A stretch of DNA of 45,142 bases from an uncultured Solirubrobacteraceae bacterium (lineage in GTDB: Bacteria; Actinomycetota; Thermoleophilia; Solirubrobacterales; Solirubrobacteraceae): the NCBI GenBank assembly GCA_902806175.1, contig CADCVQ010000164.1, forward strand, positions 1-45,142, in the 5' to 3' direction. A program made the translations under genes and the position numbers. Within the stretch, counting starts at the first letter, position 1; the number at the start of each line of letters is the position of its first letter. Under the pieces are notes generated by a model. The model did no database searches. It saw only the letters and a list, made by a program, of their open reading frames with translations, and was not told where the DNA came from. Of the stretch, positions 1-45,142 are shown one piece after another.

Positions 1-2
1 AG

Positions 3-470
3 TCGGTGCCGCGGCCGGACGTCGTCGTCGTCCCCGGCGGTCCGGGCGCGCTGGCTGCCAGCCGCGACGAGCGCGTCCTGCGCTGGCTGTGCGGCGCGCA
101 CGACCACACCCGGTTCACGACGTCGGTCTGCTGGGGCTCGGAGCTGCTGGGGACGGCGGGCCTGCTGCGCGGTGTGCGGGCGACGAGCCACTGGCTCGTG
201 CGCGACGAGCTGGCCGGGCACGGCGCCACCGCGGTGGACGAGCGCGTCGTCGTCAGCGGGAGGATCATCACGTCGGCCGGCGTCTCGGCGGGGATCGACA
301 TGGCGCTGCGGCTGGCCGCGCTCAGCGCCGGCGCCGAGGTCGCCGAGCGGATCGCGCTCACGCTGGAGTACGCACCCGAGCCGCCGACCGCCGGTGCCGG
401 CTCGCCGCGAACGGCCACACCAGAACTCGTTGCCGGTCTGCGCGCCGGCTACGCGCGATCGCGCGATTGA
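3..470 (+). CDS. DJ-1/PfpI family protein, 5' end outside window
   Basis: This is the C-terminal part of a DJ-1/PfpI (GATase1-like) protein. The visible 154 residues begin in the strand before the nucleophile elbow (VVVVPGGPG) and contain the elbow itself, SVCWGSELLGTAGLL, with the conserved cysteine. A His follows at the usual distance (TSHWLVRDEL), and then the ITSAGVSAGIDMAL helix typical of the GlxA/ThiJ-like subgroup. The reading frame is open to the window edge and about 50-60 N-terminal residues are missing, so the in-frame GTG at 6 is probably not the start. Members include cysteine hydrolases, isonitrile hydratases and regulator sensor domains. No AraC-type DNA-binding domain follows: the protein stops at 470 after a short Ala/Arg-rich tail. 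Substrate unknown. Confidence 0.8.
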   Translation, partial: SVPRPDVVVVPGGPGALAASRDERVLRWLCGAHDHTRFTTSVCWGSELLGTAGLLRGVRATSHWLVRDELAGHGATAVDERVVVSGRIITSAGVSAGIDMALRLAALSAGAEVAERIALTLEYAPEPPTAGAGSPRTATPELVAGLRAGYARSRD

Positions 471-531
471 GTGCTGGTGGCGAAGCGGTAGGTGCTTGCC
501 GCACGGTGCGCGTCTGTGGTTGGATCGCCCG

Positions 532-1956
532 ATGACCAGACGACGAACCGCGCTGCTGGCTGTCGTCAGCGCCGTCGCCATCGCCGCGCTGCTCGCGGGC
601 TGCGGCGGGTCTGACGGCGACGACACGCCGAAGGGATCAGAGCCGACGGCTCGATCATGGAAGACATGGGTTCTCGCCTCGCCGGAGCAGATCCGCGTGC
701 CGCCGCCGCCCGGCGGCGATTCGCCGGCCGCCACGCGCGACGCCGACGCGCTCGCGGACGCCACGCGCGCCAAGACGCCGCAGCAGGTCGCCCTCGCCCG
801 CGAGTTCAGCGCCGCACCGGTCGTGGAGCCCTGGCTCGAGCAGACGATGGAGCTCGTCGCGCGCCGGCCGAAGGACCCGCCGAGCTCGTCGCGCTCCTAC
901 TCCTACGTCAGCGCCGCGATGCACGACGCCGTCCTCGCCGCGTACCACTGGAAGTACGAGTACGACCGTGCCGCGCCCGACGGCGCGCGCGCCCCCGACC
1001 CGTCCTATCCGTCCGAGCATGCCGCGATCGCGGGCGCCGCCTCGCGGCTGATCGCCCATCTGTACCCGGAGTATCCGAAGGCGCGGCTCGACGAGCGCGC
1101 CGAGGACGTGGCGCAGGCGCGGGTGGCGACCGGCGCCAACTATCCCAGCGACGTCGAAGCCGGGCTCGAGCTCGGCCGCAAGATCGCCGACCGCTACATC
1201 GAGAAGGCCAAGAACGACGGCTCCACGCGCAAGTGGGACGGCAAGCGCCCGCGCGGCCCGGAGCACTGGGAGCCCCCGCCCGGTTCCACCGGACAGCCGA
1301 TCCAGCCCGTCGCCGGGACGTGGAAGACCTGGCTGCTAAACCCGGTCGACCGCTTCCACCCGCCCGCGCCGCCGAAGTACGGCACACCCGCGTTCATCGC
1401 CAACGCGAGGGACGTCATGCGCGCGAAGGAGCAGCTGACGCCCGAGCAGAAGCGCCTCGCGAAGTTCTGGGAGGCCGGACCGGGTACGGCCCTGCCGGCG
1501 GGTATCTGGAACAAGGTGGTGATCGCCTACGTGCGCGACAAGAACCTCTCCGTGCCGCGACAGACGCGTTTGTTCGCGCTGCTGAACGTCGCCCAGCATG
1601 ACACCGGGACGGCCTGCTGGAACGCGAAGTACCAGACCGGCTGGTGGGATCCGCGCCCGATCAGCGCCATCCGCGATCTCGGCCTCGACAAAAAGTGGGA
1701 GTCCTACCTCGGCACGCCGCTGTTTCCGGCATATCCGTCGTGCACGTCGAACTACTCCGGAGCCTCGGGCGAAGTGCTTGCCCACGTCTTCCCAGACGAC
1801 GCGAAGATGTGGCGCGCCAGGGCACAGGAGGCCGGAATGTCGCGGCTGTGGGGCGGTGTGCACTGGCGCATCGACGTCGAACAGGGGCTGAAGATGGGCC
1901 GCAGGGTCGCGGGCCTCGTGATCAAGCGCGCCGAGCAAGACGGCGCGGAGGCGTGA
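532..1956 (+). CDS. Lipoprotein of the vanadium haloperoxidase/PAP2 superfamily with two related halves
   Basis: The 474-residue protein starts with a lipoprotein signal (MTRRRTALLAVV...LLAGCGG), so it is probably anchored outside the membrane. The body is of the vanadium-dependent haloperoxidase / PAP2 phosphatase type. Two halves resemble each other. Each opens with a WKTW motif (near residues 43 and 264), followed by a helix with a Lys (WKYEYDRA; AKYQTGWWDPRP), a YPS motif and a final DVExG/DVEQG helix. In half 1 the YPS motif keeps a His (PSEHA, H163), but the later His position is Asn203. In half 2 the YPS motif has Thr405 where His is expected, but the later His is kept (GVHWRID, H444). 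Family knowledge: these motifs bind phosphate or vanadate. The active site may therefore be composite or altered. The ATG at 532 was chosen because the signal peptide begins there; the open frame extends upstream without homology. The next gene overlaps its stop codon. Confidence 0.82.
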   Translation: MTRRRTALLAVVSAVAIAALLAGCGGSDGDDTPKGSEPTARSWKTWVLASPEQIRVPPPPGGDSPAATRDADALADATRAKTPQQVALAREFSAAPVVEPWLEQTMELVARRPKDPPSSSRSYSYVSAAMHDAVLAAYHWKYEYDRAAPDGARAPDPSYPSEHAAIAGAASRLIAHLYPEYPKARLDERAEDVAQARVATGANYPSDVEAGLELGRKIADRYIEKAKNDGSTRKWDGKRPRGPEHWEPPPGSTGQPIQPVAGTWKTWLLNPVDRFHPPAPPKYGTPAFIANARDVMRAKEQLTPEQKRLAKFWEAGPGTALPAGIWNKVVIAYVRDKNLSVPRQTRLFALLNVAQHDTGTACWNAKYQTGWWDPRPISAIRDLGLDKKWESYLGTPLFPAYPSCTSNYSGASGEVLAHVFPDDAKMWRARAQEAGMSRLWGGVHWRIDVEQGLKMGRRVAGLVIKRAEQDGAEA

Positions 1957-2774
1957 GACACAGGATCGGCGCCGGGGCCGTCCTGCTCGCCGTGCTCGCC
2001 CTCACAGGTTGCGGCGGCGCCGATGAGGACGGTTCGGGCAAGCGGCCGGCGGCCGACCCGTTCAAGGAGGTCAGCCGCGAGCCGAGCCTCACGCGCACGG
2101 CCCGCCGCGCGGCCCCGCGCTGGGAGCGGATCGACCGCTTCGATGGCATCGCGCCGGCGGTCCATCCGATCAAGATCGCGCAGGGCGCGATCCAGTGGCG
2201 TGCGCGCTGGCGCTGCACGACCGGCCGTCTCGAGCTAACCGTGCAGCCCGCGCCGCGCACGGCTGCCGAGAAGCCCGGCGGCCGCTGCCCGGGCTCGGGT
2301 GAGACGACCTGGGTCCAGACCGGCGATCAGCAGCTGCGCATCTCCGGCGGCGGACGCTGGAGCGTCGTGGTCGAGCAGCAGATCGACACGCCGCTGCGCG
2401 AGCCGGCCCTGCCGGCGATGCGCGCCCCGGGCGCGCGGCTGATCAAGAGCGGAAGCTTCTATCGCGTCGAGCGCCAGGGCCGCGGGACGGCGCAGCTCTA
2501 TCGCCTGGCCAACGGCCGCGCGGCGCTGCGGCTGGCCCCGTTTCGTACGTCGTCGAACACCGATCTGTTCGTATGGCTGAGCGTGGCGGCCCGCCCGCGT
2601 ACCACGCAGCAGGCCGTCAGGGCACGACGGCTCGGTCGGCTCATCGCGTTGAAGTCGACGATCGGAGAGCAGAACTACGTGCTGCCACGCAACGTCGACC
2701 CGCAGCAGATCCGCTCGATCGTGATCTGGTGCGTGCCGATCCAGATCGTCTACACGGCCGCCGCGCTGCGTTAG
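1953..2774 (+). CDS. Lipoprotein with C-terminal DM13 domain
   Basis: The GTG start overlaps the stop of the haloperoxidase-like gene (GTGA), so the two are probably translationally coupled. The 273-residue product has a lipobox signal peptide (VLLAVLALTGCGG), a linker and middle region of unknown fold containing one Cys pair, and a C-terminal DM13 domain from about residue 165. DM13 features seen are GSFYRVERQGRGTAQLYR, then the conserved SNTDLFVWLS strand, a YVLP turn and a final IVIWC strand with its cysteine. DM13 domains are proposed to act in extracellular redox or electron-transfer reactions. Pairing with a vanadium-peroxidase-like lipoprotein suggests a joint extracytoplasmic role, which is an inference. 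Confidence 0.72.
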   Translation: MRHRIGAGAVLLAVLALTGCGGADEDGSGKRPAADPFKEVSREPSLTRTARRAAPRWERIDRFDGIAPAVHPIKIAQGAIQWRARWRCTTGRLELTVQPAPRTAAEKPGGRCPGSGETTWVQTGDQQLRISGGGRWSVVVEQQIDTPLREPALPAMRAPGARLIKSGSFYRVERQGRGTAQLYRLANGRAALRLAPFRTSSNTDLFVWLSVAARPRTTQQAVRARRLGRLIALKSTIGEQNYVLPRNVDPQQIRSIVIWCVPIQIVYTAAALR

Positions 2775-2782
2775 CGCAATAG

Positions 2783-3754
2783 TCAGCCGACCACGCAGCG
2801 CTCGAGCTCGCCGCGCCACTGCTCGCCCTCGAGGTTGCGGCCGATCACGACGATCCGGCTCGTGCGTGGCTCCTGCGGATCCCATGCACTTCCCGGCGCC
2901 TGCTCGACGTAGGTCTGCACGCCGTGCACGATCTGCCGGCGAGGCTCGTCCGCCAGCGCGACGATCGCCTTGATGCGAAAGACATCGGGGGCGTTGAGCA
3001 TGAGCAGCCCGCCGAGCCAGCCCTCGAAGCGCATCGGGTCAAGCTCGCCCGCAAGCTCGACGGAGAAGATCTCGACGTCGAGGTGATCGTGGTCGTGATG
3101 GTGATCGTGACCCCCGGCGCGATCGTCGTCCGCGGCGAACGCGAAGCGATCGAGCAGCAGCTCGGCGTCGAGCTCGTCGCGCGGGACGGCGACGATCTGC
3201 GCCTCGGGGTTGAGCTTGCTCGTGCGCGCACGGACCTCGTCGACGATCGCGTCATCGGCGAGGTCGATCTTGCTCACCACCACATGGGTCGCGAGCTGAA
3301 GCTGCTGGCGCGCCTCGGGGCTCTCGACGCGATCGAGCTGGTCGATCATGTGAACCGCGTCGACGACGGTGACCATCGTGTCCAGGCGCAGCACGTGCGT
3401 GATGCTGGCCAGCGCGTCGATCACGGGCCCCGGGTCCGCCAGGCCGCTCGTCTCGACGATGATCCGGTCCAGATGTCCAGCGGCGCGGTGAAGCCGCGTG
3501 ATCGCGTCCAGCAGCTCGCCCTGGCTCGTGCAGCACACGCAGCCGTCCGCGATCTCCACGACATCGTCGGCGGCGTCGCCGAGCAGCTGCCCATCGAGTC
3601 CGATCTCGCCGGCCTCGTTGACGACGACGCCGATGCGCTCTGCGCCCGCGCGTGCCCGCACGAGGCGGTTGACGAGGGAGGTCTTGCCGGCACCGAGAAA
3701 ACCGGAGATGACGGTGATCGGGATTGGGCCCTGCGGGGCGAGCTGATCGGACAC
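2783..3754 (-). CDS. CobW/COG0523 G3E-family GTPase (metal chaperone)
   Basis: The 323-residue protein has the G3E GTPase layout. The Walker A is [10 protein letters not shown] near residue 18. The metal-binding GCVCCT motif (CxCC) is near residue 72, followed by an ETSGLADP switch region. A long His/Asp-rich loop (HDHHHDHDH) lies near residue 210, before the C-terminal CobW domain. Family members deliver zinc, cobalt or other divalent metals to client proteins using GTP, and HypB, the hydrogenase nickel GTPase, is a relative. Start is GTG at 3754 with AAGGAA about 10 bases upstream. It is divergent from a PadR gene across a 129-bp gap. The His-rich loop fits zinc or nickel handling. A role in feeding the hydrogenase genes 2 kb away is possible but not shown. 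Confidence 0.85.
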
Positions 3755-3858
3755 GGCGAGGTGGTTCCTTTCGCGGATCTCTGCGTTGCGGCTCCCCGAC
3801 GGACTACCCGCAAACGCGGTTCGGCGCCATCACAAAAAAGCCCTGAGCGACATCGCCG

Positions 3859-3877
3859 CTATGTGATTGGATCATAG
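3859..3877. promoter_or_regulatory. Inverted repeat in the cobW-padR divergent gap, candidate PadR operator
   Basis: CTATG at 3859-3863 and CATAG at 3873-3877 form a dyad with a 9-bp centre, ending 6 bp before the padR start codon. PadR proteins commonly bind dyads in their own promoters, so autoregulation is the simplest reading. This is a short site and could be coincidence. Confidence 0.35.
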
Positions 3878-3883
3878 TCCGAG

Positions 3884-4222
3884 ATGCGCAAAGACCTGCG
3901 AACGGCTTGGCTTCTGCTGCTCCTGCGCGACGGGGCCAGTTATGGCTATGAGTTGCGTCGTGAGCTGACCGCGCGCAAGATGAAGCTCGATCCGGCAGTG
4001 ATGTACCGGGGCCTGCGCGAAATGGAGCAGCACGGTCTGATCTCCTCGCGCTGGATGCGCTCCGATACCGGCCCCAAGCGGCGCGTCTACGACATCACCG
4101 ACGCGGGTCTCCGCGAGCTTGCGCGGGTCGCCGCCACGATCGCGGCCGCGCGCGAGGAGCAGACGACGTTCCTCACCGCGTTCGAGAACCCTGGTGGCGC
4201 CGTGACGGCGCCGTCGTCTTGA
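3884..4222 (+). CDS. PadR family transcriptional regulator
   Basis: The 112-residue product is a minimal PadR protein. It has a winged helix with the family signature LLLLLRDGASYGYELRRELTA, the wing-containing segment AVMYRGLREMEQHGLI, and RRVYDITDAGLREL, then a short C-terminal dimerisation helix. It starts 6 bp after an inverted repeat in the divergent gap with the CobW-type GTPase gene. It is followed 24 bp later by a cupredoxin-like lipoprotein gene on the same strand, which may be its target. PadR members sense phenolics, drugs or other small ligands; the ligand here is unknown. Confidence 0.88.
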   Translation: MRKDLRTAWLLLLLRDGASYGYELRRELTARKMKLDPAVMYRGLREMEQHGLISSRWMRSDTGPKRRVYDITDAGLRELARVAATIAAAREEQTTFLTAFENPGGAVTAPSS

Positions 4223-4246
4223 CCGCGGCCGCCGGTCGATGATCCA

Positions 4247-5167
4247 ATGGTCGCCGTGACCTCGGCTCCTATGCGACTGGCGGCAGTGGCGCTGCTGCTG
4301 TGCGCCGCCGCGCCGGCCGGGTGCGGCGGCGAGGATGTCGTCGTGCAGGAAGCCCCGACGCCGCAGGAGCGCGGCGTCGCCCCACCCGCCGGCGGCACGG
4401 CGCGCGAGGATCCTTTGCGCGGGACGCGCGCGCGTCCGTCGCGCATGACGATCACCGTCGAGGACGTCGGCAACAAGGGCAGGTTTCGCTACAGGGCGCC
4501 GGCCACCGTGCGCGGCGGCCTCGTCGAGATCCGCCTGCGCAACGCCAGCAAGGCGCCGCGCAAGGCGCAGTTGTGGAGGATCGATGGCGACCACAGCGTC
4601 AAGGAGGCGCTGCGCATCCGGCACCCGCAGCCGGACTGGCTGCGGACCGCGGGCGGCGTCAGCCTCACCGAACCGGGCCAGACGAGCAGCACACTGCAGG
4701 CGTTGCCCGCCGGCCGCTACTACGTCGCCGCGATCCTCGACACCCCCGGCATCGTGGCGTCGTTCACGGTGACGGGTCCACGGACGGTGCCCGCGCCGCC
4801 GCGCGCGCCGGCCCGTGTCGAGGCGCGGGACTTCTCCTTCCGCGTCTCCGGCCTGAACGCCGGGCGCAACAGCGTCGACTTCGACAACACCGGCGCCCAG
4901 CAGCATCACGCGTACTTCACGCCGATGCGCGCCGGCGCCGACATCAAGGACGTGCGCCGGTTCTTCGGCCGGCGCACCTCGACCGGCACGGCGCCGGTCG
5001 ACCCGGAGCTGGTGCGTGAGACCGCCGTCCTGGAGGGTCGCGACCGGCAGGTCACGCAACTGGATCTGCCGGCGGGCAGGTATGCCCTGATCTGCTTCGT
5101 GCGCGGGCGCGCCGGCGGACCGTCGCACCTCGAGCTCGGGATGATCAACGAGGTGACGGTGCGCTAG
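4247..5167 (+). CDS. Lipoprotein with two cupredoxin-like domains, the second with potential copper ligands
   Basis: The 306-residue protein has a signal peptide ending in a lipobox-like APAGCGG (after MVAVTSAPMRLAAVALLL), then a low-complexity Pro/Arg linker. Two beta-sandwich stretches follow. The first, about residues 65-180, ends in LPAGRYYVAAILDTPG and lacks Cys and His ligands. The second, about residues 190-306, has H220/H221 (QQHHAY), C283 (LICFVRG), H294 (SHLEL) and M299. This spacing resembles the His-Cys-His-Met set of type 1 copper proteins. An extracytoplasmic copper-binding or electron-transfer role is likely for the second domain. The ATG at 4247 gives a long n-region; an internal ATG at 4271 would also leave an intact signal peptide. 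Confidence 0.65.
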   Translation: MVAVTSAPMRLAAVALLLCAAAPAGCGGEDVVVQEAPTPQERGVAPPAGGTAREDPLRGTRARPSRMTITVEDVGNKGRFRYRAPATVRGGLVEIRLRNASKAPRKAQLWRIDGDHSVKEALRIRHPQPDWLRTAGGVSLTEPGQTSSTLQALPAGRYYVAAILDTPGIVASFTVTGPRTVPAPPRAPARVEARDFSFRVSGLNAGRNSVDFDNTGAQQHHAYFTPMRAGADIKDVRRFFGRRTSTGTAPVDPELVRETAVLEGRDRQVTQLDLPAGRYALICFVRGRAGGPSHLELGMINEVTVR

Positions 5168-5260
5168 AGCACCCTCACCCACCCCAGATCGAACTTAGAT
5201 GGCTGATTCCACGACCGGCACCGCCATCTGCGCGTGTCTCGCGGCGCAGGATCGCCACAT

Positions 5261-5300
5261 GTCAAAGGAGGCCGTGCCGCTGGCATTGTCCACCTTTGAC
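5261..5300. terminator. Stem-loop between convergent genes
   Basis: GTCAAAGGAGG at 5261-5271 and CCACCTTTGAC at 5290-5300 pair over 11 bp with one mismatch around an 18-nt loop. It lies between two genes that converge (stops at 5167 and 5363), the place for a bidirectional terminator. There is no T-run. The remainder of the 195-bp gap shows nothing else I can name. Confidence 0.4.
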
Positions 5301-5362
5301 CTGCGGCGCCCTGCATCCGCGATACACGCACATCTGACGGCCCCGGCCGCGGAATCAATCAT

Positions 5363-6103
5363 CTAGGCGGGAACCGCCATGGCGGCCAGCCGATCGGCCA
5401 ACGCGACGAGCGCCTTGACGCCGGGCGAGTTCTCGTCGACGTCGATCGCCGCAAGCCCCTCCCGGTCGGCCCGGGCGATCGCTGCGTCGTCCGGCACGAC
5501 GACCATCTCGCACTCGCCGACGGCCTCGCGGATGACGGCGAGATCCTCGTCGTCACGCACCCGGTTGGCGATCACGATCACGCGGCCGCCGCGGTCGTCG
5601 GTCATCTCGACTGCGCGGCGCGCGATGTTCAGCGACTTCGCGGTCGGCTGAGCGACGACGAGGACGATGTCGGCCTGACCCTCCTGCAGGCGCATGACCG
5701 TGCCGATCCCGGCTTCGAGGTCGCCGACGATGATCTTGCCCTCGGACTCGAGCTCGTTGAGCAGCCCTTCGGGAGATACGCCGCAGCACATGCAGCCCGG
5801 GTTGGCCTGTTCGATGCGCGAGGCGACGACGAGCCGCACGCCGTCAGGCGCGTCGCGGCCGAAGCGCTCGACGAACCCCTCGGTCGAGCGCTCGTGCTCG
5901 GTCTCGCCCGTCTCCAGGCCTTGGCGCACCGCTACGAGGAGATCTGTCTCCTCGGGGCCGACACCCAGCGAAACGCCGAGCATCGGATTCGTGTCAGCGT
6001 CGAGCGCGAGCACATCGTGTCCCGCGCGCGCGAGCGCGCGAGAGATCGTGCCCGAAACGGTCGTCTTGCCGACCCCACCCTTTCCTGCGACGACGATCTT
6101 CAT
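5363..6103 (-). CDS. CooC/MinD-type ATPase with CxCC motif
   Basis: The 246-residue product is a deviant Walker A ATPase: GKGGVGKTTVSG at residues 8-19, LDADTNPMLG as the switch region, and GDLEAGIG as the second motif. GCMCCG places cysteines at 104, 106 and 107, at the site where CooC dimers bind nickel through CxC. CooC inserts nickel into CO dehydrogenase; related ATPases are nickel chaperones for other enzymes. It is the last gene of a minus-strand run reading away from hhyS1, and its ATG overlaps the previous stop (ATGA at 6100-6103). No CODH gene is visible, so the natural client is the adjacent [NiFe]-hydrogenase; that link is inferred from position. Confidence 0.82.
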   Translation of the reverse strand: MKIVVAGKGGVGKTTVSGTISRALARAGHDVLALDADTNPMLGVSLGVGPEETDLLVAVRQGLETGETEHERSTEGFVERFGRDAPDGVRLVVASRIEQANPGCMCCGVSPEGLLNELESEGKIIVGDLEAGIGTVMRLQEGQADIVLVVAQPTAKSLNIARRAVEMTDDRGGRVIVIANRVRDDEDLAVIREAVGECEMVVVPDDAAIARADREGLAAIDVDENSPGVKALVALADRLAAMAVPA

Positions 6104-6894
6104 ATGCGGTCCATGTTACGCACATCTAGTTCGTCCGCCAAACGCTCGATGGCACGCACCGCGGGCGCGTCGGGCGCGAGGTCCAGCAAGGCGACGCCCG
6201 CCCGCTCGGCGCGGCGCACCGATTCGTCGGCGGGCACCGTCGCGATCAGCGGCACGCCGAGGAACTCCTGCACGCGGTCGGCGTCGCCGTCGGCGGCGAC
6301 CTTGTTGACCACGAGCGATAGTTGCGCGTCCTCGCGCATCGCGGTCGTGATCCGCGTGATCCGGCGAGCTGTCAGCATCGACTGCCATGTCGGCTCGACG
6401 ACGAGCAGGAACTGTTGCGCGTAGGGCGCCCAGTCGAATGCCATCTGGCGCGGTCCCGCAGGCAGGTCGCCGAGGATCACCCAGTCCTCCAGCGAGGGCG
6501 CATCGTCGAGGCGGTGGATGAGCTGGTAGAAGGCGTTGTGCGACGCCCGGTTGGGCTCGAGGCCGCGTCTGTCGTGCTTGCCGATCTGCAACAGCCGCAC
6601 GCCGTCGGGGGCGTCCGTTGCGTAGCGCTGCACCGCGCGCACCGGGCCGACGCCCTTGATCAGGCGCCAGCGGCCCTTCTCGTTGCGCTCTGCGGCCGCG
6701 TTGAGCGGCACGTCGTCGGGCACTTGCGCGCCGAGGCTGATCGACAGCCCGGGCAGCGTGTCCGAATCCAGCGCAAGGACGCGGTGACCGCGCCGCGCCA
6801 GCGTCCGCGCGAGCGTCGCCGCGACGACGGACTTCCCCACGCCGCCCTTGCCGACGACTGCGAGACGCATGCCGCCGGCGGGGCGTGTGGTCAT
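6100..6894 (-). CDS. CooC/MinD-type ATPase without CxC motif
   Basis: About 264 residues from the ATG at 6894 (an alternative ATG at 6870 lies just before RLAVVGKGGVGK). It has a deviant Walker A (GKGGVGKSVVAA), the LDSDTLPGLSISLG switch and ILGDLPAGPR as the later motif. It is clearly paralogous to the genes on either side, but the CxC nickel site is replaced by IGKHDRRG. It is probably a partner or regulatory paralogue that cannot bind metal in the CooC way. It sits 16 bp after a PadR gene and overlaps the next ATPase by 4 bp, so all are likely co-transcribed. No convincing Shine-Dalgarno sequence decides the start. Confidence 0.78.
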   Translation of the reverse strand: MTTRPAGGMRLAVVGKGGVGKSVVAATLARTLARRGHRVLALDSDTLPGLSISLGAQVPDDVPLNAAAERNEKGRWRLIKGVGPVRAVQRYATDAPDGVRLLQIGKHDRRGLEPNRASHNAFYQLIHRLDDAPSLEDWVILGDLPAGPRQMAFDWAPYAQQFLLVVEPTWQSMLTARRITRITTAMREDAQLSLVVNKVAADGDADRVQEFLGVPLIATVPADESVRRAERAGVALLDLAPDAPAVRAIERLADELDVRNMDRI

Positions 6895-6910
6895 CGTCGA
6901 GGCAGGTGCG

Positions 6911-7351
6911 TCACTCGGTGTGAGACCGCGCACGCTTGCCACGGTCGAGGGACACGAACTCGGAGTAGCGGCTGAGGAAGACGCCAAGCACGTCGTCGGT
7001 CGCCATCAGCGCCTTGGCGGCGAGATGCAGCTCCTCCATGCCGGTGCGCGTGAGCTCGTACATGCGCCGGTCGGGACCGGTGGTGGACTTCTCCCAGACC
7101 GAGCGCACGAGCTCGTCGCTCTCGAGCGTGCGCAGCGCCCGGTACAGACGCCCCGGATCGTCCCGACTGAAGCCGAGCGGGCGCAGCCGCTCGAGCAGGT
7201 CGTAACCGTGCGCGGGATGCTCGCGCAGCAGCAGCAACAGGCACGGCCTGAGGAAGTTCTTCGGCAGAACCTGCGCGGGTGTCAGATCAGTGGGAATGGC
7301 CTGATCCAACTCGGTCGTGAAGGCACTCGGCCGCAGCCTCGGGCGAATCAT
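6911..7351 (-). CDS. PadR-like transcriptional regulator
   Basis: A winged-helix PadR-type domain is visible from LTPAQVLPKNFLRP onward: LLLLLREHPAHGYDLLERL, then a segment for the wing with RRMYELTRTGMEEL, and a C-terminal helical region (~146 residues from the ATG at 7351). The start is uncertain: GTG at 7372, ATG at 7351 and TTG at 7309 are in frame, and the first two give a 65-86 bp overlap with the upstream gene. It lies inside the ATPase run divergent from hhyS1, so a role in controlling the hydrogenase genes is plausible but not shown. Confidence 0.78.
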   Translation of the reverse strand: MIRPRLRPSAFTTELDQAIPTDLTPAQVLPKNFLRPCLLLLLREHPAHGYDLLERLRPLGFSRDDPGRLYRALRTLESDELVRSVWEKSTTGPDRRMYELTRTGMEELHLAAKALMATDDVLGVFLSRYSEFVSLDRGKRARSHTE

Positions 7352-7652
7352 GACACCAGCAGTCGGCGTCACACTCGCCGTGGGTTGGACGGGTCAGGTC
7401 GGCCATCTCGTCGGCGAACGTCCGCTTGCCGTTCTCCATGCCGCCGGCGCTCAGGACGTAGCGCTCGCCGCGCCCCTCCAGCAGGCCGTCTTCGATGAAC
7501 CGGTCGAGGTATGCAGTCAGGACCGTGTCGGGCACCGCCAGAAAGCGGCTGAGCTCGACAGCCGTGGGCTCCGTCGAGATGCCCTCGCTGTGCATCCAGT
7601 ACATCGCCTGGAGCACCTCGTCGCGGACGCGAAGGACTTCAAGCTCGTCCAT
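7287..7652 (-). CDS. Small winged-helix-like protein with Cys/His-rich C-terminal tail
   Basis: The 121-residue product begins with a helical region (VRDEVLQAMYWMHSEG) followed by a helix-turn-helix-like stretch, TAVELSRFLAVPDTVLTAYLDRFIEDGLLE, and a wing-like GRGERYVLSAGG. The last 33 residues hold GECDADCWCHD, then C-L-H and a terminal GSGHSH. That is four Cys and several His, a likely metal-binding tail. I do not recognise a named family. The layout suggests a metal- or redox-responsive DNA-binding protein. Its ATG overlaps the preceding ATPase stop by 14 bp (7639-7652), so it belongs to the maturation run next to the hydrogenase. Confidence 0.6.
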   Translation of the reverse strand: MDELEVLRVRDEVLQAMYWMHSEGISTEPTAVELSRFLAVPDTVLTAYLDRFIEDGLLEGRGERYVLSAGGMENGKRTFADEMADLTRPTHGECDADCWCHDSPEAAAECLHDRVGSGHSH

Positions 7653-8409
7653 GGACGTTCGCCCCCCAGGTCATGGCGAGGCGGTGGATCGGCGCGATCG
7701 CCAGCGAGTCGGGGTTGTAGTCCAGCGGCGCCACGCCGGCGCGCTCGGCGAGCGCGAAGGTCTCGTCGAAGGGGACGATCGCAGCGATCTCGAGATCGTG
7801 GTTGGCGGCGAAGCTCTCCACGGCCTCCTGCTCGCGCTCGTCCTTGACCTTGTTGGCCACCAGGGCGACGCGCTCGAGGCCGAGATCGTTTGCCAGCGCC
7901 GCCATCCGGCGGCCGGTCTCGAGCGACTTGAAGTACGGCTCGACGACGGCGAGCATGACGTCGGCATAGCTTGCGGTGCCACGCGACAGATGCTCCGGGG
8001 AGGCCTCCGTGTCGAGCAGGCAGACGTCGCGATCCTCATCGGATGCAGCCTCGATGATCCGGCGGACCGTCGCATGCATGCTGCACAGGCAGCCGGTGTC
8101 GGCGTGCTGAGGATGCGCCATGACGAGCAGCTCGACGCCGTCCGGCCCGGTGACCGAATGCGACGCCTTGATGTCCTCGAGCGATTCCGTGAGCATCGGA
8201 CCGGCCTCGGTGCGCCGCAGGAGGTTCGACGGCAGCACGGGCATGTCGCTCATCCGCTCGGCGGCGATGCCGAGCGTGAGAGCGAGATTCGGGTTCGAGT
8301 CGCCGTCGATCGCCAGGACGTTGTAGCCGTCGCGCGCGAGCAACCGCGCCATCGTCCCGGAGATCGAGGTCTTTCCCGAGCCACCCTTACCAGCGATAGC
8401 GAGCTTCAT
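7639..8409 (-). CDS. CooC-type nickel ATPase with CxC motif
   Basis: The 256-residue protein from the ATG at 8409 has a deviant Walker A with Ser (GKGGSGKTSISG), the switch AIDGDSNPNLALTLG, and GCLCSMH with C107 and C109 at the CooC nickel-binding position. LLDTEASPEHLSRG matches the later active-site region of CooC. This start was chosen because it immediately precedes the KLAIAGKGG strand; the longer frame upstream is promoter DNA. It is the first gene of the minus-strand run, divergent from hhyS1 across a 169-bp gap. Family knowledge says CooC inserts nickel into CO dehydrogenase; here a hydrogenase client is inferred from synteny. Confidence 0.83.
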   Translation of the reverse strand: MKLAIAGKGGSGKTSISGTMARLLARDGYNVLAIDGDSNPNLALTLGIAAERMSDMPVLPSNLLRRTEAGPMLTESLEDIKASHSVTGPDGVELLVMAHPQHADTGCLCSMHATVRRIIEAASDEDRDVCLLDTEASPEHLSRGTASYADVMLAVVEPYFKSLETGRRMAALANDLGLERVALVANKVKDEREQEAVESFAANHDLEIAAIVPFDETFALAERAGVAPLDYNPDSLAIAPIHRLAMTWGANVHGRA

Positions 8410-8443
8410 GGGGCCACTGTACCCAACCGGGTGGGTGGCTGCC

Positions 8444-8466
8444 ACACATAGGACGCCAGTTCGCCC
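8444..8466 (-). promoter_or_regulatory. Upstream motif shared with the hhyS2 promoter region
   Basis: Read on the minus strand, GGGCGAACTG (8466-8457) is followed after 1 bp by CGTCCTATGTGT (8455-8444), about 35 bp before the ATPase start codon. Both words recur, in the same order and orientation relative to the gene, upstream of hhyS2 at 12250-12285 with a 14-bp gap. A small dyad, GTGGC-T-GCCAC, lies beside it at 8435-8445. Shared regulation of the two operons is inferred. Confidence 0.5.
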
Positions 8467-8510
8467 AGAAGGAGTGCCGGAAGCGGCGCGAGCGCCCGCG
8501 CGGTCGGTTC

Positions 8511-8539
8511 TTGCAGTGTGTGGGCCGCACCCATATGCT
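8511..8539 (+). promoter_or_regulatory. Sigma-70-like promoter of hhyS1
   Basis: TTGCAG at 8511-8516 and TATGCT at 8534-8539 are separated by exactly 17 bp, a good housekeeping-type -35/-10 pair. The start codon lies 39 bp downstream of the -10, and AAGGGAG precedes it at a spacing of 6 bases. Confidence 0.6.
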
Positions 8540-8578
8540 CCGCGCACCTAGGACTGAGAGCGACGAAGGGAGCGGGGC

Positions 8579-9871
8579 ATGAGCTACGAGGTGGGTGCGT
8601 TCGGGGGTTTCGTGGGCGCTACGAGGCGCGACGACGGCAAGCTCGTCCACGTCTTCTGGCTGTCCGCGATGGCCTGTGACGGGTGCTCCGTGGTGGCGCT
8701 CGGCGCCAACCAGCCGCGCATCGAGGAGCTCACGCTGGGCGAGATCCCCGGGCTTCCTCAGATCGTGCTGCATCACCCGATGCTCTCCGAGGACGCCGGC
8801 GCCGGCTTCATGCAGGCCTATCGCGCGGCCGCCGACGGGACGCTGAACGCGCCCTACATCCTCATCATGGAGGGCTCGATCCCCGACGACCAGAGCCTCG
8901 GCGGCCCCGGCTATTACGCGGCCATGGGCACCGGCTCGGACTGGCCGCAGTCCAAGGGCAACGTCGCGGCTCCCGATCAGCCCGTCAAGGTCAGCGACTG
9001 GGTGTGGGCGCTTGCGCCGGGCGCGGAAGTGTGCATCGCGATGGGGACCTGCGCGACGTGGGGCGGGATCCCGGCCGCGGCCGGGAACATCACAGGCTCC
9101 ATGGGCCTGACGGACTACCTCGGCGCGGACTACCGCTCCAAGCGCGGCCTGCCCGTGGTCAACGTCCCCGGGTGCCCGCCCGTCGGCGACAACTTCACGG
9201 AGGTCCTCAAGGAGCTGCTCTTCTACTTCGAGGGCGGCCGCGGGCTGCCGGCGTTCGACGAGCTCGGGCGCGCGGTCTGGCAGTTCGGCGAGACCGTGCA
9301 CCGCCATTGCATGAAGGCCGGCTACTACGAGGAGGGCGTCTTCGCTCACGAACCGGGCGACAACCAGTGCCTGGTCGAGATCGGCTGCTGGGGTCCTGTC
9401 GTGCAGTGCAACATCACCGAGCGCGGCGCGCAGGACCACACGGGCGGCTGCATGATCGCCGGAGGCGCGTGCATCGGGTGCACGATGCCCGGGTTCCCCG
9501 ACAAGTTCAGCCCGTTCTACAAGGCGCCTCCGGGATCGGCGATCTCCGGCACGACGTCGCGGATCACGGGCGGTGCGATCCGCCGCCTGCGGCGTGCGTC
9601 GATGGCCAACGCCAACACCGAGCCGCTGTGGGACAAGGCGCATGAGATCCCGACCGCCTGGGGCCGCGCCGCGGACGTCACCAACCCGGTCCGCAAGGTC
9701 AACGCGTTCTTCTACAAGAAGCTCCAGTACAGCGGCTCGGTCAACCACGCCAAGCGCGCCAAGCAGCAGCCGCTGCCGCTGAGCCGCGACATCCTGCGTC
9801 AGAAGGGCATCGACCTCGAAGCGAGCGTGCCCGTCCTGCAAGAGCATCTGATCACGCGCGAGGAGCTGTAG
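8579..9871 (+). CDS. hhyS: [NiFe]-hydrogenase small subunit, actinobacterial high-affinity type, copy 1
   Basis: The 430-residue protein matches the small subunit of group 1h (formerly group 5) uptake hydrogenases, which oxidise atmospheric hydrogen in actinobacteria. The iron-sulfur ligand motifs are present: MACDGCSV (C33, C36), GTCATWGG, VPGCPPVG for the proximal cluster, and HRHC, NQC, GCWGPVVQC, GGCM and CIGCTMPGFP for the other clusters. The Asp beside the first cysteines fits the group, where a proximal cluster with an Asp ligand has been reported. There is no twin-arginine signal, so it is not exported by its own signal. It has its own promoter, and the hhyL1 start follows its stop directly. 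It lacks the N-terminal insertion of copy 2 but is nearly identical over the C-terminal half. Confidence 0.93.
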   Translation: MSYEVGAFGGFVGATRRDDGKLVHVFWLSAMACDGCSVVALGANQPRIEELTLGEIPGLPQIVLHHPMLSEDAGAGFMQAYRAAADGTLNAPYILIMEGSIPDDQSLGGPGYYAAMGTGSDWPQSKGNVAAPDQPVKVSDWVWALAPGAEVCIAMGTCATWGGIPAAAGNITGSMGLTDYLGADYRSKRGLPVVNVPGCPPVGDNFTEVLKELLFYFEGGRGLPAFDELGRAVWQFGETVHRHCMKAGYYEEGVFAHEPGDNQCLVEIGCWGPVVQCNITERGAQDHTGGCMIAGGACIGCTMPGFPDKFSPFYKAPPGSAISGTTSRITGGAIRRLRRASMANANTEPLWDKAHEIPTAWGRAADVTNPVRKVNAFFYKKLQYSGSVNHAKRAKQQPLPLSRDILRQKGIDLEASVPVLQEHLITREEL

Positions 9872-11563
9872 ATGAGCACCCAGACGTTGGCGGCGCCCGG
9901 CACGCATTCCGGCGCGGGCGCCCGCAACCTCCGCTTCAACCCCGTCACGCGGGTGTCCGGCGGGCTGCACCTGCACGCTGCGGCCGACTTCGGCGGCACC
10001 CGGACGGTCAGTGACGCCGTCGCGATGGCGACGGCGTTCCGTGGCTACGAGGTGATCCTCAACGGGCGCGACGCGCGCGACGCGGTGTTCATCTCCAGCC
10101 GGGCCTGCGGCGTGTGCGGCAACGCCCACTCGACCGCCGGGGCGCTCGCGGTCGAGATGGCGTGCGGGGTCTCACCGCCGCCGCAGGGCGTCGTGGCGCG
10201 CAACTTCCTCAGCGCCGCCGAATGCATGATCGACCACCCCAGCCACCTGTTCCTGCGCGCCGGCCCGGACTACTCCGAGCCCGTCGTGCGCGAGACGAGC
10301 CCCGAGCTGTGGTCGCGCGCCGAGTCGACGCCCGCCGCGGGGGCGGCCGTGCACGGGTTCGCGCGCGTGTCGGACATCATGACGGCGCTGACGCGCAACA
10401 GCGGCTTTCTATACCGCGAGGCACTTCACATGACGCGCATAGCGCGCGTGGCATACGTCGTGATCGGCGGCAAGTATCCGCATCCGCAGACGATTACGCC
10501 GGGTGGCCTCAGCTCGACGGTCGACACGACCGACTACAACATCACGCTGTTGCGCATCGTGAAGTACCTGGACTACAGCCGCAAGACGGTCGCCGTCTGG
10601 GACGACATCGCTGACTTCTTCTACCAGGCCGACCAGCGCTACGGCCAGGTCGGCGCCGGGCCGATGAACTTCATCGACCTGGGCCTGTGGGACGACCCGC
10701 ACACGGTCGGGGGCCCGTCGGGCTTTGGCGAGACGCGTTGGTCGTCGCCGGGCGCCATCGTCAACGGTGCGCTGCAGACCACGTCGGTGCGGGAGATCGA
10801 CGCCGGCGTCGAGGAGTTCGTCGAGCACTCCTTCTTCGAGAACTGGAGCGGTGGCGGATACTCCCACGACGCCGGCGGCAACCCGCTGTCGTCGCGCCAC
10901 CCGTCCAACAAGCAGACGATTGCGCAGCCGGGCAACCCAAACCCCGACGGCAAGTACTCCTGGTCGACGGCGGCGCGCTGGCAGGGACACCCGATGGAGA
11001 CGGGCGCCCAGGCGCGGATGTGGGCGACGGCGCTGGCCCGGCGGCCGCACGGCAGCTTCGTCGAGTCGACGGGGCGCAGCGTGAGGATGAACATGCCGTC
11101 GGGCGAGATGCCGGCCAACGTGCTCGAGTGGCAGGCACCGCAGCGGTGGAATGCCTTCGAGCGCAACCGCGCCCGTGCCTACGCGCTTGCGCAGGCGACG
11201 CTGGCGGCGTACGAGACGGTCGTGATCGGCCTCGACCTCGCGCGCCGGGGCGGTTCCAACGCGAGGATCTTCAACCCCTACAAGATTCCGAAGGACGGCG
11301 TCTCGGGGGCGGGGTACTGGGGAGGCGCACGCGGCTTCGTCAGCCATCACATGCAGATCGACGGTCGCGTGATCGAGAACTACCAGATCGTCGGGCCCTC
11401 GACGTTCTCGGGTTCGCCACGCGATGCGGCGGGCACGCCCGGCCCGTGCGAGGCGGCGGTGATGGCCACGCCGCTCGTGAGCTCTGACCCGACCGAGCAT
11501 GGCATCGACGTCCTGCGTGCGGTTCGCAGCTTCGATCTGTGCATGTACTGCGCCGCGCAGTGA
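9872..11563 (+). CDS. hhyL: [NiFe]-hydrogenase large subunit, copy 1, ending at the mature C-terminus
   Basis: The 563-residue protein is a group 1h-like large subunit. The first active-site motif is intact (SSRACGVCGNAH, C79 and C82). The second is SFDLCMYCAAQ (C557, C560) and the stop codon follows at once. Canonical large subunits read DPCxxCxxH followed by a peptide that a specific protease removes after the His. Here Pro is Leu, the final His is Gln, and there is no extension, so the gene encodes the mature end directly. All four nickel cysteines remain. Known large subunits without an extension include hydrogen-sensing and some group 4 enzymes. The N-terminus is also about 35 residues shorter than in copy 2. 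The role may be catalytic, sensory or structural. A hairpin follows. Confidence 0.9.
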   Translation: MSTQTLAAPGTHSGAGARNLRFNPVTRVSGGLHLHAAADFGGTRTVSDAVAMATAFRGYEVILNGRDARDAVFISSRACGVCGNAHSTAGALAVEMACGVSPPPQGVVARNFLSAAECMIDHPSHLFLRAGPDYSEPVVRETSPELWSRAESTPAAGAAVHGFARVSDIMTALTRNSGFLYREALHMTRIARVAYVVIGGKYPHPQTITPGGLSSTVDTTDYNITLLRIVKYLDYSRKTVAVWDDIADFFYQADQRYGQVGAGPMNFIDLGLWDDPHTVGGPSGFGETRWSSPGAIVNGALQTTSVREIDAGVEEFVEHSFFENWSGGGYSHDAGGNPLSSRHPSNKQTIAQPGNPNPDGKYSWSTAARWQGHPMETGAQARMWATALARRPHGSFVESTGRSVRMNMPSGEMPANVLEWQAPQRWNAFERNRARAYALAQATLAAYETVVIGLDLARRGGSNARIFNPYKIPKDGVSGAGYWGGARGFVSHHMQIDGRVIENYQIVGPSTFSGSPRDAAGTPGPCEAAVMATPLVSSDPTEHGIDVLRAVRSFDLCMYCAAQ

Positions 11564-11581
11564 TGCAGACCGTCTGAGGCT

Positions 11582-11603
11582 CCGCCCGGCTCGCGCCGGG
11601 CGG
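11582..11603. terminator. Strong hairpin between hhyL1 and the convergent unknown gene
   Basis: CCGCCCGGC (11582-11590) and GCCGGGCGG (11595-11603) form a perfect 9-bp stem with a 4-nt loop. It sits 18 bp after the hhyL1 stop and 6 bp from the stop of the opposing gene, so it can serve both. It separates the first hydrogenase pair from the second operon. Confidence 0.7.
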
Positions 11604-11609
11604 CAGCCG

Positions 11610-12194
11610 TCAGGCCGCGGGTGCTTGCGTGCTCTGGTCCGCCAGCGCCTCTTCGCAGGTGCGGACGAGGTATCCGTAGACCCACGCCCGCTTCAGGTCG
11701 GCCGGGTCGCCGGCGACCGGATGCTCTCGGTCACGCAGAAGCTCCTCGATCGCGCGCCGCGCGAGATAATGACGCACATGCCCGCCAGGACCGGGGACCT
11801 GCCAGGTCATCGCGGCCGGGTCGTCGGGGCTCGGCTTGCCGACCGGCTCCGCCAGCGCCAGGTCGCCGCACAGGGCGGCGACCGCGTCGTCCTCGGTCTC
11901 CGCGCGCGCCCGGTACGCCGCCACCTTCTCGGGCACCCAGCCGGCGGGACGGCGCGCCGGCTCGAACAGTTCGACCTCGACGAGGCGCGCGAGGTATCCG
12001 CTGACGCGCAGAGCCCGCTCCAGCGCGTGTTCGTCGTCGACGATCAGCATGTGGTCGGCCTGCAGCGACGGTGGTGTCTGGACCAGTTCCCGGCTTGCGC
12101 GACGCTCCTCGACCTGCGCATGCACGGACTCGACCAGCGTCTGCACCAGCACGTTGGTGTTGACCGGCAAGAATCCGCCCTGATCAGTCGACAT
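11610..12194 (-). CDS. Protein of unknown function between the two hydrogenase pairs
   Basis: I do not recognise this 194-residue protein. It is soluble, acidic and mostly helical by eye, with no signal peptide, no transmembrane segment and no Cys cluster. Notable stretches are a VNTNVLVQTLVESVHAQVEE helix at the N-terminus, SGYLARLVEVELFEP in the middle, and RAWVYGYLVRTCEEAL near the C-terminus. The ATG at 12194 is preceded by AGGAGG at a spacing of 10. It is divergent from hhyS2 and convergent with hhyL1, that is, enclosed by hydrogenase genes. This suggests a dedicated accessory or regulatory role; nothing in its sequence proves one. Confidence 0.75.
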   Translation of the reverse strand: MSTDQGGFLPVNTNVLVQTLVESVHAQVEERRASRELVQTPPSLQADHMLIVDDEHALERALRVSGYLARLVEVELFEPARRPAGWVPEKVAAYRARAETEDDAVAALCGDLALAEPVGKPSPDDPAAMTWQVPGPGGHVRHYLARRAIEELLRDREHPVAGDPADLKRAWVYGYLVRTCEEALADQSTQAPAA

Positions 12195-12249
12195 TGCTCA
12201 CGAGCCTCCTATGCTGGTTGCGACGCTCCGATGGTAGTGCGCCATCGTG

Positions 12250-12300
12250 GGGCGAACTGCTGTACGTTGCGCCCGTCCTATGTGTACCATTCACACAGCG
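12250..12300 (+). promoter_or_regulatory. Regulatory region of the hhyS2 operon
   Basis: GGGCGAACTG (12250-12259) and CGTCCTATGTGT (12274-12285) repeat the words found before the divergent ATPase gene at 8444-8466. An inverted repeat, TGTGT and ACACA separated by 7 bp (12281-12297), overlaps the second word and could be an operator. I do not see a clear -35/-10 pair. The operon start codon is 33 bp beyond. Confidence 0.45.
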
Positions 12301-12332
12301 GTTGATTCGTCTGGAGAGGAGAACGCAGGCTG

Positions 12333-13673
12333 ATGGCCTACGACACGGGGTACAAGCAGAAGCTGCAGACGGTGCCGCATGCTGGCGGCGTCTTCGGTGC
12401 CGACGTCGATCCGGGGATCGGTGGGCTCGGCGGCAGCCCCGACGGACCTTTGAACATCGTCCACGTCTTCTGGATCGCGGGGATGAGCTGCGACGGATGC
12501 TCGATCGCGGCCAGCGGCGCGACGAACCCCTCGGTCGAGGACCTGCTCCTGGGCAGGATCCCGAACCTACCGAAGGTGGTTCTGCATCACCCGGTGCTCT
12601 CTCCGGGCGCCGGCACGGAGTTCATCCGGCCGTTCAAGGCGGCTGTCAACGGCACGCTCGGCGCACCGTACGTCGTGGTGCTCGAGGGCTCGGTACCCGA
12701 CGATCAGGCCTTCCCGACCGAGTTCGGCTACTTCTCGGCGATGGGCGCCGGCGGGTTCGATCCCGAGTCGGAGACCGACCAGCCCAACCGCGTGACGGAC
12801 TGGCTGTGGCAGATGGCCCCGGGCGCGGCCGCGTACGTCGCGATCGGCACCTGCGCGACGTGGGGCGGGATTCCGGCCGCGGCCGGAAACGTCACCGGCT
12901 CAATGAGCCTCACCGACTTCCTGGGCAAGGACTACCGCTCCGCCCTCGGCGTCCCGGTCGTCAACGTGCCCGGTTGCGCGCCGGTCGGCGACAACTTCAC
13001 CGAGACGGTCGCGGCTGTGCTGATGTTCCTCCAGAACCTGGCGCCCCTGCCGCAGTTCGACGAGCTCGGCCGGCCCGCGTGGCTGTTCGGCGAGACCGTG
13101 CACCGCCATTGCCCGAAGGCGGGCTATTACGAGGAGGGCGTCTTCGCCGAGGAGTACGGCGACAACGAGTGCCTCGTCGAGGTCGGCTGCTGGGGTCCGG
13201 TCGTGCAGTGCAACATCACCGAGCGCGGCGCGATCAACCACATGGGCGGCTGCATGGTCGCCGGCGGGCCCTGCATCGGCTGCACGATGCCGGGCTTCCC
13301 CGACAAGTTCAGCCCGTTCCTCAAGGCGCCTCCGGGCTCCGCGATCTCCGGCACGACGTCGCGGATCACCGGCGGGGCGATCCGCCGGCTGCGGCGGATG
13401 TCGATGGCCAACGGCAATTCCGAGCCGCTGTGGGACAACGCGGGCGAGGTGCCGTCGGCATGGGGGCGCGCGTCGGGCACGCAGAACCCGCTCAAGAAGG
13501 TCAACACGTTCTTCTACAAGAAGCTGCAGTACAGCGGCTCGGTCAACCACGCCAAGCGCAACAAGAACCAGCCGCTGCCGCAGAGCCGCGACATCTTGCG
13601 CCAGAAGGGCATCGACCTCAACGCGAGCGTGCCTGTCCTGCAAGAACATTTGGTCACCCGGGAGGAGCTGTAG
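12333..13673 (+). CDS. hhyS: [NiFe]-hydrogenase small subunit, actinobacterial high-affinity type, copy 2
   Basis: The 446-residue small subunit is closely related to copy 1. Its iron-sulfur ligands are all present: MSCDGCSI (C53, C56), GTCATWGG, VPGCAPVG, HRHC, NEC, GCWGPVVQC and CIGCTMPGFP. It carries an extra N-terminal Gly-rich stretch (about residues 15-38) that copy 1 lacks. It transfers electrons from the active site of HhyL2 to an acceptor and should lie on the cytoplasmic side, having no Tat signal. It opens the long operon that continues through the maturation genes. GAGAGGAG lies about 11 bases before the ATG, and hhyL2 starts directly after its stop. Confidence 0.94.
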   Translation: MAYDTGYKQKLQTVPHAGGVFGADVDPGIGGLGGSPDGPLNIVHVFWIAGMSCDGCSIAASGATNPSVEDLLLGRIPNLPKVVLHHPVLSPGAGTEFIRPFKAAVNGTLGAPYVVVLEGSVPDDQAFPTEFGYFSAMGAGGFDPESETDQPNRVTDWLWQMAPGAAAYVAIGTCATWGGIPAAAGNVTGSMSLTDFLGKDYRSALGVPVVNVPGCAPVGDNFTETVAAVLMFLQNLAPLPQFDELGRPAWLFGETVHRHCPKAGYYEEGVFAEEYGDNECLVEVGCWGPVVQCNITERGAINHMGGCMVAGGPCIGCTMPGFPDKFSPFLKAPPGSAISGTTSRITGGAIRRLRRMSMANGNSEPLWDNAGEVPSAWGRASGTQNPLKKVNTFFYKKLQYSGSVNHAKRNKNQPLPQSRDILRQKGIDLNASVPVLQEHLVTREEL

Positions 13674-15587
13674 ATGTGCTTTAAGAACCTGCCGATCGAG
13701 TTCGACGCGGCGGGCAACGCGACGCTGAAGGACGGCGTCGCGAACCCCTACTCGTACACCGAGACGCCCGCGCCGACGCCAATCGAAGACGATCCGGAGC
13801 GGATGCGCGAGCTGTTCGCGCGCAACGGTGCGGTGCGCCGCGTGGACTTCGACCCGGTCACGCGCGTCGCAGGCGCGCTCGCGTTCCATACGGTCGTCGA
13901 CCTCGAGAACCGCCAGGTCATGGAGACCGCTTCCATGGCCACGCTGTTCCGGGGCTACGAGATCATCCTGAAGGGTCGCGACCCGCGCGACGCGATCAAC
14001 ATCTCAAGCCGCGCCTGCGGCGTCTGCGGCGGCGTGCACGCCACCGCTTCGGCGCTGGCGGTCGAGATGGCGTTCGGGATCCATCCGCCCCCGCTGGGGA
14101 TCGTGGCCCGCAACCTGCTGCTCAGCACCGAGTACCTCTACGACCACCCGATCCACCTGTCGCTGCTTGCCGGCCCGGACTTCTCCGAGCCTGCGGTCCG
14201 CGAGACGAACCCCGAGATCTGGGAGCGCGCGACGAGCACGCGCACGCAGGGCCGCGAGGAACACGGCTATGAGTTCATGTCCGAACTGATGACCGATCTC
14301 ACGCCGCTGACGGGCAAGCTCTACCTCGAGGGCCTGTACTACACGCGCCTCGCACGCGAGGCGTACGTCCTGATCGGCGGCAAGTATCCGCACCCGCATA
14401 CGGTCGTGCCGGGCGGAGTCGCCACGACGATCGACGCGTCCGATCTCAACGAGATCATGCTGCGCGTCGTCAAGTACTTCGACTACGGCCGCAAGACCGC
14501 AGCGATCTGGGACGATCTCGCCGCGTTCTTCTACGAGGTCAACCCGAAGTACAAGGAGATCGGCACGCGCCCGAAGAGCATGCTCGAGCCCGGCCAATGG
14601 GACGATCCGTACGCCTACGACGCCACGTACGAGAACGCCGACATCTGGGCGCGCCGGCGCTGGGCGCCCCCCGGCGTGGTCGTCGACGGCGAGCTCGTCA
14701 CGACGAGCGTGAAGATGCTCAACGCCGGCGTCGAGGAGTTCGTCGAGCACGCCTTCTACGAGGAGTGGACGGAGGGCGACCAGCCGCGCTTCCCGACCGA
14801 CCCCTCGGGCAACCCGCTGTCGCCGTGGCACCCGTGGAACAAGGAGACGATCCCCAAGCCGACGGCGACCAGCTGGAAGGAGAAGTACTCCTGGTCGACG
14901 GCGCCGCGCTGGGACCGCATGGCGATGGAGACGGGCGCCTACGCGCGCATCTGGGCTGCGGCGCAGACCGGCGGCGCGGACTTCCGCGACTCTCCGTTCA
15001 TCAACTCGACGGGGCACAGCCTGCAGATCACCCTGCCCAAGGCATCGATGCCCAACAAGCCGATCGAGTGGATGATTCCGGAGACGTGGGGCGCGTTCGA
15101 GCGCAACCGTGGCCGCGCGTACTCCATCCTCTACACGGCCGCGATCGCGTATGACAACCTGCTGATCGCGTACGACCTGATCCGCAAGGGCGGGCCGGAC
15201 GCGAAGATGTCCACGCCCTACAAGGTCCCCAAGGACCACCGGCTGGGCGTCGGGCTCTGGAGCGCTGGGCGCGGCTACCTCACGCACCATCTCGAGATGG
15301 ACAACGGGGTCATCGAGAACTACCAGATCCTCACGCCCTCGACGTGGATGGCCTCGCCGAAGGATCCCTTCGGCAACCCGGGCCCCTACGAGGAGGCCGT
15401 GATGGCGACGCCGCTGCTGGAGAACTACGAGAAGCCGGAGGATTTCAAGGGCATCGACGTCCTGCGCGCGATCCGCAGCTTCGACCCGTGCATGCCGTGC
15501 ACGACGCACCTGCACATGGACGATCGGACCATCACGCGGGAGATCATCAGCTGTGCCTGCGGATCTGACGGTCCGCATGAGCATTAG
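13674..15587 (+). CDS. hhyL: [NiFe]-hydrogenase large subunit, actinobacterial high-affinity type, copy 2
   Basis: The 637-residue large subunit holds the Ni-Fe site. Motif 1 is SSRACGVCGGVH (C115, C118) and motif 2 is SFDPCMPCTTH (C606, C609, H612). A 25-residue C-terminal extension then follows, rich in charged residues, with SCACGSDGPHEH at the end. In the family this tail is cut after the His once nickel is inserted. Near the N-terminus DPVTRVAGAL stands where other groups have an R-[IV]-E-G-H box; I recall the same change in the actinobacterial-type enzyme of Ralstonia. Full-length for group 1h. This is the probable working hydrogen-oxidising enzyme, scavenging trace H2 to feed respiration. 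Confidence 0.94.
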   Translation: MCFKNLPIEFDAAGNATLKDGVANPYSYTETPAPTPIEDDPERMRELFARNGAVRRVDFDPVTRVAGALAFHTVVDLENRQVMETASMATLFRGYEIILKGRDPRDAINISSRACGVCGGVHATASALAVEMAFGIHPPPLGIVARNLLLSTEYLYDHPIHLSLLAGPDFSEPAVRETNPEIWERATSTRTQGREEHGYEFMSELMTDLTPLTGKLYLEGLYYTRLAREAYVLIGGKYPHPHTVVPGGVATTIDASDLNEIMLRVVKYFDYGRKTAAIWDDLAAFFYEVNPKYKEIGTRPKSMLEPGQWDDPYAYDATYENADIWARRRWAPPGVVVDGELVTTSVKMLNAGVEEFVEHAFYEEWTEGDQPRFPTDPSGNPLSPWHPWNKETIPKPTATSWKEKYSWSTAPRWDRMAMETGAYARIWAAAQTGGADFRDSPFINSTGHSLQITLPKASMPNKPIEWMIPETWGAFERNRGRAYSILYTAAIAYDNLLIAYDLIRKGGPDAKMSTPYKVPKDHRLGVGLWSAGRGYLTHHLEMDNGVIENYQILTPSTWMASPKDPFGNPGPYEEAVMATPLLENYEKPEDFKGIDVLRAIRSFDPCMPCTTHLHMDDRTITREIISCACGSDGPHEH

Positions 15588-15602
15588 AGAGAACCAGTAA
15601 CG

Positions 15603-16076
15603 GTGCGGGTGCTTGTCTGCGGCGTCGGCTATCGCTTCCTTCGCGATAGCGCCGTCGGTCTGTGGTTGACCGACACGCTGGCGCCGCAGGCCAGCAACGG
15701 CATCGAGTTCGAGGACCTCGGCTATCACCCCGTCGGGTTCACGCAGAACCTGGACGAGCGCCCCGACTACGACCGCATCGTGTTCGTCGGGGCGGTCGAG
15801 CGGGGGCGCGATCCGGGGACGGTCACGGCGTATCGCTACGACCATGTGCTGCCGGACGTCCAAGAGATCCAGGACCGTGTGGGTGATTCGGTTACCGGAT
15901 CGATCTCGCTGGATAACCTTGTGATCGTGTCCGAAGCTTTCAAGGCGCTGCCCGACGACGTATGGATCGTGGAGATCGAGCCGGCGGACGAAACATGGGG
16001 CGAGGGCTTCAGCCCCGAGGTTGAGGCCAAGCTGCCAGAGATCACGGAGACGGTATGGAGTTTGACCAAGCTGTAG
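15603..16076 (+). CDS. Hydrogenase maturation protease homologue lacking metal ligands (pseudo-protease)
   Basis: The 157-residue protein has the size and strand order of HyaD/HybD/HycI maturation proteases: a VLVCGVGYRFLRDSAVG loop at the start, then YDRIVFVGAVERGRDPGTV. The three nickel-reading ligands of the family are missing. The D/E of the DDG/DEG loop is Ser16, the Asp of IDAVERG is Gly63, and the region that carries the His in the intact homologue downstream (DVHLANP) reads SISLDNL. The Asn of GxGN is Tyr10. It is therefore unlikely to cleave, but may still bind a large subunit as a chaperone. GTG start 15 bp after hhyL2; its end overlaps the next gene by 22 bp. Confidence 0.72.
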   Translation: MRVLVCGVGYRFLRDSAVGLWLTDTLAPQASNGIEFEDLGYHPVGFTQNLDERPDYDRIVFVGAVERGRDPGTVTAYRYDHVLPDVQEIQDRVGDSVTGSISLDNLVIVSEAFKALPDDVWIVEIEPADETWGEGFSPEVEAKLPEITETVWSLTKL

Positions 16077-16927
16077 CGCAGCTCGCGACCCTTGTCGAGA
16101 CCCTCGAGCGCGACGGCGACGAGCGCGCGCTGATGCTGCTCGCGCTGATGGACGACATCCACCGCCCGGCGCTGGAGTTGATCGTCGAAGGCCAGGTCGA
16201 GCACCCGGTGGCGCTCGCGCTGCTGTCGATGTACGGCCTTGCGGCCGTCGACGAGCGGATCGAGGCCGAAGAGGCGCTCGACGAGATCCGCCCCTACATC
16301 GAGGGCCACGGCGGTGCGCTGGAGCTCGTCGACGTGCAGGATGGCGTCATCAGCGTTCGGATGAGCGGAGCCTGCAACGGCTGCGCCGCCTCGGCGATGA
16401 CGCTCCAGCGCGGCATCGAGACGAAGCTTCGCGAGCGCCTGGACTGGTTCAAGGAGGTCGTCGCGGTCGAGCCCGCCGCGGAGCCCGAGCACGCCAACGG
16501 CGGCGCGTCGCTGCCGCTGCTGCACATCGAGCCGCTCTCGAAGGGCGGCGCGGGCAAGGCGGCGGCCACGCCCGAGCTCCTGCAGATCGAGAAGCTGCGC
16601 CGGCCGGTGTTCGTCGACGTTGGCGCGTTCGACGACCTGGGAGAAGGCAAGATGAAGGCGGTGGACGTCGAGGGCCGCTCTGTGCTCATTCTCAAGCTGG
16701 ACGGCGAGCCCTACGCGTTCATGAACAAGTGCCCCAGCGCCGGCGCCCGGCTGCCCATGGAGGGCGCTCGGCTGACCAACTCCGTGCTGGTCTGCCCCTG
16801 GCACAACTGCGCCTATGACGCGCGCTCCGGCAAGCGTGTCGACGACGAGCCGGATGCGCCGCCGCTCGTCGTCGTGCCGATCACCGTGATCGACGGCGCG
16901 CTTCAGGTCGCAGCGAACGTGGCGTGA
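16055..16927 (+). CDS. NifU-like plus Rieske-type [2Fe-2S] protein, hydrogenase-associated
   Basis: The 290-residue protein has three parts. Residues 1-65 are helical (ALMLLALMDDIHRPALELI). Residues about 70-135 are a NifU C-terminal-like domain with GACNGCAAS (C107, C110), a site that carries iron-sulfur clusters. Residues about 180-290 are a Rieske-like domain. There the second ligand motif is intact (CPWHNC, C247 and H250), but the first reads NKCPSAG (C226, S228) where a His is expected. It may be an electron acceptor or cluster donor for the hydrogenase; Rieske-type proteins accompany related hydrogenases in mycobacteria. It overlaps both neighbours, so it is translated within the operon. 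Confidence 0.8.
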   Translation: MEFDQAVAQLATLVETLERDGDERALMLLALMDDIHRPALELIVEGQVEHPVALALLSMYGLAAVDERIEAEEALDEIRPYIEGHGGALELVDVQDGVISVRMSGACNGCAASAMTLQRGIETKLRERLDWFKEVVAVEPAAEPEHANGGASLPLLHIEPLSKGGAGKAAATPELLQIEKLRRPVFVDVGAFDDLGEGKMKAVDVEGRSVLILKLDGEPYAFMNKCPSAGARLPMEGARLTNSVLVCPWHNCAYDARSGKRVDDEPDAPPLVVVPITVIDGALQVAANVA

Positions 16928-17415
16928 GCACCACGATCCCCTCCGAGGCCGTTGAAGTTCGCTCCGAGCGCGTCCTGGTCGCGGGAGTGGGCAATACGCT
17001 GCGCGGCGACGACGGTTTCGGGCCTGCCGTGACCGAGTTGCTGACGAACCTTCCCGAAGGAGCCGAGGTCATCGAGACGGGCACCGGCGGCATTGCGCTG
17101 CTGCAGGAGCTCATGGTCGGCTGCTCGGGCCTGATCCTGATCGACGCCGTCGAACGCGGCGCCGAGCCGGGAACCGTCTTCTACATCGAGCCCGAAGTCG
17201 AGAAGGGCGAGCACGTGCCCGACGTCCACCTCGCCAACCCGGCGCGCGTCCTGTCGATGGCCAAGACGATGAACGTGCTTCCGGACCGCGTGGTGATCAT
17301 CGGCTGCCAACCATTGGATACTGAGGAACTCTGCCAGGGTCTCTCGCCGCCCGTTCAGCGTGCGCTGGCCATCGCAGTCCACAAGATCGAGGAGACGGTA
17401 CATGCCTGGCTTTAA
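16924..17415 (+). CDS. Hydrogenase maturation protease
   Basis: The 163-residue protein is an intact HyaD/HycI-type endopeptidase. It shows VAGVGNTLRGDDGFG with D30, ILIDAVERGAEPGTV with D74, and DVHLANP with H102, the three residues that bind nickel and check active-site loading before cleavage, then VIIGCQP. Its substrate should be the HhyL2 tail after H612, because HhyL1 has none. The GTG start overlaps the preceding stop (GTGA) and the end overlaps the MoxR gene by 14 bp. A later start before VRSERVLVAG is possible. Confidence 0.9.
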   Translation: MSTTIPSEAVEVRSERVLVAGVGNTLRGDDGFGPAVTELLTNLPEGAEVIETGTGGIALLQELMVGCSGLILIDAVERGAEPGTVFYIEPEVEKGEHVPDVHLANPARVLSMAKTMNVLPDRVVIIGCQPLDTEELCQGLSPPVQRALAIAVHKIEETVHAWL

Positions 17416-18289
17416 CTCGATACAGGAGATGCGCAACGCGCTGACCAACCAGCGCTATCTCATGGACGAGGGGCTCGCGACGGTCGTGTTCCTGGCGCTG
17501 CGGCTGCGCAAGCCGCTGCTCGTCGAAGGCGAGCCGGGGGTTGGAAAGACGGAACTTGCCAAGGCGCTCGCGGCGGCGACCGGCACGCCGCTGATCCGGC
17601 TGCAGTGCTACGAGGGCATCGACGTCCACCAGGCGCTCTACGACTGGGACTACCCCCGTCAGCTCCTGCAGCTGCGCGCCGGCACGTCGACGCAGCTGTA
17701 CTCCGAGGAGTTCCTGCTGCGCCGGCCGCTGCTGGAGGCGATCACGCGGCCCGGCTCGGTGCTCCTGATCGACGAGCTCGACCGCGCGGACGACGAGTTC
17801 GAGGCGTTCCTGCTCGAGTTCCTGTCGGACTTCCAGGTCACGATCCCGGAGGTCGGCGTCATCAAGGCCACCGAGCCGCCGATCGTGATCATCACGTCCA
17901 ACCGCACGCGCGATCTGCACGAGGCGCTCAAGCGCCGCTGCCTGTATCACTGGATCGACCATCCGGACCTTCAGCGCGAGGTCGCGATCGCGCGCGCGCG
18001 CCTGCCGCACGTCGGCCAGTACCTCGCCGACCAGGTGTGCGCCTTCGTCCAGGACCTGCGCTGGCTGGACCTCTTCCGCTCGCCGGGAGTCGGCGAAACG
18101 CTCGACTGGGTCCAGGCATTCCACACGCTCGGCCACAACGAGCTCGACTCGCAGACGGTGAGCAGCACGCTGGGCACGCTGCTGAAGGAGCGCGACGACC
18201 TCGAGCGCATCCGCGGCGGAGATCTCGACGCGGCGATCGCGCGTTCCTCGCAGCGGGCGGCGCAGCTGCGCCAGGGCAACTACCAATGA
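17402..18289 (+). CDS. MoxR-family AAA+ ATPase (CoxD-like)
   Basis: The 295-residue ATPase has Walker A GEPGVGKT at residues 43-50, Walker B VLLIDELDRAD near 120, sensor 1 IVIITSNRTRDLHEALKRRC with the arginine finger region, and a C-terminal lid helix. MoxR ATPases work with VWA proteins as chaperones that insert or modify cofactors. CoxD of carboxydotrophic bacteria helps build the copper-sulfur-molybdenum site of CO dehydrogenase. Here it is paired with a CoxE-like VWA gene (4-bp ATGA overlap) inside a hydrogenase operon, so action on the hydrogenase or its electron carrier is inferred. Confidence 0.88.
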   Translation: MPGFNSIQEMRNALTNQRYLMDEGLATVVFLALRLRKPLLVEGEPGVGKTELAKALAAATGTPLIRLQCYEGIDVHQALYDWDYPRQLLQLRAGTSTQLYSEEFLLRRPLLEAITRPGSVLLIDELDRADDEFEAFLLEFLSDFQVTIPEVGVIKATEPPIVIITSNRTRDLHEALKRRCLYHWIDHPDLQREVAIARARLPHVGQYLADQVCAFVQDLRWLDLFRSPGVGETLDWVQAFHTLGHNELDSQTVSSTLGTLLKERDDLERIRGGDLDAAIARSSQRAAQLRQGNYQ

Positions 18290-19563
18290 GGCTGCGCGAG
18301 CCCCAGCGGACGCCCGACCAGGCCATCATGGCGGCCGCCGTGGGGCTGGCGCGCGCGCTGCGCGAGTTCGGTCTGTCGGCGAGCGTCGACGCCGAGCACA
18401 CGTTCCTGCGGGCACTGGTCGAGATCGACGTGCGCGACCGCACGCAGATGTACTGGGCGGGGCAGGCGGCGTTCGTGCACTCACCGAACCAGATGCCGAT
18501 CTGGGACGCGATCTTCGAGCGCTTCTGGGACGGGCGCCCGCTGATCCTGCAGGAGGGCGGCTCGCAGCACGGCGAGAGCGACGCCCGCATGCAGGGCTCC
18601 CACCACGGCGGCGAGGCGCTGCCGCAGTTCGGCGGCGAGGCGAATGAGAAGGTTGCGCTGGACGGCGATCGCCAGCGCGGCGACCAGGACATCCCGACCG
18701 CCGAGGGCGAGGATGGCGCCAGCAACCAGGAGCACGGGATTCTCGCCGCCTGGAGCGACCAGGAGATCCTCAGCGGGCGCGAGAACCTCCAGTACGAGGA
18801 GGACGAGCTGCTGGCCCTGCGCCTGCTCGCGCACGAGATCAAGCGCAACGCGCCGGCGCGCCGCTCCCGTCGTTCGCGCCCGTCGGCAGGCGGGCACCGC
18901 TTCGACGTGCGCGGGACCGTGCGCGAGTCCCTCGGGACGGACGGCGAGGCGTTTCACCTGGGATTCAGCGCGCCGACGCTTCGACCGCGGCGGCTGTTGT
19001 TCATCTGCGACGTGTCAGGCTCCATGGAGCGCTACTCGCGCGTGCTGCTCGCGACGCTGAAGGCGGCGGTCGGCGCGGCCCGGCGCGCCGAGGCGTTCGT
19101 GTTCGCCACGCGGCTGACGCGCCTGACGAAGACGCTCGACGGCCGCGACCTCGAGCAGGCGCTCGACAAGGCGCGCGCGGCGGTGCCGGACTGGTCCGGC
19201 GGCACGCGGATCGGTCACGCGCTCGGAGACTTCAACACCACGTACGGCCGGCGCGGATTCGCGCGGGGTGCGATCGTGCTCGTCGTCAGCGACGGATGGG
19301 ACCGTGGCGACCCGAAGATCCTCGAGGCGGAGGTGCGCCGGCTGCAGTTGCAGTCGCGGCGCCTGGTGTGGATCAACCCGCGGCCGATGAGCGTCGACCA
19401 GCAGCCGCTCGCGATCGGGATGCGGGCGGCGCTGCCGTACATCGACGATTTCGTGCCGGGGCACGACCCGCGCGCGGTCGCCGGGCTCGCGCACCTGATC
19501 GGCGGTCTGGGCAGCGATCGGCCGGTGCGCAAGATCGTTCCCACGGCCGCCGGCCAGGGCTGA
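18286..19563 (+). CDS. VWA domain protein, CoxE-like
   Basis: The 425-residue protein is the partner of the MoxR ATPase. The N-terminal third is helical, followed by a Gly/Gln/Asp-rich low-complexity stretch (about residues 88-150). The C-terminal half is a von Willebrand A domain with the MIDAS motif DVSGSM near residue 242, WSGGTRIG for the second metal loop and VVSDGWDRGDP for the third. In the CoxE family the VWA protein is thought to link the ATPase to its client. No signal peptide, so cytoplasmic. A GC-rich hairpin follows the stop, separating it from the small membrane-protein genes. Confidence 0.87.
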   Translation: MRLREPQRTPDQAIMAAAVGLARALREFGLSASVDAEHTFLRALVEIDVRDRTQMYWAGQAAFVHSPNQMPIWDAIFERFWDGRPLILQEGGSQHGESDARMQGSHHGGEALPQFGGEANEKVALDGDRQRGDQDIPTAEGEDGASNQEHGILAAWSDQEILSGRENLQYEEDELLALRLLAHEIKRNAPARRSRRSRPSAGGHRFDVRGTVRESLGTDGEAFHLGFSAPTLRPRRLLFICDVSGSMERYSRVLLATLKAAVGAARRAEAFVFATRLTRLTKTLDGRDLEQALDKARAAVPDWSGGTRIGHALGDFNTTYGRRGFARGAIVLVVSDGWDRGDPKILEAEVRRLQLQSRRLVWINPRPMSVDQQPLAIGMRAALPYIDDFVPGHDPRAVAGLAHLIGGLGSDRPVRKIVPTAAGQG

Positions 19564-19570
19564 CGCGCCG

Positions 19571-19601
19571 CCCGCGGGCCTGCGGCGCAGCCGCCCGCGG
19601 G
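19571..19601 (+). terminator. GC-rich hairpin after the VWA gene
   Basis: CCCGCGGG at 19571-19578 and again at 19594-19601 can pair around a 15-nt core, which itself can fold (CTGCG-G-CGCAG). It lies 8 bp after the VWA stop and could attenuate transcription before the next cluster. No T-run. Confidence 0.45.
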
Positions 19602-19698
19602 ACGTCGCCTTGCGCCCTGGACGGGCCGCTCAGCCGGGCCCCGCCGCCCGTTCCGCGAGCTGGCGCGTGATAGGTGTACGACACATACAGTGTTGTGT

Positions 19699-19704
19699 TA
19701 GGCT
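19699..19704 (+). promoter_or_regulatory. Possible -10 element of a leaderless transcript
   Basis: TAGGCT at 19699-19704 ends 6 bp before the ATG at 19711, which is where a -10 box would lie if transcription began at the A of the start codon. No Shine-Dalgarno sequence precedes this ATG. Just upstream, TGTACGACACATACAGTG contains short dyads. The -35 region is not convincing. Confidence 0.3.
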
Positions 19705-19710
19705 CCGCCG

Positions 19711-19992
19711 ATGCGCAACATATTGCTGGGGGAGCCCGTGGTCGCCTCTGTTAGCGGTTGGTGGCTCGGGATCAGTATCGGACTAGCCATCGTGACCCTC
19801 GTCGTCATCCTCGTGATGACGATCATCACGCTGGCTCACAAGATCGCCGGTCAGGCCACAGCTGGATCGCGGGGCATGCTGGACGCATATGCCAACACCA
19901 ATGCGGTCTGGAAGCTGCGGGACGTCAACCGGTCTGCGTCGGGTATCTGGCGGGCTGCGGAGTCCGCTCGTAAGGTTCTGGAGGGGAGATAG
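19711..19992 (+). CDS. Small single-helix membrane protein 1 of 5
   Basis: The 93-residue protein has one N-terminal transmembrane helix (about residues 17-42, WWLGISIGLAIVTLVVILVM) and a hydrophilic, likely helical tail (LDAYANTNAVWKLRDVNRSA). It has no Cys or His cluster and I recognise no family. The ATG may be leaderless; an internal GTG at 19738 after GGGGGAG would leave only the helix and tail. The stop is directly followed by the next gene. It opens a run of five similar-sized proteins inside the hydrogenase island. Confidence 0.72.
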   Translation: MRNILLGEPVVASVSGWWLGISIGLAIVTLVVILVMTIITLAHKIAGQATAGSRGMLDAYANTNAVWKLRDVNRSASGIWRAAESARKVLEGR

Positions 19993-20253
19993 ATGTCGCC
20001 TGATGAAGTTTCGCTGTGGAAGGCGGTGCTGGTCGCGGGGGCCATCCTGGTGATGGCGGTCATCGGCCTGCTGAGCTTGCTGCTGATCGTGGTCCGGACG
20101 ATCGATCGCAACGTCGTGCAGCTGTGGACGGACACCAAGCTGCTCGCCACCAACACGACCGGGCTGTACCAGATTGCCGGCACGGCATCGGTCGTTCGCG
20201 CGCTGCGCGAGGAACTCCTGCGCCACGAGAAGCTGCTGCGGGGAGGCACCTGA
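19993..20253 (+). CDS. Small single-helix membrane protein 2 of 5
   Basis: The 86-residue protein has one N-terminal transmembrane helix (about residues 10-37, VLVAGAILVMAVIGLLSLLL) and a tail that ends in a charged helix (SVVRALREELLRHEKLL) with heptad-like spacing. GGAGGGGAG precedes the ATG. The stop overlaps the next start by one base (TGATG), which indicates coupled translation. Same architecture as its neighbours; function unknown. Confidence 0.75.
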   Translation: MSPDEVSLWKAVLVAGAILVMAVIGLLSLLLIVVRTIDRNVVQLWTDTKLLATNTTGLYQIAGTASVVRALREELLRHEKLLRGGT

Positions 20254-20522
20254 TGAGCAAGACCACGCTCACCGTGATCACGGTCACGGAGATCGTCGCG
20301 CTCGTCGCGGTGCTCGGGGCCTACCTGGTGGTCGTCGCGGCGGGCCTGCGCTCGATCGTCTCGACGCTCGCCGAGGTGACCTGGGGCGCACGCGCCGTCG
20401 AGCGGCAGCTGCTCGCGGTGCCCGCGAACCTGCGGGCTGTGAACGTCGGGCTGACGGACGCCGCGACGGTCCTGCCCTCGCTCTCTGACACCGTCGGTCG
20501 CAAGGTCGGGAGGCCTGTATGA
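20253..20522 (+). CDS. Small single-helix membrane protein 3 of 5
   Basis: The 89-residue protein has an N-terminal transmembrane helix (about residues 8-34, ending in AYLVVVAAGLRSI) and an amphipathic tail (TLAEVTWGARAVERQLLAVP, then AVNVGLTDAATVLPSL). It begins at TGATG and its end overlaps the next gene by 4 bp (ATGA). GGGAGG lies 5 bases before the start. I recognise no family. Confidence 0.75.
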   Translation: MSKTTLTVITVTEIVALVAVLGAYLVVVAAGLRSIVSTLAEVTWGARAVERQLLAVPANLRAVNVGLTDAATVLPSLSDTVGRKVGRPV

Positions 20523-20767
20523 CCCTGTGGTGGATCGGCAACATCATCCTGATCGCCGTCGTCATCCCCGTGGTGGTCGCGATCCTCATCCAGGTTCTCG
20601 CGCCGATCTTCCAGATCAGGCAGTACGCCGAGGACATCCTGGAGCACGCCGGCCAGTTCCCGTCGCATCTGGATGCGATCGCGGAGGAACTCGTCAAGAC
20701 GCGTGACCTCGTGAACGCCGCCGCTCCGGAGATCGTGCGCTACTCGCGCGCGGTCGACAACCTGTAG
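20519..20767 (+). CDS. Small single-helix membrane protein 4 of 5
   Basis: The 82-residue protein has a transmembrane helix at residues about 6-30 (IILIAVVIPVVVAILIQVL) and a tail with two helical stretches (RQYAEDILEHAGQF and LDAIAEELVKTRDLVNAA) that look amphipathic and could form coiled coils. It starts within an ATGA overlap. Closely spaced with its neighbours; function unknown. Confidence 0.75.
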   Translation: MTLWWIGNIILIAVVIPVVVAILIQVLAPIFQIRQYAEDILEHAGQFPSHLDAIAEELVKTRDLVNAAAPEIVRYSRAVDNL

Positions 20768-20780
20768 GTAAGGAGGAGAC

Positions 20781-21140
20781 ATGGAAGCAGCCCCTCTCGT
20801 CACGCTCATCGCCGTCTTTCTTGCGATCGCCGTCATCGCGGCATTTCTGATCACCGTCATCTATCAGCTCGCGAACGTGTTCTCGCGCCTGAATACCATC
20901 CTCGGCGCGGTCGGCACGGTCGTCGAGAAGACCGCGGTCCTCGATCCGATCATCAGCGAGATCGGTGCGAACCTCGCCGCCGGCCAGGGCGCGCTCGACG
21001 ATGCTGTCGAGCGCCTGAAGGTGCGCAAGGGCTACTCGGACGCGGACGGTGCAGTCGAGCCCACCGACGACCGCCAGCCCGCCGGTCTCGGCACGTCCAC
21101 GCCCGTGGATCCGCAGCCGGGCGTCTACACAAACTACTGA
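20781..21140 (+). CDS. Small single-helix membrane protein 5 of 5
   Basis: The 119-residue protein has an N-terminal transmembrane helix (about residues 6-34, LIAVFLAIAVIAAFLITVIY), a helical segment (NTILGAVGTVVEKTAVLDPI, then a stretch ending in DDAVERLKV) and a disordered Pro/Asp-rich tail. AAGGAGGAG precedes the ATG. It closes the run; hypC follows after 71 bp. Like the others it may help hold the hydrogenase or its acceptor at the membrane, which is an inference from position only. Confidence 0.75.
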   Translation: MEAAPLVTLIAVFLAIAVIAAFLITVIYQLANVFSRLNTILGAVGTVVEKTAVLDPIISEIGANLAAGQGALDDAVERLKVRKGYSDADGAVEPTDDRQPAGLGTSTPVDPQPGVYTNY

Positions 21141-21211
21141 GCGTCGAAGGTGTCGCCGAGCGATCAGATACCGCGCTTGCCGAGCATCGGTCGCTTGAGG
21201 AGGGTCATGTC

Positions 21212-21490
21212 ATGTGTCTAGCGATTCCCGGGCAGATCGTCGAATGGGTCGACGAGGAGTTGAACATCGCCAAGGCGCAGGTCGCCAACGTGCGGCGCAA
21301 CGTCAACGTCGGCCTGCTGGCCGAGACGGAGGACGCGGTCACCATCGGCGACTGGGTGCTCATCCACGTCGGCTTTGCGATGTCGAAGATCGACGAGGCC
21401 GAGGCGCAGTCGACGAGGGAGTTCCTCGAGCAGCTGGGCGATCCGTACCGCGACGAGCTCGAGGAGCTCAAGGGCAGCACCATCGAGTAA
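21212..21490 (+). CDS. hypC: Hydrogenase maturation factor HypC
   Basis: The 92-residue protein begins MCLAIPGQIV, with the essential Cys2 of HypC/HupF, and has the later DWVLIHVGFAMSKID segment with the conserved His. HypC works with HypD to carry the Fe(CN)2CO unit to the large subunit. GGAGGG lies 7 bases before the ATG. HypA, B, D, E and F are not in this window and must be encoded elsewhere if the enzymes are matured normally. Confidence 0.95.
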   Translation: MCLAIPGQIVEWVDEELNIAKAQVANVRRNVNVGLLAETEDAVTIGDWVLIHVGFAMSKIDEAEAQSTREFLEQLGDPYRDELEELKGSTIE

Positions 21491-21698
21491 CCGGGGCCGA
21501 CGCGTTGCGCTCGAGCATGGCGGCGCGGCCCGCGCTCGGCATCGGTTCGAGCGCCCGACGGCCGGGAGTTGGGGCGCGACGACTTCTACGCGGTGAGCGC
21601 CCAGGGCGGCATCTGGCTGCGCGCCGCGACGAGCGAACGCGAAGGACCGAAGCCGTCCTCGGCGGCGTTCTCGCGCGCTGCGGCGAGCGCCTGCTCTC

Positions 21699-21744
21699 GC
21701 TGACCTGAGGTCGCTGAACGGGCTGACCTGAGGTCGCTGAACGG
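21699..21744 (+). repeat. Perfect 23-bp tandem duplication
   Basis: The 23 bases at 21699-21721 are repeated exactly at 21722-21744. Each copy contains the dyad GACCT-G-AGGTC. Two adjacent dyads could be paired protein-binding sites, or the product of a recent slippage event. Confidence 0.8.
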
Positions 21745-21770
21745 CGCTACGCGCAGGCGCGATGGCGCTC

Positions 21771-21888
21771 GGCGGCTCGTGACAAGGGAGGAGGAGTCAC
21801 GAGCCGCCAGCCGCCTCTGCGGCGTTCACCTGGAGCGAGAGCGCCAACGCGTGTATTGGTTCCCGGCACATATAGGACCCAAACACGT
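21771..21888 (+). repeat. Structured repeat, copy A
   Basis: It begins with a perfect 13-bp stem (21771-21783 with 21796-21808) around the loop AAGGGAGGAGGA. The right arm contains box 1 in the form GGAGTCACGAGCCGC (21793-21807). A second short hairpin (GCCGC-CTCT-GCGGC) follows. Box 2, ACATATAGGAC, starts at 21868, 75 bp after box 1, and continues into a short A/C-rich stretch (CCAAACACGTACAGG) shared in part with copies B and C. Confidence 0.65.
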
Positions 21889-21942
21889 ACAGGCGCGAAC
21901 ATCGCCGGCGCGCGCGCCGCGGGTCTGCCTGGCGAAGGCGAC

Positions 21943-22067
21943 GCGCGGCCCGCAACCGTGGGTGTCACGGGCCGCGCCAATCACCCCGGCGCCACATGGC
22001 CTTGGCGCCAGATCGTGGAGGGAGGTCCACGCACGACATATATGACGAAATCACATACCGGAGTCAA
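21943..22067 (+). repeat. Structured repeat, copy B
   Basis: A 10-bp perfect stem (21943-21952 with 21968-21977) is followed by a second hairpin (GGCGCCA at 21988-21994 with TGGCGCC at 22003-22009), a purine-rich GGAGGGAGG, and box 2, ACATATATGAC, at 22036-22046. Box 1 is GGTGTCACGGGCCGC at 21961-21975, identical to copy C; box 2 begins 75 bp after it. The ATG in box 2 could start a reading frame, but the peptides of B and C do not match. Confidence 0.7.
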
Positions 22068-22246
22068 GTGGTTCGTCGGCAATGTGGCGCCCGGCGGGCG
22101 CGGCGGCGTCGAATGCGCCGCGACGGCGCCACCACAACCGCGCCGTTTGCGCGCAACACCGCGAGATCGTGGGTATGGCTCTAACGACGCTTGCGATCGA
22201 TGCGCAGGCTCCTCGCGACACATCCCACGACCGAAGGAGCTGCTGT

Positions 22247-22549
22247 ATGACGGAGTCTGAAAAGCCGGATATCCACGAGGCCGAGGATGTACCGGTCTAC
22301 GAGCAGGTGCGGACCAAGGAGCCGCAGGCCCCGTTTGGCCAGGACGAGCCGAACCCGACCGTCGTCAGCGACGCCACCGCTGAGGACACGCCCGCGGGGG
22401 CGCAGGACGATCCGGGGGTCGGCGGCTACGGCGGGCGCACCCCATCCGAGGAGATGCCACGCGTCCCGAGCGCACCGGAGACGCAGCACGATCCGCACGA
22501 GCACGGCGCCGCCCCCGACAGCCCCAAGGAGCAGGACGTCAACGACTAG
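22247..22549 (+). CDS. Small acidic, disordered hypothetical protein
   Basis: The 100-residue product is rich in Glu, Asp, Pro and Gly with no hydrophobic core, no Cys and no transmembrane segment, and ends in KEQDVND. AAGGAG lies 7 bases before the ATG, which makes it a credible gene. It resembles the low-complexity hydrophilic proteins common in soil actinobacteria, sometimes linked to stress or desiccation; I cannot name a family. It follows repeat copy B. Confidence 0.65.
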   Translation: MTESEKPDIHEAEDVPVYEQVRTKEPQAPFGQDEPNPTVVSDATAEDTPAGAQDDPGVGGYGGRTPSEEMPRVPSAPETQHDPHEHGAAPDSPKEQDVND

Positions 22550-22624
22550 CCGGCTGGCTGCCTGACGCAGGGCGGCGCGTACGTGGGGCGCGTCCGGCCT
22601 GTGTCAGTCAGTTGGGCGGCGGTT

Positions 22625-22804
22625 TCAGTCACCGCCGGCGGTCGCGGCCTTCTCTTCCCCGGCGGCCTGGCAGCCCGGGCAACGCATCCCGCTGACGCGG
22701 CCGTCGTCCTTGACGACCGTCCACTCGGCGAACTCGGGCCGGTTGGAGGGCGGAACGGGTCGTCCGCACGTGTCGCATCGCGAGAGATCAGCAGGTGCGG
22801 CCAT
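22625..22804 (-). CDS. 59-residue zinc-ribbon protein
   Basis: The ATG at 22804 has GAGGAGG 7 bases upstream. The protein reads RCDTCGRPVPPS, then EWTVVKDDGRVSG, then RCPGCQAAGEE. Two CxxC pairs about 30 residues apart form a classic zinc ribbon, followed by a short tail. It is probably a small nucleic-acid- or protein-binding factor. A decayed fragment lies upstream on the same strand. Confidence 0.75.
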   Translation of the reverse strand: MAAPADLSRCDTCGRPVPPSNRPEFAEWTVVKDDGRVSGMRCPGCQAAGEEKAATAGGD

Positions 22805-22834
22805 GTCTCGTCCTCCTCATGCTCGTAGGTGGGC

Positions 22835-23038
22835 TCAGGGCGAGTGCCCGGCGCCATGCTCGCCCTCGGCCATACCCGATCCGGCGAGCTGCTTGCGCAC
22901 GGCCGAGATCTCCCGCTGCTGGGCGGTGACGATGGCGCGCGCGAGCGTCTTCCAGGTGCCGATCTGCCTCGCGCATCTCCGCGATCTCGGCCTTCTGCGC
23001 CTCTTCGGCCGCCCGCAGGTTGATCGGTGTTGCGATCA
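22835..23038 (-). pseudogene. Decayed DUF305-like fragment with a frame change
   Basis: On the minus strand one frame gives EEAQKAEIAEMREA and a shifted frame gives LARAIVTAQQREISAVRKQL followed by GMAEGEHGAGHSP and a stop. Both stretches resemble the C-terminal helix of DUF305 proteins (AQxxEIxxM). No single frame joins them and no ribosome site precedes the ATG at 23038. I read this as a remnant; it could be two overlapping spurious frames. Confidence 0.35.
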
Positions 23039-23045
23039 TCCGCCG

Positions 23046-24095
23046 GTGCCCACGCAACTGCGGCTCGGCGTCCTGGACCAGTCCCCCGTCGCCGAGGGGT
23101 CCTCGCGGTCGCAGGCCCTGCGCAACACGCTGGACCTCGCCGCGCTGGCCGACCGCCGCGGCTACCACCGCTACTGGGTCGCCGAGCACCACGGGGCTGC
23201 GCTGCTCGCCGGGACGAGCCCGGAGGCGCTGATCGGGCCGATCGCGGCGCTGACGTCGCAGATCCGCGTCGGAAGCGGCGGCGTCATGCTGCCGCACTAC
23301 AGCCCGTTCAAGGTCGCCGAGACCTTCAGCGTGCTCAGCGGCCTGTTTCCCGAGCGCATCGACCTCGGCATCGGTCGCACGGACGGCACCGACGACCCAA
23401 TCCCGGTCTTCGCCCTGCAACGCGACCGCAACCACCCGGCCCTCGATGACTTCGGCAGCCAGCTCACAGAGCTGCTCGCCTACCTGCACTCCGGATTTCC
23501 GGCGGAGCATCCGTTCACGGGGCTGCCGGCCCTGCTGCCCGGCCGCCCCGAGGGTCCGGCGCCCTGGCTGCTGGGATCCTCGGCACAGAGCGCCGTATGG
23601 GCGGCGCAGCTCGGGCTGCCCTACGCGTTCGCGGACTTCATCAACCCGGGCGGCGGCGTCGACATCGTCAAGCTCTACCGCGAGCGCTTCACGGCCTCGG
23701 AGCGACTGCGCGTTCCGCGTGTGCTCGTCGCGGTGTGGGCGCTGTGCGCCGACAGCGCCGAGGAGGCGGACGCGCTGGCCGCGAGCGCCCGGATGGTCGC
23801 GGTGCTGGCGCGGCGCGGGACGTCGGTGCCGGTACCGCCCGTGCAGACCGCGCTGCAGTTCGTCCAGCGGCGAGCGGGCGAGGCGGTGCCGGCCCGCGCG
23901 CCGGGCAAGCGCATGGTCGTCGGCGCGCCGGCCGCGGTTCGCGACGACCTGCAGCAGCTCGCCGCCGACTACGGCGTCGACGAGCTGCTCGTGGTGACGG
24001 TGACGCACGAGCACCTCGCCCGGCGCCGTTCCTACGAGCTGCTCGCAGATGCGTTCGCGCTCGTCGGCGAGCGCGACGCGGCGAGCGACCCGTGA
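23046..24095 (+). CDS. Luciferase-like flavin-dependent oxidoreductase
   Basis: The 349-residue protein belongs to the bacterial luciferase-like monooxygenase family. It begins RLGVLDQSPVAEG and has the substrate-barrel strand RYWVAEHHG, then IRVGSGGVMLPHYSPFKVAE and FPERIDLGIGRTDG, with a flavin-phosphate-like APWLLGSSAQSA later. These enzymes use reduced FMN or F420. The RVGSGGVML and WVAEHH motifs fit the subgroup often annotated as MsnO8-like. The GTG at 23046 is the natural start; the longer frame upstream is noncoding. Its stop codon lies inside the left arm of repeat copy C. Confidence 0.88.
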   Translation: MPTQLRLGVLDQSPVAEGSSRSQALRNTLDLAALADRRGYHRYWVAEHHGAALLAGTSPEALIGPIAALTSQIRVGSGGVMLPHYSPFKVAETFSVLSGLFPERIDLGIGRTDGTDDPIPVFALQRDRNHPALDDFGSQLTELLAYLHSGFPAEHPFTGLPALLPGRPEGPAPWLLGSSAQSAVWAAQLGLPYAFADFINPGGGVDIVKLYRERFTASERLRVPRVLVAVWALCADSAEEADALAASARMVAVLARRGTSVPVPPVQTALQFVQRRAGEAVPARAPGKRMVVGAPAAVRDDLQQLAADYGVDELLVVTVTHEHLARRRSYELLADAFALVGERDAASDP

Positions 24096-24207
24096 CAGGG
24101 AGGTGTCACGGGCCGCCGCCGTTGTGGTCGACGCCCACGTGGTGGGCGCCCGAGTCGACGGAGGAGGACGACTCCGCACATATATGACCGAAACATCTAC
24201 CTCCCGT
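24089..24207 (+). repeat. Structured repeat, copy C
   Basis: A perfect 9-bp stem, CCCGTGACA (24089-24097) with TGTCACGGG (24104-24112), has loop GGGAGG and includes the stop codon of the flavin oxidoreductase. Box 1, GGTGTCACGGGCCGC, is at 24102-24116; a hairpin GCCCAC-GTG-GTGGGC lies inside a GTCGAC dyad. Then come GGAGGAGG and box 2, ACATATATGAC, at 24178-24188, 76 bp after box 1. Here it could also work as a terminator. The rest of the gap to 24383 shows nothing else. Confidence 0.7.
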
Positions 24208-24383
24208 CAAGGCCTACGGCGCGGGACGGTGACGCAAGGTGGAGTTCTCGAGGACGGCGATGAGGCCGCCGATCCCGTCGACTGGGTGAGGAACTCGACG
24301 AGCAGCGGGCAGGCGCGTACCGCGGGCCGGCTGACCGAGGCCACGGCGCGTTGACCTCTGACGCCAGCCGTAGCATCGGGCCG

Positions 24384-24959
24384 ATGCGGCGGATCGCGGT
24401 CATCGGTTGCGGGGGAGCGGGCAAGACCACGCTCGCCAACGAGCTGGGCCGGCGTCTGGGCCTGCCTGTTCTTCACGTCGACGGGTTCTATTGGCAGCAG
24501 CGACCCGGCGGCGGACAGGTGGAGTCGACGCCCGAGCAATGGCGTCGCATCCACGAAGAGATGATCGGCGGCGAGCGGTGGGTGATCGACGGGATGAAGG
24601 TCGGCGTTCTACCCGCACGGCTCGCGGCTGCGGACACCGTCATCTTCCTTGATCTCGGCGCGTGGCGCTGCCTGTGGGGCGTGCTGCGGCGGCGGCTTCG
24701 CCACCGCGGTCAGATGCGTCCCGACATCGGCGTGTACGACCGCATCACCACGGCGTTCATACGCTGGATCTGGTCGTTTGACAAGACCATCCGGCCGCGG
24801 ATCCTGGGGCTGCTCGCCGACTGCTCGTGCGATGTCGTGACGCTGCGAAGCCGGGCCGAGGTCCGAGCGTTCCTGCGGGCGCAGCCGGCTGCGCAGGACG
24901 GTGGGCGGCCGATCGGTCTTGCGTCAGTCGCTGAACGGCAGCATCTGCTCCACCCCTGA
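24384..24959 (+). CDS. P-loop nucleoside-kinase-like protein (topology modulation/FlaR-like)
   Basis: The 191-residue protein opens with the P-loop IGCGGAGKTTLANELGRRLG and HVDGFYW. It continues with STPEQWRRIHEEMIGGERWVIDGM and a Walker-B-like TVIFLDL, then an Arg-rich lid (LRRRLRHRGQ). This pattern matches small adenylate-kinase-like proteins often annotated as topology modulation proteins, whose substrate is unknown. The ATG at 24384 was chosen over an upstream TTG because the P-loop strand begins there. The 3' end overlaps the convergent STAS gene by 36 bp. Confidence 0.78.
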   Translation: MRRIAVIGCGGAGKTTLANELGRRLGLPVLHVDGFYWQQRPGGGQVESTPEQWRRIHEEMIGGERWVIDGMKVGVLPARLAAADTVIFLDLGAWRCLWGVLRRRLRHRGQMRPDIGVYDRITTAFIRWIWSFDKTIRPRILGLLADCSCDVVTLRSRAEVRAFLRAQPAAQDGGRPIGLASVAERQHLLHP

Positions 24960-25292
24960 GATCTCAAGCACGCGCTGCACGCTGCGCGGGCCGCGCCGCA
25001 GCGACAGCCGGTCGGCGTGCGCGCGTGACCGCGCGTCGGCGCTGAGGATCAGCCGCACGCCCGTGGAGTCTATGAACGTCAGGCCTGACAGGTCGAGCAC
25101 GATCGACGTGGCGTCGCTTGCCTCGACGCGCGCGAGCTCTTCCTCGACGCTGTCGGCGTTGGCCAGGTCAAGCTCGCCGAACAGGCCGATGACGTGCTCG
25201 GCGCCGTTGCGCGCGGACGCCATCGTGAAGTGCCCGGGCCCGAACGGTTGGGCGGCGCGCGAGGGCTGGTCTGGTGAGCGGTGGTCGGCCAT
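24924..25292 (-). CDS. STAS-domain anti-sigma factor antagonist
   Basis: The 122-residue protein has a STAS fold: IGLFGELDLANADSVEEEL, then SIVLDLSGLTFIDSTGVRLIL with the phosphorylatable Ser in the DSTG motif, and LSLRRGPRSVQRVLEISGVE. SpoIIAA/RsbV-like proteins bind an anti-sigma kinase to free a sigma factor under stress. No kinase or sigma gene is adjacent. The first 25 residues are an unconserved extension, so the ATG at 25223 near FTMASARN is an alternative start. The 188-bp gap upstream to 25480 shows nothing I can name. Confidence 0.85.
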   Translation of the reverse strand: MADHRSPDQPSRAAQPFGPGHFTMASARNGAEHVIGLFGELDLANADSVEEELARVEASDATSIVLDLSGLTFIDSTGVRLILSADARSRAHADRLSLRRGPRSVQRVLEISGVEQMLPFSD

Positions 25293-25480
25293 CAGTTCCG
25301 AGCATCAGGTACCGAAGTCCGGCCGCCCTGGTGCCGAGCAGAAGCGTTGCGCGGTTCACGCGGGGCGTCGCGTCCGGGGGCGAACGCGCGCGACCCCTCC
25401 AAGCGCGATTCTAGGGCGTGTGCGGCGGCGCTGCTACGTGTGCGCGCCGCGCACCGGGCCCGGCCGGCGGCCGGGAATGG

Positions 25481-26482
25481 CTACGCCTTGTCGAACTTCG
25501 TCGTGTCGCGCGGCTGCATGAACGGCTCCTGGGCGGGGTCCATGCCGCGCTTGATCTGGCGCCCGCGCTCGACCTCGGCGTTCAGCTCGGCGCCGAGCAG
25601 CACCGCGATGTTCGAGATCCACAGCCACGTCAGAAAGACGATCACGCCGCCGAGCGTCCCGTAGGTCTTGTTGTAGGAGCCGAAGTTCGCCACGTAGAAG
25701 GCAAATGCCGCCGATGCGATCAGCCAGATGACGACCGCCGCGATCGCGCCCGGGCTGACCCAGCGAAAGCGCGGGTGCTTGACGTTCGGCGCGGCGTAGA
25801 AGAGGAAGGCGAGCATCGCCATGAAGACGAGCGCGATGACCGGCCACTTGGCGATGTTCCAGACGGCCACCGCGGTGCTGCCGAGGCCGACGACGTCGCC
25901 GACCGTCTCTGCCAGCGGCCCCGTCACGACGACCGCGACGGCGCAGAGGGCGAGCAGCAGGACCATCACGATCGTCACGCCGAGCTGCAACGGCCGGACC
26001 TTCCAGAACGGCCGGCCCTCGTCGATCTCATAGATCGCGTTCGACGCGCGGATGAACGCGCCGACGTAGTTCGACGCCGACCACAGCGCCGCCGCGAGCC
26101 CCACGATCGCCAGCAAGCCGCCGGAGGACTTGCTGTTCTGCAGGCCCTGGAGGGCGCTCGTCGCGATCTCCTTCGCCTGACCGGGCGCCACCTGGCCGAT
26201 GTTGTCGATCAGCGGTTGCGTCGCCGACGCGCCGACGAGGCCGAGCAGCGAGACGAGCACGAGCAGCCCGGGAAACAACGACAGAATGCCGTAGTAGGTG
26301 AGCGCGGCCGCCCAGTCGGTGAGGTTGTCCTCCTTGAACTCGCTGAACGTGCGCTTGAGCACCCCGGTCCACGAGCGCTTGTCGAGCTCCACCGGGCTGT
26401 CGGGGTCGTCGCCGCGGCGCGCGGCCTGATCGGTCTGCCCGTCTGAACCCTTCAGCTCGCGCTCGCTCGTCTTGTGCGCCAT
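25481..26482 (-). CDS. YihY/BrkB family inner-membrane protein
   Basis: The 333-residue protein has six predicted transmembrane segments and the family signature DWAAALTYYGILSLFPGLL near residue 57. It has LLAIVGLAAALWSASNYVGAF later and an AIAAVVIWLIASAAFAFYVANF helix near the end. The family was once called ribonuclease BN, but it is a membrane protein of unknown, perhaps transport, function. The N-terminal 40 residues and the C-terminal tail are hydrophilic. Divergent from metF. Confidence 0.88.
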   Translation of the reverse strand: MAHKTSERELKGSDGQTDQAARRGDDPDSPVELDKRSWTGVLKRTFSEFKEDNLTDWAAALTYYGILSLFPGLLVLVSLLGLVGASATQPLIDNIGQVAPGQAKEIATSALQGLQNSKSSGGLLAIVGLAAALWSASNYVGAFIRASNAIYEIDEGRPFWKVRPLQLGVTIVMVLLLALCAVAVVVTGPLAETVGDVVGLGSTAVAVWNIAKWPVIALVFMAMLAFLFYAAPNVKHPRFRWVSPGAIAAVVIWLIASAAFAFYVANFGSYNKTYGTLGGVIVFLTWLWISNIAVLLGAELNAEVERGRQIKRGMDPAQEPFMQPRDTTKFDKA

Positions 26483-26664
26483 CGAGGCCTGCGGTTACCC
26501 CAGCAGGCGCTCGCCGACACCCGCCCGGCGGGGCGGCGACGGCGGGGCCTGTCGCGCCCCTACCATCGACGGCGGGCGCGAAGACGGCGCGTAACCGATC
26601 GACTTGCTCGTCCGGCAGGTAGACGAACAAGTATCTTTGGCACCTCTGCGAGGGAGACCCGACC

Positions 26665-27573
26665 GTGACGAAGCTGCGTGACATCTACGCCCGCGACGGG
26701 CTGACGTTCTCGATCGAGTTCTTCCCACCGAAGACCGACGAGGGCATGGAGAGCCTGTTCAGCGAGCTCCAGGAGCTCAAGAAGCTCCACCCCGACTTCG
26801 TCTCGGTGACCTACGGCGCCGGCGGCTCGACGCAGGACCGCACGATGGACATCGTCAGGCGGATGAAGTGGCGCGAGAAGGTCGAGGTCATGTGCCACCT
26901 GACGATCGTCAACCAGCCCCGGCATGTCGTCAAGGAGCTGATCGGCGACCTGTGGGGCAACGACATCGAGAACGTCATCGCGCTCGCGGGAGATCCGCCT
27001 GAGGGCGTCGACGCGCCGTGGACGCCGCACCCCGACGGCTTCCAGAACTCGCGCGAGCTCGTCAACACGATCCGGCGCGGCCAGAGTGGGTGGTTTGACA
27101 CCTTCTCGGTCGCCGTCGCCGGTTTCCCCGAGGTTCATCCGCGCGCCGAGAGCCGCGAATCGGACCTGCGCTACCTCAAGGAGAAGGTCGACGCGGGCGC
27201 CGACGTGATCATCACGCAGCTGTTCTTCGACAACGAGGACTACTACCGCTACGTCGAGGACTGCCGCGCGATCGGCATCGAGGTCCCGATCGTGCCCGGC
27301 ATGCTCCCGATCAAGTCCGCGCCGCAGTGCCGGCGCTTCACCAGCCTGTGCGGCGCGAAGATCCCGCCGCGCCTGGACGAGCTGCTGACCAGGGTCGGGG
27401 ACAACGACGAGGCAGCGGTCGAGATGGGCATCCAGTACTGCACCGAGCAGTGCCAGGGGCTGCTGGACTTCGGCGTCCCGGGCTTTCACTTCTACTCGCT
27501 GAACAGGTCGCGCTCGGTGACCGCGATCCACGAGAACCTGAATCTCGGCGCGCTGACGGCCGCGCCCGCCTGA
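26665..27573 (+). CDS. metF: Methylenetetrahydrofolate reductase
   Basis: The 302-residue flavoprotein reduces 5,10-methylene-THF to 5-methyl-THF for methionine synthesis. It shows [10 protein letters not shown] with the catalytic Glu, [49 protein letters not shown] and [10 protein letters not shown]. Length equals that of bacterial MetF. The GTG at 26665 follows GAGGGAGA. Other one-carbon genes (glyA, GcvT-like, metK) lie within 8 kb but not in one operon. Confidence 0.95.
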
Positions 27574-27629
27574 CGCGCCAGGTACGAACTTCAGTACTAG
27601 CGCGGTTGCCCGCGCGCACCCGGGCGGCG

Positions 27630-29636
27630 ATGATCGACGCCGTGCGACGACATGCCGCCTGGCTGCTGGTGCTCCTCACGGTCGCGATCGGCATTTTCGT
27701 GGTCGTGCTCGACTTCATGAGCCCGGGCAACATCGACGCCGAGTGGGTGACCTACGTGTTCCCGCTCGCCGCCCTGATGTCGACCGGCGTGGGAGCTGTG
27801 CTGGCGATCAAGCGCGGCGAGAACCCGATCGGCTGGCTGCTGCTCGTCAACGGGCTCGTGATCGCGCTCAGCGGGGTGGCGACCGAATATGCGACCTACG
27901 GGCTGCTCACAGATCCGGGCTCGCTGCCGGGCGCAGAGTTCGCGGCGCTCGCCAACCAGGCCATGTGGCCCGTGCTGTTCGCGCCGCTGGCCGCCGTCGC
28001 CTTCGTCTTTCCAGACGGTCACCTGCCGTCACCGCGCTGGCGCCGCATCGCGATCGTCCTCGGCGCGCTGTTCGCCCTGCAGCAGGTGCTGCTGTTCTTC
28101 GCGCCGCGCCCGCTCGAGGAGCCGTTCGACGCGTACTCGCCACCGCTGCCGCAGGTCTCCGACGCGATCTTCGCGCCGCTCTTCGGCCTCACGTCGATCG
28201 CCATGCTCGCGACGCTCGTCGCCGCCGCCCTCGCCGTGCGGACGCGCAAGCGCCGCGCGACGGGGCTCGAGCGCCAGCAGATCAAGGTACTCGCCTATGC
28301 GGCCACGCTGATCCCGCTCGCCGTCGCCGCGGGATGGGCCGAGAGCATGATCTCCGGCCGCGCCGACACCGCGGCGGTCGCCGGCCTCGTGGCCGTCCTG
28401 ATCGCCGTCCCGCTGGCGATCGGTGTCGCCGTCATGCGCTACCGGCTCTACGAGATCGACCGCGTCATCAACCGCACGCTGGTCTACGTGACCCTGACCG
28501 TGCTGCTGGCGGCGACCTACGCCATCGTGTCGCTCGCGGTCGGCGTCGCACTGGGCGGAGGCTCCACGCTGCCGACAGCGGGCGCGACGCTGGCCGTCGC
28601 GCTCACGTTCGGGAGGCTGCGCGGCTACGTACAACGGATCGTCGACCGCCGCTTCAACCGCGCGCGCTACGAGGGCCTGCGCCGCGTGGAGCGCCATCTG
28701 CTCAGCCTGCGCGCCGGTCGTGCCATGCCCGAGTCGACCGGCGACGTACTGGCCGAGGCGCTCGGCGATCCCGACCTCGAGCTGCTCTTCGCGCTGCCCG
28801 ACGGCGGCGGCTATGTCGACGCCCAGGGCCGCGCCGCCAAGACGTATCCCGAGGGCGAACGTGTCGTGACGCCGGTCCGCCATGGGGATCTCGCTCTCGG
28901 CGCCGTCCGCCACGACCCGGCGCTCACCGAGCAGCCCGACCTGCTCGACAGCGTGATCACGGCCGCCGGCCTCGCGATCGAGATCGCGCGCCTGCGGGCG
29001 GAGGTGCGCCGGCGCCTGGCCCAGGTCGAGGAGTCGCGCGCGCGGATCGTGACGGCCGGCTACGAGGAGCGCCGGCGGCTCGAGCGCGACCTGCACGACG
29101 GCGCGCAACAGCGGCTCGTCTCGATCGGCTTGGCGATCCGCCACATCCAGGGGCGGCTCGGCGCGCAGGGCGGCGATCTCGACGCCGAGCTCGACGCGAC
29201 CGTCAACGAGGTCACGCGCGCGATCGAGGAGCTGCGCGAGCTCGCGCGCGGCGTGCGGCCGGCCTGCCTCGACGACGGCCTCGCGCCCGCGCTGCGCGAG
29301 CTCGCCTCGCGCACGCCGCTGCCGACCGAGGTCACGGCGACGAGCGAGCGCTTCGAAGAGGGCGTCGAGGCGGCCGCCTACTTCGTCGCCAGCGAGGCGC
29401 TGACGAACTCCGTCAAGCACGCGCGCGCGTCGCGGCTGACCGTCAGCGCCGAGCGCCACAACGGCAGCCTCGTGCTGTGCATCAGCGACGACGGCGTCGG
29501 CGGTGCCGTCGCGGCAGAGCGCTCCGGCCTGGCGGGGATCACCGATCGTGTCGCCGCGCTCGGCGGCACGCTGCGCGTCTGGAGCCCGCGCGGAAGCGGC
29601 ACCCAGGTGACGGCGGAGCTGCCGTGCGCATCGTGA
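27630..29636 (+). CDS. Membrane sensor histidine kinase, NarL/DesK type
   Basis: The 668-residue kinase has an N-terminal membrane region with about seven to nine transmembrane segments (residues ~8-330), then a GAF-like cytoplasmic stretch without clear ligand residues. HisKA_3 dimerisation carries the phosphorylated His in [17 protein letters not shown], and a HATPase domain has NSVKHARA (N box), DDGVGG (G1) and GLAGITDRV (G2). It is full-length for this class. The ATG at 27630 has no clear ribosome site. It overlaps the response regulator by 13 bp and forms a two-component pair with it. The signal is unknown. Confidence 0.9.
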
Positions 29637-30271
29637 TCGCCGAGGACCAGGCGCTGCTGCGGGCCGGGCTGGCGCGGTTGTTCGAGGACGCCGGCCATGA
29701 GGTCGTCGCGTCCGTCGACGACGCCGACCGGCTGCGCGCCGCCGTCAGCGAGCACGAGCCCGATCTCGCCGTGGTCGACGTCCGCATGCCGCCCTCCTTC
29801 ACCGACGAGGGCATGCGCGCCGCGCGCTGGATCCGCGAGGCCCACCCCGGGATCGGCGTGTTCGTGCTCTCCCAGCACATCGAGACGACGGGCGCCGTCG
29901 GCCTCGTCTCGCAGGGCGGCTTCGGCTACTTCCTCAAGGACCGGGTGCTCGACGTCGGCGAGTTCCTCGAGGCGGCGCAGCGGGTCGCGCGCGGCGGCTC
30001 GGCGCTGGATCCGCGCGTGGTGGCGTCGCTCGTCGGCGGCCAGGCGTCCGACGGCCTCGAGGCGCTCAGCGAGCGCGAGCGCGAGGTGCTCTCGCTCATG
30101 GCCCAGGGACTGACGAACCAGGCCATCGCGGCGCGGCTCGTGCTCACGGAGCGGACGGTCGAGAGCCATGTGCGCAGCGTGCTGATGAAGCTCGATCTGT
30201 CCGGGGGCGAGGGCGGACACCGCCGCGTGCTCGCCGTGCTCGCGTACCTGCGCGCCGCCGACGCTGCGTAG
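29624..30271 (+). CDS. LuxR/NarL-family response regulator
   Basis: The 215-residue regulator has a receiver domain with acidic residues AED, the phosphoacceptor Asp in [11 protein letters not shown] and Lys in YFLKDRV. A LuxR-type DNA-binding domain follows, [21 protein letters not shown], then the recognition helix [16 protein letters not shown]. It starts at a GTG inside the end of the kinase gene. A weak hairpin, CACGGG with CCCGTG at 30299-30316, follows its stop. Confidence 0.92.
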
Positions 30272-30388
30272 TAGCACGCAGCGCGATTGCGGTGCGATCA
30301 CGGGCAAGGTCCCGTGCTGGCGTCGATGGCAGGGGGGCGGATCGCGCATAGCTTCGGGGTCGTCCGCAACCCACTGAAGGAGACGCTC

Positions 30389-30688
30389 ATGGACGCCACC
30401 ATCAACCGCTCAGTCGACGTCAGCGAGAACCGCCCGCGCCCCGGTCTTGCGCTGGTTCTCGCCGTGCTGTCGATCCCGGGGTCGACGCTGGTGTGGGACC
30501 TCGACGTCCCGGTGCCCGGCTTCTGGATCGGCGGTCCGCTCGGCGTCGCGGCGATCATCCTCGCGCTCCGCGCCCGGCGCGAGCCGATCGGCAAGGCCGG
30601 CCGCGGGATGGCGCTGGCCGCACTGATCCTCGCCGGGCTCGCGCTCGGTCAGATGGCGATCGTGACGATCGTCTCCCTCGCCAGCTGA
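30389..30688 (+). CDS. Small two-helix membrane protein (DUF4190-like)
   Basis: The 99-residue protein has an N-terminal hydrophilic stretch, a first hydrophobic segment (ALVLAVLSIPGSTLVW), a short polar loop, IGGPLGVAAIILALRARRE and a last helix (MALAALILAGLALGQMAIV). The AIILALRARRE turn resembles DUF4190 proteins, in which two helices flank a basic loop. AAGGAG lies 7 bases before the ATG. It follows the two-component pair and may be one of its targets; this is only positional. Confidence 0.68.
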   Translation: MDATINRSVDVSENRPRPGLALVLAVLSIPGSTLVWDLDVPVPGFWIGGPLGVAAIILALRARREPIGKAGRGMALAALILAGLALGQMAIVTIVSLAS

Positions 30689-30703
30689 GGCCGGGTGTCC
30701 TTC

Positions 30704-31225
30704 ATGCCCTACGTCAGCACGAGCCGCACCGCACGCACCGTCCTCGCCGCCGTCGCCGTGGCGGCGCTCGCCCTCCTCGCCCTCGCGATTGGTGAGCGCG
30801 CGCCGGCCTCCGCACAGGATCCGGCGGGGACCGTCCTGAAGCTCACGGGGCTCGAGAAGGGCTCGACGTTCAAGCACATCCGCAACACGAAGAGCGCGTC
30901 GCAGCGGGCCAACCTGCTGGGCGACCTGATCGTCTTCACGAACGCGCTCGCCGACACCGGCGGCAAGGTCGTCGGCAGGCTGCACGTGAAGTGCGTCACC
31001 ACGACCGGCTCGAGCAACTTCCTCAAGTCCAAGCTGACGTGCGACGGCGTGATGACGCTGCCCGGCGGGACGATGACGTTGCAGGCCATCACGGGCCCCG
31101 CCAGCCAGACCACCAACGGCGCGATCACCGGCGGGACCGGCGTCTACGCCAACGCCCGCGGCGTGTTCGCCTCCACCGAGCGCCGCAGCGGCGGCTCGGA
31201 CGACACGATCACCCTCGTTCCGTAG
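30704..31225 (+). CDS. Secreted allene-oxide-cyclase/dirigent-like barrel protein
   Basis: The ~173-residue protein has a cleavable signal peptide (ending near PASAQD) and a beta-rich body. The body has LGDLIVFTNAL, GRLHVKCVTTTG, KLTCDGVMTLPGG and ITGGTGVYANARGVF, the pattern of the allene oxide cyclase barrel/dirigent-like family found in secreted actinobacterial proteins. Two Cys residues may form a disulfide. A GTG at 30695 is an alternative start. Function in bacteria is unknown. Confidence 0.68.
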   Translation: MPYVSTSRTARTVLAAVAVAALALLALAIGERAPASAQDPAGTVLKLTGLEKGSTFKHIRNTKSASQRANLLGDLIVFTNALADTGGKVVGRLHVKCVTTTGSSNFLKSKLTCDGVMTLPGGTMTLQAITGPASQTTNGAITGGTGVYANARGVFASTERRSGGSDDTITLVP

Positions 31226-31244
31226 GGGGCCGGCGCGGCACGAT

Positions 31245-31268
31245 GCCGGCGGGCGAAAGCCCGCCGGC
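31245..31268. terminator. Perfect 10-bp hairpin with GAAA loop
   Basis: GCCGGCGGGC (31245-31254) and GCCCGCCGGC (31259-31268) pair perfectly around GAAA. It lies between the stops of the secreted barrel protein gene and the convergent glyA, so it likely terminates both. Confidence 0.8.
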
Positions 31269-31279
31269 TCGTCGCGTTC

Positions 31280-32566
31280 TCAGACCGCGGCCGCGGCGTT
31301 CAGGTGCGGGTACAGCGGATACTTCTCGGCGAGAGCGCGGGTGCGCTCCGACAGCGCCGCGACGTCGGACGGCCCGAACGGCCCCGTCAGCGCCTCGCTG
31401 ATGACCTTTCCGATCTCGCGGAAGTCGTCGACCTGCAGGCCGCGCGTCGCCATCGCCGACGCGCCGATCCGCAGGCCCGAGGTGATCATCGCCGGGCGCG
31501 GGTCGTTCGGAACGGCGTTGCGGTTGACGGTGATGCCGATCTCGTCCAGGCGGCTTTCGGCGTCGGGGCCGGCGAGCTCGGAGTCGCGCAGGTCGGCGAG
31601 CACGAGGTGCACGTCGGTGCCGCCCGTGAGCACCTTGACGCCGGCGGCCATGAGCTCCTCGGCCAGAACCGCGGCGCCGGCACGCGTGCGGCGCTGGCGC
31701 TCGCGGAACAGCTCGGTGCCGGCGATCTTCAGCGACACCGCCTTGCCCGCGATGATGTGCATGAGCGGTCCGCCCTGCTGTCCGGGGAAGACGGCCGTGT
31801 TGATCGGCTTGGCCCACTCTTCGGTGGAGAGGATCATGCCGCCGCGTGCGCCGCCGAGCGTCTTGTGGACCGTGGTCGTGACGACGTCGGCGTGGGGGAC
31901 GGGGCTGGGATGCTCGCCCGCGGCGACGAGGCCCGCGAAGTGCGCCATGTCGACCATGAACAGGGCCCCGACGGAGTCCGCGATCTCGCGAAAGCGCGCC
32001 CAGTCGAGCTCGCGCGGATAGGCCGACCAGCCGCCGACGATCAGCTGCGGGCGCTCCTGCTCGGCGATCTTCTGCAGCGCGTCCATGTCGACGCGCGAGT
32101 CCTCGTCGCTGACGCCATAGGCGACGACCTCGTAGAGCTTGCCGGAGAAGTTCAGCTTCATCCCGTGCGTCAGGTGGCCGCCGTGGTCGAGGCGCATGCC
32201 GAGGATCTTGTCGCCGGGGTTGATCATCGCCATCATCGCTGCGGCATTCGCGCTCGCGCCGCCGTTGGGCTGGACGTTGGCGTGCTCGGCGCCGAAGACG
32301 TCCTTCGCGCGCTGGATCGCGAGGCGCTCGACATCGTCGACGAACTCACAGCCGCCGTAGTAGCGCTTGCCCGGCAGGCCCTCGGCGTACTTGTTCGTCA
32401 GGGTCGAGCCCTGGCAGTCCATGACAGCCTGGGGAACGAAGTTCTCCGAGGCGATCATCTCGAGCGTCGTCTCCTGCCTGCGTGCCTCGTCGCGGAGAAG
32501 CTGCGCTATCTCTGGATCGACTTCGCTGACGGGCTTGGTGAAATGGTCCGGTCCCAGATCGGTCAT
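31280..32566 (-). CDS. glyA: Serine hydroxymethyltransferase
   Basis: The 428-residue PLP enzyme interconverts serine and glycine, loading one-carbon units on tetrahydrofolate. It shows [33 protein letters not shown], the PLP lysine in [16 protein letters not shown], and [13 protein letters not shown] at the C-terminus. Length and motifs are typical of bacterial GlyA. The upstream gene on the same strand is a GcvT-like folate protein, which fits one-carbon metabolism. Confidence 0.97.
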
Positions 32567-32623
32567 GGGCCTGACGGTATCAGCGCCACTTCGAGGCGCG
32601 AAGAGCGTTCCGGTGACGCGAGC

Positions 32624-33313
32624 TCAGCCGCCGGAGGTGGCTGACGCACTCAGCAGCGTGAGCGCATCGAGCCCCACGAAGGCGGCGCCGAGCGGCTCGC
32701 CGGCCGCGAGCAGGCGCGTCCAGAGCGCGTCTGCGCCAGGCGCCTGCACGACCACGAGGAAGCGCCGCTGGCTCTCGCGCAGGATCGCGACGACGCTCGC
32801 GTCGCCGCGATCGCGCGCCACCGCTCCGTTTGCGAGCTCGCCCGGCAGGTTGGCCGCCGCGAGCAGCCGCGCGGCGCGCGGCCCGATGACGCTGAGGATC
32901 GCGACGGTGGAGCCGATGTCCTTGTGCGGCAGGTCCGAGCGATCGCGCCCCTTGCCGATCGGCGGGCCCGAGGCGAGCGCGCCATGCAGACCGACGAGCA
33001 GCGCGCGGCGCTGGTCGAGGCGCATGTACCAGACGCTGCGCAGGCGCCGGCCGGTGCCGGGCGCGAGCGCTGGATCGCCGAGCCGCGCGATCAGCGCGCG
33101 GTCGAGCAGGTTCTGGTCGCCGCGTAGTTCGAGCACGCCGTAGTCCGAGCGATCCGCGATGCCCACGCTCTTCATGCAGACCGCGATCTCAGCGGGAACC
33201 GAGCCGTAGTTGGCGGCGACGGTGTGCCCGTCGCGCTCGTGCAGCACCGCGCCGGCGGCCAGGCACGTCTGCGGAACCGACGGATCGATGCTCTGGCGCG
33301 AGGAGGTCTGCAC
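32624..33313 (-). CDS. GcvT/YgfZ-like folate-binding protein
   Basis: About 229 residues. The N-terminal part reads LAAGAVLHERDGHTVAANYG, then VGIADRSDYGVLELRGDQN, the start of the aminomethyltransferase (GcvT) fold. Later parts (DIGSTVAILSVIGPRAARLLAA, ANLPGELANGAVARDRGDASVVAILRE) continue it, and the length matches the sarcosine oxidase gamma subunit-like group. The catalytic domain is divergent, so a folate-dependent role is likely but not the glycine cleavage reaction for certain. Start uncertain: GTG at 33313 or TTG at 33355. Same strand as glyA, 57 bp upstream. Confidence 0.66.
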   Translation of the reverse strand: MQTSSRQSIDPSVPQTCLAAGAVLHERDGHTVAANYGSVPAEIAVCMKSVGIADRSDYGVLELRGDQNLLDRALIARLGDPALAPGTGRRLRSVWYMRLDQRRALLVGLHGALASGPPIGKGRDRSDLPHKDIGSTVAILSVIGPRAARLLAAANLPGELANGAVARDRGDASVVAILRESQRRFLVVVQAPGADALWTRLLAAGEPLGAAFVGLDALTLLSASATSGG

Positions 33314-33672
33314 GGTGGCCGTGGGGGCGATCGCTCGATCGGCGGGGCGACGCAACCGATCATAGGCCCTCGGCGGACCCGCAGGAGATCGTCTCTGCCA
33401 AACCCGGCGCGGGGGCGCCGCAGCTACGCTCGTCGCGCACCTGCTGCTGTGCCGCAGCTCGCCATGAGGCAGAGCGCGCTGCGGCAGCGGGCGGCGTATG
33501 GTTCCGTCTTGCTTGACAATCCCGGACCGCGCTGTTTAGCGTTGCTTGACAGCCGCTTGGGCCCGGGTCGACTCGACCGTCACGTCGAGGGCCGCCAGGC
33601 GCACGCGAGTGCATTCTCGCGCGCCTACCTGCTCGAGATCACAAACCGATTCACGCAACCGGGAGCCCGCAC
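33314..33672 (+). promoter_or_regulatory. metK upstream region with two TTGACA boxes
   Basis: The word TTGCTTGACA occurs at 33509-33518 and again at 33542-33551, giving two consensus -35 boxes. A weak -10 (TAGCGT, 33537-33542) lies 18 bp after the first. GGGAG precedes the metK ATG. A dyad GGTCGACTCGACC lies near 33567. I looked for SAM or SAH riboswitch cores and recognise none. The rest of the gap shows nothing I can name. Confidence 0.5.
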
Positions 33673-34902
33673 ATGAGTACGTTCGCCGAGGACGAGTATC
33701 TCTTTACGTCGGAGTCTGTGACGGAGGGCCATCCGGACAAGGTTGCCGATCAGATCTCTGATGGGATCTTGGATGCGTGTTTGGCGGATGATCCGTTGTC
33801 GCGGGTGGCGTGTGAGACGCTTGTGAATACGGGTCTTGTGGTGGTGTCGGGGGAGATTACGACGGAGACGTGGGTGGATATTCAGGCGGTGGTGCGCGAG
33901 ACGATCCGGGGGATCGGGTATATCGATGCGGAGCTTGGGTTTTCGGCGGATTCGTGCGCGGTCCTCAACGCGATCGATAAGCAGTCCGAGGACATTGCGT
34001 TGGGTGTTGATGCGTCGCGTGAGGCGCGGTCGGGGTTGTCTGAGGCTGATGAGTTGTTGGTCGCGGGGGCGGGTGATCAGGGGATGATGTTCGGGTATGC
34101 GTCCAGGGAGACGCCGGAGTGCATGCCGTTGCCGATCGCCCTTGCGCACCGTCTTGCGAAGCGTCTTGCGGATGTGCGCAAGGACGGCGCGCTTGAGTAT
34201 TTGCGGCCCGATGGCAAGACGCAGGTGTCGGTGCGCTACAAGGCGGGTGTTCCGGTCAGCGTCGAGAAGGTGTTGATCTCCACGCAGCATCGCGAGGGCG
34301 TCGAGGGCCGGATTGCGGATGATCTGTGGGAGCAGGTTGTGTTGCCGGTGCTGCCGGCGCAGTTGTTTGACGCGAGCGAGTTGCGCCGCGAGTTGTTGGT
34401 CAATCCGACGGGGCGGTTTGTGATTGGTGGCCCGGTCGGCGATTGTGGGTTGACGGGACGCAAGATCATCGTCGATACCTATGGTGGGATGGCGCGCCAT
34501 GGTGGTGGCGCGTTCAGTGGCAAGGATCCGTCGAAGGTCGATCGGTCGGCGGCGTATGCGGCGCGGTGGGTGGCGAAGAACATCGTTGTGGCGGGGCTGG
34601 CCGATCGTTGTGAGGTGCAGGTCGCGTATGCGATCGGGGTGGCGCATCCGGTCAGCGTGATGGTCGAGGACTTTGGGACCGGCGCGGTCAGCCGGTCGCG
34701 GTTGCAGGAGCTTGTCGATGAGCACTTTGATCTGCGTCCGGGATCCTTTCGCCAGGAGCTTGACCTGCATCGCCCGATCTATCAGAAGACGGCGGCGTAC
34801 GGGCACTTCGGCCGCGACGACCCGGACTTCACGTGGGAGCAGACCACCAAAGCCGACGCGCTACGCCAAGCCGCCGGACTCGGCGCCGCAGCGCTCGCGT
34901 AG
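33673..34902 (+). CDS. metK: S-adenosylmethionine synthetase
   Basis: The 409-residue enzyme makes SAM from methionine and ATP. Motifs are [39 protein letters not shown], and [22 protein letters not shown]. It is slightly longer than usual. Most of the gene, from about 33700 to 34790, uses many T-ending codons and TTG leucines (GAT, TGT, GGT, TTG, ATT) that its neighbours avoid. The last ~100 bp return to the GC-ending pattern, as does the surrounding DNA. This suggests transfer or recombination. Confidence 0.97.
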
Positions 34903-34951
34903 CGCCGAGCCTGCAGGGCGCTGCCCGCGCCACCGCCTGACCTGGGGCTCG

Positions 34952-35617
34952 ATGACGTTGACCGCGATGCAGAAGGGTGTTCCGCCGCAGCGACCGCGTG
35001 CAGGCTACGCGCTGCCCGACGACGTCGGGCAGCGCCTGCGCAGCGTCCGCGAGGCGCGCGGGATCGGCCTGCGCGAGCTCAGCCGCCGGTTGGGCCTGTC
35101 GGCTTCGGCGCTGTCGCAGATCGAGACGGGCAGGACGCGCCCGTCGGTGATGACGCTGTACTCGATCGTCAGCGAGCTCGAGATGTCGCTCGACGAACTG
35201 CTTCGCGTGCCGGGCGCGCGGGCCCCGGTTTCTGCCCCCGTCATCCACGAGGCGACGGCGTCGCCGGTGACGCCCGAGGTGGTGCTGCACGCCGACAGCC
35301 GGAGGACGATCGACCTCGGGACCGGCGTGTGCTGGCAGCGCCTGACCCCCCTCGCCGAGCCGGACGCCGACTTCCTGTTCGTGACCTACGACGTCGGTTC
35401 GTCGTCGAGCTGGGAGCCGATCGCGGTGCGCCGCGCCGGCCGCGAGTACGGCCTCGTGCTCTCGGGCCGGATCCGGATCGCCCTGGGCCTCGAGGAGCAC
35501 GAGCTCGGGCCGCAGGACTCGATCGCGTTCGACACGTCGCGCCCGCACCGGATCGACAACGTCGGCGACGCGCCGGCGACCGCGATCTGGTGCATGGTCG
35601 GTCCGGCGGGGCGGTAG
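34952..35617 (+). CDS. XRE-family regulator with C-terminal cupin
   Basis: The 221-residue protein has a helix-turn-helix of the XRE type (VGQRLRSVREARGIGLREL, then SASALSQIETGRTRPSVMTL) at residues ~20-80. A cupin domain follows (DVGSSSSWEPIAVRRAGREYGLVLSGRIRIAL, then DSIAFDTSRPHRIDNVG). Such regulators sense small ligands in the cupin and often control nearby amino acid or polyamine genes. It follows metK by 49 bp; the ATG at 34952 is the likely start. Confidence 0.88.
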   Translation: MTLTAMQKGVPPQRPRAGYALPDDVGQRLRSVREARGIGLRELSRRLGLSASALSQIETGRTRPSVMTLYSIVSELEMSLDELLRVPGARAPVSAPVIHEATASPVTPEVVLHADSRRTIDLGTGVCWQRLTPLAEPDADFLFVTYDVGSSSSWEPIAVRRAGREYGLVLSGRIRIALGLEEHELGPQDSIAFDTSRPHRIDNVGDAPATAIWCMVGPAGR

Positions 35618-35841
35618 CCGGAGCCGCCGCTGCAGCCTCGCGTGAGCGAGCGGCCAGCCGCTACCCTCTGGCGACCGGCGGATCGCCAACTCGACTCGAG
35701 CGCCTCGGTGCTCAGCCCGGCAACGCGCGGGCCTTCGGGCCGGCGGCCAGTCCAGGTGGTCGGGAGTGTCACGTCAACCCCGGTGACACACACTCCGGGG
35801 ACGTAGTAGTTCAGCGGCGATCTATGACCGGGCGGTTTGAA

Positions 35842-35864
35842 CGGGCGGGCCTCTGGCTCGCCCG
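35842..35864 (+). terminator. GC hairpin downstream of the XRE-cupin gene
   Basis: CGGGCGGGC (35842-35850) and GCTCGCCCG (35856-35864) pair over 9 bp with one G-U, loop CTCTG. A second stem, GTGTCAC (35766-35772) with GTGACAC (35783-35789), lies upstream. The 277-bp gap from 35618 to 35894 holds no other gene-like frame except a 16-codon one starting at 35824. Confidence 0.5.
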
Positions 35865-35894
35865 GCCGCGTTAAACGGCGCCGGCCGGCGGCGA

Positions 35895-35999
35895 CTAGAG
35901 ATCCACGACGCCGAGCAGCAGAAGCAGCACGAGCGTCACGGCAGCGGAGAGCAGCAGCGAGCCGCCGCAGCCAAGCCTGTTGGAGAAGAAGAGGAACAT
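35895..35999 (-). CDS. 34-residue single-helix membrane microprotein
   Basis: The ATG at 35999 opens a 34-codon frame. It reads MFLFFSNRLGCGG, then a hydrophobic helix of about 19 residues (SLLLSAAVTLVLLLLLGVV) ending in DL. I recall near-identical short proteins, with the FFSNRLGC start, recurring across actinobacteria. The tight hydrophobic pattern and the conserved opening support a real gene despite its size. Function unknown; it follows an unrelated 94-residue gene on the same strand. Confidence 0.6.
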   Translation of the reverse strand: MFLFFSNRLGCGGSLLLSAAVTLVLLLLLGVVDL

Positions 36000-36044
36000 G
36001 GCGCAGGGGGTATCCCCCGCCCGGCGCGATCTGACTCGGTCGCG

Positions 36045-36329
36045 TTACTGCGGCGAGACGTCGTGCTCGCGCAGGTACTCGAGGTAGACGGGCCGCAGCA
36101 GCTCGGCGACCTCGCCCTCGCCGGCGTCGGTCACGTCGTCGATGTGCGCGCGCAGCGTCATCGCATCCGCCTCGGCCTCGTCGGTCTGACCGACGGCGGC
36201 CTCGGCGACCGGCAGGTCCTGCATCAGGCGGATGAAGAACGCGATGTCGAGGTGGCGCAGCGCGTAGCGCACCGCGAGGTCGTGCAACTCCTTGGCGGAG
36301 AGCGCGTCGAGCCGGTCGTCGTCGGACAT
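36045..36329 (-). CDS. Hypothetical acidic helical protein
   Basis: The 94-residue product is acidic and predicted helical: MSDDDRLDALSAKELHDLAVRYALRHLDIAFFIRLMQDLPVAEA in outline, then VGQTDEAEADAMTLRAHI, then a C-terminal helix ending EYLREHDVSPQ. It has no Cys and no signal peptide. I recognise no family. The ATG at 36329 was preferred over an upstream in-frame start because the upstream stretch is Arg/Pro-rich and unconserved in character. Confidence 0.65.
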   Translation of the reverse strand: MSDDDRLDALSAKELHDLAVRYALRHLDIAFFIRLMQDLPVAEAAVGQTDEAEADAMTLRAHIDDVTDAGEGEVAELLRPVYLEYLREHDVSPQ

Positions 36330-36523
36330 GGCGTGCAGGCTAGTGGACCTGTTTGCAACTTCTGCGGGCTTTCCGGGCGCCCGATCCGCGCCTGACGGCC
36401 GCCGCCGCCCGGGCGGGCCGGGTTCACCAGCACGAAGGCGGGACACCGCCGGCCGTCACATCACGGCTGGGCATCCCGCAAGATCTCGCACAACTTCCGG
36501 ACGCGCCCACAGTGGACGGCCCA

Positions 36524-36811
36524 CTAGATCCCGACGTTCCAGGGCACGACGCGGTGTCCGGTCACGATCGCGCCGGAGACGTAGGGATCGGCGGCGATGA
36601 ACTCGTCGATCTGCGCCGGGTCGTCGACGCGAAAGACGAACAGCGCCCCGATCGGCGGGCTGCCGAGCGCGCCGCCCATCACGATCCGGCCGTCCTGCTT
36701 CCACTCGCGCGCGAGCGCCAGATGATCGGCGCGCAGCGGCGCGCGCTTCTCGACGACGTCCTCGACGTAGTCGTAGAACAGGCAATGGTGGACGACCGGC
36801 TCGGCGGTCAT
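36524..36811 (-). CDS. YciI-like protein
   Basis: The 95-residue protein has the dimeric ferredoxin-like YCII fold. It reads HHCLFYDYVEDVVEKRAPLR, then DHLALAREWKQDGRIVMGG with the conserved His, then FRVDDPAQIDEFIAADPY with the conserved Asp, and a final VVPWNVG strand. Members are thought to be small hydrolases or binding proteins. Its ATG overlaps the stop of the upstream amidase (ATGA), so the two are coupled. Confidence 0.9.
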   Translation of the reverse strand: MTAEPVVHHCLFYDYVEDVVEKRAPLRADHLALAREWKQDGRIVMGGALGSPPIGALFVFRVDDPAQIDEFIAADPYVSGAIVTGHRVVPWNVGI

Positions 36812-38268
36812 TGCGGATCGGTCGGCGCCACCCAGCCGCCGAAGGCCCGCTCGAGCTCCAGCGCGACGGCGACCGCGACGTGGTCGCGATCCTGACCCGC
36901 GGCGGCCTGCACGCCGAGCGGCAGCCCGCGCGGGTTGAGGCCGAGCGGGATCTGCACCACCGGCACGGCCGCGAGATTGAAGACCGCCGTCGTCGTCAGC
37001 AGCCACGGCTTGCCGACGGTGCGCCCGTGGCGAGGCGCGACGCGCGGGTGCGTGGGGTGCAGCAGGACGGCGTCGCCGATCGCGGCCTTCATCTCCTGCT
37101 CGAACGCCTCGCGCGCGGCCGCCGCCTTGCGCAGAGAGCCCTGCGGCATCTTGCCGGTCATCCACTCGCTCATGAGCAGCAGCCGCAGCGCGCGCGTGTG
37201 CGGGCCCTTGCGCTTCAGCCCGGCGCGCAGGCCGACCTTCAGCGAGCCCTCCGCGACGATGAGGTCGGCGACGCTGACGCCCGCCTCGAGCTTGAGCACC
37301 GCGAGGTAGAGCTCCAGCGCGCGCTTCATCGACCGTAGCGAGACGGTCTCGACCGTCGCGCCGGCCTGCTCCAGCGCCTCGGCGGCGCGCAGCCGGGCGG
37401 CGCGCAGCTCGCGGCTGACGGGCACGAACGAGGTGTCTTCGCTGAGCAGGATCTTCGTAGCGGCGATGTCGACGCTCGCGGGATCGCCGATCGTCGCCTC
37501 GCGGATGTACGGGTCGATGCCATCAGGCCCGGCGATCACGCGCAGCATCGGGATGAGGTCCTCGGCGCGGCGCGTGATCGGGCCGATCGTGAGCATCTTC
37601 GCGGCGACCTCGGTCTCCGCGGTGGGGAACTGGCCCGTGCTCGGCACGAGCCCGGGAGACGGCTTGAGGCCGAAGACGCCGTTGAAGAATGCGGGGATCC
37701 GGATCGATCCGCCGATGTCGGCGCCGAGGCCGAGCGGCGAGCCGCCCGAGCCGACCGCCGCGCCCTCGCCACCCGACGATCCTCCGGCCGTGCGGTTGGC
37801 GCTGTAGGCGTTGTTCGTGCGCCCGTACTGGCGGTTCTCGGTCTCGATCCAGAGGCACAGCTCGGGCGTGTTCGTCACGCCCAGCGGGATCGCACCGGCG
37901 TCGATCATGCGCTGCACGACCGGCGCGTTGACGTCGATGCGCACGGCCTTGCGCGAGACGAGGCCCGCGCAGTTCGGCATGCCGGCCGTGGCGATCGATT
38001 CCTTGATCGTGCAGGGCACGCCGAAGAACGGCGGCAGCTCGTCGACGTGCGCGGTAGCACCGACGCGGGCGTCGGCGGCATCCGCGTCGGCGCGCGCGGC
38101 GTCGTAGCGATCGGCGACGACCGCGTTGATGCGCTCGTGCATGTGCTCGAGGCGTTCGATGTGCGCTTCGACGACGTCGCGCGACGTCGTCTCGCCGATG
38201 CGGATCGCGCGCGCGAGGTCGAGCGCGGATCGTTCGGTCAGAGCCTGGGCGGAAGCAAGGACGGCCAT
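36808..38268 (-). CDS. Amidase signature family hydrolase
   Basis: The 486-residue enzyme has the amidase signature. The catalytic Lys is in VPCTIKESIATAG, and the Ser-cisSer pair lies in GGSSGGEGAAVGSGGSPLGLGADIGGSIRIPA. SMKRALELYL and KPWLLTTTAVFNLAAVPVVQIP follow near the C-terminus. It hydrolyses amides of unknown identity in the cytoplasm. ATG 38268 chosen because the upstream codons are unconserved. Co-transcribed with the YciI gene and divergent from the peptidase gene. Confidence 0.93.
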   Translation of the reverse strand: MAVLASAQALTERSALDLARAIRIGETTSRDVVEAHIERLEHMHERINAVVADRYDAARADADAADARVGATAHVDELPPFFGVPCTIKESIATAGMPNCAGLVSRKAVRIDVNAPVVQRMIDAGAIPLGVTNTPELCLWIETENRQYGRTNNAYSANRTAGGSSGGEGAAVGSGGSPLGLGADIGGSIRIPAFFNGVFGLKPSPGLVPSTGQFPTAETEVAAKMLTIGPITRRAEDLIPMLRVIAGPDGIDPYIREATIGDPASVDIAATKILLSEDTSFVPVSRELRAARLRAAEALEQAGATVETVSLRSMKRALELYLAVLKLEAGVSVADLIVAEGSLKVGLRAGLKRKGPHTRALRLLLMSEWMTGKMPQGSLRKAAAAREAFEQEMKAAIGDAVLLHPTHPRVAPRHGRTVGKPWLLTTTAVFNLAAVPVVQIPLGLNPRGLPLGVQAAAGQDRDHVAVAVALELERAFGGWVAPTDPQ

Positions 38269-38365
38269 GGGCGCAGAATCTACAACCCGCGATGGCGACC
38301 GCACGGTAGACCGGAATTTGGGCTACTGCGGCGCCCGGCTCTCACGCGCGTGTACTCTCACCGGT

Positions 38366-39625
38366 GTGCAGGGCCAAGAGTCCCAGTCCGCTGAGCTCCC
38401 CGGCCCTGTCTGCGCCCGCACTGGTGAAGCCGACGGCGAGACCGTCGCGCGCTTCGCGGAGCTCATCGTGCGCTTCGCCGCCAACGTGCAGCCCGGCCAG
38501 ATCGTCGCGATCTCGACGGAGCCCGGCAAGCTCGAGCTGACGCGCGCGGTCGCCGAACGCGCCTACCAGGCCGGTGCGAAGTTCGTCGACGTCCTGCAGT
38601 TCGACCTGCACGTCAAGCGCTCGCGGATCCTGCATGCCGCCGAGGACACGCTGGACTACGTGCCACCGTGGTACGGCGAGCGCATGCTCGCCCTCGGCGA
38701 GCATCGCGCCGCGCGTGTCGCGCTTACCGGGCCATCGATGCCGGGACTGCTGAGCGACCTGGACCCCGTGCGTGCGGGCCGCGACCAGCTACCGTTTCTG
38801 CGCGAGTCAGCGCAGGTCGTCAACGCGCGCACCACGAACTGGACGGCCGTGCCGTGCCCGACGCAGCCGTGGGCCCAGTTCGTGTATCCCGACCTCGAGC
38901 CGGACGCCGCGCTCGCGCGCCTGTGGGAGAACGTGCTGCACATCTGCCGCCTCGACGAGGACGATCCCGTCGCCGCCTGGCAGGCGCGCCAGGACACGCT
39001 CGCCGGCGTCGCCGAGCGGCTGACGGGTCACCGCTTCGACGGACTGCACTTCGAGGGACCGGGAACCGATCTGCGCGTCGGCCTGCTGCCGTCCTCCCGC
39101 TGGATCTCGGCGCGATTCGAAACCGTCGACGGGATCGTCCACATGCCGAACCTGCCGTCGGAGGAGGTCTTCACGACGCCCGACCCGAGGCGCGTCGACG
39201 GGTTCGTGCGCTCGACGAAGCCGCTCGTCGCGGGCGGGACGATCATCCGCGGCCTGCGCGCGCGCTTCGAGGGTGGCCGCGCGGTCTCGATCGAGGCCGA
39301 CGCCGGCGGCGAGCTGCTCGCGCAGTACGCGCGGCGCGATGCCGGCGCGTGCCGGCTGGGGGAGGTCGCCCTCGTCGACGGCGAGGGCCGGATCGGCCCG
39401 CTGGAAACGGTCTTCTACGACACGCTGATCGACGAGAACGCCGCCTCGCACGTGGCGCTGGGATCGGCCTATGAGTTCACGGTCGAGGAGCAGGACTTCG
39501 ATGCGATCAACCGCTCGCAGATCCACATCGACTTCATGATCGGTGCGCCCGAGGTCGACGTGACCGGCCTCACCGCGAACGGCGAGCGGGTGCCGGTCCT
39601 GCGCGACGGCGCCTGGCAGATCTGA
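38366..39625 (+). CDS. M29-family metalloaminopeptidase
   Basis: The 419-residue protein matches thermophilic-type aminopeptidases of family M29 (AmpS/PepS). Seen are VQPGQIVAISTEP, a THxFDGLHFEGPGTDLRVGL-type region with LRVGLLPSSRWI, NLPSEEVFTTPDP with the metal-binding Glu residues, ASHVALGSAYEF with a His, and SQIHIDFMIGAPEVDV with His and Asp ligands. It removes N-terminal residues from peptides using two metals. The start is GTG at 38366 in the only consistent frame. A tRNA-Ser gene follows. Confidence 0.88.
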   Translation: MQGQESQSAELPGPVCARTGEADGETVARFAELIVRFAANVQPGQIVAISTEPGKLELTRAVAERAYQAGAKFVDVLQFDLHVKRSRILHAAEDTLDYVPPWYGERMLALGEHRAARVALTGPSMPGLLSDLDPVRAGRDQLPFLRESAQVVNARTTNWTAVPCPTQPWAQFVYPDLEPDAALARLWENVLHICRLDEDDPVAAWQARQDTLAGVAERLTGHRFDGLHFEGPGTDLRVGLLPSSRWISARFETVDGIVHMPNLPSEEVFTTPDPRRVDGFVRSTKPLVAGGTIIRGLRARFEGGRAVSIEADAGGELLAQYARRDAGACRLGEVALVDGEGRIGPLETVFYDTLIDENAASHVALGSAYEFTVEEQDFDAINRSQIHIDFMIGAPEVDVTGLTANGERVPVLRDGAWQI

Positions 39626-39665
39626 GGCGCCGGCGAGAGCGCCGCTCGGTAGCCTGAGCGCTCCA

Positions 39666-39752
39666 GGAGAGGTGCCGGAGCGGCTGAACGGGCACGACTG
39701 GAAATCGTGTGTGGGTTAACGCCCACCGAGGGTTCGAATCCCTCCCTCTCCG
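39666..39752 (+). tRNA. tRNA-Ser (anticodon GGA)
   Basis: The acceptor stem is GGAGAGG with CCTCTCC, discriminator G. The anticodon stem CACGA/TCGTG encloses the loop CTGGAAA with GGA. A long variable arm (typical of tRNA-Ser) and the T-arm GGTTCGAATCC are present. CCA is not encoded. It reads UCC and UCU codons. Confidence 0.96.
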
Positions 39753-39830
39753 CTGGCCGTGGCGGCGTGGTCGTGGCGTCTATGCCGCGCATGCCGCAGC
39801 AAATCCGCCACGACCGCGTCTTGAGCCTGA

Positions 39831-40100
39831 CTACGCCGCGTAGCGGGCGGCGGCGCGCGCGCGGGCCTTGGCGGCCTCGACGTCGCGATCCTTCGGCGGA
39901 GCGTTCGTGACGAGCTGATCGAGCAGCCGCGCCGATGCTGCCGCGACCTCGTCCACCGCCCGCGCGAACGCCTCGGCGTTGGCGGCCGACGGCTTGGAGG
40001 AGCCGCTGATCTTGCGCACGTACTGCAGCGCTGCCGCGCGAACCTCCTCGTCGGTGGCCCGCGGCTCGAAGTTGTGAAGCTGGCGGATGTTTCGGCACAT
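39831..40100 (-). CDS. DUF2277 family protein
   Basis: The 89-residue protein has the DUF2277 pattern: MCRNIRQLHNFEPRATDEE, ALQYVRKISGSSKPS, and a C-terminal helical part with APPKDRDVEAAKARARA. The family is small and widely conserved in actinobacteria; its function is unknown. It is separated by 33 bp from the ThDP enzyme gene that follows it downstream on the minus strand's far side. Confidence 0.9.
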   Translation of the reverse strand: MCRNIRQLHNFEPRATDEEVRAAALQYVRKISGSSKPSAANAEAFARAVDEVAAASARLLDQLVTNAPPKDRDVEAAKARARAAARYAA

Positions 40101-40133
40101 GCCGGAAGCCTAACGGCGCGCGACGCGCCGGCG

Positions 40134-41927
40134 CTAGCGGGTCAGCAGTTCGGCGAGCTTGCCGCGCAGCGCGTGCCTGACGAAGTGCGGAGCCGCCGGA
40201 TCGCCGGCCACGATCGTCTGCGCGAGCTTCTGTGCGTGCTCGAAGCGGATGTGCGGCGGCAGCGGCGGAACCTCGGGATCGGTGAGGAACTCGAGCACCG
40301 CCGGGCGACCCGCTGCGAGCGCCGCGTCCCAGGCGGAGGCGACGTCCTCGGGCCGGTCGATGCGCGCGCCGTGCAGTCCGATCTGCCGGGCGAACGCGGC
40401 GTGGTCGAAGTCCGGCAGCACCTGCGAGGAGTCGAGCTTCGGATCGCCGGCGAGCACGCGCTGCTCCCACGTCACCTGGTTGAGGTCGCGGTTGTTGAGC
40501 ACGCACACGATCAGCCGCTGGTCGCTCCAGCGCTCGGCGTACAGCGCGATGTCGAGCAGCGCGTTGATGCCGAGCATCTGCATCGCGCCGTCGCCGACGG
40601 CGGCGATCACCGGGCGGTCGGGATGCGCGAACTTCGCTGCCAGTGCGTAGGGCACCGCCGGTCCCATCGAGGCGAGCGTCCCCGACAGCGCCGCGTCGGT
40701 TCCCGCCGGCATTTTGATGTGCCGCGTCCACCAGTTCGTCGCCGATCCCGAGTCGGCCGTCAGGATGCAGCGCGCGGGCAGCCGCGCGCTGAGCTCGTGA
40801 AAGACGAGCTGGGGGTTGATCGGGTCGGCGGGCTGGTGGGCGAGCTCGTCGAGCGTGCGCCACCAGCGCGCGACGCCGGCCTCGATCTCCTCGCGCCAGC
40901 CGCGATCCGCCTTGCGGCTCACGAGCGGGATGAGCGCGTTGAGGGTGTCGGCCGCGTCGCCGACGAGGTTGACCTCCATCGGGTAGCGCGTCCCGATCAG
41001 GCGGGCGTCGATGTCGATCTGCACGCCGCGCGCGGAGCCCGGCTCCGGCAGCCACTCCGAGTACGGGAAGCTCGAGCCGACCACGAGCAGCGTGTCGCAG
41101 CCATCCATGAGGTCATAGGACGGCTTCGTGCCGAGCAGGCCGATCGAGCCCGTCATCCAGGGGCGGTCGTCGGGCACGACGGCGCGGCCGTTGAGCGCGG
41201 TGCTGACGCCCGCACCCAGCAGGTCGGCGATCGTCTCGATCTCCGCCAGCGCGCCGCGCGCGCCTGCGCCGACGAGGATCGCCACGCGGCTGCCCTCGTT
41301 CAGCACGGCGGCCCCCTGCGCGAGCGCGGCATCGCCGGGCACGACATGCGGGCGGCGGATCGCCGCGCTGGAGGACGGCACCGCGCCGTGGGCGCGCGGC
41401 GGCTCGCTGTAGGGCAGCATCTGGACGTCGTCGGGGACGATCACGCAGGTGGGCGAGCGCGTCGCCTTCGCGATGCGCATCGCCCGATCGACGAGGTGCG
41501 CCGCCTGCTCGGGAACCATGCAGACCTGCACGAACTCGTGCGCGACGTCCTTGAACAGCGAGAGCAGATCGACCTCCTGCTGGAAGTCAGATCCCAGCGC
41601 CATCCGCGGCTGCTGGCCAACGATCGCGACGACGGGCTGGTGGTCGAGCTTCGCGTCGTAGAGGCCGTTGAGCAGGTGGATCGCGCCGGGCCCGCTCGTG
41701 CAGACGCACACGCCGACCTCGCCGGTGAACTTGGCGTGGGCGGTGGCCATCAGCCCCGCCAGCTCCTCGTGCGCGACCTGCACGAACTCGAAGCGCTCGC
41801 CGGCCCGATGCAGCGCGCCCATGACGCCGTTGATGCCGTCGCCCGAGTAGCCGAAGAGACGGCGCACGCCCCAGGCGGACAGCCGGTCGAGGAGGTGGTC
41901 GGAGACGTTGTGCGGTGGGGAGCTCAT
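40134..41927 (-). CDS. Thiamine-diphosphate enzyme, pyruvate oxidase-like
   Basis: The 597-residue protein has the three domains of the acetolactate synthase/pyruvate oxidase family. The N-terminal domain has RLFGYSGDGINGVMGAL, the catalytic Glu in VQVAHEELAGLMA and VCVCTSGPGAIHLLNG. The central domain has SIGLLGTKPSYDLMDG. The C-terminal ThDP-binding motif is VGDGAMQMLGINALL, with CVLNNRDLNQVTWEQ completing it. It probably acts on pyruvate or a similar 2-keto acid with flavin; the exact product cannot be fixed. Its ATG overlaps the upstream gene's stop by 4 bp. Confidence 0.9.
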   Translation of the reverse strand: MSSPPHNVSDHLLDRLSAWGVRRLFGYSGDGINGVMGALHRAGERFEFVQVAHEELAGLMATAHAKFTGEVGVCVCTSGPGAIHLLNGLYDAKLDHQPVVAIVGQQPRMALGSDFQQEVDLLSLFKDVAHEFVQVCMVPEQAAHLVDRAMRIAKATRSPTCVIVPDDVQMLPYSEPPRAHGAVPSSSAAIRRPHVVPGDAALAQGAAVLNEGSRVAILVGAGARGALAEIETIADLLGAGVSTALNGRAVVPDDRPWMTGSIGLLGTKPSYDLMDGCDTLLVVGSSFPYSEWLPEPGSARGVQIDIDARLIGTRYPMEVNLVGDAADTLNALIPLVSRKADRGWREEIEAGVARWWRTLDELAHQPADPINPQLVFHELSARLPARCILTADSGSATNWWTRHIKMPAGTDAALSGTLASMGPAVPYALAAKFAHPDRPVIAAVGDGAMQMLGINALLDIALYAERWSDQRLIVCVLNNRDLNQVTWEQRVLAGDPKLDSSQVLPDFDHAAFARQIGLHGARIDRPEDVASAWDAALAAGRPAVLEFLTDPEVPPLPPHIRFEHAQKLAQTIVAGDPAAPHFVRHALRGKLAELLTR

Positions 41928-42994
41928 GGCGCCCGCGGCGACAGGCGGAAGAGCGTCGTGCGCACCTGTGGCGGGTTCCCGGGCACGTACCACGGCATGT
42001 CCATGATGTGCGACGCGGTCACATAGAGCGTCCCGTCCGGTCCCTCGCTGAACGTGTCCGGCCAGCGCAGCCGCTCGTCCTGCACGAGCACCCGCGGCGC
42101 GCCGTCCGGTCCGTCCGCGAGGTCGCGCACCTTCACCGCGTTCTCCTGGAGCGCGGTGAGGTACAGGCGTCCGCCGGCGTCGATCCAGAGCCCGTCGCTG
42201 ACGCCGTTCTGGCCGTAGCGCTCGACGCGGTCCGCCAACGCCGCGTCGTCGGGCGAGTCGTCGTGCAGCGCCGCGGTCTCGATGCGGTAGCAGGTGCGTC
42301 CGGTGAGCGCCTGCCAGTACAGGTGCCGCCCGTCGCGCGCGAGCGCGATGCCATCGGCCGCGAACTCGGCGCCGCGCCCATCCGGACGCCGCAGCGGCTT
42401 GCCGTCCGTCTCGACGGTCACGTCCTTCTCGGGCTGCGTGCTCGGATGCCTGTGCAGGACCCGCCGCGCCCGTCCACGCTCGAGGTCCACGACGACGAGC
42501 GCGCCCACCGCGCCCGAGTCGGTCAGGTACGCCCACCGGCCGTCCGGGCTGAAGCGCACGTCGTTCAGGTAGCTGCCCTCGGGCGCCACCGACTCGTCGA
42601 AGGCGATCGTGCGCGTCACGCGGTCGCTCGCCAGGTCGATCTGCACGAGCTTCGCGCCGCCGGGCACGAGGTGCGACGTCGCCGGCGCGGCCGGGTCGAG
42701 CACCCAGAGGCTGCCGCGCCCGTCGGCGACGACGCTCTGCACGCACACCCAGTGGTCGTGCGGCGTCATCTGGTTCTTGCGCGCGTTCCGCCACGCGTTC
42801 CAGCGCACGTCCGGGTACGGCACCAGCTCGCCGTCGCCGCGCAGCTCGGCCACCGAGATCGGCGCGTCCTCCGACCAGCGCGGGAAGTTGACGAAGAGGC
42901 GTCCCGTCTCGGTGACGGTCACGCCGGTCACCTGGTGCTCGAAGGTCGCCACCTCCTCGAGCGTGGTCTGCCCCTCCTGCATCGTCGCGGCCAT
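41924..42994 (-). CDS. SMP-30/MRJP-like beta-propeller protein
   Basis: The 356-residue protein resembles the major royal jelly protein/yellow family and SMP-30-type propellers. It has VTETGRLFVNFPRWSED, SLWVLDPA, YLNDVRFSPDGRWAYLTDSG, FAADGIALARDGRHLYWQAL and GVSDGLWIDAGGRLYLTALQEN. No signal peptide is visible, so it is probably cytoplasmic. Related proteins are lactonases or sugar-acid hydrolases. It lies between the dehydrogenase and the ThDP enzyme in one operon (2-bp gap, then 4-bp overlap), which suggests a shared pathway. Confidence 0.82.
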   Translation of the reverse strand: MAATMQEGQTTLEEVATFEHQVTGVTVTETGRLFVNFPRWSEDAPISVAELRGDGELVPYPDVRWNAWRNARKNQMTPHDHWVCVQSVVADGRGSLWVLDPAAPATSHLVPGGAKLVQIDLASDRVTRTIAFDESVAPEGSYLNDVRFSPDGRWAYLTDSGAVGALVVVDLERGRARRVLHRHPSTQPEKDVTVETDGKPLRRPDGRGAEFAADGIALARDGRHLYWQALTGRTCYRIETAALHDDSPDDAALADRVERYGQNGVSDGLWIDAGGRLYLTALQENAVKVRDLADGPDGAPRVLVQDERLRWPDTFSEGPDGTLYVTASHIMDMPWYVPGNPPQVRTTLFRLSPRAP

Positions 42995-42996
42995 CG

Positions 42997-44211
42997 TCAG
43001 CGCCCGGGCTTGAGCTCGACCTTGATCCAGCCCGGCTGCCGGCGGTCGAACTCCTTGTACGCCTCGATCGCGTCGCTCACCGGCTCGCGCTTGGTCAGCA
43101 CCTGCGCCGGATCGAAGGCGCCGCTGGCCACCAGGTCGACGAGCTTCGGGATGTACCGGCGGTGATTGCAGTTCCCCATCTTCACGGTGAGGTTCTTGTT
43201 CATCGCCTGGCCGATGGGATAGGCCATCGCGCTCTGCGGGTAGACGCCGATGATGCCGTGCGTCCCCGCCTTGGCGAGCAGCTCGACGCCCCAGCGCAGC
43301 GCCTGCGACGGGCCGTCGCCCGGGTGCCAGTTGTCGCCCTTCGGGTTCTGCTCCGGCACGCCCTGCTTCAGCTCCTGCTCGAACTGCTTCTCCTGCGCCT
43401 TGGCCTTCTTCGCGGCCGGCCCGTGGTGCGCGTGCTGGGCGTCGATCCCCACCGCGTCGATCACCCGGTCGACACCGATCCCGCCGGTGAGCTCGACGAT
43501 CACCTCGGTCGGGTCCTCCTCCTCGAAGTTCACCACCTCGGCGCCCTGCATGCGCGCCATCTCCAGCCGGTCGGGCACGCAGTCGACGGCGAAGATGCGC
43601 CCGGCGCCCAGCAGCTTGGCGCTGGCGATCGCGAACTGTCCGACCGGGCCACAGCCGAGCACGCACACCGTGTCGCCCGGCTTCACCTCGGCCAGCTCGG
43701 CCCCGAAGTACGCGGTCGGGAAGATGTCGGAGAGCATGATCGCCTGGTCGTCCGACAGATGGCTCGGCAGCTTCACGAGGCCGACGTTGCCGAACGGGAT
43801 GCGCGCGTACTCGGCCTGCAGCCCGTCGAGGCCGCCCGCCTCTTCGGGGCCGCCGAAGAAGGTGGTGCCGGCGCGCTTGCCGCCGGGGTTCGCATTGTCG
43901 CACTGCGCGTAGTAGCCGGCGCGGCAGTACGAGCAGTAGCCGCAGCCCACGGTCGACGGCACGACGACGCGGTCGCCCGCGCGCAGGTTGCGCACCCCCC
44001 TGCCGATCTCCTCCACGACGCCGACTGCCTCGTGGCCGAGGATGCGCCCCTTCTTCATGCCCGGCATCGTGCCGCGGATGAAGTGCAGGTCGGTGCCGCA
44101 GATCGCGCTCGCGGTGATGCGGACGATGGCGTCCGTGTCGTCCTTGATCTTGGGCTCGGCCACATCGTCGAGCCGGATGTCGCCGATGCCGTGCCACACG
44201 ACTGCCTTCAT
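42997..44211 (-). CDS. Zinc-dependent alcohol dehydrogenase, formaldehyde-dehydrogenase-like
   Basis: The 404-residue MDR enzyme has the catalytic zinc ligands in ASAICGTDLH and GRILGHEAVGVVEEIG, the structural-zinc cysteines in VGCGYCSYCRAGYYAQC, and the nucleotide motif VLGCGPVGQFAIA. An unusual charged insert, AAKKAKAQEKQFEQEL, lies near residue 265. Members are annotated as glutathione-independent formaldehyde or other alcohol dehydrogenases. It heads an operon with the MRJP-like and ThDP enzymes. The upstream 232-bp gap to 44443 holds nothing else I can name. Confidence 0.92.
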   Translation of the reverse strand: MKAVVWHGIGDIRLDDVAEPKIKDDTDAIVRITASAICGTDLHFIRGTMPGMKKGRILGHEAVGVVEEIGRGVRNLRAGDRVVVPSTVGCGYCSYCRAGYYAQCDNANPGGKRAGTTFFGGPEEAGGLDGLQAEYARIPFGNVGLVKLPSHLSDDQAIMLSDIFPTAYFGAELAEVKPGDTVCVLGCGPVGQFAIASAKLLGAGRIFAVDCVPDRLEMARMQGAEVVNFEEEDPTEVIVELTGGIGVDRVIDAVGIDAQHAHHGPAAKKAKAQEKQFEQELKQGVPEQNPKGDNWHPGDGPSQALRWGVELLAKAGTHGIIGVYPQSAMAYPIGQAMNKNLTVKMGNCNHRRYIPKLVDLVASGAFDPAQVLTKREPVSDAIEAYKEFDRRQPGWIKVELKPGR

Positions 44212-44443
44212 CTGGTGCGATCCTCGGGGGAGAGACGGTGCGGAGTCGATGCGGCGTCGGCGCCCTCCGGTGCTGGCGTGCGCTCCCGCGTGCCGAGGCG
44301 CGGCGGACGGCGGCCGGTGCGCGAGGACGGGCGTGCTCGCGGGCGCCGCCCATCGGAAACAGCATGCCCGCGCGTCGGACCGCGCCCGATCGCCGTTGGG
44401 CGCGCGTGTCCCGGCGGCGATCGGACCTGTCTCACCACCGCGA

Positions 44444-45142
44444 CTACGTGGACTGGCGTCGCCCGTCGCGTTCCGCCGCCTCCCGCTCGGCCGCGACCTC
44501 CTCGACCCGTCGGCCGCTCTCGACTGCCGCGTTCGCGACCTCGGCTGCCCCGAGAAACCCGAGCGTGTCGTTGAGCAGCGCCGCGCGCCCCACGCTCCGC
44601 TCGGCGTACTCGCGCAGGCGATCCGGGTGGGCCCGGATCAGCCGCACGCACTGCGCGTCGAAGGTGCGCACCGCGTGCGTCAGCACGTCGAGCGATTCCA
44701 GCAGCGCATACGCGACGTAGGGCATCGTCACGTTCACCTCGAGCTGTCCGGCCTCGCCGCACATCGTGATCGCCACGTCGTGCCCGATGACGTGGAAGCA
44801 CACCATGTTCAGCATCTCGGCCACCGCGGGGTTCACCTTCCCCGGCATGATCGAGGAGCCGGGCTGCATCGCGGGCAGCTCGATCTCGTACAGCCCGGTG
44901 TGCGGGCCGGAGTTCAGCAGCCGCAGGTCGTTGGCGATCTTCGACAGCTCGACCGCGAGGCCGCGCAGCGCGCCCGAGAGCGCGACGAAGTCCCCGAGGC
45001 TCTGCTGCGACTGCACGCGGTCCGCGGCCGCGCGCACGTCGAGGCCGCCGATCGCGCGCAGGCGAGCGATCACCGCGTCCGGGTAGCCCTCGGGCGCGTT
45101 CACCGACGTGCCGACGGCGGTGCCGCCGAGCGGCACCTCCAG
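44444..45142 (-). CDS. Fumarase/aspartase superfamily lyase, 5' end outside window
   Basis: About 232 C-terminal residues are visible. The superfamily signature GSSIMPGKVNP is present, preceded by PLGGTAVGTSVNAPEGY and LSKIANDLRLLNSGPHTGL. QLEVNVTMPYVAYALLESLDVL follows, and the C-terminal VGRAALLNDTLGFLGAAEVANAAV region. This matches class II fumarase or aspartate ammonia-lyase, which remove water or ammonia to give fumarate; the substrate cannot be decided from this part. The frame is open to the edge, so the start is beyond 45142. Confidence 0.9.
   Translation of the reverse strand: MEVPLGGTAVGTSVNAPEGYPDAVIARLRAIGGLDVRAAADRVQSQQSLGDFVALSGALRGLAVELSKIANDLRLLNSGPHTGLYEIELPAMQPGSSIMPGKVNPAVAEMLNMVCFHVIGHDVAITMCGEAGQLEVNVTMPYVAYALLESLDVLTHAVRTFDAQCVRLIRAHPDRLREYAERSVGRAALLNDTLGFLGAAEVANAAVESGRRVEEVAAEREAAERDGRRQST

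What the first reader, a model, noticed from the sequence alone, without database searches (positions are those of the whole stretch)
11500..11563. Hydrogenase large subunit 1 is encoded with its mature C-terminus
HhyL1 ends DLCMYCAAQ and stops, at the exact length where DPCxxCxxH is normally cleaved; the Pro and the final His are replaced. All four nickel cysteines are kept, whereas HhyL2 in the next operon has the full motif and a 25-residue tail. A protease-independent large subunit beside a protease-dependent paralogue suggests a different role (hydrogen sensor, scaffold or altered catalysis) or a different maturation route.
Basis: partly seen in the sequence, partly recalled or inferred. 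Interest (0 to 1): 0.8.

Follow-up and report, generated by a model that had tools for sequence, protein, structure and literature searches.

The report
Naturally tailless hydrogenase large-subunit paralogue
Soil actinobacteria carry, beside a normal hydrogen-oxidising enzyme, a second copy whose core subunit is made already trimmed instead of being cut by a protease, a state so far listed only for hydrogen sensors and a few other hydrogenase groups; it arose once, is inherited as a clade, and changes fast at its metal site.

Summary
HhyL1 (9872-11563, 563 aa) ends SFDLCMYCAAQ-stop; HhyL2 (13674-15587) ends SFDPCMPCTTH plus 25 residues. No tail is readable in any frame behind the L1 stop. It is neither a sequencing error nor a lone decayed copy: ten intact relatives in two families of one order stop at exactly this position, while the other large subunits extracted have tails of 18-30 residues. 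The tailless sequences form one clade (100/99), sister to the L2 type and far from the tailless sensor HoxC: two separate tail losses. P-to-L (3 of 10) and H-to-Q (2 of 10) are not clade traits. The clade evolves about twice as fast as L2 and breaks 5-8 of 77 columns invariant in tailed enzymes, but nine of ten keep all four cysteines. The tenth, G130, has lost two, and no L2 was found in it. S1 keeps all cluster ligands and has been gene-converted with S2. No kinase lies beside S1-L1, so a sensor is unlikely. Best reading: a protease-independent, probably cofactor-bearing, altered second unit that depends on S2-L2. The pair resembles group 1m rather than 1h. Tail loss and clade are shown; function is inferred.

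The parts
8579..9871 (+). small subunit S1, partner of L1; its stop codon directly abuts the L1 start
   Evidence: Pfam PF01058 and PF14720; same cysteines as S2 at the cluster sites; C-terminal half gene-converted with S2 in relatives
9872..11563 (+). tailless large subunit L1, 563 aa, ends DLCMYCAAQ
   Evidence: PF00374 3e-65; predicted fold pLDDT 84.8, TM 0.91 to HofG 5aa5; tailless clade 100/99
11528..11560 (+). C-terminal motif SFDLCMYCAAQ followed directly by TGA at 11561-11563
11610..12194 (-). 194-aa all-helical protein of unknown family, conserved between L1 and S2, and also beside S2-L2 where L1 is absent
   Evidence: no Pfam or NCBIfam hit; orthologues at 8 other loci; predicted fold without PDB match
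12333..13673 (+). small subunit S2
13674..15587 (+). tailed large subunit L2, 637 aa, full DPCMPCTTH motif and 25-residue tail
15603..16076 (+). hydrogenase maturation protease paralogue lacking the three metal-ligand positions
   Evidence: TIGR00072 8e-17; degenerate in the window and six orthologues; also present in G014, which lacks L1
16924..17415 (+). apparently competent HybD/HycI-type maturation protease, presumably for L2
   Evidence: TIGR00072 2e-33; GDDG, IDA and DVH motifs intact
7639..8409 (-). CooC-type ATPase with CxC (GCLC), divergent from S1
   Evidence: best PDB match CooC 3kje 6.6e-30; conserved near the hydrogenases
5363..6103 (-). second CooC-type ATPase
   Evidence: best PDB match CooC 7.5e-14
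21212..21490 (+). HypC
   Evidence: PF01455 3e-24, TIGR00074 7e-22

Best explanation
L1 is the product of an old duplication of the S-L pair of an actinobacterial high-affinity type [NiFe]-hydrogenase (group 1m-like). One copy lost its C-terminal extension once, before the two families carrying it split. Its large subunit is therefore translated in the mature length and skips the endopeptidase checkpoint, as in HoxC-type sensors and in the engineered tailless HoxG. It still most likely receives a NiFe cofactor through HypC/D/E and the nickel-delivery proteins, pairs with S1, and works as a second, altered H2-reactive unit whose electrons leave by the same route as those of S2-L2. Shown: tail loss, single origin, retention of cofactor cysteines in 9 of 10, intact S1 ligands, faster change at conserved sites, gene conversion between S1 and S2. 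Inferred: cofactor loading, H2 reactivity, shared electron acceptor, dependence on S2-L2.
For: Single tailless clade, 100/99, sister to the L2 clade. Tail length bimodal, 0 against 18-30. C79 and C560, the Mg-ligand Glu E60 and the active-site Arg R487 are invariant in all ten; C82, C557 and D555 in nine of ten (roles of the residues from established hydrogenase structures). Frames of about 560 codons intact in ten genomes; dN/dS about 0.26-0.28 in close pairs, so still under purifying selection. All S1 Fe-S ligands kept; S1/S2 C-terminal halves homogenised, with a 188-nt exact run in G015, while L1 is not overwritten by L2. L2 occurs without L1 (G014 lacks S1-L1 cleanly at the same locus; also G115, G118, G234, G368), but L1 with all four cysteines and no L2 is seen only in fragmentary genomes 64-68% complete. 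An engineered tailless group 1d HoxG loads the cofactor and is active (PMC7294309).
Against: No expression, metal or activity data. L1 breaks 5-8 of 77 columns invariant in tailed enzymes (leave-one-out median 0 for tailed ones), including D121S in two members and two cysteines in G130, so the active site is under weaker or different constraint. Engineered tailless E. coli Hyd-2 lacks cofactor (cited in PMC7294309), so lack of a tail does not guarantee loading. Root-to-tip distance is 2.2 times that of L2 (0.81 against 0.37). G130 may lack L2 only because its assembly is incomplete (95%).
Confidence: 0.5

Rival explanations
1. L1 is a pseudo-enzyme: S1-L1 is a structural or electron-relay companion (for example half of a mixed S1L1-S2L2 tetramer) whose NiFe site is no longer needed.
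For: 5-8 of 77 otherwise invariant columns broken in every member; G130 keeps a 562-codon frame with C82S, C557S and D555N; branch dN/dS there about 0.41, still below 1 (derived); group 1m enzymes have been modelled as S-L tetramers on 5aa5 (PMC9561532).
Against: Nine of ten keep all four cysteines, and R487 and E60 are kept in all ten, hard to explain without a cofactor. G130 is also the one well-covered genome in which no L2 was found, so its cysteine losses may be decay.
Confidence: 0.25
2. S1-L1 is an H2 sensor like HoxBC or HupUV, with the tailless large subunit as its hallmark.
For: HoxC and a Paracoccus relative end DPCMVCTVH-stop, the same architecture.
Against: L1 is not in the sensor clade; the tree needs two tail losses. 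No histidine kinase in the conserved neighbourhood, nor beside the stand-alone S1-L1 of G208. S1 has the same C-terminal extension and cluster cysteines as S2.
Confidence: 0.12
3. L1 is a decaying duplicate with no present function.
For: Fast evolution; lost cysteines in G130; frame breaks in the G131 copy; G014 lacks the pair.
Against: Open frames of about 560 codons in ten genomes across two families, dN/dS well below 1, cysteines kept in nine. The G131 contigs also break S1, S2, HypD and HypE, so those breaks look like sequencing indels.
Confidence: 0.1
4. Sequencing or assembly error hides a normal tail.
For: None found.
Against: The same stop position in ten independent genomes, no tail in other frames.
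Confidence: 0.01

Closest known systems
Group 1m [NiFe]-hydrogenase HhmSL (PMC9561532)
   Same: Actinobacteriota; adjacent S and L genes; HybD peptidase, Fe-S assembly protein and CooC-type ATPase in the cluster; HofG 5aa5 as best structural model.
   Different: Described with one S-L pair and a HybD peptidase; no tailless paralogue turned up in the passages of the main text read here.
Group 1h HofKG / Hhy
   Same: Best solved relative (5aa5, TM 0.91), general architecture.
   Different: HofG and Streptomyces 1h form a separate clade with tails; the window genome has its own 1h enzyme on contig C147.
Regulatory hydrogenase HoxBC / HupUV (group 2b)
   Same: Large subunit encoded without C-terminal extension, ending at the cleavage position.
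   Different: Different clade, independent tail loss, no kinase partner found here, small subunit like that of the tailed neighbour.
Engineered HoxG-proc (tailless group 1d MBH, PMC7294309)
   Same: A group 1 large subunit without its tail.
   Different: Man-made; L1 would be a natural group 1 case.
HoxV / HupK maturation scaffolds
   Same: Large-subunit relatives with altered C-terminal cysteines (HoxV DPCVPY).
   Different: About 383 aa and not in an S-L gene pair; L1 is full length and paired with S1.

Membership tests
[NiFe]-hydrogenase large subunit (PF00374) | profile match over the curated cut-off and hydrogenase fold | tested here: met
   221 bits against 25.8; TM 0.91 to 5aa5
[NiFe]-hydrogenase large subunit (PF00374) | four cofactor cysteines in two CxxC motifs | tested here: met
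   C79, C82, C557, C560 in the window; lost in part in G130 only
[NiFe]-hydrogenase large subunit (PF00374) | C-terminal DPCxxCxxH/R motif | tested here: not met
   DLCMYCAAQ in the window; eight of the ten clade members keep H and seven keep P
Group 1 enzymes with endopeptidase-cleaved C-terminal tail | C-terminal extension beyond the motif | tested here: not met
   0 residues in all ten intact L1 sequences
Group 1h (Hhy/HofG) | placement in the clade with HofG and Streptomyces 1h | tested here: not met
   1h clade 100/100 excludes L1 and L2
Group 1m (Hhm) | gene cluster with adjacent S-L, HybD, Fe-S assembly protein, CooC-type ATPase | tested here: met
   description in PMC9561532
Group 1m (Hhm) | placement with published HhmL reference sequences | not testable with these tools
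H2-sensing hydrogenase (group 2b/2d) | tailless large subunit | tested here: met
H2-sensing hydrogenase (group 2b/2d) | placement with HoxC/HupV | tested here: not met
H2-sensing hydrogenase (group 2b/2d) | adjacent sensory partner (kinase) | tested here: not met
   none in the conserved neighbourhood of S1-L1 nor beside the stand-alone G208 pair; a kinase-like gene about 16 kb away in the window was not checked for conservation
H2-sensing hydrogenase (group 2b/2d) | signalling activity | not testable with these tools
   needs experiment

The most novel reading that the evidence does not exclude
A natural, protease-independent group 1 [NiFe]-hydrogenase unit has evolved into an accessory module that acts only together with its tailed paralogue (mixed S1L1-S2L2 complex), trading catalytic stringency for another role such as electron relay, H2 capture or protection, with nickel delivered by CooC-type ATPases rather than HypA/HypB in some hosts.
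Probability: 0.25. Interest if true: 0.75.

Novelty: new variant of a known kind. Interest (0 to 1): 0.55.

Why it matters
Naturally tailless large subunits have been listed for groups 2b, 2d, 4c, 4e and 4g only (PMC7294309; a shorter list in PMC12134894). A clade within group 1, lying beside a tailed sister in the same cells, is a natural experiment on the open question of what the C-terminal tail is for: same host and neighbouring genes, with and without the checkpoint. It also bears on how actinobacterial soil bacteria build high-affinity hydrogenases, and warns that large-subunit counts may overestimate catalytic capacity.

Tried and rejected
Sequencing error (rejected). Sensor clade (rejected on the tree). 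P-to-L and H-to-Q as part of the tail-loss mechanism (rejected: seven tailless members keep the Pro, eight keep the His). The degenerate protease as an L1-specific partner (rejected: present in G014, which lacks L1). G131 frame breaks as pseudogenisation (doubtful: neighbouring genes are broken too). The 194-aa gene: no family and no fold match. The one pattern scan of genome contigs gave only tailed or incomplete relatives; class, phylum and sister-family searches gave no tailless member outside the order. Literature searches for tailless group 1 or group 1h enzymes found none.

Full report
Observation. L1 (9872-11563) is a 563-residue hydrogenase large subunit that ends SFDLCMYCAAQ and stops; L2 (13674-15587) ends SFDPCMPCTTH with a 25-residue tail. 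Both match PF00374, and L1 models on the solved actinobacterial-type enzyme HofG (TM 0.91). The four cofactor cysteines of L1 are intact.

Is it real and conserved? Searches of whole genomes in the same family, order, class and phylum gave ten intact L1 sequences, the window included, in two families of one order, and an eleventh copy with frame breaks (G131). In the ten intact ones the stop follows the H/Q position directly; no frame behind the stop reads like a tail. All other large subunits extracted carry 18-30 residues beyond the motif. On a 67-row maximum-likelihood tree built without the tails, the tailless sequences are one clade (100/99) and sister to the tailed L2 type. With HoxC, HoxG and HofG added, the tailless sensors lie far away, so the tail was lost at least twice independently. 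Within the limits of these samples (1,587 genomes counted as searched, some of them more than once), no tailless member lies outside the order.

What is local and what is general. Proline-to-leucine (DLC) is shared by three species of the window's genus; the final Gln occurs only in the window and in G208, which are separate on the tree. These changes came after the tail was lost.

Constraint. Of 77 columns invariant in 56 tailed enzymes, each L1 breaks 5-8, against a leave-one-out median of 0 for tailed ones. Root-to-tip distance from the common ancestor is 0.81 against 0.37 for L2. Still, frames stay open, dN/dS in close pairs is about 0.26-0.28 (third positions are GC-rich and saturate in wider pairs, so ratios there are unreliable), and nine of ten keep all four cysteines. 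The exception, G130, has C82S, C557S and D555N in an open 562-codon frame; it is also the only well-covered genome with L1 but no detectable L2. Its branch dN/dS works out at about 0.41 from the pair values.

Neighbourhood. The order CooC-type ATPase, S1-L1, 194-aa gene, S2-L2, degenerate protease, NifU-Rieske protein, protease, MoxR, CoxE-type VWA, small membrane proteins and HypC is largely conserved within the genus; in other genera S1-L1 lies beside hypC, hypD and hypE instead and the ATPases lie further off. G014 has the same locus without S1-L1, so the pair is a removable module. In G208 S1-L1 stands alone, on another contig than S2-L2, without a kinase. S1 keeps the same cysteines as S2 at the cluster sites; its C-terminal half is homogenised with S2 (188-nt exact run in G015), while L1 is not overwritten by the nearby L2. 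I read this as selection keeping L1 distinct while the electron-exit side stays shared; this is inference.

Naming. The pair does not belong to the 1h clade; this genome's 1h-type enzyme is on contig C147. Gene content fits group 1m as described in PMC9561532: S and L adjacent, HybD, Fe-S assembly protein, CooC-type ATPase, Actinobacteriota. Reference sequences could not be checked.

Mechanism. Precedents show that large subunits without a tail can be loaded by the normal machinery (group 2b sensors; engineered HoxG) but also that removal can give cofactor-free enzyme (Hyd-2) (PMC7294309, PMC12134894). With the cysteines, R487 and E60 largely kept, I favour a cofactor-bearing, protease-independent unit with an altered site that serves together with S2-L2 (0.5), over a pseudo-enzyme companion (0.25), a sensor (0.12) and decay (0.1). 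Nothing here measures metal or activity.

Verdict. It is a new variant of a known kind.

Noticed in passing
window 15603-16076: A maturation-protease paralogue lacking all three metal-ligand positions is conserved (window and six other genomes) next to the intact protease: a possible protease-like chaperone for L2.
   Followed up: partly
G207 and G208: Two genomes 93-96% complete have no HypA and no HypB match over the cut-off (only a 70-residue HypB-like piece in G207), yet carry S1-L1 and S2-L2, HypC/D/E (G207) and CooC-type ATPases: possible HypAB-independent nickel delivery to a [NiFe]-hydrogenase.
   Followed up: partly
window 5363-8547 (-): Three P-loop ATPases, at least two closest to CooC in the PDB, divergent from S1; a CobW-type GTPase with a His-rich stretch lies at 2783-3754.
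   Followed up: partly
window 11610-12194 (-): Conserved 194-aa helical protein with an invariant VPGPGGHVRH stretch and no known family, beside S2 at nearly every such locus read.
   Followed up: partly
window 7287-7652 (-): Small helix-turn-helix-like protein with a Cys/His-rich C-terminus (CDADCWCHDSPEAAAECLHDRVGSGHSH), no Pfam match; possible metal-responsive regulator.
   Followed up: no
window 17360-19563 and 19711-21140: MoxR and CoxE-type VWA genes and five short membrane proteins follow the hydrogenase genes, recalling CO-dehydrogenase maturation genes and the HylTM1-5 of group 1l.
   Followed up: no
L039 2546-2968 and 5258-6946 (G130): The last ~100 codons of the altered L1 are duplicated about 2.3 kb downstream, both copies with the lost cysteine.
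   Followed up: partly
G015:C3, S1 and S2 (L036): 188-nt exact match between S1 and S2: recent gene conversion in the cluster-binding region.
   Followed up: yes
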